Part shown: positions 1 to 64,000 of the stretch, piece by piece | Layout: every line of letters begins with the position of its first letter | How positions within the stretch are numbered: position 1 is the first letter of the stretch | Source: a virus | Strand: one strand, 5' to 3' | Virus record (IMG/VR): IMGVR_UViG_3300021185_003351 | Coordinates: 1 to 64,000 of that record | Length of the DNA stretch: 64,000 bases | The notes under the pieces: model-generated | Databases searched by the model: none | Told to the model about the DNA's origin: nothing | What the model saw: only the letters and a program-made list of their open reading frames with translations | Made by a program: the position numbers and the translations under genes

Positions 1-54
1 ATGAGTGGGACAATTGGTGGCCTAACGAGGATCTATAATAAGTATGACCTGTAA
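1..54 (+). CDS. C-terminal end of an upstream gene (partial) or 17-residue ORF
   Basis: An open frame runs from the first base to a TAA at 52-54. The ATG at base 1 may be chance, so this is most simply the tail of a gene that begins before the window. Only 17 residues are visible and no function can be assigned. It is followed by a short spacer holding a directly repeated CGTACTAA-type sequence at about 58-73 and then a promoter-like motif. Confidence 0.3.
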   Translation: MSGTIGGLTRIYNKYDL

Positions 55-78
55 GGGCGTACTAACGTACTAACCTTA

Positions 79-93
79 TATTTATATATAAAA
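79..93 (+). promoter_or_regulatory. Candidate late promoter motif (TATTTATA core)
   Basis: TATTTATA at 79-86 followed by TATAAAA, 16 bases before the ATG at 103. It is one of 19 copies of this motif in intergenic gaps of the window and would drive the first unit of the cargo cassette. Confidence 0.5.
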
Positions 94-102
94 GAAAAAA
101 TC

Positions 103-651
103 ATGATTAAATTAAAATCACTATTATCGGAAAAATATTTAGGATTTGGGTTTGGTGCTGGTAAAGTTAAAGAACAACAACTCCCTGATGCATCTATGAC
201 AGATCTAGCACAAGGATTAGATAGAGATCCAATGACAGGTAATCCAATACCTGGTGGAGCTGGCGGTACTGTTAACTTAAATTACAAAGAAGTACAATTA
301 GATCAATTGAAATTTGATGATCTTGTAAAAATGTTTAGAGTTAAAGATTATTATAATGATGTTCATTTTAATAGAATGCAGCCAGACGGCAAAGAAGGCC
401 CGTATTATAAAGACGGATTAAGTTTTCCTAATCCAAATGATACATCATCAATTGTTGCAGATATGAAGTCATTAGAAAATTGGAAAGAAAGAACCAAACG
501 AAGATTTGGCAATGTCAAAGTAATATTAGATCCAGATGCGGAAGAACATTGGGAAAAGGTTAAAATTGAAGATGATAAATTTTCCCAAGATAAACAAGAT
601 GCTGATGCTGCAAAAATGGATACGTTAAAACAATGGGGAACTACAGAATGA
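103..651 (+). CDS. Putative internal head protein with capsid-targeting leader (182 aa)
   Basis: The protein begins MIKLKSLLSE, a member of the leader family seen on eight proteins in this window. The leader ends with an L-x-E site of the kind cut by T4-type gp21 prohead proteases. After it comes a Gly-rich stretch (FGFGAGK), then a charged soluble domain with a Pro/Gly segment near residues 45-60 and no membrane segment. I do not recognise the mature domain. The start is fixed by the leader match and by the promoter-like motif 16 bases upstream. The stop overlaps the next ATG as ATGA. Packaging into the head is inferred from the leader only. Confidence 0.72.
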   Translation: MIKLKSLLSEKYLGFGFGAGKVKEQQLPDASMTDLAQGLDRDPMTGNPIPGGAGGTVNLNYKEVQLDQLKFDDLVKMFRVKDYYNDVHFNRMQPDGKEGPYYKDGLSFPNPNDTSSIVADMKSLENWKERTKRRFGNVKVILDPDAEEHWEKVKIEDDKFSQDKQDADAAKMDTLKQWGTTE

Positions 652-791
652 ATTGGATAAATAGCTGGAAAGCCTACAATAAAAAAAGTATATTCGAAAT
701 TAATATTAGAATAGGTACATTAACTATACTAGAAATAGTAACAGCTCCTAAAGTAAAAATAATGATATTAAACTTTGGAGTAGAACTATGA
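648..791 (+). CDS. Small protein of 47 aa, unknown function
   Basis: A short ORF exactly fills the gap between two cassette genes. Its ATG overlaps the previous TGA and its own TGA overlaps the next ATG, both as ATGA. This double coupling is the main support for it being real. The product starts MNWINSWKAYNKKS and then has a long Ile/Leu/Val-rich part that could be a beta strand pair or a weak membrane segment. It lacks the MIKLK leader of its neighbours, so it is probably not packaged by the same route. Confidence 0.5.
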   Translation: MNWINSWKAYNKKSIFEINIRIGTLTILEIVTAPKVKIMILNFGVEL

Positions 792-1255
792 TTAAGCTTA
801 AAGACATATTAATAGAACGAAAACTTAAACCAGAAGATGTTAAGATTATTCATAAAGAAACTAATCATTACAAACTAAGTGATACAGACGGTTTTAATAA
901 TCTGAAAATTGGTAATAACATAAGTTCTACCGAAAATCATTATAAAGGAGGAGAAAGTAATAAAGTATATGGTAGAGTAGCAGACAATTCTATACAGTTT
1001 GATTTTGATAGTATAGTAGCAGCTGGTAGTGATATCACAAACGTTGCCCTAGAATTTACAAATACTACAAATACTACAACGAAAAAAATAACTTTTTATG
1101 AAGTAAAACTTAATGTTACTTATAAAAATAGTGGAGTAAGGACCCTAGGCTCTGCTAGAACTAATATTACAATATCTAATTTGCCACGTGGCTATTATCA
1201 GTTAAGTAATAATAGAGATCCTAATAATTGGTTAAGTTTTATAGTTGATAAATGA
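788..1255 (+). CDS. Putative internal head protein, leader plus beta-rich domain (155 aa)
   Basis: It starts with MIKLKDILIE, the most typical form of the shared leader, identical over ten residues to the next gene. Cleavage after Glu10 would leave a 145-residue protein rich in Asn, Thr and Ser with alternating hydrophobic residues, consistent with a beta-sandwich. The segment around residues 75-125 (VALEFTNTTNTTT, YEVKLNVTY) looks like paired strands. No catalytic motif is visible and I do not recognise the family. It is coupled by ATGA overlap to both neighbours. Confidence 0.7.
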   Translation: MIKLKDILIERKLKPEDVKIIHKETNHYKLSDTDGFNNLKIGNNISSTENHYKGGESNKVYGRVADNSIQFDFDSIVAAGSDITNVALEFTNTTNTTTKKITFYEVKLNVTYKNSGVRTLGSARTNITISNLPRGYYQLSNNRDPNNWLSFIVDK

Positions 1256-1767
1256 TTAAATTAAAAGACATATTAATAGAACAAATAGGATTCCAAATTC
1301 CAGGAACTCCTAAACAAAAAAATATTGGTCGTAAAACACGTCAGGAATTTGCTAAGTTTTTCAATAACTTTGAAGCAGGTAATACAAAAACTGCTATATC
1401 AGGGTATGCTGAGCAAATAATGAATTCAGATGCGCCTGATGAAGTAAAACAAAATGCATCTGAAATATTAAATGAAATGGAGAAAGTAGCAATAGATATC
1501 CAAGACGAATTACATACAAGACAAATAAGCGACGACGAAGTTGCTGAAACAATATTTGATTATGTTAATTCTGAAATGGATGCTTCCGATTCAATTGAAT
1601 TTGAACAATTATTATGGTATGACAATCAAATTGATTCGAGTATCAACTCCGGAATGATAGAAAATGCTGTTGCTATACTGGACCAGTTACTTCATCAATT
1701 AGAATTCATACGTGGTTTTATCTTACAAGAATTTCCAAAAATCTCTCCTGCAGGATTTAAAAGATAA
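1252..1767 (+). CDS. Putative internal head protein, leader plus helical acidic domain (171 aa)
   Basis: The leader MIKLKDILIE is followed by a short Pro/Gly linker (FQIPGTPKQK) and then an almost wholly helical, acidic domain (about residues 27-160) with many Glu, Asp and Gln. There is no signal peptide or membrane segment. The ATG overlaps the previous stop as ATGA. The mature domain is not recognised. T4 internal proteins can act as inhibitors of host enzymes, but nothing in the sequence identifies a target here. Confidence 0.7.
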   Translation: MIKLKDILIEQIGFQIPGTPKQKNIGRKTRQEFAKFFNNFEAGNTKTAISGYAEQIMNSDAPDEVKQNASEILNEMEKVAIDIQDELHTRQISDDEVAETIFDYVNSEMDASDSIEFEQLLWYDNQIDSSINSGMIENAVAILDQLLHQLEFIRGFILQEFPKISPAGFKR

Positions 1768-1790
1768 AACTAATCTAGAAACATAACATT

Positions 1791-1931
1791 ATGAAACATA
1801 CAAGGTTTACTACTATCCTTACATACATACTGTGCGGGAAGTGCAAAAATAAATGGTTTACTAAAGGATATTTTGTTAATGAAACATGTCCAAAGTGTAA
1901 ACATGAAGATACAACTATGAATTCATTATAA
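1791..1931 (+). CDS. Small zinc-ribbon protein (46 aa)
   Basis: A 46-residue ORF with two CxxC knuckles: CGKC near residues 15-18 and CPKC at 33-36, separated by 14 residues, followed by a Lys-His. This is the spacing of a zinc ribbon. Small zinc-ribbon proteins in phages are often nucleic-acid or RNA-polymerase binding, but that is not shown here. It lies alone in the gap between two leader-tagged genes and carries no leader of its own. Confidence 0.5.
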   Translation: MKHTRFTTILTYILCGKCKNKWFTKGYFVNETCPKCKHEDTTMNSL

Positions 1932-1935
1932 GTAA

Positions 1936-1947
1936 TATTTATATAAA
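1936..1947 (+). promoter_or_regulatory. Candidate late promoter motif abutting the start codon
   Basis: TATTTATA at 1936-1943 with TAAA between it and the ATG at 1948. The motif sits only four bases from the start codon, so if it is a -10 element the transcript would be nearly leaderless. Confidence 0.45.
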
Positions 1948-2505
1948 ATGATCAAACTCAAAGACATATTATTAAGTGAAGGTACCCGTTGCTGGAAAGG
2001 ATTTGAGAAAAAAGGCACCAAAGAAAAATACGGAAAACGTGTTCCTAATTGTGTTAAAAAAGAATCTAAATTACCTGACGAAGGATTTTCAGATCCAGAC
2101 CAAATGAGAATGTATGAAAAAGACATTGACGAAGACTTAAGACGATGGGCAAAAGAAAAATGGACAGATCAGAATGGAAATCCATGTGGTAGCTCTAAAT
2201 CTAAAGGAGTAGTTAAATGTCGTCCATCTAAAAAAGTTTCTAAAAAAAGTCCAAAGACTTGGAGTCAAGTTGATAAGAAAAAAGAAGTTGCTAAAAAGCG
2301 TAGAGTTGGAATGGGTAAGCGAACTAAAAAAGCTGAAGTCATAACTCCTATAGAAGAGAAAAAGAAAAAAGCTAAAAGAGATGCTTGTTATCATAAAGTA
2401 AAATCTAGGTATGATGTATGGCCGTCTGCTCGAGCGTCTCAAGCTCTAGTTAAATGCAGAAAAAAAGGCGCTAAGAATTGGGGTAAAACTACTACCAAAA
2501 AATGA
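1948..2505 (+). CDS. Leader-tagged basic protein with DUF5872-like ends (185 aa)
   Basis: It starts MIKLKDILLSE. The next segment, RCWKGFEKKGT...GKRVPNCV (about residues 13-35), and the C-terminal segment ACYHKVKSRYDVWPSARAS...LVKCRKKGAKNWG (about 145-180) match a pattern I know from many marine phage and giant-virus proteins (DUF5872-like). The middle is extremely Lys-rich with Ser/Lys repeats, so the protein should bind DNA. A packaged, basic DNA-associated protein fits the leader. The conserved Cys residues suggest a metal or disulfide site. Function is otherwise unknown. Its stop overlaps the next ATG. Confidence 0.72.
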   Translation: MIKLKDILLSEGTRCWKGFEKKGTKEKYGKRVPNCVKKESKLPDEGFSDPDQMRMYEKDIDEDLRRWAKEKWTDQNGNPCGSSKSKGVVKCRPSKKVSKKSPKTWSQVDKKKEVAKKRRVGMGKRTKKAEVITPIEEKKKKAKRDACYHKVKSRYDVWPSARASQALVKCRKKGAKNWGKTTTKK

Positions 2506-3569
2506 TTAAGCTTAAAAATATATTAACCGAATCAATAGTAGGAAACAAAATTGTATGTGATAATTGCAATTGGAGTTGGGATATAAAAGATGGCGGAGAT
2601 GATTTATATATGTGTCACAAATGTGGACATAACAATACTCCTAAGTTAACAGAACAATCATCTAAAATTACAAATTTATTTATTGGTCAGCCTAATCAAG
2701 AAAATTGGAATCAAACAAACATAGAAAAGTGGCAGACAAAAGGCGAAAAATATTTATCTTCTTTTCTTAAAAAAATAGGAGCAATCGACATAGTAGTAAC
2801 TAATAATATGAGTACTTCAGCTGTTACTAATGAGATTAAAAAATTAGCAATAGCTGGTGCATTAGTTTCCGGAAAATTAGAATCTGTTACCATAGTATCT
2901 CATCGTACTGGGTGTGGTAGATTTAATTATGGTATAATGTATAGTTCTGGCGGAGGTGCTGCTACAGAATTTTGGAAAGTGTTATCTCAATATTGCAATT
3001 CTAATACAAAAATATTTCTGGGAGGATGTAGTGTAGCTGAAGATCCAAGTATAATTGCCAAAATATCTAAAATTACTAATTGTACAGTAACAGCTCCAAC
3101 CGGAACATATTTTCCAGGAATAGAATTAGTTACTACTGATGATAATAAATTTAATATATCTAAACGAGTTGGAAAATATATTACTTGTACAAATAATCCG
3201 TCAGGCGATAAAAAATATGAAAATTTTATAAACAAACATAAACAAAGTTTATTTGCTGATTCAAAATATTATTATAAGATTAGTCGTAAATTACAAACAA
3301 TTACAAAATTTCATGATGAGTTGAACTATATATCCCCAAAAAATTTATATAATTTAAGACGACGTATTTTTACTCCCCCTTTAGAAGGCCCACCTCCAGC
3401 GTATCGATATTTAAAAGATGATGCATATAAAAAAGAAATAAATAATTTAATGGATACATTAATAGAAACAATGACTGTTAAACTAATTCAAGATTATATT
3501 AAATCTATAGGATGTGTTCCAACTAAAACAAATCCTATACAAGGAACAAGAAGTGCAATATTCAAATGA
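2502..3569 (+). CDS. Leader, zinc ribbon and caspase-fold-like domain (355 aa)
   Basis: Three parts are visible. The leader is MIKLKNILTE. A zinc ribbon follows, with Cys19, Cys22, Cys38 and Cys41 around a GGDDLYMC segment seen in many marine phage proteins. Then comes a larger domain with two hydrophobic strands ending in a His and a Cys: VTIVSHR (His134) and IFLGGCSVAED (Cys176). This order and spacing resemble clan CD (caspase/CHAT/DUF4347-like) cysteine proteases, where His precedes Cys at the ends of adjacent strands. The text after Cys176 (TAPTGTYFPG) also fits that group. The last 130 residues are basic and unassigned. Protease activity is inference. A non-catalytic relative is possible because the usual Gly after His is Arg here. 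Confidence 0.65.
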   Translation: MIKLKNILTESIVGNKIVCDNCNWSWDIKDGGDDLYMCHKCGHNNTPKLTEQSSKITNLFIGQPNQENWNQTNIEKWQTKGEKYLSSFLKKIGAIDIVVTNNMSTSAVTNEIKKLAIAGALVSGKLESVTIVSHRTGCGRFNYGIMYSSGGGAATEFWKVLSQYCNSNTKIFLGGCSVAEDPSIIAKISKITNCTVTAPTGTYFPGIELVTTDDNKFNISKRVGKYITCTNNPSGDKKYENFINKHKQSLFADSKYYYKISRKLQTITKFHDELNYISPKNLYNLRRRIFTPPLEGPPPAYRYLKDDAYKKEINNLMDTLIETMTVKLIQDYIKSIGCVPTKTNPIQGTRSAIFK

Positions 3570-3862
3570 TTAAACTAGAAAATATATTAAAAAGCATTCC
3601 TAATCAAGAAATAGTTGAATCACATCTTGGACAATGGGAATATCCTGGTAGAATAACAAGAATACCAAATAATCAAATTACAATGCAACCTGATCCTAGA
3701 ACAGGCAAGGAAATAGAACATATATTATTAATAATAGGAGATCAAAGCGGCGAAAAACAAATAGGAGTTCCAAATGGACCAAATTTATTATTTCCCAATG
3801 ATCAATCAGTTACAGAATATCCAATAAGAAAATATGAAGTTTATAAAAGTCGTAAAAAATAA
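3566..3862 (+). CDS. Putative internal head protein with divergent leader (98 aa)
   Basis: It begins MIKLENILKSI, a diverged copy of the cassette leader (Glu for Lys at position 5, no L-x-E at position 10; the next candidate site is around QEIVES). The rest is a small domain with several Pro and Gly and a central ILLIIGDQSGE strand. No family recognised. ATGA overlap with the gene upstream and a 29-base overlap with the gene downstream. Whether the altered leader still works is uncertain. Confidence 0.6.
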   Translation: MIKLENILKSIPNQEIVESHLGQWEYPGRITRIPNNQITMQPDPRTGKEIEHILLIIGDQSGEKQIGVPNGPNLLFPNDQSVTEYPIRKYEVYKSRKK

Positions 3863-4016
3863 TAATTCTGCAGAGTATATAAATACTAATCATATAACAT
3901 CATTTTATAGTGGTGATAATTCAGAAATAACAATTGTAAAGTTAAAAACTAGCAGACGAATTCATATACAAGAACATGTAGATATATTTGCAGACAGAAT
4001 TTCCATGGAAAAGTAA
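3834..4016 (+). CDS. Small conserved-looking protein (60 aa)
   Basis: The product reads as a compact two- or three-strand protein (MKFIKVVKNNNSAEYINT... then ITIVKLKTSRRIHIQEHVDIF). Small bacterial proteins of the pattern 'strand, N-x-x-x-I-x-x-I, strand, strand, helix' are common in Bacteroidetes and resemble FlbD-like folds, though this is only a visual likeness. It overlaps the end of the previous gene by 29 bases in another frame. Function unknown. Confidence 0.5.
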   Translation: MKFIKVVKNNNSAEYINTNHITSFYSGDNSEITIVKLKTSRRIHIQEHVDIFADRISMEK

Positions 4017-4024
4017 TAATACAA

Positions 4025-4039
4025 TATTTATATTAAATA
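4025..4039 (+). promoter_or_regulatory. Candidate late promoter motif
   Basis: TATTTATA at 4025-4032 followed by TTAAA, 22 bases before the ATG at 4055, in a short intergenic gap. Confidence 0.5.
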
Positions 4040-4054
4040 ATAAAGGTATATAAT

Positions 4055-4240
4055 ATGACATCGATAGAAATATATATGAAAATTGAGGATCAATGGGATA
4101 TATTTATGGAAAATCATGTAAGATTTAATGATAAAAAAGTAAAAGCAGCAGGTGTTAGAGCAAGAAAAGCTATTGGTGAGATAAAAAAATTAGCTTCGCA
4201 ATACAGAACTGCTTGTTTAGCTGAATCAAAAGAGATATGA
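4055..4240 (+). CDS. Histone H1-like (Hc1-type) DNA-binding protein, copy 1
   Basis: A 61-residue protein with an acidic/hydrophobic first half and the core VKAAGVRARKAIGEIKKLA at about residues 29-47. This core is characteristic of the small histone H1-like proteins (Hc1 family) widespread in Bacteroidetes, usually read as K-A-A-G-x-R-A-R-K-A-x-x-E-I-K-K-L. A second copy is at 6763-6933. It would bind DNA and may help condense the genome or alter the host nucleoid; both are inference. It sits between packaged-cargo genes, but has no leader. Its stop overlaps the next ATG. Confidence 0.75.
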   Translation: MTSIEIYMKIEDQWDIFMENHVRFNDKKVKAAGVRARKAIGEIKKLASQYRTACLAESKEI

Positions 4241-4950
4241 ACGAGTCAATATTAAGAAATATTATACGAGAACATCTATTAGAAAGCTTGTCTGAGCAAA
4301 CAATTGAAACAACATTGTTTTCACCAGAAGAAGAAAAGTTTCTTGCTACATTCACAAAGCTAGGAGCAACTAGTTTAGGCATATTATATGCTAAAAATAT
4401 GATAGGAATCCGGGAATTTCTTAATAGAAGCGGTAAGGATTTCAACTTAACGCCTCCTGTATTGAATAGTTTGCTAAGAAATAAGACAATTTCCATAGTT
4501 CCTTATGGTGGATACTCCAGAAACAATGATTATACCATTCAATTGAATATACCTTTAAAGGATTTAGAAGGAATTAAAGAACCAGAAGGCGATGATGCTG
4601 CAGGCGGTGCACCAGAACCAGCAGTAGCTGAAGAAAGTGTTCAAATATTAGCTCGAAATATAGTGTCAGAAGCAAAAAAATCAAAAAAAAAGAAAAAAAG
4701 TAAGGTTTATACCGGCAAATCAAGAACATTGAAGCGGTTACCAAGCGGATACGTAGGATATTTAGAGAAAATTATCCAAGTTTTAGGCGAAAAAGTGAAA
4801 AATGACATGGAAAAGGAGCATTTGGTTGCAGATATCCTTGATAACCTATCTCATAACTTTGGTTTAACACCTAAACAAGTATATCGTTCTTATATTTATT
4901 ATAAATCGCAAAATAGATTGGCAAATATCATCAAGGATAACAATGATTAA
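4237..4950 (+). CDS. Putative head-associated protein with variant leader (237 aa)
   Basis: The N-terminus, MNESILRNIIREHLLESLSE, is amphipathic and contains L-x-E and L-S-E sites, so it may be a variant capsid-targeting leader. The body has a folded part (residues about 28-110), an Ala/Gly/Pro/Glu-rich linker (EPEGDDAAGGAPEPAVAE), a Lys run (about residues 147-156) and a helical C-terminal domain. The layout, two domains joined by a low-complexity linker, is typical of prohead core or internal proteins. No known family. It overlaps the next leader-tagged gene by eight bases. Confidence 0.6.
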   Translation: MNESILRNIIREHLLESLSEQTIETTLFSPEEEKFLATFTKLGATSLGILYAKNMIGIREFLNRSGKDFNLTPPVLNSLLRNKTISIVPYGGYSRNNDYTIQLNIPLKDLEGIKEPEGDDAAGGAPEPAVAEESVQILARNIVSEAKKSKKKKKSKVYTGKSRTLKRLPSGYVGYLEKIIQVLGEKVKNDMEKEHLVADILDNLSHNFGLTPKQVYRSYIYYKSQNRLANIIKDNND

Positions 4951-6148
4951 ATTAAAAGACTTATTAACAGAGCAAAATAATTATACTAAAACTATATTTG
5001 ATTGGCTGAATAAATTTAAGCCAGATTTTATGAAAAATTCAGCTAAAATGGGATTTCTTCCATCTTCAAATTATGCAATTAATCAATTAGAAGGTCCTTC
5101 TGGCAAGAAAGATGGAATTGTATCTGTTATAAATTATGTAGTAGGCCTAGACGTCTTTTTTAATACCAGAACTGGAGACGCACAACCTAAATTAAAAAAT
5201 AATAAAAAACAACTAGCATCATCAATATCACGAAATACTATAGTATTAAATAAAAGCAATAATGTATATTTTGATTTTACGCCAGCTGGAAGAGGACCTA
5301 CTGTAGCAGTCGATAGGCAACAATTTATGAATAAAAGTACAACGTGGTATCCAAATGGAAAATATTTTGGAAACTCTGTTACAACTATGGTTGGAAGTAT
5401 TAATCAAATAAATCAAGTCCACTTTCGAACAAAAAGACCTCAAGTTATATTTATTGCTCCAGCTGATAAACCAGTTAACGGAGTTTCATATAATAAAATA
5501 ACAATGGGTACATCTGATAAACTTCATTTATATAGTACAAGAGACGTTGCTACTACAAAAGTTCCTGGTACAAAAGCTACTCCAGATAAAGTAATAAAAA
5601 AACCAGGTCAACAGTTTCCTCCATTACCGGTCCCTGATAGTAACTTCCAATCTAACTCAGCACAATTAACACCGACTGCTCTAAGAAATGTAACAGCTTT
5701 AATTACTCAAAGAATACAACAAATGAGAGAAGCTGGTATAACAATTCCAGCTGGAATAGGTACAATTGTAATAAATTCTGGTACTGATAGTATGCCGACT
5801 GGTAGAGCCGGAGGAAATCCACAATTAGCAGCAGATAGAGGTGCTACTCTTCAAGCATTATTAGAAGCACAAGGTATTCCTCGAGGTCAAATTCGTATAA
5901 ATACTAGAGGATTTGTTAACGCAGTACCTGCAGGTACTACTAGTTGGGCAAATAAACCAGCTTCTCAAACAAGACTCCAATGGCAACAAGCAGCTGCACC
6001 AGCACGAATGGTTCAAATGACATTTCCGTCTGTGCAAGCGCCTGATGAAGAAGAAATAATAAAAGGTAAGAAAGGTACTCCTCCAAAAGAAGTAGATACT
6101 CCTAAAAAAGTAACAATTAATCATTTAGAAGTATTTATTAAAAAATAA
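4943..6148 (+). CDS. Leader-tagged protein with OmpA-like C-terminal domain (401 aa)
   Basis: It starts MIKLKDLLTE. After a long N-terminal domain of unknown type (residues about 15-205) and a Pro-rich linker, the C-terminal part (about 225-360) reads as an OmpA/MotB-like domain: DSNFQSNSAQLTPTAL at its start, an INSGTDSMP strand-loop, the helix NPQLAADRGATLQALLEAQGI matching the family's N-x-x-L-x-x-x-R-x-x-x-x-x-x-L signature, then a final RGF strand. OmpA-like domains bind peptidoglycan. A capsid-packaged copy could act in the host envelope during DNA entry; this role is inferred. There is no signal peptide, which fits delivery from the particle rather than secretion. Confidence 0.68.
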   Translation: MIKLKDLLTEQNNYTKTIFDWLNKFKPDFMKNSAKMGFLPSSNYAINQLEGPSGKKDGIVSVINYVVGLDVFFNTRTGDAQPKLKNNKKQLASSISRNTIVLNKSNNVYFDFTPAGRGPTVAVDRQQFMNKSTTWYPNGKYFGNSVTTMVGSINQINQVHFRTKRPQVIFIAPADKPVNGVSYNKITMGTSDKLHLYSTRDVATTKVPGTKATPDKVIKKPGQQFPPLPVPDSNFQSNSAQLTPTALRNVTALITQRIQQMREAGITIPAGIGTIVINSGTDSMPTGRAGGNPQLAADRGATLQALLEAQGIPRGQIRINTRGFVNAVPAGTTSWANKPASQTRLQWQQAAAPARMVQMTFPSVQAPDEEEIIKGKKGTPPKEVDTPKKVTINHLEVFIKK

Positions 6149-6195
6149 TTTGGATTTTCAATATATTTTTCTTATTATAATAAAAAAAGAAAGAT

Positions 6196-6705
6196 ATGAA
6201 AAAGTTATTGATATTATTATTACTTCCCATCACAATATTTTCACAAGAAAATTATTATGATACTACGATTGCTAGATTAATCAATGAAAAAATTAATGAA
6301 TATCGCATAAGCAAAGGTCTTTACAATTTAATTCAAACAGATAGATATAAAAGTGAGACAGAACAGTACTGTGCTAAAGCTGCACAAAAGATAACAGAAA
6401 CAAGAATAATTGAACATTCGTCTTTATTTTTTCCTGGTAAATGGAGCGAAATTATTTGTTCTGTTCCTTTTAATGGAGCCGAAATGAGTGCTGATTCATT
6501 AGCAAATGAAGTTGTTGATGCATATATAAATTCTAGACCACATCATGTTGCAATATTGAGTATTGGAGTTACAAAAATACACACATCTGTATACATATAT
6601 TATAATCCCAAACAAAAGATGTGGAAATTATTTACAGCATCTCATATTATGGATTGGGAATATGAATTCAATGTACAATATAGTTCGATTAAATTGGAAT
6701 ATTGA
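6196..6705 (+). CDS. Secreted CAP/SCP-domain-like protein (169 aa)
   Basis: A clear signal peptide (MKKLLILLLLPITIFSQ) ends in the Phe-Ser-Gln style typical of Flavobacteriia. The mature part has the CAP-superfamily pattern: an Asn/Arg helix (INEKINEYRISKGL), a helix with a Tyr-Cys-Ala core, IEHSSLFFPGKWSEII with His and Glu, and a later SRPHHVAIL segment with His. In CAP proteins these two His and the Glu line a cleft. Role in the phage is unknown; it would act in the periplasm or outside the cell. Standalone unit preceded by an AT-rich TTATTATAATA element. Confidence 0.6.
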   Translation: MKKLLILLLLPITIFSQENYYDTTIARLINEKINEYRISKGLYNLIQTDRYKSETEQYCAKAAQKITETRIIEHSSLFFPGKWSEIICSVPFNGAEMSADSLANEVVDAYINSRPHHVAILSIGVTKIHTSVYIYYNPKQKMWKLFTASHIMDWEYEFNVQYSSIKLEY

Positions 6706-6762
6706 AATATTTTCATTATAATAATAGTAAGTTAAATAAATAAAAAAAGAAAAAACAAAGTT

Positions 6763-6933
6763 ATGGCAACATCACAAGAATTATTCGATCAGATAAAAAA
6801 TTTATTTGTAGAATTTGAAGAAAATCACAATGGTTCAACTAAAGCTGCTAAAGGCAGAGCAAGAAAAGCTATTGGAGAAGTAAAAAAGTTAGTGACTGAA
6901 TATAGAAAGCAGTCTGTAGCAGAAAATAAATAA
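6763..6933 (+). CDS. Histone H1-like (Hc1-type) DNA-binding protein, copy 2
   Basis: A 56-residue protein starting MATSQELFDQIK with the core TKAAKGRARKAIGEVKKLV at about residues 26-44. The core is nearly identical to the protein encoded at 4055-4240 and to Bacteroidetes Hc1-like histones. The two copies differ in their N-terminal halves, so they are paralogues rather than a recent duplication. Likely cytoplasmic DNA binding. It lies in an AT-rich gap region with a TTATAATAA element about 40 bases upstream. Confidence 0.75.
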   Translation: MATSQELFDQIKNLFVEFEENHNGSTKAAKGRARKAIGEVKKLVTEYRKQSVAENK

Positions 6934-6955
6934 TAAACAATTAAAATTAATAAAC

Positions 6956-7153
6956 ATGGGTTATTACACCGCAAAAGTCCAGTTAAGAGATGACTCTACT
7001 GGCAAAATGAAGAAAGTTACTGAAATGTATCTTGTTGAAGCAATGTCTGTCACCGAAGCAGAAGCTAAAGTAGTTGGAGATTTTGGATCTACTACCTTAG
7101 AATATGAAGTAAAGGCGGTGTCTGCAAGTAAAATCATTAAAATTATAGGATAA
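6956..7153 (+). CDS. DUF4494-like protein (65 aa)
   Basis: The sequence GKMKKVTEMYLVEAMSVTEAEAKV (shown here in the protein at about residues 16-39) matches the core K-K-V-T-E-x-Y-L-V-x-A-x-S-x-T-E-A-E of DUF4494, a small family found mainly in Bacteroidetes and their phages. The protein is shorter than bacterial members, ending soon after the beta strand YEVKAVSASKI. Function of the family is unknown. Its stop and the next start share bases (TAATG). Confidence 0.7.
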   Translation: MGYYTAKVQLRDDSTGKMKKVTEMYLVEAMSVTEAEAKVVGDFGSTTLEYEVKAVSASKIIKIIG

Positions 7154-7449
7154 TGTATAATCAAGGAGAAACAGTAATTGTTACAGAGTATATCAATAAG
7201 AAAGCAAACGAAGTAAAACATTCAGTAGGTGTCATAATGAGACCCTTTATTCATAAAAAACAAACTTTTTATGATGTTTTATTAGAAAGAAGGACCGGAT
7301 TATCCTTTCTGAATACAGCAAAATCATCCAAGCAATCATTTATTAACAGAGAATTAACTACCAAGCTAATTGACTCTGATAGTATCGAAACTACCATTCC
7401 GTTCAAGGCTATGTTAGAATTTGAAGAACTTCCTATAATGATTGCATAA
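7153..7449 (+). CDS. Hypothetical protein (98 aa)
   Basis: A small soluble protein with an N-terminal beta-barrel-like part (GETVIVTEYINKK...SVGVIMRPF...TFYDVLLERR), suggestive of an SH3-like or similar fold, and a C-terminal acidic segment. No family recognised. It is translationally coupled on both sides by one- to few-base overlaps, which supports it being a real gene in the 6956-8146 run. Confidence 0.55.
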   Translation: MYNQGETVIVTEYINKKANEVKHSVGVIMRPFIHKKQTFYDVLLERRTGLSFLNTAKSSKQSFINRELTTKLIDSDSIETTIPFKAMLEFEELPIMIA

Positions 7450-7751
7450 TGGCAAGACCAAAATTACCAGAAATAGACAAACTAAAGAAAAGAGTCAGGA
7501 AAAGATATCCTGGCTCTTATTGCGTACAAGATTCATTAGGTGAATACTATATAATGTGGAATGAAGACAATCTAAATGAAACATTTTTATTAGATAATAC
7601 ATCAACTGAATTAAAAGCATGGGAACAAGCTAGTATAACTGCTAAACACGAACAGCATATTAATCGTACCCATCCGTTAAAGCAATTAATGTCTCAAGAA
7701 CAAAAGAATTTAAATAAAGAACGTATAACAAAAAGAATAAGAAAATTATGA
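7449..7751 (+). CDS. Hypothetical basic protein (100 aa)
   Basis: It begins MARPKLPEIDKLKKRVRKRYPG, a basic helical segment, followed by a short beta hairpin (SYCVQDSLGEYYIMWNEDN) and a helical Lys/Arg-rich tail ending in RIRKL. Possibly nucleic-acid binding from composition alone. Start overlaps the previous stop (TAATG) and its stop overlaps the next ATG. Confidence 0.55.
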   Translation: MARPKLPEIDKLKKRVRKRYPGSYCVQDSLGEYYIMWNEDNLNETFLLDNTSTELKAWEQASITAKHEQHINRTHPLKQLMSQEQKNLNKERITKRIRKL

Positions 7752-8146
7752 TGATAACTAAGACTATTAATCAATCATGGGCTATACCAGATAATTTCAA
7801 AGAAAGATATGGAAGAATATGGTCAGAATTAGATTTTGAAATTAATCCAAAATTATCAAACTATGCTTTTGGTAATGATCCAATGAATACTGTTATTGGA
7901 ACATTGGTAATAGACAGAAAAAGAATTTCCGTTAAGTATAAGCAGTTAATTGGAGCTTTAAGTACTGTTGATCAATATGTAACCGATATATTCTTTTCAA
8001 AGCCATCAAAGACAGATGTTATAGACATAACATTATTTAATACACCATTTTCTTTAAGAAAACATGAAATAAATAAATTAGCTAATACAATTCATGATAC
8101 ATATGATACAATTATGAAATCTTATAAGCTAGGTTTATATTTATAA
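7748..8146 (+). CDS. Hypothetical protein (132 aa)
   Basis: A soluble protein with mixed composition and no recognised motif; there are helical C-terminal segments (INKLANTIHDTYDTIMKSYKLG). The ATG at 7748 overlaps the previous TGA; a second ATG directly follows and could be the true start. Last gene of a coupled run from 6956. The next promoter-like motif begins inside its final codons. Confidence 0.5.
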   Translation: MMITKTINQSWAIPDNFKERYGRIWSELDFEINPKLSNYAFGNDPMNTVIGTLVIDRKRISVKYKQLIGALSTVDQYVTDIFFSKPSKTDVIDITLFNTPFSLRKHEINKLANTIHDTYDTIMKSYKLGLYL

Positions 8147-8149
8147 TAA
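8138..8149 (+). promoter_or_regulatory. Candidate late promoter motif
   Basis: TATTTATA at 8138-8145 followed by ATAAAG, ten bases before the ATG at 8156. It overlaps the stop codon of the preceding gene. Confidence 0.4.
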
Positions 8150-8155
8150 AGAAAT

Positions 8156-8320
8156 ATGAATAAATATAAATACTTTTTTAAATCTGATAATTTGAAAGAA
8201 TCTATTGGAAATATTACTGCTAAAGATTTAAATGAAGCTTATATTAAAGCATCATATATTAAAAAATTAGCTCCAATGCATTTTAAAGAATTATTTGATG
8301 TTGAGCAACTTAATGGATAA
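8156..8320 (+). CDS. Small hypothetical protein (54 aa)
   Basis: Starts MNKYKYFFKSDNLKES and continues as a short helical protein. The ATG lies ten bases after a promoter-like motif. It overlaps the start of the following gene by eight bases or more. No family recognised. Confidence 0.45.
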   Translation: MNKYKYFFKSDNLKESIGNITAKDLNEAYIKASYIKKLAPMHFKELFDVEQLNG

Positions 8321-8762
8321 TGTTTTTGAAAATATTGTTATTAGCTTACCAGAGCTAAATTATTACAAATCATTAGATACTACAGATAAAGTTGAATATT
8401 TTTTAGATCTATATGATATTTCAAAAAAATCAATTAATTATTCCACAGAAGATTTAGCAAAAGGAGTTCAAAACTTTTTTGATGAATTAGAAGCTGACGA
8501 ATCAACTCCAGAATTAGAATCATATGACGTTGGATCTATTAATGGCACTGACAGAGTTGATGTTTTAGTTGATAATGAAAATTTAGTATTAGAATCAAAT
8601 AGTTTAAAAGCTACAAGAGAAATACGTAATCGTTTTTTAGATTGCGGATATTTATTGTCGAGAGACTTGGAAATTGAGGACATGTTAAAACCAGACAAAA
8701 TTACTCGATTTCTAAGGGTCTATAAAATCATAGGTAGAACTTATCATCTATGTTATAATTGA
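8313..8762 (+). CDS. Hypothetical acidic protein (149 aa)
   Basis: An acidic soluble protein (MDNVFENIVISLPEL... DELEADESTPELES...). I chose the ATG at 8313; an in-frame ATG at 8298 and a TTG at 8295 would add five or six residues and cannot be excluded. The C-terminal third has Arg/Asp-rich helices (REIRNRFLDCGYLLSRDLEIEDM). Unknown function. A hairpin directly follows its stop codon. Confidence 0.5.
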   Translation: MDNVFENIVISLPELNYYKSLDTTDKVEYFLDLYDISKKSINYSTEDLAKGVQNFFDELEADESTPELESYDVGSINGTDRVDVLVDNENLVLESNSLKATREIRNRFLDCGYLLSRDLEIEDMLKPDKITRFLRVYKIIGRTYHLCYN

Positions 8763-8784
8763 GTCACGGTAGGTCTCAATTTAT
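8757..8784 (+). terminator. Possible terminator hairpin at the end of the gene
   Basis: AATTGAG at 8757-8763 and CTCAATT at 8775-8781 form a seven-base inverted repeat spanning the stop codon, with an 11-base loop, followed by TTATT. The tail is not a clean T run, so it could also be a regulatory hairpin before the Hsp20 gene. Confidence 0.35.
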
Positions 8785-8834
8785 TAAATTAATAACGGTT
8801 AGCTAATGCAACCATAAAACACAGGAGGTTTAAA

Positions 8835-9248
8835 ATGACACATTTTAAAGAAACACTATTATTCAATGACTTCGATTTAGTTTGGAAAAACTTTTTCGAT
8901 CAAAAATCATCTTTTTTACCGGTAACATCAAATAAAATGAATTATCCAGTTGATATATTTTCAACCGATAATGGAATACAGTTTGAAATTGCTGCAGTAG
9001 GAAAAGATAAAGCAGATATTGAAATTTTAACTGAAGGAGAGACGTTAAGAATTCGATATGATAAAGAAACAGAAACAAAGCGTGAATTTATTCACAAAGG
9101 AATTGCTAAACGGGCTTTTGACTTTGCTTGGAAAATATCTAAAGAATTAGATTTAACAAAAGCAAATGCTACAATGGATAAAGGATTATTAACCATTACT
9201 ATTCCATATGCTAAAGATAGAGCACCAAAGCGATTAACAATTAAATAA
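8835..9248 (+). CDS. Small heat shock protein, Hsp20/alpha-crystallin family (137 aa)
   Basis: An alpha-crystallin domain fills residues about 32-130: PVDIFSTDNGIQFEIAAVG at its start, then ADIEILTEGETLRIR, and GLLTITIPYAKD near the end, which is the family's A/G-x-L-T-x-x-x-P strand. The C-terminal KRLTIK contains an L-T-I version of the I-x-I/V tail that docks between subunits. It would act as an ATP-independent holdase in the cytoplasm. Small heat shock proteins are common in marine T4-like phages. The gene has one of the strongest Shine-Dalgarno sequences of the window, AGGAGG at 8823-8828, six bases before the ATG. Confidence 0.9.
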   Translation: MTHFKETLLFNDFDLVWKNFFDQKSSFLPVTSNKMNYPVDIFSTDNGIQFEIAAVGKDKADIEILTEGETLRIRYDKETETKREFIHKGIAKRAFDFAWKISKELDLTKANATMDKGLLTITIPYAKDRAPKRLTIK

Positions 9249-9270
9249 GTTACAATAAAAAATAAGTTAT

Positions 9271-9474
9271 ATGAGACCTACCAACTCATTATGTTTTCTA
9301 CCAACAATAGAATTTCAGCATAAAAGATTTAACGTACGAAGATTAGTTAAAGAAGATCCAAATGAAAATATAGAATTTTGGAAAAATATTATCGAACATG
9401 ATACCGTTTTACGTAAAGATGGATATTTATGGTTTTTAGTTGAAATTACAGCTGTAGAAATATTTGAAGAATGA
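9271..9474 (+). CDS. Small hypothetical protein (67 aa)
   Basis: Starts MRPTNSLCFLPTIEFQHK and ends with DGYLWFLVEITAVEIFEE. Mixed composition and compact; no recognised motif. It overlaps the following ATG by four bases (ATGA), so it belongs with the genes up to 9971. Confidence 0.5.
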   Translation: MRPTNSLCFLPTIEFQHKRFNVRRLVKEDPNENIEFWKNIIEHDTVLRKDGYLWFLVEITAVEIFEE

Positions 9475-9971
9475 AAAAAAAGAAATTACCAAAGTACGTA
9501 CAAGACATATTTAAAAAACAACAATTTAAAATTGGTGACACTGTTAAATGGGAATTTTTAGGTGAATCTGGTTGGGGGATTGTTAAAAAAATACTAGAAG
9601 CAAATGATAAAATTACTTACATGGTTAAAACGAGCAAGTATACGTATCCTTGTGGTATTCAAATCAAAGAATACTCAAGTTATTACGCCGGATCCATCGA
9701 TTATGAAACCTCAAAAGATAAAAAAGCTATTAGAAACGCCAGAAATGCAACAACTAAGAAACGAGTTGATAATAGAACAAGGGAACAAATTTTTGGAAAT
9801 GGTAGCAATACAATATCAGATACAAGATCTGGATCTATCTCAACGAATAACATTGGGATTAGCAATGGAAAAAACATATCAACAAATAAAGGAAGCCAAA
9901 AGTCAAATCAAAATCCGGAATTAGAACAAGAAATTCAAAAACAACAAAATTTTTTGCGTAAATTCACGTAA
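9471..9971 (+). CDS. Hypothetical protein with SH3-like N-terminal part (166 aa)
   Basis: Residues about 1-75 look like a real small beta domain: IGDTVKWEFLGESGWGIVKKI... ITYMVKTSKYTYPCGIQIKEY. The remainder (about 85-150) is Asn/Ser/Thr/Lys-rich and low-complexity in appearance. Exactly there, another frame (9703-9924) encodes a more protein-like sequence. The C-terminal half may therefore be a by-product of overprinting. Function unknown. Confidence 0.5.
   Translation: MKKKKLPKYVQDIFKKQQFKIGDTVKWEFLGESGWGIVKKILEANDKITYMVKTSKYTYPCGIQIKEYSSYYAGSIDYETSKDKKAIRNARNATTKKRVDNRTREQIFGNGSNTISDTRSGSISTNNIGISNGKNISTNKGSQKSNQNPELEQEIQKQQNFLRKFT
9703..9924 (+). CDS. Overlapping-frame helical protein (73 aa)
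   Basis: This ORF lies wholly inside 9471-9971 in the +1 frame relative to it. From the ATG at 9703 it encodes MKPQKIKKLLETPEMQQLRN... to AKSQIKIRN, a helical amphipathic sequence with balanced composition, unlike the low-complexity reading of the host frame. The open frame extends back to 9604, but the residues upstream of 9703 look like shadow translation. Could be a true overlapping gene or the product of a frameshift. Moderate doubt. Confidence 0.4.
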   Translation: MKPQKIKKLLETPEMQQLRNELIIEQGNKFLEMVAIQYQIQDLDLSQRITLGLAMEKTYQQIKEAKSQIKIRN

Positions 9972-9976
9972 ATTAA

Positions 9977-9991
9977 TATTTATATAAAAGA
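9977..9991 (+). promoter_or_regulatory. Candidate late promoter motif
   Basis: TATTTATA at 9977-9984 followed by TAAAAG, 37 bases before the ATG at 10022. Confidence 0.5.
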
Positions 9992-10021
9992 AGTATAAAC
10001 AATATAAAAAGAAAGGTTATA

Positions 10022-10201
10022 ATGTCAAAATTTGTATATAAAGAGCAAGTATTAGATTTAGTAGTAGATACTGCTGATATTATTAGAACAATTGGTCGTG
10101 GAGTTGAAAATAAAACAATAGACCCTCAATCAGCATTACATAATTTGTCATCTGCTTTACAGAAAATGGAAGCAGCTGCAGGATATTTAAGAAAATCATG
10201 A
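10022..10201 (+). CDS. Small hypothetical protein (59 aa)
   Basis: Encodes MSKFVYKEQVLDLVVDTADI followed by helices to AAGYLRKS. Wholly helical, slightly acidic. An AAAGG precedes the start by about six bases, and its TGA overlaps the next ATG as ATGA. No family recognised. Confidence 0.55.
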   Translation: MSKFVYKEQVLDLVVDTADIIRTIGRGVENKTIDPQSALHNLSSALQKMEAAAGYLRKS

Positions 10202-11217
10202 AACACTCGTTTCCGTATTTAGTATTAATAGCGGCATTAGCATTAGCATCAAGTGCCGCTTATTATAGTGTATACGGGATTAGTAAATTATTTTCTGCAC
10301 AAGCAGTTGCAGTAGCTATTATGGCTGGAACATTAGAAGCTTCAAAATTAATTGCTGCAACATATTTACATCGATATTGGAAAAAAATAAATTTTTTATT
10401 TAAATTGTATTTAACGTCTGCTGTTATTATATTAATGTTAATAACATCTATAGGTATATATGGATTTTTAACAGCTTCATACCAAACAACTGCAAATGAA
10501 TTATTTATAATGGATAAACAAATATCTGTTATAGAAATGAAAAAATTTAGATATAATGAACAATTAAATGGATATACCTCTGAAAAAACACAATTAGCTG
10601 GTTCTATTACAGAATTAACAAAAGGTTTATCTAATAATAAGGTTCAGTGGAGAGATAAAGAAACTGGTCAAATTATTACATCAACTTCAAGTAGAACAAG
10701 AAAAGTATTACAAAGTCAATTAAATGACTTTAAAACACAAAGAAATAAAGTATCTTCGAAGATTGAAAAGCTTACCGACTCAGTGACTAAGTTAGATTTA
10801 CAAGTTTTAGATCTCCAATCTAATTCAGAAGTAGCTAATGAAATTGGACCTTTAAAATATGTTTCTGAATTATTAGATAAGCCTATGAATCAAGTAGTAA
10901 ATTGGTTTATATTAATTTTTATATTTGTATTTGACCCATTAGCAGTAGTATTATTAATTGCAGCTAATAAAGCTTTTGATATTTTAACTCCAGATACAAA
11001 AGAAAATATATATGGAGAACAAGTTATAAAAAATAGTAATCCGGATGCTTTTAGGCCTCCACATCCATCTGATGCTGTTGATTTCGAAAATGTTAAAATA
11101 TGGGACGAAGACGATGCAGAAAAAAGAATGGATATTATAGGTCAGAATGGTAATGAAGGATTACATTACAAGGATAAGGAAACTCCTCGTCCAGGAAAAA
11201 CAAAAGTTATATCATGA
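10198..11217 (+). CDS. Integral membrane protein with long coiled coil (339 aa)
   Basis: Three hydrophobic segments lie in the first 105 residues (about 7-27, 35-55, 68-95) and one near residues 235-258 (WFILIFIFVFDPLAVVLLIAA). Between them, about residues 105-210, is a Gln/Lys/Ser/Thr-rich stretch predicted as coiled coil (QISVIEMKKFRYNEQL..., SSKIEKLTDSVTKLDLQVLDL). The tail is acidic and soluble. This layout occurs in hypothetical membrane proteins of marine myophages. Location would be the host inner membrane; role unknown. ATGA coupling on both sides. Confidence 0.65.
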   Translation: MKHSFPYLVLIAALALASSAAYYSVYGISKLFSAQAVAVAIMAGTLEASKLIAATYLHRYWKKINFLFKLYLTSAVIILMLITSIGIYGFLTASYQTTANELFIMDKQISVIEMKKFRYNEQLNGYTSEKTQLAGSITELTKGLSNNKVQWRDKETGQIITSTSSRTRKVLQSQLNDFKTQRNKVSSKIEKLTDSVTKLDLQVLDLQSNSEVANEIGPLKYVSELLDKPMNQVVNWFILIFIFVFDPLAVVLLIAANKAFDILTPDTKENIYGEQVIKNSNPDAFRPPHPSDAVDFENVKIWDEDDAEKRMDIIGQNGNEGLHYKDKETPRPGKTKVIS

Positions 11218-11372
11218 GAAAATTAATTAAAAAAAGTACAATAACTAAAAAATTACAATGTAGATGTAAAAATTGTACTAATATAGTAGAAGTTGCTTCT
11301 ACATCATTATCAGTTGTATGCTCTTCTTGCACATTTAAAATGGCAGAAGGTATATTGGAATATTCCAAATAA
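11214..11372 (+). CDS. Small zinc-ribbon protein (52 aa)
   Basis: Encodes a basic N-terminus followed by CRCKNC at residues 16-21 and CSSC at 36-39, a zinc-ribbon spacing. The ATG overlaps the stop of the membrane protein gene. Similar small zinc-ribbon proteins occur at 1791-1931 and as part of 2502-3569. Possibly nucleic-acid binding; not shown. Confidence 0.55.
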   Translation: MRKLIKKSTITKKLQCRCKNCTNIVEVASTSLSVVCSSCTFKMAEGILEYSK

Positions 11373-11395
11373 TTTATTATAATAAATAAAAAGTT

Positions 11396-12169
11396 ATGTT
11401 AGAAGCAGAAAAAATTAAATCCAACTGGGATGAATATAGAAATAGAGTTAATACTTTATTTCCAGATAGGGCAGAAAAATTAAATAAATTATATGATGAG
11501 TATGAAGACAGGATCATAATGATGCCAGCTTCTTCAGTTGCTCATTATCATAATGCATTCGCTGGAGGATATATTGATCATGTACTGAGAGTTATGGATT
11601 GTACAGAAAAATTGTATAATTCTTGGGAAAGTATGGGATCTGATATGTCTGGCTACGAATATAATGAGATGATGTTTGCAGCAATGCATCATGATTTAGG
11701 CAAATGTGGATTTCCTGGTAAAGGAAGAGAAGTATATCAAGTAGAAACGTCTGACTGGCATAGAAAGAATATGGGAAGAATGTATAAGCATAATGAAAAT
11801 ATACCTTTCACAATGGTACCAGATCTTTCAATATATTTACTTCAAAAATATCAAGTTCAAATGTCTTGGAATGAATATCAAGCTATTAGAATACATGATG
11901 GTATATATGATGATGCTAATAAACCATATTTTATTGCAAGATCAGCACAAGCTAAATTAAAAACTAATTTGCCTTTGCTATTACATCATGCAGATCATAT
12001 GGCATCTCAAATAGAATATGAAAGATGGAGATCGTATAAAAATAATTCTCCTAACCCAGTTAGTGCTAAAACAAAAGCTACTAAAAAAACAGCTATTAAA
12101 AATTTAGCAGAACAAAATCCAGAAATTGATAAATCAATAACAGATATATTTAAAACATTTAACGACTAA
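11396..12169 (+). CDS. HD-domain phosphohydrolase (257 aa)
   Basis: The HD superfamily metal ligands are visible in order: His in GGYIDHVLRV (about residue 62), His98-His99-Asp100 in AAMHHDLGKCG, His in IRIHDGIYD and Asp in LLHHADHMAS. HD proteins of this shape hydrolyse phosphate esters of nucleotides or nucleic acids. In phages they may trim nucleotide pools or remove signalling nucleotides, but the substrate cannot be read from the sequence. The C-terminal tail (about 220-257) is Lys/Thr/Ala-rich. It starts its own unit after a TTATTATAATAAATA element. Confidence 0.8.
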   Translation: MLEAEKIKSNWDEYRNRVNTLFPDRAEKLNKLYDEYEDRIIMMPASSVAHYHNAFAGGYIDHVLRVMDCTEKLYNSWESMGSDMSGYEYNEMMFAAMHHDLGKCGFPGKGREVYQVETSDWHRKNMGRMYKHNENIPFTMVPDLSIYLLQKYQVQMSWNEYQAIRIHDGIYDDANKPYFIARSAQAKLKTNLPLLLHHADHMASQIEYERWRSYKNNSPNPVSAKTKATKKTAIKNLAEQNPEIDKSITDIFKTFND

Positions 12170-12172
12170 ATC

Positions 12173-12463
12173 ATGGAAATAATAACAATTATATTAATGT
12201 CAGGATCTCTTATATATTTTGTATGGAGAGCATTGTCATTAGCCGATAAAGTTGCAGATCAAGAAGAATATATCGAAGAATTAGAAGAAATGTCTCAATA
12301 TATGTATAATCAAATTGAAAATTCATATACCGCATTAAATAATATAGACAGTAGAGGAGCATTCGAAGCAGATGACGAAACAGGTACTGTATTTAGTCAA
12401 TTAAAACAAGTAGTAACAAATTTACAGGAAGAATTTAATGCCAAGGAAAAAGAAAGCAAGTAA
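12173..12463 (+). CDS. Small membrane-anchored coiled-coil protein (96 aa)
   Basis: An N-terminal hydrophobic segment (residues 3-21, ITIILMSGSLIYFVWRAL) is followed by an acidic helical region with heptad-like Glu/Leu pattern (YIEELEEMSQYMYNQIENS). Likely a type of single-pass inner-membrane protein. Function unknown; T4-like marine phages often carry such a gene near the late sigma factor. Overlaps the next gene by 26 bases. Confidence 0.55.
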   Translation: MEIITIILMSGSLIYFVWRALSLADKVADQEEYIEELEEMSQYMYNQIENSYTALNNIDSRGAFEADDETGTVFSQLKQVVTNLQEEFNAKEKESK

Positions 12464-13139
12464 TAGATATTGGACAAAAATAACTGAATATTCAATATCC
12501 GCATATAATAGATGTACAGATAATCAAGTATTAAAAGAACGAATTTATAGAAGATTTATATTTCCTGCTTATATGAAATTGGCAGAAAATTTAATTAATA
12601 AAATGAAATGTGATTATATCGATTCATCTTTTAAAGATTTACAAACTGATTTGGTTACTTATTTAACAATGAGGCTAGATAAATTTAATCCAGAGCACGG
12701 TAAAGCATATTCATATTATACTAGAACGTCATTTAATTATTTAATTGCAGAAAATCAAAAAGGTTATGCAAAATTGAAAAAAATGACAGAGCCAATTAAT
12801 GTTGACGAACAACGTAACGTGCAAACTGAAATGCATAATGACGAAATGAAGGAAACATTAAAAATATTCATGGATTCATATATACAATATTGTTATGACA
12901 ATATTAATTTTATTTTTTCAAATCAATCTGACATACATGTTGCTGACTCAATTCTTCATATATTTGAGAATAGAGAAAATATAGAGCAGTATAACAAAAA
13001 AGCTTTATATGTCTTTATACGTGAGCGTACGGGGCTACAAACGAATAATATAACTAGAGTTATTAAGGTTTTAAAACAAATATATTCTGAAAAGTTTCTT
13101 GAATATGAACAAACCGAATTTGTGAATTTACCCTTTTGA
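12438..13139 (+). CDS. gp55: Late-transcription sigma factor, T4 gp55-like (233 aa)
   Basis: The protein has a minimal sigma region 2-like segment: LQTDLVTYLTMRLDKFNPEHGKAYSYYTRTSFNYLIAE at about residues 58-100, the pattern 'acidic helix, L-x-K-F-x-P-E-x-G-x-x-x-x-Y-x-x-x-x-x-x-x-x-I'. T4 gp55 is similarly short and lacks the -35-binding region 4. It would direct host RNA polymerase to late promoters with a single -10-like element, which agrees with the recurrent TATTTATA motif in this window. Start at 12438 gives a basic PRKKK N-terminus and overlaps the upstream gene. Confidence 0.78.
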   Translation: MPRKKKASNRYWTKITEYSISAYNRCTDNQVLKERIYRRFIFPAYMKLAENLINKMKCDYIDSSFKDLQTDLVTYLTMRLDKFNPEHGKAYSYYTRTSFNYLIAENQKGYAKLKKMTEPINVDEQRNVQTEMHNDEMKETLKIFMDSYIQYCYDNINFIFSNQSDIHVADSILHIFENRENIEQYNKKALYVFIRERTGLQTNNITRVIKVLKQIYSEKFLEYEQTEFVNLPF

Positions 13140-13155
13140 TATTTATTATTAAAAG
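13140..13155 (+). promoter_or_regulatory. Candidate late promoter motif (variant)
   Basis: TATTTATT at 13140-13147 followed by ATTAAAAGG, 16 bases before the ATG at 13164. It overlaps the end of the sigma factor gene. Confidence 0.4.
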
Positions 13156-13163
13156 GTCTTATT

Positions 13164-13601
13164 ATGGATATTAAAGAAGAATTATTTAAAGGAACAAGCT
13201 TTGCTGACTTAATGTCTGATGTTTATCACAATTCAAAAAAGAAAGATAGACAAATAAATCAACTTATAGCACAATTACAGCCTCTCATAAGAAACGCATC
13301 TGATGCCACTATTATAGTACCATTAATTAAAGAATACCTAGACGTCGCAGTAAAAAATGATGATCACCTAGTAAAATTAACTGCTATTACACAACGTTAT
13401 ATTTCAACCACCCAAACTATATCTGGAGAATCATCTTTATTAAGTGATGATGAAAAACAACAATTGTTGGAGATGGCTAGTAAAGATTTCGAAGAAGAGT
13501 TATCTAATGAAATTGATGAAATCGATCAAGAAGCTAAAGAAATTAAAGAAAAAATATCAAATGTAAAATCTACTTTGGAGAATAATAATGTCATTAAATA
13601 A
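13164..13601 (+). CDS. Hypothetical helical protein next to sigma factor (145 aa)
   Basis: An all-helical acidic protein whose C-terminal third is strongly coiled-coil-like (DFEEELSNEIDEIDQEAKEIKEKISNVKSTL). It lies between the gp55-like sigma factor and the baseplate hub gene and overlaps the latter by 14 bases. A late-transcription accessory factor or a small tail chaperone are both possible from position; neither is supported by a motif. Confidence 0.5.
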   Translation: MDIKEELFKGTSFADLMSDVYHNSKKKDRQINQLIAQLQPLIRNASDATIIVPLIKEYLDVAVKNDDHLVKLTAITQRYISTTQTISGESSLLSDDEKQQLLEMASKDFEEELSNEIDEIDQEAKEIKEKISNVKSTLENNNVIK

Positions 13602-14598
13602 TACAGTTACATTTAAATTTGCCGAAGTAGTTAATACATATGAAGATACTTATAAGTATTCAGAAGAACATGTTGATAATCTATTTAAAATTGATGTTCA
13701 AACATATGGAGAGTTGGATTCTAGAATTTTATCAGCCCGGCCGGCAAATCCTAATATAAAACAAATTCCATTAATTGGAGAGCATGTTATTATATTTAGT
13801 GCATTACAACAAGAGTCTACCGGTAGTAAAAGAAAAATTCAATGGTACTATTTACCAGCTTATACTATACAATCAGCTATAAATAATAATGCACTACCAG
13901 GTATATCTCGTATAAGGGGCGATCAAGAAAATGAAGAGTCAGTATATGATCAAGCTTTAGGAAAAACGTTTGAAGAAAAAAGAATATCACCATTACAACC
14001 ATATGAAGGAGATATTTTATTTGAAGGCAGATTTAGTAATAGTATTAGATTAAGTAGTACAGTTACTAAGAATAATTATACAATAGCTCCTTCTTGGTCC
14101 GGAGATACAAATGGAGATCCTATTATTATTATTTCAAATGGACGTAAAGATAAAGCTAATAAACAATTTATAGTAGAATCATTTGATTCTGATCAATCAT
14201 CTATATACTTAACATCAACACAAAAAATTAATACTTTATCGTTATCGACTGGATTAACAAAATCTAGGTCATTAACTGATTTTAATAATTCTCAATTAAT
14301 TGGGGACGCTCATCGTATTATATTACGTGCAAAATCAGATTCAATTATATTAGATACTCCTAATAGAATAACATTAAATACACCGGATTTACGAATTGGA
14401 TCTGAATCTGCAAAACATCCTTTAGTAAAAGGTGACGAATTAAAAAATATCTTAGCTGAATTAATTAATATTATATCTGCAGGTGTAGTTTATGCACCAG
14501 CTGGAATTGTATCAACTCCAATAGAATACAATAAATTATTACAGTTACGAGAAAAACTAGGAAATATTAATAGTAGTAATCATTATTTGGATAAATAA
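13588..14598 (+). CDS. gp5: Baseplate hub/spike protein, T4 gp5-like without lysozyme (336 aa)
   Basis: An N-terminal OB-fold-like part (IKQIPLIGEHVIIFSALQ..., WYYLPAY) is followed by a Pro/Gly-containing linker. The C-terminal part has beta repeats (SIYLTSTQKI..., RIILRAKSDSIILDTPNRITLNTPDLRIGS) ending at HPLVKGDELKNILAELI, a segment found at the end of gp5/VgrG-type spike proteins of marine myophages. No lysozyme domain is present, as is common outside the T4 group proper. It would form the central needle at the base of the tail tube. Followed after one base by the next structural gene. Confidence 0.72.
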   Translation: MSLNNTVTFKFAEVVNTYEDTYKYSEEHVDNLFKIDVQTYGELDSRILSARPANPNIKQIPLIGEHVIIFSALQQESTGSKRKIQWYYLPAYTIQSAINNNALPGISRIRGDQENEESVYDQALGKTFEEKRISPLQPYEGDILFEGRFSNSIRLSSTVTKNNYTIAPSWSGDTNGDPIIIISNGRKDKANKQFIVESFDSDQSSIYLTSTQKINTLSLSTGLTKSRSLTDFNNSQLIGDAHRIILRAKSDSIILDTPNRITLNTPDLRIGSESAKHPLVKGDELKNILAELINIISAGVVYAPAGIVSTPIEYNKLLQLREKLGNINSSNHYLDK

Positions 14599-14599
14599 C

Positions 14600-15625
14600 A
14601 TGTTAACTCCACCATTAAATAAAATACCAATAATACCAGATCAATTAGTAAATATAATTGATGATCAAATTATTAAATTATTAGATAATATTACATTTAA
14701 TGTAACTATAGCAATTCAAGAAGCTATATCATTACCTGATGATATAAAATGTGATGATCCTAGGATAGAAGCATTAAGAAAAAGAATTGAACAAGTAAAT
14801 AATTTAATAACAAAATTACAAAAAATTATACCAATCATTGATAAGATAACAACTGGGTTACAAACTATTGTAGGAATTGCTAATACAATTAAAGCAGCTC
14901 AATTATTAAATCCATTAACAGCCCCAATGGTAATTATTCCAGAATTAATATTAACACAAAATTTAACTATAGCAAATGCAGGAGAAGCTGTTAAAAAATT
15001 AACTAAAGGAATAGGACCAAAAATAAATGCAAATTTAAATGAATTAATTTCTAGTTTAGTTCCTGTTGCAAATATAATAGGACAAGCTTGTAATCAAAAT
15101 TCTGCAGATATTGGTATAGCTGGTACAGCTGGATTACAATCTGCATTAAATGATTTAGATTATTCAGATTCAATTCCAGGGTATCCAGGTGGTAAATGGA
15201 TATTGATTTCTGGATCTGGGGAATTAGGTTCTCCAATTGGCATACCGCCTTCGCCTAAATCTCCATATAATGATGGACAAGGAACATGGTTTTGGTCTGG
15301 TAAAGGATATAATAATACTAATGGAGTAGGTTGGGGATCTACTGGAAGTAGAAATGATGATTATACAATTGGTACTGAATTTTATACTTCGGATAATGTT
15401 TCATCTGACGACATGAAACAATATTTAAGTATAGTTAATAATTTAGTTGATTCACAACAAAGTTTATTAACGTCATTGCAAGAAGCTCCAGCTCAATCAT
15501 TTAGTGGAGAAACCCCACCTAGTGATGATTTAGGAAAAATTGGTGATTATTATGTTGATACTGTATCTAATCATATATACGGTCCTAAAACAAATACTGG
15601 CTGGAATACGCCCGTAAATTATTAA
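14600..15625 (+). CDS. Baseplate/tail structural protein, hub-associated (341 aa)
   Basis: The N-terminal two thirds are Ile/Leu/Pro-rich helices without charge clusters (VNNLITKLQKIIPIIDKITTG..., ANIIGQACNQ), typical of proteins buried in a virion. The C-terminus carries GDYYVDTVSNHIYGPKTNTGW, a small motif that recurs in phage fibres and collagen-like proteins next to a variable tip. It directly follows the gp5-like gene. Exact role unknown. Confidence 0.6.
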   Translation: MLTPPLNKIPIIPDQLVNIIDDQIIKLLDNITFNVTIAIQEAISLPDDIKCDDPRIEALRKRIEQVNNLITKLQKIIPIIDKITTGLQTIVGIANTIKAAQLLNPLTAPMVIIPELILTQNLTIANAGEAVKKLTKGIGPKINANLNELISSLVPVANIIGQACNQNSADIGIAGTAGLQSALNDLDYSDSIPGYPGGKWILISGSGELGSPIGIPPSPKSPYNDGQGTWFWSGKGYNNTNGVGWGSTGSRNDDYTIGTEFYTSDNVSSDDMKQYLSIVNNLVDSQQSLLTSLQEAPAQSFSGETPPSDDLGKIGDYYVDTVSNHIYGPKTNTGWNTPVNY

Positions 15626-15631
15626 TAGTAA

Positions 15632-15645
15632 TATTTATTAAAAAA
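15632..15645 (+). promoter_or_regulatory. Candidate late promoter motif (variant)
   Basis: TATTTATT at 15632-15639 followed by AAAAAAG, 15 bases before the ATG at 15655. Confidence 0.45.
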
Positions 15646-15654
15646 GAAGAACGA

Positions 15655-16119
15655 ATGGAACAATCAAAATTTATCAAAACTTTAAGAAAAGTTATACAAG
15701 AAGAAATACGTTCTGTTATAAAACAAGAATTAACAGAAATATTGCAAGAAGGATTAAAATCTACAATATCTACGATTTCAGAAGAAAAACAAGTTACAAA
15801 CACAAAACATATGCCTGTTAAAACATCTAAGAATAAAGTTAATTTTAAAGAAACAAAATTTGCAGATATATTAAATGAGACAACAAAATTAACAGATCAT
15901 AAGAGTGCTAGTGATTATAAAGATTTAATGACAGAAGATATAGTAATGACATCAGCTGATGCTCAAGGATTTGGAATGCAAAGAAATATTCATCAAACAG
16001 CGGTAATGACAGATCCAGAATCCGGTAAGTCGTTAAAAGTAGATCCTACAATACAAAAAGCAATGACACGAGATTATTCTGCATTGATGAAAGCAATTGA
16101 TAATAAAAAGAAAAGGTAA
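15655..16119 (+). CDS. Hypothetical baseplate-region protein (154 aa)
   Basis: Starts with a strongly helical, coiled-coil-like segment (FIKTLRKVIQEEIRSVIKQELTEILQEGL), then a disordered polar middle and a short basic C-terminus. Its place just before gp25 suggests a tail-assembly or baseplate accessory protein. No family recognised. Confidence 0.5.
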   Translation: MEQSKFIKTLRKVIQEEIRSVIKQELTEILQEGLKSTISTISEEKQVTNTKHMPVKTSKNKVNFKETKFADILNETTKLTDHKSASDYKDLMTEDIVMTSADAQGFGMQRNIHQTAVMTDPESGKSLKVDPTIQKAMTRDYSALMKAIDNKKKR

Positions 16120-16122
16120 TGA

Positions 16123-16566
16123 ATGGCATATCAAGTTGTAACAGCTAATGATATAACTAAAAATCCAGATGTCGCAATTGGAGTTAAATTTCCATTTAAT
16201 GGCAAAGGTATTTTTACAAAAAGTTTTACAACAGATGATCAAGCATTAACAAATATAAAAAGTTTATTATTAACAAGAAAAGGGGAACGTTTCGAACAAC
16301 CAAATTTTGGTACAGATTTACTAAATGTTTTATTTGAACCAATAACAAGTGAATTAAAAACGTTTATTGAAGAAACAATTACATCTGCAGTTGCACTTTG
16401 GTTACCATATATTCAAATATCTAATTTAGATATAGTTACATTAGAAGAAGATCCAAATTTGGGTCATGAAATAAAAATATCAGTTGGATTTATTGTTACT
16501 GGTATTGGATCTGAACAAACAATTATTATTTTTGCAGATCAGAATGGAATTGTAAGAATTGAATAA
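16123..16566 (+). CDS. gp25: Baseplate wedge protein gp25-like (147 aa)
   Basis: The family signature is clear: a hydrophobic turn GVKFPFNGKGIFTKSF, then the segment LLLTRKGERFEQPNFGTDLLNVLFEP (about residues 48-73), where T4 gp25 and its T6SS relative TssE have the conserved L-x-T-x-x-G-E-R-x-x-x-P-x-F-G. Length matches T4 gp25 (132 aa). The protein joins the baseplate wedge to the sheath. Directly precedes gp6, as in T4-like phages. Confidence 0.92.
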   Translation: MAYQVVTANDITKNPDVAIGVKFPFNGKGIFTKSFTTDDQALTNIKSLLLTRKGERFEQPNFGTDLLNVLFEPITSELKTFIEETITSAVALWLPYIQISNLDIVTLEEDPNLGHEIKISVGFIVTGIGSEQTIIIFADQNGIVRIE

Positions 16567-16573
16567 GGAATAT

Positions 16574-18454
16574 ATGGAAGTAACAAAAGATATATCATAT
16601 TTAGGAAAAGATTTTGGACAATTTAGAAAAAACTTAATTGATTTTACTAAACAATACTTTCCAAATGATTATACAGATTTTAATGAATCATCTCCTGGTA
16701 TGCTATTTATGGAAATGGCATCATATGTAGGTGATGTATTAAGTTATTACGCAGATAATAATTTAAAAGAATCATTATTAGAACAAGCGTCGGAGCAAAA
16801 AAATATATATGATTTAGCTAAAGCTTTAGGATATAATGCAAAAAATGTTATACCGGCATATGTTACGTTAGATGTATTTCAATTAGTACCAGCTATAGGT
16901 ACTGGGGTAAGTAATAGACCAGACTATACATTTGCATTATCAATTAAATCTGGATTACGTGCTAAACAAAATAATGGATCTGTTGAATTCAGGACATTAA
17001 CAGATGTTGATTTTGCATTTTCATCTTCTATAAGCACAACCGATGTTACAGTATATGAAAGTGATGCATCTACTAATGAACCTACATATTATTTATTAAA
17101 AAAACAAGTACCTGCAGTATCTGGAGCTGTAAAAACTGCAACATTTAGTTTTACAAGTCCAAAACAATATGATAAAATTGTATTAACTGACACAGATGTT
17201 ATTGATATTATTAGTATAACTGAAAGTGATGGTGATGTTTGGACAGAAGTTCCATACTTAGCACAAGACACTGTTTTTAATGAAGTTCCAAATTTATTAG
17301 AAAATGATCCAGACTTTGCTCAATATAGAGACTCTTCTCCATATTTGTTAAAATTACGAAAAACATCTAAAAGATTTATTACAAGATTACGTAGTGACAA
17401 TACAATTGAAATACAATTTGGAGCTGGTATAAGTGATAATAATGATGAAGAAATTGTTCCAAATCCTAAAAATGTAGGAAATGGACTACAAGGAATGAGT
17501 CATAACGTTGATATTGATATAGATCCTTCAAATTTTTTATATACAAGAACATATGGACAAGCTCCTTCAAATACTACTTTAACTGTTACATATACGACTG
17601 GTAAAGGAGTTAGTGATAATATTGAAGCAAATCTTATAACAGACATTGAATTTGTAGATTTTCATGATGATCCAAATACAACTGCTGCAGCTGGAATGAT
17701 TAGATTTGCAAAAAGTAGCTTAGCAGTAAATAATCCAAATCCAGCTTCTGGAGCGAAGAGTTCTGAAACAGTACAAGATATTAAAAATAATGCTATGTCT
17801 AATTTTGCAACTCAAAATAGATTAGTAACAAAAGATGATTATCTAATTAGATGCTATGCAATGCCTTCAAAATTTGGTAGTGTTTCAAAAGCATATGTTG
17901 TACCAGATGATCAATTATCACAATCTAGTTTTATTTCATCTAGAGTACCAAATCCATTAGCATTAAATTTACATGTTTTAGGATTTAATGAGTCAAAACA
18001 ATTAACAGTATTGAATAATGCTGTAAAACATAATTTGCAGAATTATTTATCTTATTATAGAATATTAACCGATGCTGTAAATATTCAAGATGCTTTAATT
18101 GTTAATATATCTTTAGATTTTGAAATTATTATACGTACTAATTATAATTCAAATGAAGTTCTATTAAATTGTATCGATGCAATGAAACAGTATTTTGATA
18201 TTGATAAATGGCAGATTAATCAACCTATAGTTAAAACCGAAGTTATGAACACATTAGGAAATGTAACTGGAGTACAAAATGTAGTAGGAATAACTTTTAA
18301 AAATGTGTTTGATTCCTCACAAGGATATGCTGGAAATGTTTATGATTTAGTATCAGCAACAAAACAAGGAGTAATATATCCTCCATTAGATCCATCAATC
18401 TTTGAAATAAAATATTTAAATCGTGATATTAAAGGAAAAGTAGTAAATTTTTAA
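16574..18454 (+). CDS. gp6: Baseplate wedge protein gp6-like (626 aa)
   Basis: A large protein directly after gp25 with the gp6/J-like features: N-terminal region with DFNESSPGMLFMEMASYVGDVLSYYADN, where the S-P-G and G-D-x-L-x-Y-Y pattern is typical of gp6, then a long beta-rich middle and the C-terminal NLHVLGFNESKQLTVLN... region. I chose the ATG at 16574, preceded by AAGGA and giving MEVTKDISYLGKDF; a TTG at 16559 would add five residues and overlap gp25. It would form the inner baseplate ring that clamps the hub. Confidence 0.9.
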   Translation: MEVTKDISYLGKDFGQFRKNLIDFTKQYFPNDYTDFNESSPGMLFMEMASYVGDVLSYYADNNLKESLLEQASEQKNIYDLAKALGYNAKNVIPAYVTLDVFQLVPAIGTGVSNRPDYTFALSIKSGLRAKQNNGSVEFRTLTDVDFAFSSSISTTDVTVYESDASTNEPTYYLLKKQVPAVSGAVKTATFSFTSPKQYDKIVLTDTDVIDIISITESDGDVWTEVPYLAQDTVFNEVPNLLENDPDFAQYRDSSPYLLKLRKTSKRFITRLRSDNTIEIQFGAGISDNNDEEIVPNPKNVGNGLQGMSHNVDIDIDPSNFLYTRTYGQAPSNTTLTVTYTTGKGVSDNIEANLITDIEFVDFHDDPNTTAAAGMIRFAKSSLAVNNPNPASGAKSSETVQDIKNNAMSNFATQNRLVTKDDYLIRCYAMPSKFGSVSKAYVVPDDQLSQSSFISSRVPNPLALNLHVLGFNESKQLTVLNNAVKHNLQNYLSYYRILTDAVNIQDALIVNISLDFEIIIRTNYNSNEVLLNCIDAMKQYFDIDKWQINQPIVKTEVMNTLGNVTGVQNVVGITFKNVFDSSQGYAGNVYDLVSATKQGVIYPPLDPSIFEIKYLNRDIKGKVVNF

Positions 18455-18462
18455 GGTAAAAT

Positions 18463-19626
18463 ATGTTTAAAATTATTTATCCATCTGCAGACGCAACTTT
18501 ATATGAAGCATTACCTTCGTATAATACAGGAATTGATGAAATATTAGAAGTTGGCAAAAGATTATCCACTGCAGGAGAGTCATATTTAAATTCAAGATTT
18601 GTTATTCAATTTGATATGAATGATATTAAATCTGCATTATCAAAATATTCTGTTGATTTAGATACTTGTAAATTTATGTTACAATTATATACTACTAATG
18701 CAAAAAATTTACCAGCTCAATATACAATAGACGCAAACATAGTTACTGACTCATGGAATAATGGAACAGGATTTCAAAATAGTAACCCAGCTATTACTGA
18801 TGGTGTTTGTTGGAATACTCCAAAATCTGGAAGTGGTTGGACATCTGGGTCTCAAAATTATAATATACCTGGAACTGATTTATATGCATCCGGATCTGGT
18901 AAAGGTGGTAGTTGGCTCTATCAAGTATCAGATGGATTTTATAGTTCTAGTTTTTATTCCCAATCATTTTATACCCAACCAGGAATCGGTACAGGTATTT
19001 CAGAATCGTTTAGCACAAGACCAACTGATATTAATATGGACGTAACAGGCGCAGTTAAAACATGGATAAGTGGTAGTGGAGGAGTTACAGTTCCAAATAA
19101 TGGATTCCTTTTAAAGTTTTCTGACGCTGATGAAAGTGATGTTAATCAAACCGGATATATAAGATTTTTTAGTAGAGAAACTCATACTATATATGTTCCT
19201 AGAATATTAATGTTATTTGACAAATCAACTTTTAATAATGGTACTTTAACAGAATTTGATATTGATTCATATAAAATATATACTAGCTTACAAAAAGAAT
19301 ATAAAGACACTAGCGTTAATAAAATTAGAATTTATGCTCGTGATAAATATCCACAAAAATCTCCAACTAATTTATTTCCACAACAGACAGTAAAATACTT
19401 GCCGGCTGATACATTATATTCTATAATAGACGCAGCAACAGATGAAATTATAGTTCCATATGATTCTCAATATACAAAAATAAGTTGTGATTCAACTAGT
19501 AATTTTATCAATATTGATATGACTGGATTAATGCCAGAAAGATATTATAGATTAGCATTTAAAGTTGTTTCTGGATTTTATGAGGAATTTATTGAAGATG
19601 ACTTATTTTTTAAAGTAGTAAGATAA
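18463..19626 (+). CDS. Tail/baseplate structural protein with DNRLRE-like N-terminal domain (387 aa)
   Basis: The opening MFKIIYPSADATLYEALPSYNTG... SRFVIQFDMNDI has the pattern 'P-x-x-D-A-T-L-Y, then strands with R-F-V-I-Q-F-D' seen in DNRLRE/disaggregatase-like beta-sandwich domains. Ser/Gly-rich loops follow (about residues 120-185). Its place after gp6 corresponds to the wedge or fibre-attachment genes of T4. Assignment to a specific T4 gene is not possible by eye. Confidence 0.58.
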   Translation: MFKIIYPSADATLYEALPSYNTGIDEILEVGKRLSTAGESYLNSRFVIQFDMNDIKSALSKYSVDLDTCKFMLQLYTTNAKNLPAQYTIDANIVTDSWNNGTGFQNSNPAITDGVCWNTPKSGSGWTSGSQNYNIPGTDLYASGSGKGGSWLYQVSDGFYSSSFYSQSFYTQPGIGTGISESFSTRPTDINMDVTGAVKTWISGSGGVTVPNNGFLLKFSDADESDVNQTGYIRFFSRETHTIYVPRILMLFDKSTFNNGTLTEFDIDSYKIYTSLQKEYKDTSVNKIRIYARDKYPQKSPTNLFPQQTVKYLPADTLYSIIDAATDEIIVPYDSQYTKISCDSTSNFINIDMTGLMPERYYRLAFKVVSGFYEEFIEDDLFFKVVR

Positions 19627-19627
19627 C

Positions 19628-21562
19628 ATGTTGATACAAAAATTAAAAGAATATCCAAAAGTTTCCCAGGGAGGAAATTATGCTGCACCACCGACTACTA
19701 CACTAACAGCTGTTTTAGGACAATTTACACTTAGTACAACAGGAGCTGATTATGTGGGTCCATATCATACAATGTCAAATGGTGATTATATGACTGGAGC
19801 AACACATAATCGTGGAAGTGTACAATTAATTCCAATAACCTCTGGAAATCAGACTACGGTTGTTGGTACTGCATTAGTAGGACGATCTAATACTGGTATG
19901 ACTGGTGCTACCTCAACTGCTATTCAACCTCAACCATATGTTCCAACATCCGGAGAGTTAGTTGAATATGAAAAATATCGTGTTAGTGGCTCTTTATATA
20001 AATCTAATATTTCATATGTTAATTCTAGAGATACTAAAGGTAATATTTCACTCCGTGAAAATGAAAATAATGAATTATTATTAATAGAAAATATAAGTAA
20101 TAATTTTACAAATAGATCAATTGTATCTGCAATTGACACTCAATTTAGATATTTTAAATTTCCAGCTCAAATATCTACCACAATAGATGATATTGAATTT
20201 GATGAAAGTTTATTAGATATTGATCTTGATTTAGCAGTTTCAAATGATCCAAATGCAAATAAACTAATTAAAACATATGATGATAAACTTTATTATGTAC
20301 AAAATGGTAAAAAACGACTTTTTAATATAAAAGCAAGTTCAACATGGGCGTATAAAAATAATTTGCCACCTTTTGAAAATTTAGCTGGAAATATTTCTGG
20401 ATTAGATTTTGGAGAAAATAATTATAGTAATTATAATGAAGTAACATATAATACGGTAGCACCTTCGGTGTCTGATGGATATATAACAGGAGATCCATAT
20501 CTTCCAGAAGATGCATTTATAGAAGGAGATATTTATTCTAAAATAACTTTTATTACTGCAGTATCAATACCTAATTTGCCAAGCAATGTGCCAGTAAATA
20601 TCAATGGACCAAAAATTGGAAAAGTAGTATTTAGTGATTTAGCTGACGGTCAAAAGAGAAGAACTGAATTTGTTGCTAGTGAAACAGAAAATAGTTATCT
20701 AGGAATTAAAGTTGGTGCCTTTGGAAATACCGATACATCTGCTTTTGCTAATTATGGTATATATACAACTAATCCAAATGGCCCATATGCAATAATTGTA
20801 GATTATAACAATTATCAGGGAGCTGACACAGTAGGTCAACGAGATTTTGGTTTAGTACAAGATTTATTACAACTTTTCTATGTTGGGTTCAATGCATTTT
20901 TATTAGACAAACCAACAAAATTAGGAATACAAGTAAAAAATCAATTAACAATGTATGCATCTGTAGATTTATTTAATTCAACTGGAGTTCAATATGTTGC
21001 ATACAATGATGCACTAACATTGTTACGAAAAAATAATAATACTAATTCTACACAAATTCCCGAATACATGGGTAGTGGCTTTTCTATAGTTTCGGGTGAT
21101 AATTGGACTACAAAATATGAAGGATTACTTGGAGAAACAATGCAAGATAGTCAAGGAAAGCGTTTATATTGGTATAAAACCACAATAGATATAGTTGGAG
21201 AGGCAGCAACATTACAACTTTGGTCTATGACAAATAATCAACCTGTAAATAATTTAACAAATTTATTATACAACTCGGTAGAAGTTCCAAATGCTCCTAT
21301 TTTACCAATACGATCGAATTCAACAACATTTCCGGGGTGGGTTGTAAACTTCAATGATTTATTTCCAAATGGTATAACACCAAATACTCATACAGAATTT
21401 GAAGTACGTATAGCTACTACAACAACATTTTCTGTTGATGTATATTTTATAGGATGGCAACGACAAGATAATGATGCAGTATATATAATTAATGATTCAG
21501 TACATTTAGGAACTCCTCCTGATTTAACATTAAGTAATATGCCAACAGGACCGCAAAACTAA
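19628..21562 (+). CDS. Large baseplate/tail structural protein (644 aa)
   Basis: A beta-rich protein with Gly/Thr/Ser-rich N-terminus, then acidic strand-rich domains and many aromatic residues; no catalytic motif. It starts two bases after the previous stop and is followed by the 1175-residue protein, so all are probably parts of one baseplate or fibre complex. T4 gp7/gp8/gp10 occupy this kind of position, but I cannot match it to one of them. Confidence 0.55.
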   Translation: MLIQKLKEYPKVSQGGNYAAPPTTTLTAVLGQFTLSTTGADYVGPYHTMSNGDYMTGATHNRGSVQLIPITSGNQTTVVGTALVGRSNTGMTGATSTAIQPQPYVPTSGELVEYEKYRVSGSLYKSNISYVNSRDTKGNISLRENENNELLLIENISNNFTNRSIVSAIDTQFRYFKFPAQISTTIDDIEFDESLLDIDLDLAVSNDPNANKLIKTYDDKLYYVQNGKKRLFNIKASSTWAYKNNLPPFENLAGNISGLDFGENNYSNYNEVTYNTVAPSVSDGYITGDPYLPEDAFIEGDIYSKITFITAVSIPNLPSNVPVNINGPKIGKVVFSDLADGQKRRTEFVASETENSYLGIKVGAFGNTDTSAFANYGIYTTNPNGPYAIIVDYNNYQGADTVGQRDFGLVQDLLQLFYVGFNAFLLDKPTKLGIQVKNQLTMYASVDLFNSTGVQYVAYNDALTLLRKNNNTNSTQIPEYMGSGFSIVSGDNWTTKYEGLLGETMQDSQGKRLYWYKTTIDIVGEAATLQLWSMTNNQPVNNLTNLLYNSVEVPNAPILPIRSNSTTFPGWVVNFNDLFPNGITPNTHTEFEVRIATTTTFSVDVYFIGWQRQDNDAVYIINDSVHLGTPPDLTLSNMPTGPQN

Positions 21563-21572
21563 TTTAAATATT

Positions 21573-24500
21573 ATGATAAATCAATATTCAAATATCAAAC
21601 AAATAAATGAAAGCTTAAATGCTTTAGAAGGTTATAGATATCGTGATGCAGATCGTAATATATTTTTACGAAACACACAACAATATATATTTGATACTGC
21701 ATATCATGATACAGAATTTCACATATATTCAGGAGATGAATGGATTACTGGAAAATATAATGGTGTAAATTTATCTGGTTTTACTGGCCAAAAATTTGAT
21801 GAAAATAATAATCCAATATTTTTAAATAACTCACATACATTAGATGTATATCAACAATTTTCTGATTTACAGTTAACTTCTGGTAATTATAGATTTGCTG
21901 TTAATTTCTTTGAGAATAAAATTGGAAGTTATGACACTCCGTCATTTGTAATTGATAAAATATCAGCTGATAAAACAGAAATTAGATTAAGATTATTAGA
22001 TGAAACAAATAGTCAACATTTATTACAGATAACTGATTGGATTGATAATGTTAATCAAACAGTATTTAATACACAAACAAGTAAAAATTATTTACTAAAT
22101 TTTGGAAAAAATCAAACAATACATTTTGTTAATAGTGTAGTTATAGGAAAATATTTATTTGTTAAAACATATAAGCCAGTCGACACGGATATATTTAAAG
22201 AAAATTTTAAATGTTGGGTTGTTTGTGAAAAACAATTACCATACATTGATAATGTATCTTTATCTGAACAAGAAGTAGAAATCCAATACAATGTATTAAA
22301 TCATATAAACTGGGATGCATATGATGAGTCATTACAATCCTCAGAAACTAGTTTAAAAAATTGGAATCAATTATTAGGATCATCATTACAAACATCTCAA
22401 CAAATTATTGATTCATATTTTTCTGGAAGCTTAAGTGGAATTAATTTAAATATTGATTATAGTGATTTTAATAATTTTATATTTTATAGTTCTGCTACAG
22501 AGCGATTATCAAACTTTAAATATAAATTAGAATTACTAGAATATTATACAGCTCAGTCTTCATCTGCAGCAAGTTTATCAGGTGGAACGTCGACAACGAA
22601 TGCAAATGATTATAAATCATTATATAATAATTTAATTGGAACATTTGATGAATTTGAAAATTTTCTGTATTATCAATCATCGTCGGCATTATTTAGTAAT
22701 AATATACCAAGTATAAATCCAAATGTTAGTTTTATAACTGGTAGTTATATAAATCCAGTACCTAAAATAAATAATTCTATTCCATATCAATTGCAGTCTG
22801 TCACTAGTAGTATTTTTGAATCGTGGTATTCAGGAACATATGAGTCAGCATCTTTATATGATTTACGTAATAATAATAAGTTAACAAAATCTATACCAGA
22901 ATTTATTTTATTAGATGAAAATAATGAACAATTATCTATTTTTGTTAATATGTTAGGGCATCATTATGATATTTTATACTCTTATATAAATTCTATGACA
23001 AAAATTAATAATCGGGACGAACATCCTAAAAAAGGAATGCCTAATGAATTATTATATTCTGTTGCTAAACAATTTGGATGGACATTAACAAATGGAAATC
23101 AATATCAGAATTTATGGGAATATGTTTTAGGCACTAATGAAACTGGAACTCCGTTAACTGGATCTAATACAGTTGGCGATGAATCATTACCAGGTCGTGA
23201 AATGACATTTAACGTATGGAGGAGAATTGTTAATAATATTCCTGGATTACTAAAATCAAAAGGAACAAAAAGAAGTATTCAAGCGTTATTATCTTGTTAT
23301 GGAGTACCTCAATCATTAATTACTATTAAAGAATATGGCGGTCCAAGAATCGAACGAAAACCAGTTTATGAAAAATTAAATTTTGATTATGCATTAGATT
23401 TAATAAATAATAATGCTGGTACAGTTCGTGTTGATTATGATCAACCAATTAATTCTGTTGAATTAAGATTTAAAATAGATAACGTATTAAATAATCCAAC
23501 TGTACCTAGTTCAATGAATCTATACTCTATAGGTTCTAATAATGTAACTATAAATTTTGTACGTGGAACATTAGGAACGTTGAGTATTAATGGAACTGCT
23601 ACTAATGAAATTGAATGTTATAATGGAGAATTTTTAAATACCTTATTAAGAAGTGGCTCATCTGGAACATTAGAATTAATAGTTCAAAAATCAAAATATG
23701 GAAAAATTGTAGCAGCTGTTTCTTCGTCTGTTACTGCATCATTTCCTAATACCGGTACTTTAACATTAGGAGGAGCAACAAGATTAAAAGGACAATTACA
23801 AGAATTAAGATTATGGTCATCTAGTTTACAAAATGATCCGTTTTCTAATCATACAAAAGCACCAGGTTCATATGATGGAAATATTAATGCATATGATGAA
23901 TTAACATTTAGATTACCATTAAATGAAAATATAAATCATTCACAAACAGGAAGTTTATTAGGAGTAGAACCAAATATATCTAATATATCTGCATCATTTA
24001 TAGGATGGAGTTCAAATACTCCATATGATTCATTAGAAGAAACTTATTACTATGATGGAATTTCAATAGGAGCTGGGACTTATGATGATAATAAAATTCG
24101 TATTGAATCAAATGAACTTACTGGAAATTTAAGTGTTGCTACAAGAGCTTCATTATCACAATATGATAAAGCTCCATTAGATTCAAATAAATTAGGAGTA
24201 TTTTATTCTCCTCAAACAATTATAGATGAAGATATAATAGCACAATTAGGAAGTGTTAAATTAGATCAATATATAGGAGATCCAGAAGATCAACAAAAAA
24301 AATCATATCCGGAACTAATACAATTTTCTAGATCGTATTGGAAAAAATATAATAATAAAAATAATTTAAATGCATTTATTAATATGTTTACATTGTTTGA
24401 TTTATCATTTTTTAAACAAATTGATCAATTATTACCAGCAAGAATTGATAAAATTAAAGGATTACTAGTACAACCTAATTTGCTAGAACGAAGTAAAGAA

Positions 24501-25100
24501 GCGGTATATAGTAAACCAGTTCAATTAAAAAATAATAGTTATACGTCTTCTTTAAATATATCTCCAGAAATACCTTTTTCATATGATAATATTAATGTAG
24601 TATTAAATAATAAAGATATCTTATTATCTGGTATATCTAATAAAATACAAGGAGAAATGCGTCCTATAGATATGTATACCGGAAGTATATCATCATTAAG
24701 TGTAAATATTAACGCTTCTTCAGGAATTTCAGTTGCAACAGTAGGTCAAAGAAGACATAGATTTGAAGGATGTAAATTGACTGGCCCTGGTATTAATATT
24801 CCGACTAATAATTTTCCAGTTGGAGAACCGGTTGTTACAAGAGTAAGAGTTAGTCCAACAGAATTAGTTAGCAGTGATCCTAATCGATTAGGAGTATTTA
24901 GTACAAAACGTGATACCGAAATAACAATTAAAGAAGAACCAGAAATTATTGTATCAGAAAATGATCCTACAACAACAGCTCAAACAACTACTAATACATT
25001 AGCTGCTAAAGGAAATACATCAATACCAGAAAATAATCCACCGGTTATACAACGAACTACAAATAATAAAAGTAATTATAAATCTACTAGAGGAAATTAA
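21573..25100 (+). CDS. Very large baseplate wedge-like protein with LamG-like insert (1175 aa)
   Basis: Residues about 460-590 contain a tail-protein-I-like region (MLGHHYDILYSYINSM, then PNELLYSVAKQFGWTL and NNIPGLLKSKGTKRSIQALLSCYGVP), a pattern known from baseplate proteins that hold fibres. Immediately after, about residues 610-740, comes a LamG/concanavalin-like sandwich (VELRFKIDNVL... LQELRLWSSSLQ). The C-terminus ends in a disordered Thr/Asn-rich tail. It is probably a gp7-type wedge component to which adhesins attach. A perfect 16-base palindrome follows the stop. Confidence 0.6.
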   Translation: MINQYSNIKQINESLNALEGYRYRDADRNIFLRNTQQYIFDTAYHDTEFHIYSGDEWITGKYNGVNLSGFTGQKFDENNNPIFLNNSHTLDVYQQFSDLQLTSGNYRFAVNFFENKIGSYDTPSFVIDKISADKTEIRLRLLDETNSQHLLQITDWIDNVNQTVFNTQTSKNYLLNFGKNQTIHFVNSVVIGKYLFVKTYKPVDTDIFKENFKCWVVCEKQLPYIDNVSLSEQEVEIQYNVLNHINWDAYDESLQSSETSLKNWNQLLGSSLQTSQQIIDSYFSGSLSGINLNIDYSDFNNFIFYSSATERLSNFKYKLELLEYYTAQSSSAASLSGGTSTTNANDYKSLYNNLIGTFDEFENFLYYQSSSALFSNNIPSINPNVSFITGSYINPVPKINNSIPYQLQSVTSSIFESWYSGTYESASLYDLRNNNKLTKSIPEFILLDENNEQLSIFVNMLGHHYDILYSYINSMTKINNRDEHPKKGMPNELLYSVAKQFGWTLTNGNQYQNLWEYVLGTNETGTPLTGSNTVGDESLPGREMTFNVWRRIVNNIPGLLKSKGTKRSIQALLSCYGVPQSLITIKEYGGPRIERKPVYEKLNFDYALDLINNNAGTVRVDYDQPINSVELRFKIDNVLNNPTVPSSMNLYSIGSNNVTINFVRGTLGTLSINGTATNEIECYNGEFLNTLLRSGSSGTLELIVQKSKYGKIVAAVSSSVTASFPNTGTLTLGGATRLKGQLQELRLWSSSLQNDPFSNHTKAPGSYDGNINAYDELTFRLPLNENINHSQTGSLLGVEPNISNISASFIGWSSNTPYDSLEETYYYDGISIGAGTYDDNKIRIESNELTGNLSVATRASLSQYDKAPLDSNKLGVFYSPQTIIDEDIIAQLGSVKLDQYIGDPEDQQKKSYPELIQFSRSYWKKYNNKNNLNAFINMFTLFDLSFFKQIDQLLPARIDKIKGLLVQPNLLERSKEAVYSKPVQLKNNSYTSSLNISPEIPFSYDNINVVLNNKDILLSGISNKIQGEMRPIDMYTGSISSLSVNINASSGISVATVGQRRHRFEGCKLTGPGINIPTNNFPVGEPVVTRVRVSPTELVSSDPNRLGVFSTKRDTEITIKEEPEIIVSENDPTTTAQTTTNTLAAKGNTSIPENNPPVIQRTTNNKSNYKSTRGN

Positions 25101-25114
25101 TCAAAATTTTGATT
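25099..25114 (+). repeat. Perfect 16-base palindrome after the stop codon
   Basis: AATCAAAATTTTGATT reads the same on both strands and starts inside the TAA stop of the preceding gene, seven bases before a promoter-like motif. It could be a weak terminator hairpin or a protein-binding site. Confidence 0.45.
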
Positions 25115-25120
25115 GAACAA

Positions 25121-25133
25121 TATTTATTAAAAA
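25121..25133 (+). promoter_or_regulatory. Candidate late promoter motif (variant)
   Basis: TATTTATT at 25121-25128 followed by AAAAAC, 20 bases before the ATG at 25149; an AAAGGA lies closer to the start as a possible ribosome site. Confidence 0.45.
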
Positions 25134-25148
25134 CAAAAGGACATTAAT

Positions 25149-25814
25149 ATGGGATATTTAGATAATACATCAATAACAGTCGACGCAATATTAACAAATA
25201 AAGGTCGTGAATTATTAGCACAAGGAGGAACCGCTTTTAATATTACACAATTTGCGTTAGGTGATGATGAAATAGATTATACATTATGGAATCCAAATGA
25301 TACAAGAGGTACAGCATTTTATGGAGATGTTATTGAAAATATGCCAGTAACAGAAGCAATTCCAGATCAAACAAAAGCTTTAAAATATAGATTATTAACA
25401 TTACCTGGAAATAATGCACAATATTTACCAAAAGTTTCAGTAGCTCCAGCGACAATGGGTTCGCAATCAGGAAATGGATCAACACTTACATTTAATGTAT
25501 CAACATTAAACTTTTCAAATGCAAATTCAACATTAGGATATACAGCGGTTTTATCTAATAGTTCAATAGGAACATTAACTGCAGCAACAGGACAAGCATT
25601 AAGTAATGTAGCTCCTGGAATAACTGGCGATGCAACTTCTGTAGCAATCGTTGGTTTAGGCGGATTTAATTTAACATTGAATCCAAATCCTTCTACAACT
25701 CAAACTAGATCTACTACGATTACATTTTTTGCAAATGAAACTGGAGGCGAAGTTACTGTTAATATAACACAAGAAAAACGTACGTTTACTGCTTCAACAA
25801 ATACGACCTTTTAA
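25149..25814 (+). CDS. Virion structural protein, tail-fibre/adhesin type (221 aa)
   Basis: The N-terminus (MGYLDNTSITVDAILTNKGR followed by ELLAQGG and FNITQFALGDDEIDY) is a pattern I know from many marine phage structural proteins, close to fibre attachment domains. The C-terminal half is Thr/Ser/Asn-rich and strand-forming, ending in an Ig-like stretch (TITFFANETGGEVTVNITQEKRTF). Probably a fibre or decoration subunit. Confidence 0.6.
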   Translation: MGYLDNTSITVDAILTNKGRELLAQGGTAFNITQFALGDDEIDYTLWNPNDTRGTAFYGDVIENMPVTEAIPDQTKALKYRLLTLPGNNAQYLPKVSVAPATMGSQSGNGSTLTFNVSTLNFSNANSTLGYTAVLSNSSIGTLTAATGQALSNVAPGITGDATSVAIVGLGGFNLTLNPNPSTTQTRSTTITFFANETGGEVTVNITQEKRTFTASTNTTF

Positions 25815-25816
25815 AA

Positions 25817-26926
25817 ATGAGAACAACTATGATAAATTTACTAAAACAACTACCAAATCAAGGCCAATCATTATCATTTCAACAATTGGATACAACTAGA
25901 GATATTATTGATTCATCACAAGAAACAATAACAGACGCATTATGGAGTGATGATCAGCCATTATTATCAACATTTTTTACTGCATCAAATTTATCTGTTT
26001 CTCAAAAAGCATATTATGTTAATGTATATCAAAAAGATCCGGCAGCAACTGGGTCTGCAATTCAATTTGCATTAGCATATGGTGATCAGCGAGGTAGCGG
26101 ATCATTAAATAATGGCGGTGGACAATTAGGAGATGCTCCTAGTAAAGCAATATATTCACAATATAAACAATTATTATTAGATGAAACAGTAAATGCATTT
26201 ACATTTAAAACTGGATCTGGTGTTTATACTACGGATTCAATATATGTAATAAATTTGCAACGAGCAAGATCAAAAGAAAGACTAGATCCAGGTAATTGGG
26301 AATTACCATTAAGTGGTATTACATCTAGAGATACAGATGCAACAGGAAGTGTTGTAATAGGACCTTCTCATATAAAACTAATTGATAATTCATCAACAGA
26401 AACAACATCTACACCGGAGATTGCGGATTCATATGACATTGTTTCTGGAAGTATTTCAAATGGAATCTTTAATTCAACTGCTCCTGAATATTATGGTAAA
26501 GTTTATCCACAACATAGCGTTATTATATTAGATGGGAGAAAATTAGATAATGAGTTAGGATTTAAAACTAACACCGGTTCTAATGCAGCTGGAAGTAATC
26601 ATTATGGCTTATTTCATTCTGTTTCTGGATCTGCTTCTGCGGGGTCAGGATCGTTTTTAGCTAGAAATAAAGAAACTGTTAGTAGCACTATGTATTTTGT
26701 TAGATTAAATAATGCAGATTATAATTATTCAAATAATCCATCATATGTAACTGGAACTCAATTTGAAATTGCAAATCAAGGATATTGGACAGATCCAGTA
26801 TCATATATAACTACAGTTGGTTTATATAATGATCAACAAGAATTATTAGCAGTTGCAAAATTAAGTAAGCCAATTAAAAAAGACAAAAAATCAGAATTAA
26901 ATATTCGTGTTAAATTAGATTATTAA
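25817..26926 (+). CDS. Virion structural protein (369 aa)
   Basis: Its C-terminal part (WTDPVSYITTVGLYNDQQELLAVAKLSKPIKKDKKSELNIRVKLDY) is closely matched by the end of the next gene's product (YITSVGLYNSAGTLLAIGKLGQPIRKRDD). The two therefore share a C-terminal module and are paralogous in that part. Ser/Thr/Gly-rich in the middle. An internal ATG at 25829 (MINLLKQ) is an alternative start. Probably a tail-surface protein. Confidence 0.58.
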   Translation: MRTTMINLLKQLPNQGQSLSFQQLDTTRDIIDSSQETITDALWSDDQPLLSTFFTASNLSVSQKAYYVNVYQKDPAATGSAIQFALAYGDQRGSGSLNNGGGQLGDAPSKAIYSQYKQLLLDETVNAFTFKTGSGVYTTDSIYVINLQRARSKERLDPGNWELPLSGITSRDTDATGSVVIGPSHIKLIDNSSTETTSTPEIADSYDIVSGSISNGIFNSTAPEYYGKVYPQHSVIILDGRKLDNELGFKTNTGSNAAGSNHYGLFHSVSGSASAGSGSFLARNKETVSSTMYFVRLNNADYNYSNNPSYVTGTQFEIANQGYWTDPVSYITTVGLYNDQQELLAVAKLSKPIKKDKKSELNIRVKLDY

Positions 26927-26943
26927 TTACATGTATTTTTTGC

Positions 26944-26969
26944 CTGTTATATTTATTATAAAATAACAG
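26944..26969 (+). repeat. Inverted repeat flanking a promoter-like motif
   Basis: CTGTTAT at 26944-26950 and ATAACAG at 26963-26969 are perfect complements. The TATTTATT promoter-like motif at 26950-26957 begins at the last base of the left arm. The arrangement could be an operator or a hairpin. Confidence 0.45.
26950..26963 (+). promoter_or_regulatory. Candidate late promoter motif (variant)
   Basis: TATTTATT at 26950-26957 followed by ATAAAA, 19 bases before the ATG at 26977, enclosed in a seven-base inverted repeat. Confidence 0.45.
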
Positions 26970-26976
26970 AGTCTAT

Positions 26977-28557
26977 ATGTCAGATATCACAGAATATACT
27001 GGTGAATCAGTAAAAGCGTTTAAAAAAGTTAATCCTACTGATTTAAAATTTACTCCAATGCAATTAAACAAAACGTTTTATATGTATTCTGGAAGTACTT
27101 TGTTATATACTCCTTTAAATGCTTATTATTGTACTAGTATACCAGAAAATCATTTAAATTGGGGTGAACAGAATTTAAACGGTACATATAAATCAATTAT
27201 TTATAAATCATTACAACAATTATTTTATAATGAATCATTTGATACAGAAATATTTTTACATCAAACATCATCTATTTTTAGTATTCCTCAAAAGAAGATG
27301 GGACAAAAAATTAAAGAAAATTCATTTACATATAATAGTTCATCATTAAATTTAAAATCAAATCGTTCTGGAAAAATATATGATGTAAATGTTAACACCG
27401 GATCTTTTCCAAATACATTAAATTTTTATGAAGGATTTAATAAGTATTTTGATTCTTCGAATATTACATATGAATCTCAAAATATTTTATATGTTGATGG
27501 GGTAACTACTAATACTGGAAATCAAAAGTCTATAGGATTATCAGCATTATTTTCCGGAAATGGTTATATATCATCTAGTTTAGAAGGAATATATGATAAA
27601 CAACATAATTATGCAATATCATTTTTTATATCAGGAACAAATAGTACAAATAATGATCAATTGATATTAACAAAAGCAGATCAAATAACTAGAAGTCCGT
27701 GTCCTTTTAATATCGAATTAAGTGGAAGTAATGAAATTAAATTTAGTATACGTGGTAATAATTCTAATTTAATTGCGTTAATAACATCTTCTGCAGATGT
27801 ATCGTCATCTTGGACTCATGTATTATGTCAAAAGACTGGTAGTAGTATTGAAATGTATATTAATGGAACTAAACATTCATCCGGTAGTTTTAATTTTCTT
27901 CAAGACAATTTAAATACATATGTAAATTCTCCAACATTTATTAATAACAATTATCATTTAAGTATTGGGGGTTATAACACAAATAGTTATAATCTACAAG
28001 GATATTTAGATGAAGTTAGGATTTATAACAAAGCTTTAACAAACTCTGAGATAAGCACGTTAACGGACCGTAATGAAGGTGGAGGATTATTACAAACAAA
28101 TATAGTTGGTAATGTATTTTCAGAAAAAGGATTTATTGTTATATCAACTCCTGATTATCGATACAATGACTTAATAACTACAAAATATACTGCTAGTTAT
28201 CAAAGTACAATTACATCATATGAAATGTCAACATTATGTCGTATAGATGCAGGTGATTTCAATGTTACAAATAATCATAGTGCACATAATGATTCGAATA
28301 TACAATATTTAAACTATTTAACAGGTAGTGATTTTGCTCCATATATTACATCGGTAGGATTATATAATTCAGCTGGTACGTTATTAGCAATTGGAAAATT
28401 AGGACAACCAATAAGAAAACGTGATGATGTTGATATGAATGTTTTAGTTAGAATGGATTTAGACATTAGACCTATTAATTCTGGATCAAGTTTAGAAAGT
28501 ACAAATCAAAATTTTAATATAAATAATTCTAAAACAATAGGAGGATTATCATATTGA
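26977..28557 (+). CDS. Tail structural protein with LamG-like domain (526 aa)
   Basis: Residues about 165-350 form a LamG/concanavalin-like domain: SALFSGNGYISSSLEGIYDK, NYAISFFISGTN, WTHVLCQKTGSSIEMYINGTK and GYLDEVRIYNKALTNSEI, the last being the standard G-x-x-D-E-V-R-I-Y-x-x-A-L-x-x-x-E-I end of such domains. These usually bind glycans. The C-terminal module (YITSVGLYNSAGTLLAIGKL) is shared with the preceding gene product. Probably an adhesin or fibre component contacting host surface sugars. Its TGA overlaps the TTG start of the kinase-like gene. Confidence 0.75.
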   Translation: MSDITEYTGESVKAFKKVNPTDLKFTPMQLNKTFYMYSGSTLLYTPLNAYYCTSIPENHLNWGEQNLNGTYKSIIYKSLQQLFYNESFDTEIFLHQTSSIFSIPQKKMGQKIKENSFTYNSSSLNLKSNRSGKIYDVNVNTGSFPNTLNFYEGFNKYFDSSNITYESQNILYVDGVTTNTGNQKSIGLSALFSGNGYISSSLEGIYDKQHNYAISFFISGTNSTNNDQLILTKADQITRSPCPFNIELSGSNEIKFSIRGNNSNLIALITSSADVSSSWTHVLCQKTGSSIEMYINGTKHSSGSFNFLQDNLNTYVNSPTFINNNYHLSIGGYNTNSYNLQGYLDEVRIYNKALTNSEISTLTDRNEGGGLLQTNIVGNVFSEKGFIVISTPDYRYNDLITTKYTASYQSTITSYEMSTLCRIDAGDFNVTNNHSAHNDSNIQYLNYLTGSDFAPYITSVGLYNSAGTLLAIGKLGQPIRKRDDVDMNVLVRMDLDIRPINSGSSLESTNQNFNINNSKTIGGLSY

Positions 28558-29099
28558 TTAAGTTAAAAAATATATTAAAAGAAATTTCTGAATCTGATGC
28601 TGAAAAATTATTAAATAAAATTAAAAATAAAGAATTTTCATTTGTAGCACAAGGTGATAATGGCAAAGTGTATGCAATAAATGGAGAAGATTTATTATTT
28701 AAAATAACCACTGAACCAGATGAAAAAGCAGTAGCTGATGTTATTGTTGGTAGATCTAGTGAATTTAACTCATTTATTCCTGTACATTATTCAGATCCAA
28801 AGCGTAGTATGTATATTATGAATAAAGCAAATCCATTATCATCAAAAGAAGAAATAGAAATAAATAAATTTTATAAAGGTTATAAAAATTTTTTAAGACA
28901 AGCTGGACCAGAAGCTTCTGTATTTGATTATTTAGACACAGAAGAAACAAGAAGTTATTCCATGGAATTAATTAATTTTATGCGAGCGTTACAGCAACAT
29001 GTTAGAAAAACAAATATAGGCGATTTACATTTATCATTAGATTTCAAGCCAGATAATATTATGAAATGGAATGGTAATTTAGTAATGGTCGATTGGTAG
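28554..29099 (+). CDS. Leader-tagged minimal protein kinase-like protein (181 aa)
   Basis: The start codon is TTG, chosen because it gives MIKLKNILKE, the capsid-targeting-type leader. The body has kinase-fold landmarks: a Gly loop-like AQGDNGKVYAI (Gly34, Gly37), a beta-3 Lys50 in LLFKIT, the catalytic loop DLHLSLDFKPDNIM with Asp163, Lys165 and Asn168 spaced as in HRDLKPEN, and a final VMVDW whose Asp180 matches the DFG Asp. The protein stops one residue later, so activation segment and rest of the C-lobe are absent. It could be a compact kinase or a nucleotide-binding remnant. Resolvase gene follows nine bases later. Confidence 0.68.
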   Translation: MIKLKNILKEISESDAEKLLNKIKNKEFSFVAQGDNGKVYAINGEDLLFKITTEPDEKAVADVIVGRSSEFNSFIPVHYSDPKRSMYIMNKANPLSSKEEIEINKFYKGYKNFLRQAGPEASVFDYLDTEETRSYSMELINFMRALQQHVRKTNIGDLHLSLDFKPDNIMKWNGNLVMVDW

Positions 29100-29108
29100 A
29101 AAGAAGTT

Positions 29109-29585
29109 ATGAAAAATCATTGGCATTCAACAAATAATAAACAACGCCAAGCAGCATACAAATACGGATATAGATCTGGTTTGGAATTAAAAGTTGCTGA
29201 TCAAATTAAAGAAGCAGAATATCCTGTAAATTACGAAACTGAAACATTGAAATATATTGTTCCACAAAAAAATTCAAAATATACTCCAGACTTTATTTTT
29301 ACAAAAAAAGATGGTAATACAATGTATATTGAAACTAAGGGACGATGGACAAGCACCGATAGGCAAAAAATGAAAAATATTTTAGCTTCAAATCCTGATA
29401 TTGATTTAAGAATAATATTTCAAAACCCAAATCAAAAAATATCAAAAGGATCTAAAACAACATATGAATTGTATGCAACAAAAATTGGAATTAAACATGT
29501 TGCAAAAAAAGATATGCCGCTAGAATGGTTAAATGAGTGTTGTAAAGTTGACGAAAAGCCGAATGTAGTTAAATTTTTTGTTTAA
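29109..29585 (+). CDS. T7 endonuclease I-type Holliday junction resolvase (158 aa)
   Basis: The active-site set of the T7 endonuclease I family is complete: Glu26 in YRSGLELKV, Asp61 in KYTPDFIF, Glu75 and Lys77 in IETKGRW. The text after it (DIDLRIIFQNPNQKISKGS..., GIKHV, PLEWL) follows T7 endonuclease I closely, and the length (158 against 149) fits. It would cut branched DNA before packaging. T4 itself uses an unrelated enzyme (endonuclease VII, gp49) for this, so this is a non-orthologous replacement. Confidence 0.93.
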   Translation: MKNHWHSTNNKQRQAAYKYGYRSGLELKVADQIKEAEYPVNYETETLKYIVPQKNSKYTPDFIFTKKDGNTMYIETKGRWTSTDRQKMKNILASNPDIDLRIIFQNPNQKISKGSKTTYELYATKIGIKHVAKKDMPLEWLNECCKVDEKPNVVKFFV

Positions 29586-29600
29586 TGATTGGATCTTTGA

Positions 29601-29620
29601 AAAATAATCATTATTTTCTT
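29601..29620 (+). terminator. Weak hairpin with T-rich tail after the resolvase gene
   Basis: AAAATA at 29601-29606 pairs with TATTTT at 29612-29617 around a five-base loop, followed by CTT. All A-T pairs, so only a weak terminator candidate. Confidence 0.25.
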
Positions 29621-29680
29621 TATGTAAGTAATAAAAAGATGAAATCGTTTAATATAATGTATATTATTAAATGATGATTC

Positions 29681-29705
29681 GTTAGACCGATTAATTGTGT
29701 CTAAC
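29681..29705 (+). repeat. Inverted repeat in the 182-base intergenic gap
   Basis: GTTAGAC at 29681-29687 and GTCTAAC at 29699-29705 are perfect complements with an 11-base loop. They lie in the one sizeable non-coding gap of this part (29586-29767), about 60 bases before the primase gene. Could be an operator, hairpin or part of a small RNA; nothing else is recognisable in the gap except a TTCTTATAATA element near 29750. Confidence 0.4.
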
Positions 29706-29767
29706 CAATATTATATATAATAACCAATACTTTTGATCTTTCAGTAAATTTTCTTATAATATATTAT

Positions 29768-30709
29768 ATGAAGAACTTAAAACTACTTCAATTATTAGAG
29801 TCTGTATTAGGTAAAGGAAAACAAACATCAGGTGATAATATTGCATTCTTTTCGCCGTTTACATCGCATTATAAACCTAAATTAGAAATTGATATAAATA
29901 CAAATTCGGAAGGCCAAAATCCATGGCATTGTTGGATATCTGATAAAAAAGGACGTTCTATACATTCATTATTTAAACAATTAAATTTACCTAAATCTAA
30001 ATTTGAAAAATTAAATAATATCATAGAAGTAACAAGATATCGTAATACTAAATCAGAAACTAAAGAATATAAATTACAACTTCCAGAAGAATATCAACCA
30101 CTATGGATAGAAAAAAAATCTCCTGATTATAAAAATGCTATATATTATTTAAAAACTAGAGGAATTAATATATTTGATATAATTAGATACAGAATTGGAT
30201 ATGCTGAATCTGGCCAATATTCCGGAAAAATTATTATTCCTAGTTATGATTCTAATGGCCAATTAAATTATTTTGTATCTCGAGCATTTTATCAAAGTGA
30301 TTCATATAAACATAAAAATCCACAAACATCAAAAGATATAATTGGATTTGAAATGTTAATTAACTGGAATGAGCCTATTGTTTTATGTGAAGGAGCATTT
30401 GATGCTATTACTATAAAAAGAAATGCAATTCCGTTATTTGGTAAAATTATACAACCAGTATTACAGAAAAAAATTATAGAAGAACATGTAACAGACATTT
30501 ACATATGTCTAGATTCAGATGCAATAACTAATGCATTAGAAATATCAAAAAAATTCATGGCTGAAGGATTAAATGTTTATTTCGTGGAATTAAAAGAAGA
30601 TGATCCTAACGAATTAGGATATAAAAAAATAACAAAAAAATTAGAAGATACCTATAAATTCTCATTTGAAAGAATGATGGAATTAAAAATAGATTCATTA
30701 TGGAAATAA
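29768..30709 (+). CDS. gp61: DNA primase, T4 gp61-like (313 aa)
   Basis: The N-terminal part (NPWHCWISDKKGRSIHSLFKQ, about residues 56-76) is the remnant of a DnaG-type zinc-binding domain. The Toprim domain follows: PIVLCEGAFDAITIKRN with the catalytic Glu, and DIYICLDSDAITNALEISKK with the D-x-D pair, then LNVYFVELKEDDPNELG. Length is close to T4 gp61 (342). It makes RNA primers for lagging-strand synthesis. It overlaps the nuclease gene by ten bases. The matching helicase (gp41) is not in the window. Confidence 0.85.
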   Translation: MKNLKLLQLLESVLGKGKQTSGDNIAFFSPFTSHYKPKLEIDINTNSEGQNPWHCWISDKKGRSIHSLFKQLNLPKSKFEKLNNIIEVTRYRNTKSETKEYKLQLPEEYQPLWIEKKSPDYKNAIYYLKTRGINIFDIIRYRIGYAESGQYSGKIIIPSYDSNGQLNYFVSRAFYQSDSYKHKNPQTSKDIIGFEMLINWNEPIVLCEGAFDAITIKRNAIPLFGKIIQPVLQKKIIEEHVTDIYICLDSDAITNALEISKKFMAEGLNVYFVELKEDDPNELGYKKITKKLEDTYKFSFERMMELKIDSLWK

Positions 30710-33700
30710 AAGAATTAAACACAAACATAACAAGTATTGATAAAATATTTCATATATCAGATATTCACATACGCACATTAAAACGACACAAAGAATATCA
30801 AGAAGTATTTGACAATTTATTTTTACACATTGCCCAACATGCAACTAATCAAAGCATTTGCGTATTAACTGGAGATATTGTACATTCTAAACTAGATATG
30901 TCTCCGGAGTTAATTACCATGTTAACAAAATTTTTTAATGGATTTCATATACCTACAATTGTAATATTAGGAAATCATGATATGAATTTAAATAATTTAT
31001 ATCGTCTAGATGCGATATCACCAATATTGGATGTTATTAATAATAAGAATATACATTTTATTAAAGATAATGGATTATTTAAATTTGGAAATGTAGTTTT
31101 TAATCATATGGCAGTAGACGTTGCTCCAAAGGATTACATAAAAGGTAAAGATTTTAATGCACATTACAAAATTGCATTACATCATGGAGCAGTACATAAT
31201 GCAAAAACTGACATTGGATTCCAAATATCAAATGATCATGTAACAACTGATTTATTTGAAGGACATGACTTAACATTATTAGGAGATATACACAAACCTG
31301 CTCAATTTCTAAATAAAGAAAAAACAATCGGATATCCAGGATCATTAATTCAACAAAATCATGGAGAGGCTCTAGATCATGGAATCTTAATATGGGATCT
31401 TCCAGACAAAACATCAGAATTTATAGAAATAACAAATGACTATGGATATGTTACTTTTGAAGTAGAAAATGCACAAATTAAAAAATCACCACATAGAATA
31501 CCTGCAAAGCCTAGAGTCAGAATTAAATTTACTGATACAGATGCGTCTGATATTAAAAAATTAATAGCAACTATACGTAAAAAATATAAAGTTCAAGATA
31601 TATCAATACAACGTACTGCAAATCATATCGAAAGTAATAAAGACGGATCGATTGCAATAGGTAATGTTCGTGATGTAGAACATCAAAATAATTTAATAAC
31701 AAATTTTATAAATGAAAATTATCCTGATGCTAATAAAAAAGAATTAGATGCAATTAGACATATTAATAGAACAATAAATTCTAAACTACCAGTACTAGAA
31801 TCGGTTAGAAACGTAACATGGTATCCAGTATCTTTTGAATTTGATAATATGTTTTCATATGGAGAAAAAAATAAAGTAGATTTTTCTAAATTATCTGATG
31901 TTATAGGACTATTTGCATCAAATGCATCTGGTAAATCATCTTTATTAGATGCTATAATATATACAATATTTGATAAATGTAGTAAAACAAGTAAATCTAA
32001 AGAAGTTTTAAATAATAAAAAGTCTGTATTTAAAGGTATTTTTAAATTTAAGTTAAATAATAAATTATATACAATTGAAAGAGAAGGCATAACATTAAAA
32101 CATGGACATGTTAAAGTTAATGTTAATTTTTATAATGAAGATGAAAACTTAAATGGAGAAGAACGAAGTGATACAAATAAAAGTATACGAAGATATTTAG
32201 GAACATATGATGATTTTATTTTAACTGCATTTTCATTACAAGCAGACAATAATAATTTTATAGAAAAATCACAAAGAGAAAGAAAAGATTTATTATCTCA
32301 ATTTTTAGACACTACTGTTTTTGAACAATTATATCATTTAGCTTCAGAAGAAATCAAAGAAACATCTGGCAAATTAAAAGAATATAAAAAAATAGATTTT
32401 GGTTATATTATAAAAGAATCTGATGACATTATTATTGAAAATCAAGATACTATAATTGAATTAGAAAAAAATGATAATGATTTACAAAATTCAAGAAATA
32501 ATGTACAGAATGATATTGTTGAATTAATTGAATCAAAACAACCGATGTCATATGATGGCCCAGATATATCTGAATTAGAAGCAACAGAAAATCAATTAAT
32601 TTCTAATATAGAAAATATAGAAATATCTATAAACAAACTAGAAGATATAATAACAAAGATGCCAAAATTTGATATAATATCTACAAATGAGTTAAATCTA
32701 CAAAAAAATCAAAAAGATATATTAAATAAAGATATAAAAATTGTAACAAAAGAACTTACTCAATTGGAACAATTAATCAAATTACAACAACAAAAAATAG
32801 ATCATTTAAAGACTCATGAATATGATCACACATGTAAATATTGTATTTCCAATATTTTTGTTAAAGAAGCAGAAGAAGCAAAAATAGAATTACCAAAAAA
32901 TAAAAAATTAGCAGATAATGCATTTACAAAACAATCTGAATTACAAACAAATCGTGATATAATTCAAGATACAATTTTAAAATATCAAGAACAAATAGAC
33001 TTATCTAATAAATTAGAAAAATTTGAATTACAATTGCAAGTACTTGAAAGTGATTTACAAACAAAAGAATCTGAATTAGAAACAACTAATGAGCGACAAG
33101 AATTATTTAAAAAGAATAAAACTGCTATTATTCATAATAAATCAATCGATGAAAAAATTAAAACAAAAAAGAATTTAATAATTGACATTGTAAATACTTT
33201 AAAAAGTATTACTGATAAAGTTAAATCAAATCATGGAGAAATAGAAGTTGCAAAAACCAAAAAGAAAACTGCGTTAGAACAATTAGAAACATATAAACAA
33301 TTGGAAACTGAATATAAAGCATATGAATATTATTTACAGTCTGTAAAAAGAGATGGGGTGCCATATGAATTAATCAAAAAAGCATTGCCTAAAATAGAAA
33401 CAGAAATAAATAATGTACTAGATCAAGTTGTAGACTTTAATATGGTATTAAATACAGATGGTAAGAATATTAATGGATATATTATTTATGATGAGGATAA
33501 TTTTTGGCCGTTAGAGCTAACTTCTGGTATGGAACGATTTATGAGTTCATTAGCAATACGTGTAGCTTTAATTAATGTATCTGCATTACCTAGACCAAAT
33601 TTTATTGCAATAGATGAAGGATGGGGTAGTTTAGATAGAGAACATATTTCTGCGGTAACAAATTTATTTGAATATTTTAGAACAAAATTTGACTTTTCAA

Positions 33701-33795
33701 TTATTATATCCCACGTAGAATCAATGAGAGATATGGTAGATAACTTAATTGAAGTAAATAAGATAAATAATTTCAGCCAGATTCAACATACATAA
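30700..33795 (+). CDS. gp47-gp46: Fused gp47-gp46 (SbcD-SbcC / Mre11-Rad50-like) nuclease-ATPase (1031 aa)
   Basis: One uninterrupted ORF encodes both subunits. Residues about 15-330 are the gp47/Mre11 phosphoesterase: ISDIHIR, TGDIVHSK, LGNHD, and LLGDIHKP, the standard metal-binding motifs. Residues about 365-1031 are the gp46/Rad50 ATPase: Walker A SNASGKSS (Lys412), a long coiled coil with a zinc hook Cys712-x-x-Cys715 (CKYC), the signature ELTSGMERFMSS, and Walker B IAIDEGWGSLD (Asp972-Glu973). It processes DNA ends for recombination-dependent replication. In T4 these are two genes; the single-chain form fixes a 1:1 ratio. Confidence 0.92.
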   Translation: MEIKELNTNITSIDKIFHISDIHIRTLKRHKEYQEVFDNLFLHIAQHATNQSICVLTGDIVHSKLDMSPELITMLTKFFNGFHIPTIVILGNHDMNLNNLYRLDAISPILDVINNKNIHFIKDNGLFKFGNVVFNHMAVDVAPKDYIKGKDFNAHYKIALHHGAVHNAKTDIGFQISNDHVTTDLFEGHDLTLLGDIHKPAQFLNKEKTIGYPGSLIQQNHGEALDHGILIWDLPDKTSEFIEITNDYGYVTFEVENAQIKKSPHRIPAKPRVRIKFTDTDASDIKKLIATIRKKYKVQDISIQRTANHIESNKDGSIAIGNVRDVEHQNNLITNFINENYPDANKKELDAIRHINRTINSKLPVLESVRNVTWYPVSFEFDNMFSYGEKNKVDFSKLSDVIGLFASNASGKSSLLDAIIYTIFDKCSKTSKSKEVLNNKKSVFKGIFKFKLNNKLYTIEREGITLKHGHVKVNVNFYNEDENLNGEERSDTNKSIRRYLGTYDDFILTAFSLQADNNNFIEKSQRERKDLLSQFLDTTVFEQLYHLASEEIKETSGKLKEYKKIDFGYIIKESDDIIIENQDTIIELEKNDNDLQNSRNNVQNDIVELIESKQPMSYDGPDISELEATENQLISNIENIEISINKLEDIITKMPKFDIISTNELNLQKNQKDILNKDIKIVTKELTQLEQLIKLQQQKIDHLKTHEYDHTCKYCISNIFVKEAEEAKIELPKNKKLADNAFTKQSELQTNRDIIQDTILKYQEQIDLSNKLEKFELQLQVLESDLQTKESELETTNERQELFKKNKTAIIHNKSIDEKIKTKKNLIIDIVNTLKSITDKVKSNHGEIEVAKTKKKTALEQLETYKQLETEYKAYEYYLQSVKRDGVPYELIKKALPKIETEINNVLDQVVDFNMVLNTDGKNINGYIIYDEDNFWPLELTSGMERFMSSLAIRVALINVSALPRPNFIAIDEGWGSLDREHISAVTNLFEYFRTKFDFSIIISHVESMRDMVDNLIEVNKINNFSQIQHT

Positions 33796-33809
33796 TATTT
33801 ATAAAAAAG
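33796..33809 (+). promoter_or_regulatory. Candidate late promoter motif
   Basis: TATTTATA at 33796-33803 followed by AAAAAAG, 16 bases before the ATG at 33820; it starts one base after the nuclease stop codon. Confidence 0.5.
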
Positions 33810-33819
33810 AATATCATGT

Positions 33820-36800
33820 ATGAAAAAAGTAACAACTATAGTTCGTAATCTAGATCAACTATCTACATATATCACCGATCAATCATCATTATCTAGTAAT
33901 ATATTTAATATTACCGAATTTCCATTGGAATTTACTATTGGTAAAAATTTAATTAAATTAAAAGGAAATACTAATATATTTGAAATTGGTACTGAATTAG
34001 CAATTGAAATACTTGATTCTAATAGAAATCCAATTTATCATGAAATTATTGATTATATTGAAAGTGATACTTCTAGAGTATTAGCTGTTTATATTTATGA
34101 TACAACTCCAGCTGGTAATTGTACTGTAACTATTGCTGCAGTTTTAAATCAATTATATACAGGAGAACAAATTCCACCCGTTTGGAGAAATAAATTAAAT
34201 GTCAAATGGACAAAAAATGTATCAGTTAACAATAAAGCAACTAATACTTCAGAAATAATATTTGAAGATACAAAACTTCCAATAGTAGAAGTTTCAGAAC
34301 AAATAGGAGTTCGATTAGATAGAATATATGAAAATAACGAACAGTTTCCAACATATACAACGGGATTACTAGAATTTGAAACACGGAACAATAGTGTATT
34401 AGCAAAAATAACCGGAGGAGAATTTGATCCAAAATTTTCTGGAGGAACATTAACAGTTACTAATCCAGTCAATGCATTACCAATACCGTTATTAACTACT
34501 AGCTCTGCTAAACCGTATACATCAAAAATTAAAAAAATATTAAATAAAGATTTTATTGAATTAGATGATCGATATGTATTTACTTATAGTCAAAGTTTAA
34601 CACAACACGAATTTATTAAATTTGATGCATCACCATTTTCTTTATCATATGAAGCAGTACCTACATATATACCAACTCAACATTCAGAATCATTTGCATT
34701 AACACAAATAAAAAACTTAAATCCAGGGACTGGCGACGTATCAAGAATTAAATTGTATATAAATAGTGCAGGTACTATTGGCACATATGAATTAATTAAT
34801 GATATATCATTAGAACCTACAGAAATATTTGTTGATGCAACTGGATCTATTTTTCCAGATGTGAGTATTGGTTATTTTACATCACAAAGTATAATTGATT
34901 CATATTGGGAAGTTAATCAATACAATGGAAAAAATACAGTTACAAAACCAACATTAACATTTTCAACTAGTTCATTAAATAATGCATTAATTGTTACGCC
35001 GTCTGTTTTATATTCCGGAGATCAAAATGCAATCGTATTACAAACAACAAGTTCATTACCTGGAGTATTCGTTAAAGATTCAGAATATAAAATAATATTT
35101 GATGCAATTGGGATAAAAAATTCTTTAAGTAATCTAGAAAATCCAAAAATTTGTATATATTTATCAGGATCTGCATTTGATTATGATAATACTAATTTGC
35201 AAAATGATTATTATCCTATATTATTAGGTAAAAAAATAGGAGAATATGAAACTCCAAATAATAATCAACGATTAGATAATTTACAATTTAATTTTACTGC
35301 AGACAAAACAGGAAATGGATCATTATTAATATTAATTGAATCAGGAGAATGGCAATTTTCAGATATTAGAACATCAACATCTGCAGAAAAAGGATTTACA
35401 GAAAATTACACAAGATTCAGAACTGACATCCCTGTAAAACATAAATCTGATAATGAAATAAAATTTAAAATTGAATATTATAACGCTGCTGGAGTTAAAA
35501 GTGATCATGAAACAATAGTAACAAATCAAGTATTTCAAGGAGGAAATAGATATATAGACGGCGGATTTTCAATGTTAACAGGTTCATTAACTGTTGCTGA
35601 TACATTAAATTCTGGAGTTGAAATAGTAGGATTACAAAATACTGGATATATTAGATCATTAGGTTATGATGGGTTTAACCAAGCAATGACTGGACGTGGA
35701 GGATTTTTATTATTTTCTGGTTCTGCATTACCAAATCAATTTGCAACATCATATCAAGGTGTTGGTTTGGAAATGGTTGCTGATTCAAATAACTTTTTTA
35801 AATTTAGAACAGATCCAAGTGGATTAGAAATACAAACAGAAAAATTCTTTTTAGGTAATCCTGCAACACAATTTATTAGTGGATCGAATGGACAATTAGA
35901 AATTTCATCTTCAGGATATCATATAAGACCATCTGGAGATATAACAGCATCTAATTTTTTAATGGAAGGTGGAGTCATAACAAATAATGTAACTATTTTA
36001 GGATCATTATCTGCAAATAGTATTTTAACTCCAGCACTAATTAACGGAAATCCAGCAACACCTGCGAATGCATCATCATCAATATCAGATCAAGGTTTAG
36101 CAATATTTAGATCAGCATCAATTGCAGGATTTGAAATTTCTCCTGCAGAGATTAAATCTCCAGGAAATGCACTTCGATTAAAATCTGAAGGACAAATAAC
36201 TGCATCTTCTGGATTTTTATTTGGATCAAAAGCAGCTAGTAACTTTATACAATTTGCTGGAAGCACATTAACTGTTAGAGGTGATTTATCGGTTGATCAA
36301 ATATTTACTCCTGCTTTAATAGGAGGAAATCCTTCGAATGAAACAAATGCATCTTCATCTATAAAATCAGATGGATTTGCAAAATTTGTATCTGCATCTA
36401 TTGGAGGATGGGGTATTACTACAAGTTCTATAGAAGGCGGAAATCTTATAATGAAGCCAGAAGGTATCCTACAGACACGAGACTTTGCTAGTGGCTTAAA
36501 AGGATGGAAAATATCTTCAGAAGGAAATGGAACTGCTGAATTTGAAAATGTAAGAATACGAGGAACATTAAGAACAACAACATTTGAAAAAGAATCTGTT
36601 AATGCAATCGGAGGTCAAGTATGGATTGCAAACTCAACTACTATTACAGGATCTCAAGTACCAGCAACATCCACTACAATGTCAGTCAAAAATGCTAGCG
36701 GATTTATAACTGGTGAAATATTATTAGCTAAAAAAGTTGATAATACTGGATTCCAAACGGAATATCTTTTTGTAGAATCAGCTTCATTGGATGGAGATAA

Positions 36801-39669
36801 TTCAAATGAAGATGAAGTATTTGGTAGAATATATGTTCAACGAGGATACGGAAGTGGCTCAGAAGGAAGTTTTGTTGGAGATTTAGCATCTACGTCTCAA
36901 TCATATGAAGAAGGACAAGTTATAGTAAGTACTGGTAAAATTGGAACTGGTTATATTAAAATGAATGCAAATCCCAATGATCAAGCAACTCCATTTATTG
37001 ACATAGTAGAAAGAACGGGTAGTGGGTTATATGACGTTTCACTAAAAGCTAGAATGGGTGACTTATCGGGGCTTGCAAATTCGTCTTATGTATTCGGGAA
37101 TTCAACACCAGGTTATGGCTTAGCAACTGATAATGTGTTCTTACAAGGCGGTATTATAGCAAATACAGGGTCTATTGGCGGAATACATATGCAAAACAAT
37201 AAATTATTTATTGGAGTAGGTAGTCATGCAAATTCTAATACTGGATTTTATGTTGATTCTGGATCTAATTTTTCATTAGGTGATAAATTAACATGGGATG
37301 GATCAGCATTAACCGTTAGAGGACAGTTAAGACTAGAATCAGGTGAAAATGTACAAGATGCAATAAATGAAGCTACAGCATCAAATACAGCAAAATCATT
37401 GATATTAACGTCTGATTCACAAGTAATGGCATTTGATAGTGCATCAGACAACACAGCTACCCCATCAAATATTATATTTAGTATATCACAACAAAACTTA
37501 ACTGCAAGTATATCTGCTAGTAATGTTACTATAACAACAGCTCAATCTACCAATGTAACTGGATTTAATTTTGATACTGGTAGTATAACAGTAAATTCAG
37601 CCGGATTATATAGTGGAATTGTATCTGGAAGTATAACATTTGCAGGAGCATTATCTGCAGGAGGATTGGAAACTGATAAAGATAATTTTCCAGTATCTAT
37701 TACAGTTAATGGAGATTCATTAATAGATACAACATCATTATTTAAAGTGCAAGGTGGAGCAACTGGATCAGACGGTACTCCAGGTACAGATGGTACAGAC
37801 GCAGTTACTGCATTTCTAACAAATGAATCTCACACGTTTACAGCTAATGCCGCAGGTACAATTTCTTCATTTGTAGGTGGTGATACCGATATGGAAATAT
37901 TCGAAGGAGTTACAAATCGAACTGCAAATTATTCATATGGAAGAGTTAATGGAGTTGGAGTATCATCAAATATTGTTAATAATACAGTTACTGTAACAGG
38001 GTTAACTGGAGATACTGGATCAATAGCTATAACAGCAACATCTGCAAGTACATCGTTAACTAAAACAATGTCATTAGCAAAATCTAAACAAGGTACTACC
38101 GGAACAGCAGGAGCAACAGGCGCAACTGGTCCTAATTTTGATTTCTTAACAGGATCAATATCTGAAGTTGATACTACCGGCGGATTAAATGCTGGATTAT
38201 TAATGACATCCAATGTATTAGGATTTCATGGCAATATTGCCGCCGGTGATGGAACTAATGCAACTATTAATGATTTCATTACATTTTTAGATTCATCCGG
38301 AAACTTTTTTATAGGTTCTGCATCAGCTGGACATTTTGCATATTCTCAAACAACAGGTCAATTATTAGTATCAGGATCTAAAGTAGATATACAAACTCCT
38401 AAATTCTTTTTAGGATCGACTGATAATCAATTTGTTTCTGGAGCAAATGGAAACATAGAAATATCATCATCTAAATTTCATGTTAAACCAGATGGAGATG
38501 TAATAGTTAGAAAAATATCTGCAGAAGAAGGAACAGTTGGAGGATTTTCTATAACAGCAGATAAAATAAGCGGAGGATTTACGCCAGCGTCTTCATCAAT
38601 ACTTAATACAGTAGTATCTGCTTCATTACAATTGGATGGAGAACTAGAAACATCAACAGTAACAGTTGATTCATTTACTACTAATGCAGCAGGCGGAGCT
38701 GCATTTTGGGAAGCATATAGACAATCTGGTAATTTTGTAGGTATAAAATCTAACAATGGAACTGCTTATTATAATATTTCAAACCAAAGTAGAAATACTT
38801 TTACACCACAAAGCTCTATTAATGCAGGAAGTATTTCTATAGGAGCATCAAATTTTATAGAAACTGGATTTACAAATCAACCACATACTTTAGTCACCAA
38901 TCTTGGATCGGTATTAACAGCTGTTTCATCATCAACACAAACTTTTCCAGAAGTCCCAGATTCATTAATATTAAAAGATTCAGGACAAATAACAGGATCT
39001 AATGTATTATTTGACGGAGGCGAAATTGGAGGATTTTCTATAGGAACAAATTCTCTTACAACCACCGGAGTTGAAATTAATGATTCGACTCAAACATTAT
39101 TTATAAGTTCTAGCGGGTTTAAAGTTTCACATCCAGGCGCAGTTACTGCAACAAGTCTTGTAGTAGAAAATTCAACAGGTACTTTATTAAGTACTTTTAC
39201 TGGATTTTCAGATGGTAAGAACATTGCACGTAATCTTCCAATACAAAATACATCTGATGAGCCATTTGTTATATTTTTAGCTGGCGAACAAAAACTAGTA
39301 GTAATGGCAATGTCATCACAAAATAACAACTACTCAAGTACTTTATCTGGTACCTTAGGTATTGAATTTGAAAGATTTTTACCAGATTCATCTCCTGCAC
39401 CAGACGCTACTGAAGTTGGTAACTGGTCATTTACAAATCCAGAAGATCCTGGAGGCGGCGGATTCTTTACAAGACGTCAATTGATACGACATGTTGTTGA
39501 TTTAACGCGTGTAGGTAGTAGCAATATAGATTTAACAAATGCAGCTGCCTTTATAAAAGTAATTGGTACAAATATAGTATCTAGTCAAACACAAGTAACA
39601 GTACATAGAAATGTAGGTGCTACTGGAGTTGAAGGAAATAAAAATGGTGGAGTAATTGATACCACATAA
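33820..39669 (+). CDS. Giant fibre/adhesin-like structural protein (1949 aa)
   Basis: A Ser/Thr/Gly/Asn-rich strand-forming protein. Two related modules repeat: KFFLG....QFISGSNGQLEISSS near residue 675 and KFFLG....QFVSGANGNIEISSS near residue 1527, and a pair FTPAL-type units (SILTPALINGNPATPANASSS and IFTPALIGGNPSNETNASSS) near residues 740 and 830. Collagen-like Gly-x-y stretches occur near residues 1315-1330 and 1425-1437. These are hallmarks of trimeric phage fibres. The N-terminus probably attaches to the baseplate; the C-terminal 150 residues would be the receptor tip. Start chosen at ATG 33820 (MKKVTTIVRN) downstream of a promoter-like motif; an out-of-frame ATG at 33816 is ignored. 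Confidence 0.72.
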   Translation: MKKVTTIVRNLDQLSTYITDQSSLSSNIFNITEFPLEFTIGKNLIKLKGNTNIFEIGTELAIEILDSNRNPIYHEIIDYIESDTSRVLAVYIYDTTPAGNCTVTIAAVLNQLYTGEQIPPVWRNKLNVKWTKNVSVNNKATNTSEIIFEDTKLPIVEVSEQIGVRLDRIYENNEQFPTYTTGLLEFETRNNSVLAKITGGEFDPKFSGGTLTVTNPVNALPIPLLTTSSAKPYTSKIKKILNKDFIELDDRYVFTYSQSLTQHEFIKFDASPFSLSYEAVPTYIPTQHSESFALTQIKNLNPGTGDVSRIKLYINSAGTIGTYELINDISLEPTEIFVDATGSIFPDVSIGYFTSQSIIDSYWEVNQYNGKNTVTKPTLTFSTSSLNNALIVTPSVLYSGDQNAIVLQTTSSLPGVFVKDSEYKIIFDAIGIKNSLSNLENPKICIYLSGSAFDYDNTNLQNDYYPILLGKKIGEYETPNNNQRLDNLQFNFTADKTGNGSLLILIESGEWQFSDIRTSTSAEKGFTENYTRFRTDIPVKHKSDNEIKFKIEYYNAAGVKSDHETIVTNQVFQGGNRYIDGGFSMLTGSLTVADTLNSGVEIVGLQNTGYIRSLGYDGFNQAMTGRGGFLLFSGSALPNQFATSYQGVGLEMVADSNNFFKFRTDPSGLEIQTEKFFLGNPATQFISGSNGQLEISSSGYHIRPSGDITASNFLMEGGVITNNVTILGSLSANSILTPALINGNPATPANASSSISDQGLAIFRSASIAGFEISPAEIKSPGNALRLKSEGQITASSGFLFGSKAASNFIQFAGSTLTVRGDLSVDQIFTPALIGGNPSNETNASSSIKSDGFAKFVSASIGGWGITTSSIEGGNLIMKPEGILQTRDFASGLKGWKISSEGNGTAEFENVRIRGTLRTTTFEKESVNAIGGQVWIANSTTITGSQVPATSTTMSVKNASGFITGEILLAKKVDNTGFQTEYLFVESASLDGDNSNEDEVFGRIYVQRGYGSGSEGSFVGDLASTSQSYEEGQVIVSTGKIGTGYIKMNANPNDQATPFIDIVERTGSGLYDVSLKARMGDLSGLANSSYVFGNSTPGYGLATDNVFLQGGIIANTGSIGGIHMQNNKLFIGVGSHANSNTGFYVDSGSNFSLGDKLTWDGSALTVRGQLRLESGENVQDAINEATASNTAKSLILTSDSQVMAFDSASDNTATPSNIIFSISQQNLTASISASNVTITTAQSTNVTGFNFDTGSITVNSAGLYSGIVSGSITFAGALSAGGLETDKDNFPVSITVNGDSLIDTTSLFKVQGGATGSDGTPGTDGTDAVTAFLTNESHTFTANAAGTISSFVGGDTDMEIFEGVTNRTANYSYGRVNGVGVSSNIVNNTVTVTGLTGDTGSIAITATSASTSLTKTMSLAKSKQGTTGTAGATGATGPNFDFLTGSISEVDTTGGLNAGLLMTSNVLGFHGNIAAGDGTNATINDFITFLDSSGNFFIGSASAGHFAYSQTTGQLLVSGSKVDIQTPKFFLGSTDNQFVSGANGNIEISSSKFHVKPDGDVIVRKISAEEGTVGGFSITADKISGGFTPASSSILNTVVSASLQLDGELETSTVTVDSFTTNAAGGAAFWEAYRQSGNFVGIKSNNGTAYYNISNQSRNTFTPQSSINAGSISIGASNFIETGFTNQPHTLVTNLGSVLTAVSSSTQTFPEVPDSLILKDSGQITGSNVLFDGGEIGGFSIGTNSLTTTGVEINDSTQTLFISSSGFKVSHPGAVTATSLVVENSTGTLLSTFTGFSDGKNIARNLPIQNTSDEPFVIFLAGEQKLVVMAMSSQNNNYSSTLSGTLGIEFERFLPDSSPAPDATEVGNWSFTNPEDPGGGGFFTRRQLIRHVVDLTRVGSSNIDLTNAAAFIKVIGTNIVSSQTQVTVHRNVGATGVEGNKNGGVIDTT

Positions 39670-39698
39670 TTTAAAACAGTGTATTAATAACTAAGTAA

Positions 39699-39710
39699 TA
39701 TTTATATAAA
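39699..39710 (+). promoter_or_regulatory. Candidate late promoter motif abutting the start codon
   Basis: TATTTATA at 39699-39706 with TAAA before the ATG at 39711, the same 4-base spacing as at 1936-1947. Confidence 0.45.
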
Positions 39711-41984
39711 ATGAATAATGTAACAGTATTATTTCCCGGTGGCTTCAAGCCAATAACAGGAGCACATATGGCTCTTGCTCAAAGATACGCTCAAAATTCT
39801 AGTGTCAACAAAGTTATCATGTTAATAGGTCCAAAAGAGCGAGAAGGTATAACAAGAGATACAAGTATTAAAATGTTTAATTTGTTAAACAGAAATAATA
39901 ACATCGAAATACAATCTACAGATTTTAATTCGCCTATTATGGCCGCATATGAATATCTATTTTCATTACCAGAAGACGCACAAGGTCAATTTGCATTAGC
40001 TGCATCAGAAAAAGATGAAGATTATGTTCGAGTAAAGACATTTCTGCCAAATGTAGATAAATATAAATTAACTGGTGATAGAAAAGGAAGAAAAATACCA
40101 GCTGGCATCGATGCAGTTGAATTAACAGTTTCTGCAGATCCTTTAAAATATGATGATGGTAATGCAATATCAGCTTCAGCCGTAAGAGCAGCTTTAAATG
40201 CAGACGAATATAGTAAATTTAAAGCAAGTTATCCTGGATATGATGAATCTATAATAAAAAACTTATGGCAAATGCTTGGCGGAGCTCCAACATATGGTGA
40301 TGTAATGGGATCTGAAATTCAAAAAAGTATTAAAGATATTGAAGATGGCGATGTAATATTATTAGACAATGGTAAAAAGTTTAAGGTAGATTATATAGAT
40401 CCTTGGAGTGCTGGAGGAAGAATACTTAACGGTACAGATCTCGAAACAAGCAAAAAAGGAAAGTTAAAAATTAAGTTTTTAACACCTATAGGGAATACGG
40501 GCTTGGCAGATGATACCATGTTAACAGTATTAAAAGAATCATTAAATATGAAAGAATGGTTTTTACAAAAATTTCAAAATGATGCAAATGAAATAGCAGA
40601 ACAAATGGGCGTTGGATATATGACTCCTAAAGGAGCTGTAGCACATCAAAAGAAAATTAAAAAACTTAGAAAATTTCTTGATAAGAAAAATGATCGTGGA
40701 TTTACATATGATTTTGATAAATATCCAAAAACTGTATTTGGAACAAAATATTTAAATGAAGGTGGATTAGCTGGACATATGTCACATCCATTTGATAAAA
40801 ATAGATCACAATCATTAACATTTGCAGATTTCAAAGAAATGATTCAGCGTGGGTTACAAGGTAGATTAGATATAGAATCAGCTGTTACTGAAAAAACAGA
40901 CGGTCAAAATATATTTGTTACATATAAAGACGGAGCAGTTAAATTTGCTAGAAATAAAACAGAACGTGTTAATCCATTATCAGTTGAAGGATTACAAGCA
41001 AAGTTTGCTGGAAGAGGTCCTATATCAGATGCATTTGGAGAAGCTGGTAATGATTTAGAAGCTGCATTTTCAAAAGTAGGAAAAGGCAAATTAGAAAGTA
41101 TTTTTCAAAACGGAAAAGTATTTGCTAATATGGAAATTATTTATCCAGAAACAAAAAATGTTATAGCATATGAAATAGCAGTTCTTCAATTTCATAACTT
41201 AGTTGAGTATGATGAAAATGGAAATGTTGTTCAAACTGATATGACTGGAGGAGCAGTAATACAACGAGCTATACAAGATGCAAATGCTCATATGCAAAAA
41301 ACATTTAACTTAATACCACCACAAAAAATTAAAGTAGGAAGAGTTGAAAATTTTCAAGATTATGAAGATGCATTATTTACAGAATTAAATCAATTACGTG
41401 ACAAATATCAATTACAAGACACTAGTTATTTATCAGATTATCATAAGGCCTGGTGGAAAGATGTTATAAAAGAAAAAGCAAACGAAATGAATTATGATAT
41501 ATCTGATGATTTAATAGAACAATTAACTAATAGATGGTCATTTAATGATAAATCAAATTCAATTGTGAAAATTAAAAAAATGATTGATAATCCAGAATTC
41601 TTAGAATGGGTCTCTATATTCGATAAAAAAGATTTCAAACAATATCAAAAAGATAATCTGCAACCATTTGAATCTATATTTTTAAAACTAGGAGCAGAAA
41701 TAATGAAAAATGCATCTAATTTTTTAGCAGCAAATCCAAATAAAGCTGTACAATCAATAAGATCAGAAATTGCTGGAATAATACGTACTCTTAGATCCAC
41801 AAATGATATTGCAAAAATGGATCTATTAAGAAAACAATTAGAACGAATTAAAAGACTAGGCGGATTCGAAAAAATAGTTCCAGTAGAAGGAATTGTATTC
41901 ACCTATGGCGGTAATACATATAAACTAACTGGAGCTTTTGCCCCGATAAATCAAATATTAGGAACATTAAAGTATTCTAGATAA
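39711..41984 (+). CDS. Nucleotidyltransferase fused to ligase-like domain (757 aa)
   Basis: Residues 1-165 form a cytidylyltransferase/NMNAT-like fold: FPGGFKPITGAHMALA is the G-x-F-x-P-x-x-x-x-H nucleotide loop and ISASAVRAAL is the I-S-S-T-x-x-R equivalent. From about residue 360 a covalent nucleotidyltransferase (ligase/capping) domain is readable: motif I EKTDGQN with Lys395, a motif III/IIIa-like FANMEII with Glu475, motif IV VEGIVF with Glu726, and motif V TYKLTG with Lys738. The gap between Glu475 and Glu726 is longer than usual, so an insertion is likely. The first domain might supply a dinucleotide cofactor and the second join RNA or DNA ends; the pairing is inference. Confidence 0.78.
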   Translation: MNNVTVLFPGGFKPITGAHMALAQRYAQNSSVNKVIMLIGPKEREGITRDTSIKMFNLLNRNNNIEIQSTDFNSPIMAAYEYLFSLPEDAQGQFALAASEKDEDYVRVKTFLPNVDKYKLTGDRKGRKIPAGIDAVELTVSADPLKYDDGNAISASAVRAALNADEYSKFKASYPGYDESIIKNLWQMLGGAPTYGDVMGSEIQKSIKDIEDGDVILLDNGKKFKVDYIDPWSAGGRILNGTDLETSKKGKLKIKFLTPIGNTGLADDTMLTVLKESLNMKEWFLQKFQNDANEIAEQMGVGYMTPKGAVAHQKKIKKLRKFLDKKNDRGFTYDFDKYPKTVFGTKYLNEGGLAGHMSHPFDKNRSQSLTFADFKEMIQRGLQGRLDIESAVTEKTDGQNIFVTYKDGAVKFARNKTERVNPLSVEGLQAKFAGRGPISDAFGEAGNDLEAAFSKVGKGKLESIFQNGKVFANMEIIYPETKNVIAYEIAVLQFHNLVEYDENGNVVQTDMTGGAVIQRAIQDANAHMQKTFNLIPPQKIKVGRVENFQDYEDALFTELNQLRDKYQLQDTSYLSDYHKAWWKDVIKEKANEMNYDISDDLIEQLTNRWSFNDKSNSIVKIKKMIDNPEFLEWVSIFDKKDFKQYQKDNLQPFESIFLKLGAEIMKNASNFLAANPNKAVQSIRSEIAGIIRTLRSTNDIAKMDLLRKQLERIKRLGGFEKIVPVEGIVFTYGGNTYKLTGAFAPINQILGTLKYSR

Positions 41985-41998
41985 TATTTATATAAAAT
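41985..41998 (+). promoter_or_regulatory. Candidate late promoter motif
   Basis: TATTTATA at 41985-41992 followed by TAAAAT, 25 bases before the ATG at 42018 and directly after the stop of the fusion gene. Confidence 0.5.
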
Positions 41999-42017
41999 AA
42001 TATAACAGGACGTTAAC

Positions 42018-42857
42018 ATGGCTAAATATAAACAACCAAAAAATGATAAGTATAAATCAAGAAAAGATTTAAAAGATTACACTATTGACAAAGAAGTCAA
42101 AGGAATGGTACCAAATGCATCTGGAGAGCCAATGCCTGAAGTTCCTAGAAAAGACGATAAAGAAGTTATTGATGATGTTGAGAATATGGTACCAAAAATA
42201 AAAGATTCTGACAGAATATATGTTACTAAAGAATTAGAGGATGGCGATCCTAAAATGCCATCTAATGCATTAAAAACATTGGTAAAGAATCAAGAAGAAG
42301 ATGCAAAAGAATTAATTGATACATTATCAAAAAAAGATGGCGGATATATGACACAAATAGAAAAACTAACTAAAGAACAAAAAGAAAAACTAGTTAAAGA
42401 AATTGTAAAAATAAAAGTAACTAAATTTTTATCTGAACAAGCATTAAATACTCTTAAAACAGAACAAGATACAGAAGAGCCAGAAACAACACCAGAAGAG
42501 CCAGTAGCTGATACTCCAGAACCAACTCCTGCTCCATCTGCCCCAGCAGAACCTGCAGATGCCCCTGCACCAGAGCCTGAAGTAGCACCAGAGCCAGAAG
42601 CTCCAGTAGAAGAGCCAGAAGCAGAAGCTCCAGTAGAAGAGCCAGAAGCAGAAGCATCTGGAGATGTAAGAATTGAAAAATTTATTGAAGCATTAAAATT
42701 AAAACCAAGCACATTATTACAAGTACAAACGATGATGAAATCTATACAATTATTATTAAAAGAAAAAGATCCAAAACAACAAATACAATTTTTAGCTTTT
42801 ATGAAAAAATTAATTGACAGATCATTACAAAAACAAGATCCTAATGATTTAGGATAA
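42018..42857 (+). CDS. Pro/Glu/Ala-rich protein of unknown function (279 aa)
   Basis: Three parts: a charged Lys/Asp-rich N-terminal region (residues 1-150), a disordered Pro/Glu/Ala stretch (about 151-215, with repeats of EPEAE and APVEE), and a helical C-terminal domain (VRIEKFIEALKLKPSTLLQVQTMMKSIQLLL). A 27-base unit occurs twice in tandem in the stretch. Such linkers are usual in prohead core or assembly proteins; there is no direct evidence of function. Confidence 0.55.
   Translation: MAKYKQPKNDKYKSRKDLKDYTIDKEVKGMVPNASGEPMPEVPRKDDKEVIDDVENMVPKIKDSDRIYVTKELEDGDPKMPSNALKTLVKNQEEDAKELIDTLSKKDGGYMTQIEKLTKEQKEKLVKEIVKIKVTKFLSEQALNTLKTEQDTEEPETTPEEPVADTPEPTPAPSAPAEPADAPAPEPEVAPEPEAPVEEPEAEAPVEEPEAEASGDVRIEKFIEALKLKPSTLLQVQTMMKSIQLLLKEKDPKQQIQFLAFMKKLIDRSLQKQDPNDLG
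42600..42653 (+). repeat. Two tandem copies of a 27-base coding repeat
   Basis: GCTCCAGTAGAAGAGCCAGA plus seven further bases, twice in a row (42600-42626, 42627-42653), encoding two APVEEPEAE units in the Pro/Glu-rich linker. Confidence 0.85.
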
Positions 42858-42879
42858 ATTAAATTTACAATAAATTTTT

Positions 42880-43515
42880 ATGGCAAATAAGTTACAAAAT
42901 ATAAAAGCTATCCAAAAAATGCTGGATGGAACTCACGCATTTCAAACAAGAAAAACTCATGGATTTACTGACGCAAAACAAAAAGCAGAAAAAAATAAAC
43001 GTAGAGAGATTGGTGAGATATGGGAAGAAAAAATAGGCAATACTATTTATCAAATTGAACAACAAGATGGATTTCGAGTTAAAAAACCAAAAAATTCAAT
43101 TGCAGAAGAAGTTCGAACATATTTAAATTCATATCCAAATTGTAAAAAAGATTGTTGCAAAATAAAAAAAGGACCAGTTGATGAAAAGATGCGGGTAATA
43201 CATGGAATGTGTCTTGATTGTGTTGTTGATATGGAACATGAATTAAAGAAACAAGGCAAATATGAAGAATATGAGCAAAAGAAAATTCGTGAAAATGCAG
43301 AAGCTTGGTTAAAGCGAGCAGAACAAGATGTTGATATGCTTAAAGAAGTATACACACAAGCTTCTAGTACAGTTATGAATGCAGACGGAATGGTAGAACA
43401 TTGGTCAGCAAAAATGACTCCAGACGAATTTGAAAAAACAATACAAACACAATTTGATAATTTTAAAGTAAAATTTTTAAAAAATTTAGAAACAAAAAAG
43501 GAAAATAATGATTAA
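42880..43515 (+). CDS. Hypothetical protein with Cys cluster (211 aa)
   Basis: N-terminal helical Lys-rich segment, then a Cys-rich middle at about residues 87-118 (NCKKDCCKIKK and HGMCLDCVVDM), which could bind zinc, followed by a long helical part. It precedes two small membrane-protein genes and the large terminase. A small terminase subunit normally lies before gp17, but its features are not evident, so I leave this unassigned. Overlaps the next gene by eight bases. Confidence 0.5.
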   Translation: MANKLQNIKAIQKMLDGTHAFQTRKTHGFTDAKQKAEKNKRREIGEIWEEKIGNTIYQIEQQDGFRVKKPKNSIAEEVRTYLNSYPNCKKDCCKIKKGPVDEKMRVIHGMCLDCVVDMEHELKKQGKYEEYEQKKIRENAEAWLKRAEQDVDMLKEVYTQASSTVMNADGMVEHWSAKMTPDEFEKTIQTQFDNFKVKFLKNLETKKENND

Positions 43516-43828
43516 AAAAACATGGAAACTTATAGCAGGTATAGTTGTTGGAATATTTGGACTGATTTTTATATTTGGAAAAAAATCTAACAATAAAAAA
43601 GCAGCTGAAGCTAAGAAAAAAATTGATAATAATAACACTAATATTAATAAATTAGATGGCAGTATCGAAGAAGTAAAAAAACAAAAAGTAGTTGCAAAGA
43701 AAAAAGTATCAACGACAAAAAAACAACTAGCTTCTACTAAAGCAAAAAAGGCAGCGCCTAAAAAGACAGCTCCAAAAAAATCAGTTAAAAGTGCAAAAGC
43801 AAATATTAAAAAGAAAATTAGGAAATGA
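43508..43828 (+). CDS. Small membrane protein with Lys/Ala/Pro-rich histone-like tail (106 aa)
   Basis: An N-terminal membrane segment (about residues 7-24, LIAGIVVGIFGLIFIFG) is followed by a very basic region ending in repeated KKAAPKKTAPKK-type units. Such tails bind nucleic acid or acidic surfaces. The start MIKKTW is not the cargo leader. It is coupled by ATGA to the next gene, itself a membrane protein, so the two probably act together at the inner membrane; lysis is one possibility. Confidence 0.5.
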   Translation: MIKKTWKLIAGIVVGIFGLIFIFGKKSNNKKAAEAKKKIDNNNTNINKLDGSIEEVKKQKVVAKKKVSTTKKQLASTKAKKAAPKKTAPKKSVKSAKANIKKKIRK

Positions 43829-44205
43829 AACATATTTTTATTATAATATTATTATGGCCATTAATTAATTTTAGCCAAATGCCAGATACTTGTTTTACAG
43901 AAAATGAAATTATAGAAATTTCAGAAACATTGGATTCATTATATTATTTAGATTCAATTAACAATGAAATTATTTCACAACAAGAAATATTGATATCTGA
44001 ATTAGAAACAGTATTAAAATTAGATTCAGTTGAATTAATGTATATAAGTAAAAAAAATAATTTATTAAATGATAATATTGAATTATATATACAACGTGAA
44101 AAATATTTGAAACCAAAATGGTATGATAATAAAGTTATATGGTTTGCATCAGGAATTCTAACAGCAGTTGCAACAGGAAAGATGGTTGTCGAAGTAGTAC
44201 AATAA
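43825..44205 (+). CDS. Exported coiled-coil protein with C-terminal membrane segment (126 aa)
   Basis: A signal peptide (MKHIFIIILLWPLINFSQ) with the flavobacterial Phe-Ser-Gln end is followed by an acidic helical, coiled-coil-like domain (residues about 30-95). A hydrophobic segment near the C-terminus follows (VIWFASGILTAVATGKMVV). Exported but membrane-tethered: the layout could suit a spanin-like or holin-associated lysis protein. No motif settles this. It lies right before the terminase gene. Confidence 0.5.
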   Translation: MKHIFIIILLWPLINFSQMPDTCFTENEIIEISETLDSLYYLDSINNEIISQQEILISELETVLKLDSVELMYISKKNNLLNDNIELYIQREKYLKPKWYDNKVIWFASGILTAVATGKMVVEVVQ

Positions 44206-45786
44206 GTGAGTAACAAGCAAAACATAAAAAAAATAATACAGGAGCAATATAAAAAATGTGCTCAAGATCCTGTTTATTTTATGCGTCAATATTGCTATAT
44301 TCAACATCCAATTAAAGGTAAAATAAAATTTAATTTATTTCCATTTCAAGAAGAATCATTAACTACATTACAAAAAAATCGATATAATGTAATTCTAAAA
44401 TCTAGACAATTAGGTATATCAACATTATCTGCAGGGTATGCATTGTGGTCAATGTTATTCAATGAAGATTTTAATGTATTAGTAATTGCAACAACTCAGG
44501 ACGTTGCAAAAAATTTAGTAAGTAAAGTTCAAATAATGAACGAAAACTTACCTAGTTGGTTAAAAACAAATATAGTTACTAATAATAAATTATCATTAAA
44601 ATTTGCAAATGGATCAGAAATTAAAGCAATATCAAGTTCTTCTACAGGTGCACGTTCTGAAGCATTATCATTATTAATAGTCGACGAAGCTGCATTTATT
44701 AGAAACATTGAAGAAATTTGGGTAGCATCTCAAGCAACATTATCTACTGGAGGTGGAGCTATTGTATTATCTACTCCTAATGGAATTGGTAATTGGTTTC
44801 ATCAAACATGGGCTGATGCTGAAACTGGAGTAAATGGCTTTGAAACAATTAAACTAGATTGGAAATTACATCCAGAACGAAATCAATCGTGGAGAGACGA
44901 ACAAACACAATTATTAGGAGAAAGAGGAGCAGCACAGGAATGTGATTGTGATTTTATATCTTCCGGTCATACCGTTGTAGATGGATTAATATTACAAAAA
45001 TATGAATCTAAATGCGAAGAGCCTGTAGAAAAAAGAGGATTTGATAACGGATATTGGATATGGGAATATCCAAATTATGAAAAAAATTATATTATTGTAG
45101 CTGATGTTGCTAGAGGTGATGGCGCAGATTGGTCGACATTTCATGTTATCGACGTAGAAACAATAAATCAAGTTGCAGAATATAAAGGTAAATTACCTCC
45201 AAAAGATTTTGGAAATATGTTAGTAACTATTGCAACTGAATGGAATAATGCGTTGTTAGCAATTGAAAATGCAAATATAGGATGGGCTGCAATACAACCA
45301 GCATTAGATAGAGGATACCAAAATTTATTTTATACATATAAAGATGATGGATATGTAGATTTAGAGGTTCAACTATTAAAAGGATATGATCAAAAAGATA
45401 AAACAAAAATGGTACCAGGTGTTTCAACTACTTCAAGAACCAGACCATTAATGATATCTGCATTAGAAATGTATATGAGAGAAGGCTCTCCTATAATACG
45501 TTCAAAAAGATTAATTCAAGAATTATTTGTATTTGTGTGGTTAAATGGTAAAGCACAAGCACAAGTTGGATATAATGACGATTTAGTAATGGCGTATGCT
45601 ATTGCGTTATGGTTACGAGATACTAGTTTAAAATTAAGACAACATGGAATTGAATTAAATAAAAGAGCATTATCACAATTTCAAAAATCAGATAATATAG
45701 TTTATACTAATAAAAATAAATCACAAAGTGAAGACTGGGATTGGAATAACGGTCGAGACAATGAAAATTTAACCTGGCTTCTGTAG
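44206..45786 (+). CDS. gp17: Terminase large subunit, T4 gp17-like (526 aa)
   Basis: The start is GTG, directly after the previous stop. The ATPase has the classic-phage Walker A variant SRQLGIST (residues 66-73), Walker B LLIVDEAAF (Asp160-Glu161) and the coupling motif STPNG. The RNase H-like nuclease has its first Asp300 in IVADVARGDGADWS and later DDLVMAYAIAL near the end. Length fits gp17 (610 aa) with a shorter tail. It cuts and pumps the genome into the prohead. The promoter-like motif right after it separates it from the portal gene. Confidence 0.96.
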   Translation: MSNKQNIKKIIQEQYKKCAQDPVYFMRQYCYIQHPIKGKIKFNLFPFQEESLTTLQKNRYNVILKSRQLGISTLSAGYALWSMLFNEDFNVLVIATTQDVAKNLVSKVQIMNENLPSWLKTNIVTNNKLSLKFANGSEIKAISSSSTGARSEALSLLIVDEAAFIRNIEEIWVASQATLSTGGGAIVLSTPNGIGNWFHQTWADAETGVNGFETIKLDWKLHPERNQSWRDEQTQLLGERGAAQECDCDFISSGHTVVDGLILQKYESKCEEPVEKRGFDNGYWIWEYPNYEKNYIIVADVARGDGADWSTFHVIDVETINQVAEYKGKLPPKDFGNMLVTIATEWNNALLAIENANIGWAAIQPALDRGYQNLFYTYKDDGYVDLEVQLLKGYDQKDKTKMVPGVSTTSRTRPLMISALEMYMREGSPIIRSKRLIQELFVFVWLNGKAQAQVGYNDDLVMAYAIALWLRDTSLKLRQHGIELNKRALSQFQKSDNIVYTNKNKSQSEDWDWNNGRDNENLTWLL

Positions 45787-45793
45787 TTAGTTA

Positions 45794-45807
45794 TATTTAT
45801 AATAAAT
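45794..45807 (+). promoter_or_regulatory. Candidate late promoter motif
   Basis: TATTTATA at 45794-45801 followed by ATAAAT, 19 bases before the ATG at 45821. Confidence 0.5.
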
Positions 45808-45820
45808 TAAAGATAAAAAT

Positions 45821-47650
45821 ATGGCGTCGTTAAGAAAACGTTTACAAAACCTATTTAGTACCAATGTAGTAGTTAGAAAATTTGGAAAAGATAAACTACG
45901 AGTAGTTGATACAAATAGATTACAATCAACTGGTAATTTAGCTGCAACAAAAATTACTGATCGATATTCTAGATTACATGGATCAAATCGACATGGATAT
46001 GGATCATATGGATCTGCATTTGGAGGATATGATTCAAATTATTATTCTCAACAAAATAGAAAACAATTATATACAGATTATGAAATGATGGATAAAGATC
46101 CTATTATTTCTTCTGCATTAGATATATATTCAGATGAGTCTACATTAGAAGATCAGTTTGGAGATATCCTATCTATTAAAACAAATAAGACACATATACA
46201 AAAAATATTATATAATCTATTTTATGATGTTTTAAATATTGAATTTAATATGTGGCCATGGGTTAGGAATATTTGTAAGTATGGAGACTTCTTTTTAAAA
46301 TTAGATATTTCAGATGAATTAGGAATAATTAATGCTAGACCATTATCATCATATGAAATTGAAAGACTTGAAGAATTTGATTCTGAATCTGGAGAATATA
46401 ATATTAAATTCAGACACGACATTAGTGAAAATGTACAATATGATGTATTTGAAATAGCACATTTTAGAATGTTATCAGATTCAAATTTTTTGCCATATGG
46501 TAGATCGATGTTAGAAGGAGCTAGACAAGAATTTCAAAAACTAACAATGTTAGAAGACGCAATGTTAATTCATAGAATTATGAGAGCTCCAGAAAAAAGA
46601 ATCTTTAAAGTTGATATTGGCAATATTCCACCAAATGAAGTTGATACATTTATGGAACAAATTGTTAATAAAATGAAAAAGGTTCCATATGTTGATAAAA
46701 ATACCGGAAATTATAATTTAAAGTTTAATTTAAATAATATGTTAGAAGATTATTATTTACCAGTAAGAGGTGGAAATAGTCAAACACAAATTGATACATT
46801 ACCAGGTATGGAATTTACTGGTATTGATGATATTGAATATGTAAAAAATAAAATGATGGCAGCTTTAAAAATTCCTAAACCATTTTTAGGATATTCTGAA
46901 GGGGTTGAAGGAAAAAGTACATTAGCTTCTATGGATATTAGATTTGCTAGAACAATCGAACGAATTCAAAAAATTATTTGTTCTGAATTATCAAAAATTG
47001 CAATAGTTCATTTGTATGCACAGGGGTTTGAAGGAGAAGATTTAATTGGTTTTGAATTATCATTAACTCCACCTTCAATTATATATGATCAACAAAAAGT
47101 TGCACTAATGAATGAAAAAATTACTTTAGCAGTTGCAATGAAAGATTCAAAACTAGTATCAGACAAATACATTTATGAATACATATTTAATATGTCTGAA
47201 GACGAATGGTTAGAAGAAAGAAATAATGTTGTAGAAGATCTTAAACTAAGATTTAGACAAAATCAAGTAGAGCAAGAAGGAAATGATCCAACATTAACTG
47301 GAGTTTCATATGGTACTCCACACGATTTAGCCTCCATGCATATGAGCACCGATGATGTTGAAGATAAAGATCAAGGCGGCCGTCCACCTGAAGGAATAAA
47401 ATACGGACAGCATAAAAATCATATGGGTTGGGATCCTACCGGAGGAAAAACAGTTAAACAGGCAATGAATACAACATTCCAACCAGATCCTAGATTTAAA
47501 ACAACTACTAAAACTGGCATGAAACCTGTAGCTACAGAAAATGCTGATATTTTAAAAAAAATTAATAAAAGTAGATCTAAAATACTATTTGAAAAAAATA
47601 AAAAAAATAAAGATTCTGGATCAATTTTAGATGAAAATAATATTTTATAA
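45821..47650 (+). CDS. gp20: Portal vertex protein, T4 gp20-like (609 aa)
   Basis: The sequence follows the T4 portal family: YEMMDKDPIISSALDIYSDE near residue 88-107, then EDAMLIHRIMRAPEKRIFKVDIGN, MLEDYYLPVRGGNSQTQIDTLPG and KIPKPFLGYSEGVEGKSTLA, which are among the best conserved parts of gp20. The last 100 residues are disordered and basic. Dodecameric ring at the unique capsid vertex through which DNA passes. Order terminase-portal-core-protease-scaffold-capsid is as in T4. Confidence 0.95.
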   Translation: MASLRKRLQNLFSTNVVVRKFGKDKLRVVDTNRLQSTGNLAATKITDRYSRLHGSNRHGYGSYGSAFGGYDSNYYSQQNRKQLYTDYEMMDKDPIISSALDIYSDESTLEDQFGDILSIKTNKTHIQKILYNLFYDVLNIEFNMWPWVRNICKYGDFFLKLDISDELGIINARPLSSYEIERLEEFDSESGEYNIKFRHDISENVQYDVFEIAHFRMLSDSNFLPYGRSMLEGARQEFQKLTMLEDAMLIHRIMRAPEKRIFKVDIGNIPPNEVDTFMEQIVNKMKKVPYVDKNTGNYNLKFNLNNMLEDYYLPVRGGNSQTQIDTLPGMEFTGIDDIEYVKNKMMAALKIPKPFLGYSEGVEGKSTLASMDIRFARTIERIQKIICSELSKIAIVHLYAQGFEGEDLIGFELSLTPPSIIYDQQKVALMNEKITLAVAMKDSKLVSDKYIYEYIFNMSEDEWLEERNNVVEDLKLRFRQNQVEQEGNDPTLTGVSYGTPHDLASMHMSTDDVEDKDQGGRPPEGIKYGQHKNHMGWDPTGGKTVKQAMNTTFQPDPRFKTTTKTGMKPVATENADILKKINKSRSKILFEKNKKNKDSGSILDENNIL

Positions 47651-47659
47651 TTAACATCA

Positions 47660-47673
47660 TATTTATATGAAAG
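47660..47673 (+). promoter_or_regulatory. Candidate late promoter motif
   Basis: TATTTATA at 47660-47667 followed by TGAAAG, 20 bases before the ATG at 47688. Confidence 0.45.
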
Positions 47674-47687
47674 AACCATGAACTAAC

Positions 47688-48539
47688 ATGAAAACTCTTA
47701 AACATTCAAAATATAAAAATACTGCTATTCTTTTTGAGATGTTAGTAAGGAAACTTACATCGGAAACATTGACGTCAGATAAAACAATTACAGTTGAAAT
47801 TATTAAAAAGTATTTTGGTAAAAATACAGTATTATCAAAAGAGCTACAATTATATAATTCTTTAATAAAAGAATCATTTAAAACTGAAGCTCAATCATTA
47901 GAATTTATTAGAAGTTGTAAAGAAGCTCATACTAAATTAAATAAAAGTTCATTACGTAGACAACGTTATAATTTAGTGAAAGAAATATCAGAAAATTTTG
48001 ATTTTCAAAAAGTTTCTAAAATACGTATAAATAATTATAAAGAATTAGCATCTATATATAAAATATTTGAATATTCTAATTCTGATAATCCTAAGGATTT
48101 ATTGGAATGTAAAACTGTTATCGTTGAACATATATTAAATGATAGTAATACGTCAACTAAAAAAGATGTTGTATTAGAAACATATAAAAAACACGATAAA
48201 GAAGTTAGAATGTTAGCATATAAATTATTAGTTGATAAATTTAATTCAAAATATTCATCTTTAAACGAAAATCAGAAACAAGTTTTAAATCAATATATAA
48301 CTCACGTTAATGACACTGAATCTTTAAAATTATATTTAGAAGGTATATTACCAAATATTAAATTACAACTAAAAGAACAAGTATTAAAAATTCAAGACCC
48401 AGTTACAAAAATAAAAGTTGATAAACTTTCTGATATGTTATGTAATGTTAAAACAATAAAAGTAGTTAAAGAGTCTCATATTTTGTCAATATTAAGATAT
48501 TTTGATTTAATTAAAGAACTAAAACAGGTAAACAAATGA
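47688..48539 (+). CDS. Helical protein between portal and protease (283 aa)
   Basis: A basic, wholly helical protein (MKTLKHSKYKNTAILFEMLVRKLTSETL...). In T4 the interval between gp20 and gp21 codes for the small prohead core proteins gp67 and gp68; this gene holds that position but is larger and shows no clear match. Proteins of this sort recur in marine T4-like phages. It overlaps the next ATG by four bases. Confidence 0.58.
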   Translation: MKTLKHSKYKNTAILFEMLVRKLTSETLTSDKTITVEIIKKYFGKNTVLSKELQLYNSLIKESFKTEAQSLEFIRSCKEAHTKLNKSSLRRQRYNLVKEISENFDFQKVSKIRINNYKELASIYKIFEYSNSDNPKDLLECKTVIVEHILNDSNTSTKKDVVLETYKKHDKEVRMLAYKLLVDKFNSKYSSLNENQKQVLNQYITHVNDTESLKLYLEGILPNIKLQLKEQVLKIQDPVTKIKVDKLSDMLCNVKTIKVVKESHILSILRYFDLIKELKQVNK

Positions 48540-49237
48540 AGTCATTTTTACACGAAATAGAATCTAAATTTACACGTCTTCAAGAAAAAGATTGGGACGG
48601 TGATGGAAAAGAAGAATCTCCAAATGATGAATATATGGGAGTTAAAGACAAAGCTATTAAAAAAGCAATGAAGAAAGAAAACTCTAAGCCAGATTTTTTA
48701 GATTTAGATAATGACAATGATACTGAAGAGTCTATGAAGCAAGCAGCCAAACAAGCAAATGAAGTCATAAAAACAAATGATCCAGATGCTGCAGCAGACA
48801 TGCAAAAAAAGAATCCTAATGTAGATATTGAATTAACAGAAGATGAACTTGGCGAACAAAATGTAACTGGTGCAATTGCTGGATATCAAACCCCAAATGC
48901 ATTTTCAACAAAAGCTCAAGCAAAAAAGAAAAAGAATATGAAATATGAATCTGTACAAAAAGCTATGGATACAAAATATGAAGCTATGATTGAATCATAT
49001 TCTAAATTTGCAACTGGTAATCCAAAGTCTACACCATCACAAACAGTAAATGGTACCATTAAAGAAGTTGCAAAAAAATTACAAGAGATAGAACAAATAG
49101 TTAAATATACATCTAAATTAAAGACCGAATCTGGTATAGCTGGATCGTCATATGGAAAATCTACTCATACAGCATTAAATAAAATTTCAGAAAGATTATT
49201 AAAAATATCTGAACGTGTAAGAAGCTTAGGAGAATAA
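48536..49237 (+). CDS. Prohead core-type protein with acidic Asp/Asn motifs (233 aa)
   Basis: It starts MKSFLHEIESKFTRLQEKDW, a short amphipathic helix containing L-x-E, so it may carry a capsid-targeting or prohead-core leader. Two Asp/Asn-rich loops follow, DWDGDGKEE and DLDNDNDTEE, which resemble calcium-binding EF-hand or dockerin loops. The middle has QVTGAIAGYQTPNAF-type text near residues 105-120, and the C-terminus is coiled coil. Position before gp21 suggests a scaffold core component. Confidence 0.6.
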   Translation: MKSFLHEIESKFTRLQEKDWDGDGKEESPNDEYMGVKDKAIKKAMKKENSKPDFLDLDNDNDTEESMKQAAKQANEVIKTNDPDAAADMQKKNPNVDIELTEDELGEQNVTGAIAGYQTPNAFSTKAQAKKKKNMKYESVQKAMDTKYEAMIESYSKFATGNPKSTPSQTVNGTIKEVAKKLQEIEQIVKYTSKLKTESGIAGSSYGKSTHTALNKISERLLKISERVRSLGE

Positions 49238-49238
49238 T

Positions 49239-49865
49239 ATGAATAAAAATTTATTAGTAGAATATATTCCATTTAAACCAATAGGGCCAATTAATGAACA
49301 AATGGCTAATAAATTTGGAGTTCCAGGTGGGTTAGTAGTACAAGGCGTTTTACAAAGAGCTGGAGCTAAAAATCAAAATGGACGTGTTTATCCTAAAAAT
49401 ATATTAGATAGAGAAGCTAAAAAATATCAACAAGAATATATTAGTCAAAACAGAGCGTTAGGCGAATTAGATCATCCAGAATCATCAGTTGTTAATTTAA
49501 ACAATGTATCTCACAATGTTTTAAAAATGTGGTGGCAGAATAACGATTTAATGGGAGCTGTACAAATATTAGAAACCCCAGCTGGTAAAATATTAAAGTC
49601 GCTATTTGATGCTGGTATTACATTAGGAATATCTAGTAGAGGATTAGGATCAGTAAAAGAATTATATAAAGAGTCTGCAGTTGAAGTTCAAGAAGATTTT
49701 GAATTAATTTGTTTTGACTTTGTTTCAAATCCGTCTACCCATGGCGCATTTTTAAAACCAATGAATGAATCAATTAATAAAAATACAAAACAAAATTATA
49801 AAAAAGTAAATGATATTATTACATCAATTTTATGTGATAGTGGAAAATGTAGGATTTTACCATGA
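49239..49865 (+). CDS. gp21: Prohead maturation protease, T4 gp21-like (208 aa)
   Basis: Catalytic residues are visible: His79 in GELDHPE and Ser132/Ser133 in GISSRGLGS, the serine-protease pair of the herpes/T4 prohead protease family, at nearly the T4 positions (T4 His85, Ser140). Length (208) matches T4 gp21 (212). The enzyme is packaged in the prohead and cuts scaffold, capsid and leader-tagged proteins after L-x-E or I-x-E. Its presence is what makes the MIKLK..LxE leaders meaningful. Overlaps the next gene by four bases. Confidence 0.94.
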   Translation: MNKNLLVEYIPFKPIGPINEQMANKFGVPGGLVVQGVLQRAGAKNQNGRVYPKNILDREAKKYQQEYISQNRALGELDHPESSVVNLNNVSHNVLKMWWQNNDLMGAVQILETPAGKILKSLFDAGITLGISSRGLGSVKELYKESAVEVQEDFELICFDFVSNPSTHGAFLKPMNESINKNTKQNYKKVNDIITSILCDSGKCRILP

Positions 49866-50227
49866 GAATAAAAGATTTATTAGAAGCATTAGATAGAGAG
49901 CAAGTTGAAATACCAAAAGAGAAAAAACGTGAATTTGTAGAAGCAGTAAGAAATTACTCTCAATTAGGCGAATCAGTATATGGTAAAGGTGATCTTAAAG
50001 AATTATGTCAAAAGATACACTATATGGTAGAAATGGCTCAACAAGTAACATTGTCTGAAGGCGATTGGTTTGATGGTATTACTGTTAATAGACACATGAA
50101 AGGACTTAACGAATCATATAAAGTATTTGAAAAGACTGCTCAAGAAATATCTAGACTACAAGAAAGACTATCTGCATCATATGAAGATATTGGTCAAGGA
50201 TTAAGTAAATATTTTGATATAAAATAA
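49862..50227 (+). CDS. Putative head protein with short cleavable-type leader (121 aa)
   Basis: Starts MRIKDLLEALDREQVE, a shorter relative of the cargo leader (I-K-D-L-L-E) with an L-L-E site. The rest is helical, with KQVTLSEGDWFDGITVNRHMK in the middle, a pattern seen in marine T4-like phage genes next to the protease. Likely an internal or core head protein. ATGA overlap with gp21. Confidence 0.55.
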   Translation: MRIKDLLEALDREQVEIPKEKKREFVEAVRNYSQLGESVYGKGDLKELCQKIHYMVEMAQQVTLSEGDWFDGITVNRHMKGLNESYKVFEKTAQEISRLQERLSASYEDIGQGLSKYFDIK

Positions 50228-50270
50228 TTTTGAATTTATAAAAAAAATTATTATAATATAAAGGAAGTAA

Positions 50271-50654
50271 ATGTCAAACATTGATAATACATATCGTCAA
50301 TATTTTGGAATGAAATCACAAACTAATGAAGCTGATTTAATAAATAAAATATCAGATTACAAGGGTGGATTTCTTTATAAACTAATTGATCCAGCTACAG
50401 CAGGTAATGTGAAAGCCGATATTCAAGCATTTTTAAATAAAAAAGGAATGCATGTTATAAAAACAAAATTTGACGATGCAGCTGGTAAAGGATTCTTTTA
50501 TGTTAGATTAGGAGAAGATCCTGCAAAAGAATCTCAGAGAATACAAGGATTTGTAAGTCAACTACCAGAAGTAGAAAAATTTAAATTTACATTAAAACCA
50601 ATACAAAAAGTTACAAACAATCCATCAGATGAACAAACAACACAAATACCATAA
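50271..50654 (+). CDS. Hypothetical protein (127 aa)
   Basis: A soluble protein (MSNIDNTYRQYFGMKSQTNE...) with a central mixed alpha/beta part (GFLYKLIDPATAG..., KGFFYVRLGEDPAKESQRIQG). No motif recognised. It starts after an AAGGAAG ribosome site and a TTATTATAATA element, and overlaps the bS21 gene by 26 bases, so both share a transcript. Confidence 0.5.
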   Translation: MSNIDNTYRQYFGMKSQTNEADLINKISDYKGGFLYKLIDPATAGNVKADIQAFLNKKGMHVIKTKFDDAAGKGFFYVRLGEDPAKESQRIQGFVSQLPEVEKFKFTLKPIQKVTNNPSDEQTTQIP

Positions 50655-50865
50655 ATCAATAGTACCAGGAAATTCTTTTTCAACGAAAGTAATTAATAAA
50701 GATATAAACTTTGCTTTACGATCTTGGAAAAAACAACTTAAAATATCTAATACATTAGATACATTAAAAGAAAAACGAGAATTTGAAAAGCCTAGTGTTA
50801 CCAAAAGAAAAATTAAAAATTCTGCAATTTTTAATCAATATATACAAGATTTAAAATCTTTATAA
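50629..50865 (+). CDS. rpsU: Ribosomal protein bS21 homologue (78 aa)
   Basis: Residues about 20-65 follow bS21 closely: KVINKDINFALRSWKKQLK, then LKEKREFEKPSVTKRK, where bS21 has D-x-A-L-R-x-F-K-R..., L-x-E-x-R-x-R-x-x-x-x-K-P-S-x-x-x-K-R. The KPSVxKR form is the one I know from Bacteroidetes. The first 18 residues are an extra N-terminal piece. bS21 sits on the 30S platform near the 3' end of 16S rRNA and influences initiation. Phage copies could swap into host ribosomes. It lies directly before the scaffold-capsid unit. Confidence 0.8.
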   Translation: MNKQHKYHKSIVPGNSFSTKVINKDINFALRSWKKQLKISNTLDTLKEKREFEKPSVTKRKIKNSAIFNQYIQDLKSL

Positions 50866-50893
50866 TATATTTTCATTTTTTTTATTTCGTCTA

Positions 50894-50907
50894 TATTTAT
50901 AGTAAAT
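50894..50907 (+). promoter_or_regulatory. Candidate late promoter motif of the scaffold-capsid unit
   Basis: TATTTATA at 50894-50901 followed by GTAAAT, 101 bases before the scaffold ATG, the longest leader of all 19 copies. A hairpin and a strong ribosome site lie in the leader. Confidence 0.5.
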
Positions 50908-50927
50908 ACACTATCTCTATATAGTGT
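50908..50927 (+). repeat. Hairpin in the scaffold-capsid leader
   Basis: ACACTAT at 50908-50914 and ATAGTGT at 50921-50927 are perfect complements around a six-base loop, one base after the promoter-like motif. At the very 5' end of the transcript it could stabilise the mRNA. Confidence 0.5.
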
Positions 50928-50989
50928 CAATTATTATTAATTTATTCTATTAAGATTTACAAATAATCTTATTTCCAAAAACAAAATTT

Positions 50990-50995
50990 AAGGAG
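50990..50995 (+). promoter_or_regulatory. Strong Shine-Dalgarno before the scaffold gene
   Basis: AAGGAG seven bases before the ATG at 51003. Most genes in the window lack such a sequence, so this one is notable for a highly expressed gene. Confidence 0.75.
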
Positions 50996-51002
50996 ACAAG
51001 TA

Positions 51003-52022
51003 ATGGACGGAAAATCGGACTTACTAAAAGAAGCGATCGCTGACGCAAAAGCCGTAAAGGAAACTGCATTAGCAAACGCTAAAATAGCTCTTGAAGAGGC
51101 TTTTGCCCCTAGAATTGAAGCAATGCTATCAACAAAACTTTCTGAAGATTTATATGAAGACGAAATGGAAGACGAAGTACCAGCGCCAGTAGCCGATACA
51201 CCAGTTGAAGAACATGACGTTATGTATGAGCCTGAAGTAGAAGGTGGAGAGATGGATGCTGCCCCTGCACCAGAAATGGATGCCGAAATTGATATGGATA
51301 TGCCTGCTGAAGAACCAGTAGTTGCAGATGACATGGAAATGGAAGGTATGATGGATGATGCACCAGTAGACACAGACAGCGTTGAAGAAGATCTAGAACT
51401 AGAAGCAATCATAAGAGAGTTAGAAGAAGATTTAAATGAAGAAGAACTAACTGAAGAAGATATCTTTGAATCAAATGATTCTACAGATTTAACTGAAGAG
51501 GATAAAATGGTCGACGACAAAAAAGAAACCAATGAAGAATTCAATATTGATGAAATCATTGAAGGTATTTTGTCTGAAGACGAAGAAGAAAAAGACTCTA
51601 AAGAAAAAGTAGAAGAAGAAAAAGAAGAAGATGAATCTAAAGAAAAAGTAGAAGAAATGACTGAAGAATTAACTGAAGCATATGATACTATTGAATCTTT
51701 AAGAGGCACAATCAACGAAGTTAATCTTTTAAATGCAAAACTTTTATATACTAACAAATTATTTAGGAATTTTGAATTATCAGAAAGTCAAAAAATGACT
51801 GTTATCGAAAATTTCGATAGAGCTGGTAATACAAGAGAAGTTAAACTCGTATTTAGTACATTAGCAGAAAATTTTACAGTTCCTGTAAAAAAGAGAAAAG
51901 TAGTTAAAGAAGGCACTGCCTCTAAAGCAATTAACTCTACTGCTCCTGCAACTAAAACAATAATCAACGAAGGTAATGAATTAGCTAACAGATGGAAGAA
52001 GTTAGCAGGATTACTAAGTTAA
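51003..52022 (+). CDS. gp22: Prohead scaffold protein, T4 gp22-like (339 aa)
   Basis: The protein is dominated by Glu/Asp (residues about 55-220, with Asp/Met/Pro-Ala-rich stretches and runs such as EEEKEEDESKEKVEEM), as usual for scaffold cores. A helical C-terminal domain follows (ETEELTEAYDTIESLRGTIN..., LLYTNKLFRNFELSESQK). The C-terminal part matches the marine gp22 pattern. It lies between protease and major capsid protein, has a strong ribosome site and lacks Cys. It is degraded by gp21 during maturation. Confidence 0.85.
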   Translation: MDGKSDLLKEAIADAKAVKETALANAKIALEEAFAPRIEAMLSTKLSEDLYEDEMEDEVPAPVADTPVEEHDVMYEPEVEGGEMDAAPAPEMDAEIDMDMPAEEPVVADDMEMEGMMDDAPVDTDSVEEDLELEAIIRELEEDLNEEELTEEDIFESNDSTDLTEEDKMVDDKKETNEEFNIDEIIEGILSEDEEEKDSKEKVEEEKEEDESKEKVEEMTEELTEAYDTIESLRGTINEVNLLNAKLLYTNKLFRNFELSESQKMTVIENFDRAGNTREVKLVFSTLAENFTVPVKKRKVVKEGTASKAINSTAPATKTIINEGNELANRWKKLAGLLS

Positions 52023-52047
52023 TTAAAAAAAAATAAGAAAGAAAAAA

Positions 52048-53691
52048 ATGAAAATTTCATCTTTACTAGAAGACAATAATCCTTCCCAAAGAAATGCAGC
52101 GTTAAAAACTGTAACAAAATGGGAAAAGACAGGTCTTCTAGAAGGTTTAAAAACCGAAACAGAAAAAGCAGGTATGGCTCAGCTTCTTGAAAATCAAGCT
52201 AGACAACTTGTAAAAGAAGCATCATCAACTGGTACTACTGAAGGATCAGAAGAATGGGCTGGTGTAGCTTTACCATTGGTAAGAAGAATCTTTGCTGAAT
52301 TTGCAGCAAAAGAATTTGTTTCTGTACAACCAATGAATTTACCATCTGGACTAGTATTTTATTTAGATTTCAAATATGGAACTGAAAAAGCTGGATTTGA
52401 TGGTGATAATTTAAATGTAGCTGGCGATCCTTTTGGATCACCAAATGCTGACGATTCCATGTTTGGTGTAACAACTACTGCAGGAGATCCAACTGGTGGT
52501 CTTTATGGTGCTGGTAGATTTGGTTACTCACTCAATGATGTAGCAGTTACTGCTTCAGCTGTTGTTTCAGCAGCATCATCTGCATCTGTAAATTACGATT
52601 CATCATTTACTGGCAATAAATTATCTGAATATAACGTAGTAACTGTACCGTTAACATCGTTATCAGGTTCAGATTCAACTGCAGTTAGATCATTTATTAT
52701 CGAAACTGGATCTGGTACAATTGTGCAACATTCTGCATTTACAAAATTAAATGCTGCAAAAACTCATGTTGAGTTTTTAGTATCTGGATCAGCTGCATCA
52801 ATGACTGGTGTTGAATACATTGTTAAATTTAGTGAGCAACCAACTGACATCTCTAGAGGCGACTTTGAAGATTCAAATCCTTTTAAAGGTTCTGGTGCTG
52901 GTACTGGTATCAATAATGGTACTGATATTGACATTCCTGAAGTTAACTTAGAAATGCAATCAGATCCAATCGTAGCTAAGACTAGAAAGTTAAAAGCTGT
53001 TTGGACTCCTGAATTTGCACAAGATTTAAATGCATATCATTCAATTGACGCTGAAGCTGAATTAACTTCAATGTTAAGTGAATATGTATCAATGGAAATT
53101 GATCTTGAAATTCTAGATATGTTAATCAATGGTGCATTAACAACTGAATATTGGTCAGCTCAATCTAATCAATTCTTGAACGCAGCTGGTACAGCTTTTG
53201 AAGGAAGAGATGTTTCTGCAGGCGGATATTATAATACACAAGGAGAGTGGTTCCAAACTTTAGGAACTAAACTTCAAAAAGTATCTAACAAAATTCATCA
53301 AAAAACACTTAGAGGTGGTGCTAATTTCTTAGTTACTTCACCTGCTGTTGCAACTATCCTAGAATCTATTCCTGGATTTGCTGCTGACACAGATGGTAAC
53401 AAAATGGAATTTGCTGCTGGTGTTCAAAAAATTGGTGCAATCAATAATAGATACACAGTATATAAGAATCCATATATGAAAGAGAACGTAATCCTTATGG
53501 GTTATAGAGGAGCACAATTCCTTGAAACTGGTGCAGTATATGCTCCATACGTACCTTTAATTATGACTCCACTAGTATACGATCCTGTTAATTTCACCCC
53601 AAGAAAAGGTGTAATGACAAGATATGCTAAGAAAATGGTAAGACCAGAATTCTACGGTAAAGTATATGTTGCTGGATTAGACACTATTTAA
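52048..53691 (+). CDS. gp23: Major capsid protein, T4 gp23-like (547 aa)
   Basis: Starts MKISSLLEDNNPSQRNAALK, then VTKWEKTGLLEGL and a region LVKEASSTGTTEGSEEWAGVALPLVRRIFAEF, which corresponds to the T4 gp23 propeptide and HK97-fold N-arm. The rest includes PMNLPSGLVFYLDFKYG and the C-terminal MTPLVYDPVNFTPRKGVMTRYAKKMVRPEFYGKVYV, typical of gp23. The propeptide would be cut by gp21 after Glu within about the first 70 residues. Codon use is slightly more biased than in neighbouring genes, as expected for the most abundant protein. A strong terminator follows. Confidence 0.96.
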   Translation: MKISSLLEDNNPSQRNAALKTVTKWEKTGLLEGLKTETEKAGMAQLLENQARQLVKEASSTGTTEGSEEWAGVALPLVRRIFAEFAAKEFVSVQPMNLPSGLVFYLDFKYGTEKAGFDGDNLNVAGDPFGSPNADDSMFGVTTTAGDPTGGLYGAGRFGYSLNDVAVTASAVVSAASSASVNYDSSFTGNKLSEYNVVTVPLTSLSGSDSTAVRSFIIETGSGTIVQHSAFTKLNAAKTHVEFLVSGSAASMTGVEYIVKFSEQPTDISRGDFEDSNPFKGSGAGTGINNGTDIDIPEVNLEMQSDPIVAKTRKLKAVWTPEFAQDLNAYHSIDAEAELTSMLSEYVSMEIDLEILDMLINGALTTEYWSAQSNQFLNAAGTAFEGRDVSAGGYYNTQGEWFQTLGTKLQKVSNKIHQKTLRGGANFLVTSPAVATILESIPGFAADTDGNKMEFAAGVQKIGAINNRYTVYKNPYMKENVILMGYRGAQFLETGAVYAPYVPLIMTPLVYDPVNFTPRKGVMTRYAKKMVRPEFYGKVYVAGLDTI

Positions 53692-53723
53692 TATTTAATT
53701 AATTATTAAATAATCTAAAAATT

Positions 53724-53750
53724 GAGAGGGGTGATTCGTCACCCCTTTCT
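53724..53750 (+). terminator. Strong intrinsic terminator after the major capsid gene
   Basis: AGGGGTGA (53727-53734), loop TTCG, TCACCCCT (53739-53746), then TTCTTACTGTTTTG. Perfect eight-base stem with a stable UUCG tetraloop and a T-rich tail. It is the most GC-rich element in an otherwise AT-rich window and ends the scaffold-capsid transcript. Confidence 0.92.
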
Positions 53751-53761
53751 TACTGTTTTGA

Positions 53762-53775
53762 TATTTATTATAAAA
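53762..53775 (+). promoter_or_regulatory. Candidate late promoter motif (variant)
   Basis: TATTTATT at 53762-53769 followed by ATAAAA, 15 bases before the ATG at 53785, directly after the terminator. Confidence 0.5.
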
Positions 53776-53784
53776 AGAAGTACA

Positions 53785-54060
53785 ATGGCAGCTCCAAGGG
53801 TAAAATATTCAATACAAGCTAGAATACGTTATAAAGGTAATTTAGTCGACACATTAGACAGAATACGAGCTATTAGATTAGTTCTAATGGTTCATATAGA
53901 ACAAGACTTGGGTAAAGGATCAGAACTTATTACAATGAAGGTAATGTCCCCATATCCACCAACAAAAACATTTGAAGCAATTAGAAGATTATCAGTTGGT
54001 AAAATTGAATCATTAGAGCAAATGCAACTACTGCCAACTACTTTATTAAAATTAGAATAA
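53785..54060 (+). CDS. Small structural-region protein (91 aa)
   Basis: I take the ATG at 53785 (MAAPRVKYSIQARIRYKGN) because it follows a promoter-like motif; the longer open frame from 53722 would run through the terminator and is rejected. The product has alternating strands (IRLVLMVHIEQDLG..., ELITMKVMSPYPP) and no known motif. It sits between the major capsid and neck genes, so a head-completion role is possible. Confidence 0.58.
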   Translation: MAAPRVKYSIQARIRYKGNLVDTLDRIRAIRLVLMVHIEQDLGKGSELITMKVMSPYPPTKTFEAIRRLSVGKIESLEQMQLLPTTLLKLE

Positions 54061-54068
54061 GGATATAA

Positions 54069-55295
54069 ATGGCAGATTACAGTGAAAATAAACCAATATG
54101 GCCTGGCTCATCATCATTTGTTGCAGGAGATACCCCATTTGGATTTTTTGATAATGATACATTATTTCAACAACAAGCTGATAGCTTTGCTAAACATGCA
54201 GCTCAAAATGTTGGATATCCAATTATGGATGTAGAATTATTAGATATAAATTTTTATAATGCATTTGAATCAGCTGTTATTGAATATTCAAATCAAGTTA
54301 ATCAGGTTAATATTACAAACAACTTATTAAGTACCTTAGGAATACAAACCGGATCTGATTTTTTATCTGCAGATGGATTTTCTGATACGTTGGTTGGAGG
54401 ATCATTATCATATGTAACAAAACTATCAAAAACATATGGCACTGAAGCAGATTCAGGAGGTAATTTAAAATGGTTTTCTGCATCAATTGATGTACAACCT
54501 GGTCAACAAACATATAGTATAAAAAAAGCTGTAGAAGAAACATTAGGAATAACTTTAACAAATACAAGTTCAATTGAAGTAAAAAAAGTATTACATAATG
54601 TTCCACCAGCAATTATAAGATACTTTGACCCATTTGTAGGAACAGGATTAGGATCTCAAAATTTAATGGATGCGTTTGATTTTGGAGGATTTTCTCCTTC
54701 TGTTAATTTTATGTTGATGCCTTTACATCAAGACTTACTTAGAATACAAACAATTGAATTTAATGATAGAATACGAAAATCACATTTTTCATTTGATATA
54801 CATGGAGATGATATAAGATTATATCCAGTGCCTGGAACAACAGGAACAGCTGCAAATCCATTTTATAAAAACGTTTGGTTTGAATTTATATTTGAAGATA
54901 AAAAAGCTGACGAAGCAATATTATTTGGTAATACTGCAGCAACAAATGGAGTTGTAAGTGATGCATCTAATATACCATATACATATCAAAAATATTCACA
55001 AATTAATGATATGGGAAGAGCATGGATTTTCAGATATGGATCTGCGTTAGTTAAAGAAATGTTGGGATATGTTAGAGGAAAATATTCATCAGTACCAATA
55101 CCAAACTCAGAAGTAACATTAAATGGATCTGATTTAGTGACACAAGGACAATCAGAAAAAGAATCATTAATTACGCAACTAAGAGAATTTTTAGATAAAT
55201 TAACAAAAGAGAGTATGATGACAAGACAACAAGCAGAAAATGATGCAATGAATGAAGTACTGTCAAAAATACCAACTAAAATTTACGTAGGATAA
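54069..55295 (+). CDS. gp13: Neck/head-completion protein, T4 gp13-like (408 aa)
   Basis: The N-terminal text (KPIWPGSSSFVAGDTPFGFFDND and FAKHAAQNVGYPIMDVELLDINFYNAFESAV) is characteristic of gp13 in marine T4-like phages. The C-terminal part has helical NDMGRAWIFRYGSALVKEMLGYVRGKYSSVP. Somewhat longer than T4 gp13 (309). It would cap the packaged head together with gp14. Two bases separate it from the gp14-like gene. Confidence 0.82.
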   Translation: MADYSENKPIWPGSSSFVAGDTPFGFFDNDTLFQQQADSFAKHAAQNVGYPIMDVELLDINFYNAFESAVIEYSNQVNQVNITNNLLSTLGIQTGSDFLSADGFSDTLVGGSLSYVTKLSKTYGTEADSGGNLKWFSASIDVQPGQQTYSIKKAVEETLGITLTNTSSIEVKKVLHNVPPAIIRYFDPFVGTGLGSQNLMDAFDFGGFSPSVNFMLMPLHQDLLRIQTIEFNDRIRKSHFSFDIHGDDIRLYPVPGTTGTAANPFYKNVWFEFIFEDKKADEAILFGNTAATNGVVSDASNIPYTYQKYSQINDMGRAWIFRYGSALVKEMLGYVRGKYSSVPIPNSEVTLNGSDLVTQGQSEKESLITQLREFLDKLTKESMMTRQQAENDAMNEVLSKIPTKIYVG

Positions 55296-55296
55296 A

Positions 55297-55818
55297 ATGG
55301 CGTTATTTGGAACAAAACGAGATGCTAGATTTCTAGCCGCAATTAACTCAGAATTATTAAATTCAATAATTGATACAGAAATTGAGTTTTTTAAGCTAGT
55401 TATAGAACAATCTAATTCAAATATATATGGCGAGTCTACATCAAAAACATATTTTAATTCTATATTAATTCCTGCATTGATTACAAAAGAAAACAAAACA
55501 TCAAATATGGATGATTATGGTCATACATATACACGAACAGCTCAATTTGGAATATCAAGAGATATTTTAGAGAAAGCATCATTTTATCCAGAAGTTGGAG
55601 ATATTATTAAATGGGATAATGAATTTTATGAATTGGATAACGTAGATGCAAATCAATATTTTTCTGGAAAAAATCCAGACACTTGGCCTAATGGTAATAA
55701 TTTTGGTTATAGTGTATCTGTTTTATGTGATAGTCATGTAACAAGACAAGCTCCATTAAATATTAGAAAAATGAGAATAGGTACAACAGATGATAATCAA
55801 TCGTATAAAGGATTTTAA
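55297..55818 (+). CDS. gp14: Neck protein, T4 gp14-like (173 aa)
   Basis: Pattern typical of gp14: starts MALFGTKRDARFLAAINSEL with an ELLNSIIDTEIEFFKL helix. Then FGISRDILEKASFYPEVGDIIKWDNEFYELDNVDANQYFSGKNPDTW, a strand-rich segment conserved across marine gp14 proteins. Shorter than T4 gp14 (256). Forms the head-tail joining ring with gp13. The stop overlaps the next ATG. Confidence 0.82.
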   Translation: MALFGTKRDARFLAAINSELLNSIIDTEIEFFKLVIEQSNSNIYGESTSKTYFNSILIPALITKENKTSNMDDYGHTYTRTAQFGISRDILEKASFYPEVGDIIKWDNEFYELDNVDANQYFSGKNPDTWPNGNNFGYSVSVLCDSHVTRQAPLNIRKMRIGTTDDNQSYKGF

Positions 55819-57065
55819 TGCCTAGAAATCGAAGACAAAATATTGATCGAAAAACAAATAAACCAGAATTAAAAAGTACTGTTTCAACAAGACCAGATTT
55901 AATATTAAATAGAGCAGAACAAGTACGACGAGATGACGACGTTGTTCGAACACCTAAGCGTACTGTATATGATATAGATTATGCAATAAAATGGTTTTTA
56001 GATAATGAAATCCAACCACAAGTTCAACATAATAACGAATTAGTTAAAATACCAATAGTATTTGCAAATGGCGAAAAATGGGATAACGTACGAAGATTAG
56101 GATATTTGCGTGATGAAAAAGGAATGCTTCAATCTCCAATAATTGTATTAAAAAGAAACTCATTATCAGAACGGGATACATTAAAAAAATTAGATGTTAA
56201 TAATCCAATACCGGGAAATCAAATTGTATATAAGCAAAAATATAACAAAAGAAATAGGTATATTGACGAATTAGTTCCAATACCAAAAAATAATACAATT
56301 GATTCAAAGGAATTATATACCGTTAATATTCCAGAATATGTAGATGTAGAATATGAAATGTTGATATGGACTGATTTTACTACACAAATGAATGAAGTAA
56401 TTGAACAAATAATGCCATATGGAACATTTGCTTGGGGAAATGAATTCAATAAGTATAGAACATTTATAAGAGATATTTCATTTGAAACTGTAAACACAGT
56501 TGGAGACGATAGATTAGTTAGAGCAACAATTCCACTAACAGTTAATGGAACATTATTATCAGAACAAGAATTTAGAATGTCGACAGTACAAAAAAGATAT
56601 TCAATTAAAAAAATACAATGGGCGTTAGTTATCGATGTTACAACTGATATATTTAGTACTACAAAAGTTCCACAAAAACTAATTGACGCTAAACAAAGAA
56701 TTATTTCTGGAAATAAAGTTATAGTTTCAAATCAATCATCTGGCGGAGGCGGCGGAGGCGCAGGTACCGAAATAACGCCAGCACTAATGAATTATTTAAC
56801 GCAATTAATAGAAAAACAAGGAGTTATAATTAATAATAATACTATATCAGTCACCGGAACACCAAATTATAATACTATTATAGGCGGCAGAGCTACTACA
56901 AAAGAATTTGATATTTATATCAATGGACAATATATAGATACAGCTGTATATGATTGGACTCCAAATGCAACAACAACACAACAAATAACATTTGATACTA
57001 CAGAATTAGGATATAATTTAGAATCTGATGATATAATTATTGTTAATGGAAGATGGAGTGAATAA
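55818..57065 (+). CDS. Virion structural protein of the neck-tail region (415 aa)
   Basis: After a basic N-terminus (MPRNRRQNIDRKTNKPE), residues about 55-300 form a soluble mixed domain (IDYAIKWFLDNEIQPQVQHNNELVKIPIVFANGEKW..., LIWTDFTTQMNEVIEQIMPYGTFAWG). A poly-Gly linker (near residue 313, GGGGGGAG) leads to a strand-rich C-terminal domain (EFDIYINGQYIDTAVYDWTP). The pattern 'globular domain, Gly linker, beta tip' suggests a tail-attached adhesin or completion protein. Not a T4 gene I recognise. Confidence 0.58.
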   Translation: MPRNRRQNIDRKTNKPELKSTVSTRPDLILNRAEQVRRDDDVVRTPKRTVYDIDYAIKWFLDNEIQPQVQHNNELVKIPIVFANGEKWDNVRRLGYLRDEKGMLQSPIIVLKRNSLSERDTLKKLDVNNPIPGNQIVYKQKYNKRNRYIDELVPIPKNNTIDSKELYTVNIPEYVDVEYEMLIWTDFTTQMNEVIEQIMPYGTFAWGNEFNKYRTFIRDISFETVNTVGDDRLVRATIPLTVNGTLLSEQEFRMSTVQKRYSIKKIQWALVIDVTTDIFSTTKVPQKLIDAKQRIISGNKVIVSNQSSGGGGGGAGTEITPALMNYLTQLIEKQGVIINNNTISVTGTPNYNTIIGGRATTKEFDIYINGQYIDTAVYDWTPNATTTQQITFDTTELGYNLESDDIIIVNGRWSE

Positions 57066-57286
57066 TGGCTAGAAGACTAAAAGGCAAACAATTTGCTAAA
57101 CATTTAAAATTATCTGGATCTTTATCTATATCTGGATCTGATGATTCTCCGTTAGATAATAAAGCAGCTATACAAATAGATGGAGGAATTAATCAGATAG
57201 GAACAAATATAACTAGTAGTGTAGAAGGAATAATAGATGTTGGATTTTTCCCAACGTCCAGCGTATCAAAAACAATTATTCCTTAA
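57065..57286 (+). CDS. Short fibre-type protein (73 aa)
   Basis: Basic start (MARRLKGKQFAKHLKLSGSL) then a Ser/Gly-rich strand region with SGSxSISGSDD. The same 'LSGSLSISGS' vocabulary occurs in the following adhesin genes, so it is probably a small fibre-associated subunit or a shortened fibre N-terminus. Confidence 0.5.
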   Translation: MARRLKGKQFAKHLKLSGSLSISGSDDSPLDNKAAIQIDGGINQIGTNITSSVEGIIDVGFFPTSSVSKTIIP

Positions 57287-57310
57287 AGTATTTAATTCAA
57301 AAGTATTTGA

Positions 57311-57324
57311 TATTTATATAAAAG
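57311..57324 (+). promoter_or_regulatory. Candidate late promoter motif
   Basis: TATTTATA at 57311-57318 followed by TAAAAG, 16 bases before the ATG at 57335. Confidence 0.5.
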
Positions 57325-57334
57325 AAAACATTTA

Positions 57335-59350
57335 ATGGCACAGGTAATTCAGCATAAAAGAGGTAGTTTAGAAAATTTAAAAAATGTAAATCCCGTTTTT
57401 AGAGGCGAAGTCTTATTAGCAACTGGATCTTTAAATGTACATTCTTCTGAGTTTGGAACAGTTTCACAACCAATCGAAATACAATTTATCGGAGGATTAA
57501 ATGACTACGAACCAGTAACAAAATTTTTTACAGGATCTGGATTACCTTCTATTACAACAGGTACATATGGAGATCGATTAGATGGTATAGTTTGGTATGA
57601 TTCAACAAGAAGACAACAATACGAATTAAATGCTACTGTAACAAATGATGCAGCAACGTCTGCAATTTTTACTGGAAGTCATATTGCAATTAGTCCAGAA
57701 GTATCTGCAGACGGCCAAGGAGTTATTGGTACACCATCTGATACAACATACACAGACGGATTTTTTGATACTTTTACTCCTGCTACTACTATAGGAAATG
57801 CAATAGATGAAATTAGTGAAGCATTTCTAGATTTAGCACCTGCAAAAGCAAAAACATTAACAGGTCAATCATTAACAAAAAATAGTCCTAGTACATTTAC
57901 TGGTAGATTAGCAGGAGGTTTACCTTCAGCTGATTGGTATGTAGGTACTACTGCATATTCTAATGTATCAACATTAACAAGTGCTACCTCAGTAGATTTA
58001 AGAAGTCCAGATCAAACAGAAACATTTAGAGCAGGAAAATCATCGTCATTGTCAGCAAATACATTGGAAGGCGGAGTGTCATCTAGTATTATATCTGGAT
58101 CTACACCGGAAGTATTTAGTAAAAGGGCATTTGATCCTGACGGAGAAGGAATTACTGGAAATATACGTATTTCAGATTTAGATGTATATAACACATTTTG
58201 GGCAAAGGCAAATGCTAGAATTGAACACACACTAACAAGCACAGGGTCATATAAATACAAAATATTAGCAGATGGAGCTGGAGAAACAAATGTTTATCAG
58301 TTATGGTATTTAGGATCTGGAACCAATTATCCAAATATATCAGTAACTGCACAGTCACCAGTAACAAGTTCAACATCATTTAATTATTTAAGTGGTATAA
58401 CATATTTAGCAGGAGCTACATTTGATTTAGCTATAACAGGAAGTGATTTATTTTATCCGATATATGAAACAGGTAATGTACATTTTAATTCCACAAACTT
58501 TTCAGCAAATTTAGCAACTGGTAGTCAAACATCAGATCAGCCACAATATAACGACATATTAGAATTAGATGTACAGCGATCATTAAAACAAAATATTAAC
58601 ACCGCTCAATCATCACCAACAGGTACAGTTACAGTAGAAAAACCAGGTAAGTCAGATGCATCTGCTACATATACATTAACACAAATGTTTGTTAATTCTT
58701 ATACGTCTGCAGATAATGCTGGATCTACAAATTCTGGAAACTCTCACGCAGAAGCATTTTTACATGAATCACATCGTTTAAATAATCTACAAGGTGGCGT
58801 ATGGAATAGCCAAACTACATTATCAGATGGAAATCTAGAATCACAAAATGGTAAGTTAATTGCTGGCAAATTTGGATCGACTGCCTATTCTGGATTTGTT
58901 GATGGAACAAATGTCGACACAGATTATGCAATATATTTTAGAAGATCAGATCCATCATCAGATAATAGACAAAATGGAACATTTACTATATCAAGAAATA
59001 CAAATGCATTTGCCTCATCTACTCCTATTTCTCCATGGGATTATCAAGGAGCAAATCCATCAGACGCAGTATTACAGGTTTCATTGATATTATCAGCTGA
59101 TGTTACCGGAGCACAAACAACTAATGCTGTATATGATCTCGGTAGATCAGTAGGAGATAATTCTGGTATAATAAAAGGAATTAGAAATACTATTACAACA
59201 AATAATAGTACTAGTTACACAGTTACATGGGCATTGCCATCAGGAATAAATACTGGTGCAGCTGCATCTGGATATGTTATAGTTTGGATACGTTATAAAG
59301 GAACAAGTGCAAGTGATTATTTAAATAATTTTAGTATAACATATTCATAG
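57335..59350 (+). CDS. Tail fibre/adhesin-like protein (671 aa)
   Basis: The N-terminus IQHKRGSLENLKNVNPVFRGEVLLATGSLNV has the pattern 'R-G-x-x-x-x-L, P-x-x-x-G-E-x-L' found at the start of many phage fibre and tropism proteins. The rest is Ser/Thr/Gly-rich with strand repeats and ends in a compact beta domain (GYVIVWIRYKGTSASDYLNNFSITYS). No catalytic motif. Likely part of the receptor-binding apparatus. Confidence 0.68.
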   Translation: MAQVIQHKRGSLENLKNVNPVFRGEVLLATGSLNVHSSEFGTVSQPIEIQFIGGLNDYEPVTKFFTGSGLPSITTGTYGDRLDGIVWYDSTRRQQYELNATVTNDAATSAIFTGSHIAISPEVSADGQGVIGTPSDTTYTDGFFDTFTPATTIGNAIDEISEAFLDLAPAKAKTLTGQSLTKNSPSTFTGRLAGGLPSADWYVGTTAYSNVSTLTSATSVDLRSPDQTETFRAGKSSSLSANTLEGGVSSSIISGSTPEVFSKRAFDPDGEGITGNIRISDLDVYNTFWAKANARIEHTLTSTGSYKYKILADGAGETNVYQLWYLGSGTNYPNISVTAQSPVTSSTSFNYLSGITYLAGATFDLAITGSDLFYPIYETGNVHFNSTNFSANLATGSQTSDQPQYNDILELDVQRSLKQNINTAQSSPTGTVTVEKPGKSDASATYTLTQMFVNSYTSADNAGSTNSGNSHAEAFLHESHRLNNLQGGVWNSQTTLSDGNLESQNGKLIAGKFGSTAYSGFVDGTNVDTDYAIYFRRSDPSSDNRQNGTFTISRNTNAFASSTPISPWDYQGANPSDAVLQVSLILSADVTGAQTTNAVYDLGRSVGDNSGIIKGIRNTITTNNSTSYTVTWALPSGINTGAAASGYVIVWIRYKGTSASDYLNNFSITYS

Positions 59351-59364
59351 GATAACAAAGAGAC

Positions 59365-60426
59365 ATGGCAATAAATAAAGAAGATAAGTCGTTTAAGATT
59401 CTAATTAATAAAGAATTTACAGATCCTAGTAGAGCATTCTTTCAAGAAAATACAGTAAGTACTTTAGATATAAATGATACGGAAGTATATACTTCTCCAA
59501 TAACTTCTGACACCGCTAGTGCAATTGCATCTGGCCATGCAAAACAACATACTCAATTCATATTAACTGCAGATGGTACATATCCAAATAATGCATTTTA
59601 TTTTATATCTGGATCAGGATTTACTCCGGGTAGTGATTCTATACCTTCATTCTCATCTAATCCAGAATTATATCAAAGAAATTTTTTAAGTGATAAATAT
59701 GGTGCAAACTATGAGATAAAATTATTTGAAAATGATGGAACTCAAATATTTAAAACAGATTCAATTAATTGGATATTTGATTATAAAACAGGTATACTTC
59801 ATATAGCAGATCCAGGAGGTAAAAACACTCCATATAAAGTTAGTGTTTTACAATATACTGGTGAAACATTAAGCGGATCATTAGCTAATGAAAGAGATGG
59901 AAATATTTGGAAACAAACCGGATCTGCATATACTACTCAAAATAATATTCAAATAACTGGTTCATTAGGTGTAACTGGAGGCTTATCTGGATCATTTTCT
60001 GGTTCTGGAGCTGATCTGTCTGGCATACCAGCATCTGGTATAGTAGGCTTAGAGTTATTTAAAATACAAACAGGATCTGTTTCTACAGCTGTAAATATTG
60101 GAACAACTAATATTTTCACTGTTAATAGTGGATCAACACAATTAGTAACTTTAAATAGTGATGGAGATTTAAAAGTTTCTGGAAGCTTAACTGCAGAGTC
60201 TTATATTATATCATCATCTGTATTATATATGACTCAGTCATTTTCGTCTGGATCTACCATGTTTGGAGATACATTTGATGATACTCATATTTTTACTGGA
60301 TCTTTATTTTTTACTGGAAGTGGAACATATACATCAATGAGTCAAGCAACATACAGTGAATTTGCATATCAAGACTCTAGAGGTGGACTAAGATTTAGTC
60401 ATGTAATTGATGGAGGAGCATTTTGA
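59365..60426 (+). CDS. Tail fibre-like protein (353 aa)
   Basis: N-terminal part mixed alpha/beta (FKILINKEFTDPSRAFFQEN...), then a fibre-like shaft with the repeats ITGSLGVTGGLSGSFSGSGADLSG and SGSLTAESYIISSS. The C-terminus ends in RFSHVIDGGAF. The repeats are shared in style with the genes before and after it. Its stop overlaps the TTG start of the next gene. Confidence 0.65.
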   Translation: MAINKEDKSFKILINKEFTDPSRAFFQENTVSTLDINDTEVYTSPITSDTASAIASGHAKQHTQFILTADGTYPNNAFYFISGSGFTPGSDSIPSFSSNPELYQRNFLSDKYGANYEIKLFENDGTQIFKTDSINWIFDYKTGILHIADPGGKNTPYKVSVLQYTGETLSGSLANERDGNIWKQTGSAYTTQNNIQITGSLGVTGGLSGSFSGSGADLSGIPASGIVGLELFKIQTGSVSTAVNIGTTNIFTVNSGSTQLVTLNSDGDLKVSGSLTAESYIISSSVLYMTQSFSSGSTMFGDTFDDTHIFTGSLFFTGSGTYTSMSQATYSEFAYQDSRGGLRFSHVIDGGAF

Positions 60427-60779
60427 GTAATATTATACAATTGCGAAGATCTCTAATAGCAGGTACTAGACCAGTCGACCTAGAAGATGGTGAATTGTCT
60501 GTTAATGTATATGACGGAAAATTATTTTTTAAACGAAATGATGGTACCACATCAATTGAAGAAATTTTTGTAACTGACTCTTGGATAACAGGATCATTAC
60601 AATTTAAACAAGAAGACACAAATAATGATATTTTACTAATACGTGAAGTAGATAACACAAGATCATTAACAGTTACATCTCAAAGTGTATTAGTAGTAAA
60701 AGAACAATCTTTAACACCAGAAGCTGCTGAAGCTGGAATCATGTATTCCGGGAGTAATTTTTGGTTAGGATTAGAATAA
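60423..60779 (+). CDS. Small fibre-type protein, tropism-determinant-like N-terminus (118 aa)
   Basis: Start is TTG overlapping the previous TGA. The first 45 residues (IIQLRRSLIAGTRPVDLEDGELSVNVYDGKLFFKRND) match the common fibre N-terminal pattern 'L-R-R-S, P-x-x-L-x-x-G-E-L-x-x-N, D-G-K-L-F'. A short beta domain follows. Such pieces usually anchor or trimerise a fibre tip. Confidence 0.65.
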   Translation: MSNIIQLRRSLIAGTRPVDLEDGELSVNVYDGKLFFKRNDGTTSIEEIFVTDSWITGSLQFKQEDTNNDILLIREVDNTRSLTVTSQSVLVVKEQSLTPEAAEAGIMYSGSNFWLGLE

Positions 60780-60798
60780 TGAAAATATTTTAACAATA

Positions 60799-60812
60799 TA
60801 TTTATAATAAAA
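60799..60812 (+). promoter_or_regulatory. Candidate late promoter motif
   Basis: TATTTATA at 60799-60806 followed by ATAAAAT, 33 bases before the ATG at 60840; a strong AAAGGAG (60828-60834) lies between. Confidence 0.5.
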
Positions 60813-60839
60813 TAAAAAAATACTTTTAAAGGAGAATAA

Positions 60840-62606
60840 ATGGCATCATGGAAAAAAGTCATCGTATCAGGCAGTAATGCCGATTTAGCACAAATAACAT
60901 CATCAGCTGGAATAATAACTGCAGGAGATTTAAATGTTTCTGGTAATAGTTTTCTAGGAACTAATCCTAGCGGTAGAACAGAAAGCACTGGATCATTATT
61001 TATTTCTGGAGCACTTGTATTAGATACAAATACAGGAGGCGGATCCAATGTTGGAGGGTTTACATTTGATTTAGGACCAACATCTGATGCTAGAGATGGT
61101 AGAATAATAGTTACTCCAAAACATAGATATGGCGGATTTCAATATAAAGTTTTATCTGATGCCAATTATAGTAACGAAACAGTAATTGATCTTTACTCCG
61201 CCAACGCAGGAAGAACAGGATTTCTTGCACTTTATAATCAAAACACTAAAAATATACAATTATCTGCAGATGCTCAAGGAGCTATGTTTAATACTGCAAT
61301 GGTAATTGGAACAAATCAAGCTGCAAATGCATTTATTCAAAGTAATGATCCAAATGCACCAGACAATACTAATCCTTATAAATTAGCAGTAGCTGGTAGA
61401 TTATATGTTGGTACTGCTAATGGAGAACAAGCAATTCATAATATAACAGGATCTACAAATATAACAGGATCATTAAATGTTGATGGTACATTAACAGTTA
61501 CCGGAGATACATTACAAGAAGATTTACAAACAACAGGAACTACCAAGCTTGGTAATGATATGTCTGACAAGACAGAAGTTACAGGATCTTTAAATGTTAC
61601 TGGATCTAGTTTCTTTCAAGGAAGTGGTATTTTTAGTGGGTCAGAGGCAAAAGTAACAATTGATCCATATGCTACTAATGTAATTGAAATACAAGATGCT
61701 GGCGGCGGAACAACACAAAAATTAAGATTTAGAAATGCTGTAGGCTCTGAGGAAATAGTACTTCATGGTAATGATACTGATAATAGAATATTCTTGAACG
61801 GCGGAGGCAGTACTGATGTCATGCTTAGGACAGCCAATAGCTATTTTGGAGGCAAGTTGAGTATAGGTGCCGCCTCTTACGATAACGATAATACATTATC
61901 TGTAACAGGTAATGCAAAAGTAACAACAGGTATTACTGGATCTTATTTAACTGATAATAAATTATTAACTGCCGGAAGTGTAGGACAAATTGAATCAAGT
62001 GCAATAACTTGGGATGATACCACATTAACAGTAGGATCATCAGGAGCAGGACATGTTTATGCAACTCAAGTAACTGCATCAGAAGTTAAGATATCTAGTT
62101 TAGCAGCTGACAGAATTGTATTTGTTAATTCAACTAATCAATTAGAAGATTCCGCAAATTTACAGTATGATGATGATGGCGGATTAAATGTAGGCGGAAA
62201 ATTATCTTTAACCGGTGATTTAATTGTTTCTCATAACTTAACAGTTCAAGGAACAGCATCGTTTCAAAACACAGAAGACTTAGACGTTAAAGACAGATTT
62301 ATAAGAATGGCGTCGGGTTCTACCACAACTGGAGATGGTGGATTTGCAGTACAGCAAACAGGTCCATTAGACACAGAAGGATTTGGATATGATAGTGCTT
62401 TACAAAGATGGGGAGTTACTTCATCGTTTGATGCATCACAAAATGCATTAAATCCAGCAGCATTTATGCCAATGACAATTAATGGAACAGAAAATGTACC
62501 AACCTCTAATCAAGTAGCAAATGAAACTAGATACAAAAAAGCTGGTAACATGTATATTGATACAAATGCTTCCATGGAAGAAGGCGGCGTTTGGATATAC
62601 GTATAA
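60840..62606 (+). CDS. Tail fibre protein with WKKVIVSGS N-terminus (588 aa)
   Basis: Starts MASWKKVIVSGSNADLAQIT. The shaft contains repeats of TGSLNVTGSSFFQGSG and the G-S-x-N-I-T-G-S type and then a strand-rich C-terminal domain ending EEGGVWIYV. It shares the N-terminal WKKVxVSGSxA module with the incomplete gene at the right edge, so the two are paralogues. Strong Shine-Dalgarno AAAGGAG suggests high expression. Receptor-binding fibre subunit by composition. Confidence 0.7.
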   Translation: MASWKKVIVSGSNADLAQITSSAGIITAGDLNVSGNSFLGTNPSGRTESTGSLFISGALVLDTNTGGGSNVGGFTFDLGPTSDARDGRIIVTPKHRYGGFQYKVLSDANYSNETVIDLYSANAGRTGFLALYNQNTKNIQLSADAQGAMFNTAMVIGTNQAANAFIQSNDPNAPDNTNPYKLAVAGRLYVGTANGEQAIHNITGSTNITGSLNVDGTLTVTGDTLQEDLQTTGTTKLGNDMSDKTEVTGSLNVTGSSFFQGSGIFSGSEAKVTIDPYATNVIEIQDAGGGTTQKLRFRNAVGSEEIVLHGNDTDNRIFLNGGGSTDVMLRTANSYFGGKLSIGAASYDNDNTLSVTGNAKVTTGITGSYLTDNKLLTAGSVGQIESSAITWDDTTLTVGSSGAGHVYATQVTASEVKISSLAADRIVFVNSTNQLEDSANLQYDDDGGLNVGGKLSLTGDLIVSHNLTVQGTASFQNTEDLDVKDRFIRMASGSTTTGDGGFAVQQTGPLDTEGFGYDSALQRWGVTSSFDASQNALNPAAFMPMTINGTENVPTSNQVANETRYKKAGNMYIDTNASMEEGGVWIYV

Positions 62607-62609
62607 TAA

Positions 62610-62852
62610 ATGTTAAAACAGTTACAAAAATTTATGGGATTTACAGCAAAAAATATTGATGTAAAAAATCAAGAAAAAATTAAAATTAAAAAAGCCAAAG
62701 TGCCAGAACCAACACAACCTATATCTCAATTAACTAACACAGAAATAGTATGGTTAATGGGGTTAATTAAATCTGGTACTTTTAAAGGTGAAGATGTTCA
62801 AACTGTATATGAAACAGTTGTTAAGTTACAAATCATGTTAAATCAATCATAG
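62610..62852 (+). CDS. Small hypothetical protein between fibre genes (80 aa)
   Basis: Basic N-terminal half (MLKQLQKFMGFTAKNIDVKNQEKIKIKKAKVPEP) and a helical C-terminal half (LTNTEIVWLMGLIKSGTFKGEDVQTVYETVVKLQIML). Starts three bases after the fibre stop. Could be a fibre-assembly chaperone by position; no motif supports it. Confidence 0.5.
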   Translation: MLKQLQKFMGFTAKNIDVKNQEKIKIKKAKVPEPTQPISQLTNTEIVWLMGLIKSGTFKGEDVQTVYETVVKLQIMLNQS

Positions 62853-62886
62853 TTTGTATTTGATCTTAGAAAATAAATTATTATAA

Positions 62887-62900
62887 TATTTATATTAAAT
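62887..62900 (+). promoter_or_regulatory. Candidate late promoter motif
   Basis: TATTTATA at 62887-62894 followed by TTAAAT, overlapping a TTATTATAATA element (62878-62888), 82 bases before the ATG at 62977. Confidence 0.5.
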
Positions 62901-62927
62901 TGTTGTAGGCCGAAAGGAAGTAGGCAT

Positions 62928-62945
62928 ATACACGGCATAGTGTAT
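62928..62945 (+). repeat. Hairpin in the leader of the last fibre gene
   Basis: ATACAC at 62928-62933 and GTGTAT at 62940-62945 pair around a six-base loop. The surrounding leader (about 62905-62960) is less AT-rich than other gaps and also holds a TAGGC direct repeat. Confidence 0.4.
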
Positions 62946-62976
62946 GTATCTAACCACAATAAATTAAAGGACATAT

Positions 62977-64000
62977 ATGCCAAATTGGAAAAAGGTCGTT
63001 GTATCTGGAAGTGCGGCCAATCTACATTCTTTAAACGTATCAACTGATGTCACTGCATCAAATATAAGTTCTAGCGGCAATATATTCGGAAATTTATCTG
63101 AAAACTCATCCACATCATTTAAAACAGTTGTAGTAGATCCATCTACGGGTCAATTTTATAGAACAGGTTCATATGGCACCGGCGGTGGAGGCGGAGGAGG
63201 AAGTGCATTCCCATTTACTGGAGATGCTCAAATAACAGGATCATTAATAGTATCAGGAGCATTACAATTAGATTATAATGGTAATGACAATATAATTATA
63301 GGTTCTGGTTCTGGAGAAGTATTAGACTCTGGAACAAATAATATTATATTTGGTAATAATGCAGCAACTAGTTTAACTACAGGAGGTAGCAATTTAATAA
63401 TAGGTCATAGAGCTGGAAAAAGTACAGCATTAAATCAAGAAAGTGGAAATACTCTTATAGGTATAGGTGCAGGTGAAGATGGAACTTATGATGCAAATTA
63501 TGGATCTAATACATTTATAGGATATAATGCTGGTAAAAGTTCTGCAGCAATGTATAGCACATTTGTGGGATCTGGAGTAGGACAAGGAACTACTAGTTTT
63601 AGTGTTGCCATGGGAGCAAATGGAACTTTATCCTGTACAGCTGCCCAATCTGTTGCATTAGGATATGGTAGTCAAACAAATGGTACCAATAATTACAATG
63701 TATCTCTAGGTACATCAGCTATGCGATCAGGTAATGGTGGATCTCTAAACCAATATAATGTTGCATTAGGATATCAAGCTCAATACACAAGTTATAGACT
63801 TAACAATTCTATTTCAATTGGTGCTAAAGCAGCCTATGGAACAAGTTATGCAAAAGATGATATTTTTATAGGACATGAAGCAGTTTATAGTTATGTAGGA
63901 AATACTACAGGTCGTAATCTTATCATCGGATACCAAGCGGGATATGATTTAGGAGATGCAAGTACACATAATATTTTAATTGGAGAGGGAGTAGGAGCAG
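62977..64000 (+). CDS. Tail fibre protein with WKKVVVSGS N-terminus, truncated by the window end
   Basis: The ORF opens MPNWKKVVVSGSAANLHSL at 62977 and stays open to base 64000. The N-terminal module matches the fibre gene at 60840. A run of Gly near residues 70-78 forms a flexible linker. Then come repeats such as IIFGNNAA, LIIGHRAGKS, TLIGIGAG, TFIGYNAGKS and IFIGHEAV, the YadA/Hia head-like 'I-G-x-x-A' repeats that form left-handed coils in trimeric adhesins. Likely the main long fibre of the particle. The stop lies outside the window. Confidence 0.78.
   Translation, partial: MPNWKKVVVSGSAANLHSLNVSTDVTASNISSSGNIFGNLSENSSTSFKTVVVDPSTGQFYRTGSYGTGGGGGGGSAFPFTGDAQITGSLIVSGALQLDYNGNDNIIIGSGSGEVLDSGTNNIIFGNNAATSLTTGGSNLIIGHRAGKSTALNQESGNTLIGIGAGEDGTYDANYGSNTFIGYNAGKSSAAMYSTFVGSGVGQGTTSFSVAMGANGTLSCTAAQSVALGYGSQTNGTNNYNVSLGTSAMRSGNGGSLNQYNVALGYQAQYTSYRLNNSISIGAKAAYGTSYAKDDIFIGHEAVYSYVGNTTGRNLIIGYQAGYDLGDASTHNILIGEGVGA

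Follow-up and report, generated by a model that had tools for sequence, protein, structure and literature searches.

Identification of a leader shared by unrelated phage proteins

We find that a ten-residue N-terminal leader, MIKLK[DN][IL]LxE, opens many otherwise unrelated proteins in a T4-like phage and its relatives. Judging from its sequence and context, this leader very probably acts as a T4-type capsid-targeting propeptide, cut by a gp21-type protease and attached in modular fashion to cargo. The window analyzed here (the whole 64-kb stretch of DNA under study) is the start of a 172,973-base viral record, has a G+C content of 29.5%, and carries almost every gene on a single strand. The phage is classed as T4-like from its sequence, in which the portal, the S77 prohead protease, the gp23-type capsid protein, and the terminase are all clear. 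Its capsid protein best matches those of Flavobacterium phage immuto (57%) and Microcystis phage Mel-JY01 (55%), with Rhodothermus phage RM378, followed by T4 and its kin, as more distant matches. Because the convincing leader genes found in prokaryote genomes, along with homologs of the phage's genes, lie mostly on short contigs in MAGs of Flavobacteriales and other Bacteroidota, the host of this phage is likely a member of the Bacteroidota.

An earlier note on this DNA described seven genes in a cassette at positions 103 to 6148, and one more at 28554, that open with nearly identical ten residues, and all eight ORFs are present. The first, at 103..651 on the + strand (as are all genes whose spans are given here), encodes MIKLKSLLSE followed by 172 residues with no family match found. 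The leader MIKLKDILIE is used twice, at 788..1255 (plus 145 residues with weak similarity to PHROG 8992, of unknown function) and at 1252..1767 (plus 161 residues); the second of these genes shares an ATGA overlap with the first, and its product is weakly similar to that of a leader gene of contig L096. At 1948..2505, MIKLKDILLSE is joined to basic, Lys/Arg-rich modules of the DUF5872 type, and the cyanophage homologs of this protein, in which the modules are embedded in larger proteins, match it mostly from about residue 14, that is, past the leader. The gene at 2502..3569 places MIKLKNILTE ahead of a CxxC...CxxC zinc-ribbon-like segment and a further domain without a family. Searches for relatives of its product found none in isolated phages and, among viral contigs, one near-identical contig; the protein had no match in the PDB, and its predicted fold model has a pLDDT of 32. 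Given that model and the empty PDB search, we do not claim the caspase-like His/Cys pair in this protein. A variant leader, MIKLENILKSI, heads the 98-residue product of 3566..3862, and MIKLKDLLTE begins the protein encoded at 4943..6148, the C-terminal half of which is OmpA-like (below the Pfam cutoff). Between these two lies a gene without the leader (4237..4950), which has a different N terminus (MNESILRNIIREHLLESLSE) and no family found, and which is kept beside leader genes in relatives.

The eighth gene, at 28554..29099, encodes MIKLKNILKE from a TTG start, which we accept because four orthologs begin at the same place and retain the leader. Its product may adopt a protein-kinase-like fold: of the 50 PDB matches listed in the structure comparison, almost every one is a protein kinase or an aminoglycoside phosphotransferase, with modest scores (best E ≈1e-3, TM-scores ≈0.3), and the family conserves LFKIT, D....N, and DW motifs. 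No relatives were found in isolated phages. Outside the window, the same record has leaders at 97328 (MIKLKNLLKE), 146797 (MIKLKDILEQ), and 148420 (MILLKNILNE), and perhaps another at 147807 (MNKLKNILKD). The earlier statement that the leader ends in L-x-E nearly everywhere holds for most of the eight genes, the exceptions being 1948, in which LLSE ends at residue 11, and 3566, in which L-x-E is absent at position 10. The leader at 146797 lacks both Glu10 and a clear L-x-E, and this, like the departure at 3566, counts against the propeptide explanation.

Distribution of the leader among viral and prokaryote sequences

We searched public viral contigs with the degenerate codons for MIKLK[DN][IL]LxE. 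The pattern matched at least 120 contigs, heading at least 132 ORFs, and each of the 132 listed matches begins a frame that is 50 codons or longer or that reaches the end of the sequence stretch. With its codons permuted, the pattern occurred once in the entire viral collection, and a search of 34 contigs that bear the leader found no copy of the reversed pattern; on these grounds we reject a chance origin of the leader. In 85,000 prokaryote genomes (257 billion bases), 63 leader matches were found, and the 31 that begin frames no longer than 30 codons are as chance would give. One 75-kb viral contig has 11 exact matches. All leader-bearing contigs above 100 kb belong to the same lineage as this phage; five have S77, and the two that do not have either terL and a portal or a sheath 53% identical to this phage's. 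In Flavobacterium phage immuto 2-6A, a relative that has been isolated and whose gp23 is 57% identical, we saw a single leader protein (KNV73_gp231, at record position 24569, starting MIKLIDLLTE-SLFPF), which also counts against the propeptide explanation.

The conserved element is a peptide ending at a putative cleavage site

When position 10 was left free, Glu10 was present in 108 of 118 MIKLKD[IL]L ORFs. Position 9 is unconstrained, and conservation stops abruptly after Glu10, leaving residues 11 to 20 near random. In eight of the ten leaders that lack Glu10, an [ILVMF]xE motif ends at residues 9 to 16, compared with a background of 13% in an equally wide stretch farther downstream in the protein. 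An element conserved up to the P1 residue, with nothing conserved beyond it, looks like a removable propeptide. The features of a T4-type capsid-targeting sequence are seen here as a short N-terminal block (residues 1 to 10, ending in Glu10) with hydrophobic residues at positions 4, 7, and 8; the leaders at 3566 and 146797 misfit at position 10.

A repeat of this kind could in principle be a DNA or RNA element, such as a start-site enhancer, a device for translational coupling, or a recombination tag, in which case the peptide would be incidental. The ATGAT start does provide an ATGA overlap with the preceding gene in 46 of 149 cases, and one swap junction, in contig L056, falls at the leader. 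However, synonymous codons vary freely: 152 nonredundant leaders comprise 138 distinct 30-base sequences, few leaders share their DNA sequence with another, and there is no consensus upstream. Conservation thus lies at the protein level; we reject a DNA- or RNA-level repeat and regard this origin as extremely improbable.

The same pattern marks head proteins in T4. The motif M..[hyd]..[hyd][hyd].E, abstracted from the MIKLK-type leader but written with the T4 leaders already known, occurs at annotated T4 starts only in IPII, IPIII, gp24, and Alt. These are head proteins from which gp21 removes N-terminal propeptides (PMC5694885). Cleavage of Alt is reported after ITE-6, though Alt fits the pattern at residue 10 (PMC5694885); because of this discrepancy and the foreknown leaders, we take the result as strong support rather than as a blind test. 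In the T4 IPIII leader, residues 4 and 7 direct targeting, whereas residues 8 and 10 govern processing (PMC9026906), and the positions conserved in the MIKLK-type leader (4, 7, 8, and 10) are these functional positions. The T4 parallel originally drawn was with MKTYQEFIAE; a T4-like leader is supported, but the nearest T4 leader by eye is that of gp24, MAKINELLRE.

Association of the leader with head assembly genes

The gp21-type protease that had been read at 49239 is confirmed at 49239..49865 as a Peptidase_S77 (PF03420, 113.9 bits against a curated cutoff of 27; E = 9e-33), with a PHROG match to head maturation protease (3e-56). Homology search also places a T4-type portal (gp20) at 45821..47650. 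The gene directly behind the protease (49862..50227) starts MRIKDLLEAL, and its orthologs in several relatives start MIKLKD[IL]L[NK]E (for example, MIKLKDLLNE). A scaffold-like acidic protein occupies the gp22 position (51003..52022) and has a conserved N terminus, ..DLLKE-AIADAKAV. The gp23-type major capsid protein (52048..53691), which this phage encodes alongside the S77 protease, begins with MKISSLLEDN; in relatives, gp23-type N termini read MDLKNILNEG or MSDIKSLLSE, near-copies of the leader. The N-terminal region of the capsid protein ends in a conserved QL[VIL]xE-A (once -S), the counterpart of FLTE-A in T4 gp23.

Homologs of gp21 occur at 25 of 120 leader loci versus 1 of 119 control loci matched for total length, the controls having been drawn with a 14-mer that is not neutral (78 of 119 held some homolog of a window ORF), so only this head-gene comparison is used from them. 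For 20 leader genes, gp21 is the next recognized gene upstream. Among 34 other leader contigs of at least 40 kb, S77 is present in 18, versus 5 of 16 random contigs (Fisher p = 0.13), an enrichment that is not significant alone because many contigs are fragments; gp23 is found in 17 of those 34.

One leader family is located between neck genes, and some leader genes sit beside tail or replication genes. Such neighbors would also suit a leader that directs proteins elsewhere, whether to the tail, a membrane-bound assembly site, or a replication compartment, by means of an amphipathic helix. Residues 4, 7, and 8 would, from the sequence, form the hydrophobic face of such a helix, and several cargos are peptidoglycan hydrolases or OmpA-like proteins. 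This reading does not account for a conserved Glu10 after which all conservation ends, and the leader has no hydrophobic signal core; the start is, moreover, common to gp23 and the protease-adjacent gene, and the T4 pattern picks out four head proteins. We consider targeting to another site improbable.

Exchange of protein bodies behind the leader

The earlier claim that one leader precedes unrelated domains is upheld, since BLAST sorts 141 proteins, compared without their leaders, into 92 clusters. The viral-contig search for the leader on varied domains that had been suggested likewise returned ORFs (at least 132) in about 90 BLAST-unrelated families. Pfam domains identified on leader proteins include RimK-like ATP-grasp, NUDIX, RNase_T exonuclease, and zeta-toxin-like P-loop, as well as M23 peptidase, lysozymes, cell-wall hydrolase, DUF5824, and others, most of them seen once. 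The same domains also occur without the leader: the genes at 153561 and 152953 of this phage are leaderless relatives of leader proteins in other contigs.

A natural cassette swap is captured in contig L056, which is 99.4% identical to positions 2509 to 4977 of the window, a match that breaks off within the 4943 gene, at its codon 12. The leader is retained, the body is replaced by an unrelated one, and identity returns at 6694; the junction thus lies just behind the leader. Similarly, leader genes of five different families occupy, in different contigs, the one slot that lies between the homologs of 96910 and of 99076. The clusters, the Pfam assignments, the swap, and the domains found with and without the leader all show one leader on otherwise unrelated proteins.

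The most serious competitor to delivered cargo is that the leader binds the prohead core and that its carriers are mainly core or structural proteins, used in assembly and partly degraded. The protease-adjacent gene that bears the leader in relatives and the leader family between neck genes fit this possibility, as does the fate of the T4 core proteins gp22, 67, and 68, which gp21 cuts to fragments (PMC5694885). Some 90 unrelated families that include many enzymes (NUDIX, exonuclease, kinase-like, M23) are difficult to reconcile with it, however, and the bodies vary greatly among close relatives, unlike the behavior of core parts. As a general explanation we therefore judge it unlikely. For individual proteins the assignment may differ: the leader family adjoining the protease is probably a prohead-core protein, some leader proteins are probably core or neck parts, and some may be structural parts instead of injected effectors.

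Proposed mechanism and significance

A modular packaging leader of the T4 kind is well supported by the block ending in a P1 Glu, the shifted L-x-E motifs, the head genes, the protease adjacency, the swaps, and the T4 pattern. The assertion that every domain fused to it becomes an injected effector is too broad, because of the family beside the protease, the neck and tail neighbors, and the absence of a cut motif in 3566. By analogy with T4, we propose that hydrophobic residues 4, 7, and 8 of the leader would bind the prohead core, so that any protein carrying it would be enclosed, and that the S77 protease would then cut the leader after [IL]-x-Glu10; in T4, an E10D change is reported to block the corresponding cut. 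The freed domain would remain beside the DNA inside the head and probably accompany it into the next host. Recombination would exchange bodies behind the portable leader and yield a changing cargo set, the predicted members of which are kinase-like, NUDIX, exonuclease, zeta-toxin-like P-loop, and ATP-grasp proteins, peptidoglycan hydrolases, and many unknowns. Core binding, cleavage, enclosure, injection, and the functions of the cargo are inferred from T4 and from sequence.

The earliest actors in a T4 infection are its internal proteins, of which IPI inhibits the restriction enzyme GmrSD and IPIII is required on one wild strain of E. coli (PMC9391042). Injected internal proteins of T4 counter host defenses (PMC9391042, PMC5694885), and a fast-changing cargo set would fit a similar counter-defense role here. 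Few head-carried proteins of this sort are known because they are hard to recognize from sequence. Since the leader matches the T4 tags in length, pattern, and cut site, it could reveal proteins that are carried in the particle and probably injected. If this is true, reading the first ten residues of proteins from uncultured phages could yield a list of hundreds of candidates for injection, and the loading of proteins into phage heads would gain a second capsid-targeting tag that is independent of the first. On balance, we lean toward a broader view in which, across T4-like phages of Bacteroidota and their relatives (one of 369 kb), one removable ten-residue tag recruits perhaps hundreds of unrelated families into the head. 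Swapped as cassettes, these would form a large reservoir of injected proteins for counter-defense, host takeover, and cell-wall entry that can be read from sequence.

Comparison with known systems

The principle is known from T4, in which a ten-residue leader suffices to package foreign proteins, and enclosure of varied proteins via such leaders has already been proposed for T-even phages (PMC9026906). What is new is a second, distinct leader and how widely it is used, with many leader genes per phage, about 90 unrelated families among the matches listed, and the leader at head genes. We found descriptions of the T4 leaders in the literature and none of the MIKLK-type leader. The leaders of T4 IPII and IPIII (MKTYQEFIAE), gp24 (MAKINELLRE), and Alt (MELITELFDE) are also N-terminal and ten residues long, with hydrophobic residues at 4, 7, and 8 and Glu10, and T4, like this phage, places its leader on unrelated proteins and has a gp21-type protease and gp23. 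The leader described here, known from sequence, differs in having its own consensus, in heading bodies unrelated to those of T4, and in the number of genes that carry it (up to eleven in one contig versus four in T4). The likeness spans ten residues, too few to tell common descent from convergence.

Other phages load proteins by related means. In the phiKZ-like giant phages SPN3US and 201phi2-1, the prohead protease trims ejection-protein propeptides that end in x-x-Glu (PMC5694885). These resemble the present leader as protease-removed N-terminal propeptides on head proteins that enter the cell; they differ in that they can exceed 100 residues, are cut at A/S/G-x-E, and are not described as one short common module. 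In MuF and other packaged polyvalent proteins, diverse effector domains are likewise joined to a part that directs them to the head (PMC5512222). That part is a folded structural domain, whereas here the same task would fall to a removable peptide of ten residues.

Gene overlaps and sequences accompanying the leader

Genes bearing the ten-residue N-terminal leader frequently share an ATGA overlap with the gene that precedes them (46 of 149 cases), as in the window pairs that start at 788 and 1252, 1948 and 2502, and 2502 and 3566. The overlap is available without extra sequence because the leader's own Met-Ile start supplies the ATGA. A second N-terminal motif, (R/K)RFGTKNLxE, is found at 98023-98978 of the phage record and in six public viral contigs (L066, L067, L070, L080, L094, and L097), placed either after the leader or alone. 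Its final residues form another L-x-E, and the motif may represent an extended propeptide. C-terminal to the leader, several proteins (phage record 97328; L072, L084, L100, and L101) have in common a stretch resembling FAWER..G..LPTL, possibly another shared targeting part.

Neighboring genes

A small domain encoded at 153561-153911 of the phage record, and in L023, L114, and many other loci, occurs in both leader-bearing and leaderless forms; a leader-bearing relative weakly resembles DUF5754. For 13 leader genes, a domain of this type is the nearest recognized upstream gene. Directly behind the leader gene at 4943 lies a gene with a secretion signal (window 6196-6705), whose similarity to CAP is weak and below the cut-off. 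In L056, a near-identical contig, a different signal-peptide gene (about 3500-4030) takes its place jointly with the swap of the 4943 body, and the two genes may travel as a unit. On either side of the cassette end are two related small basic genes (window 4055-4240 and 6763-6933) with a 37-base stretch in common at 89% identity, the latter encoding a histone H1-like Hc1 protein (PF07432, E 9.5e-10).

Other gene runs in the phage record

Some ten tandem paralogs with starts like ..IVxDGLVFNMDAANRASYP.. (65442-68351, 79963-82099, and 150563-152642) are perhaps lectin-like adhesins. Judged by eye, the run at 122860-137258 resembles glycosyltransferases and sugar-metabolism enzymes, both of which are likewise included in the annotation of an isolated relative, Flavobacterium phage immuto.
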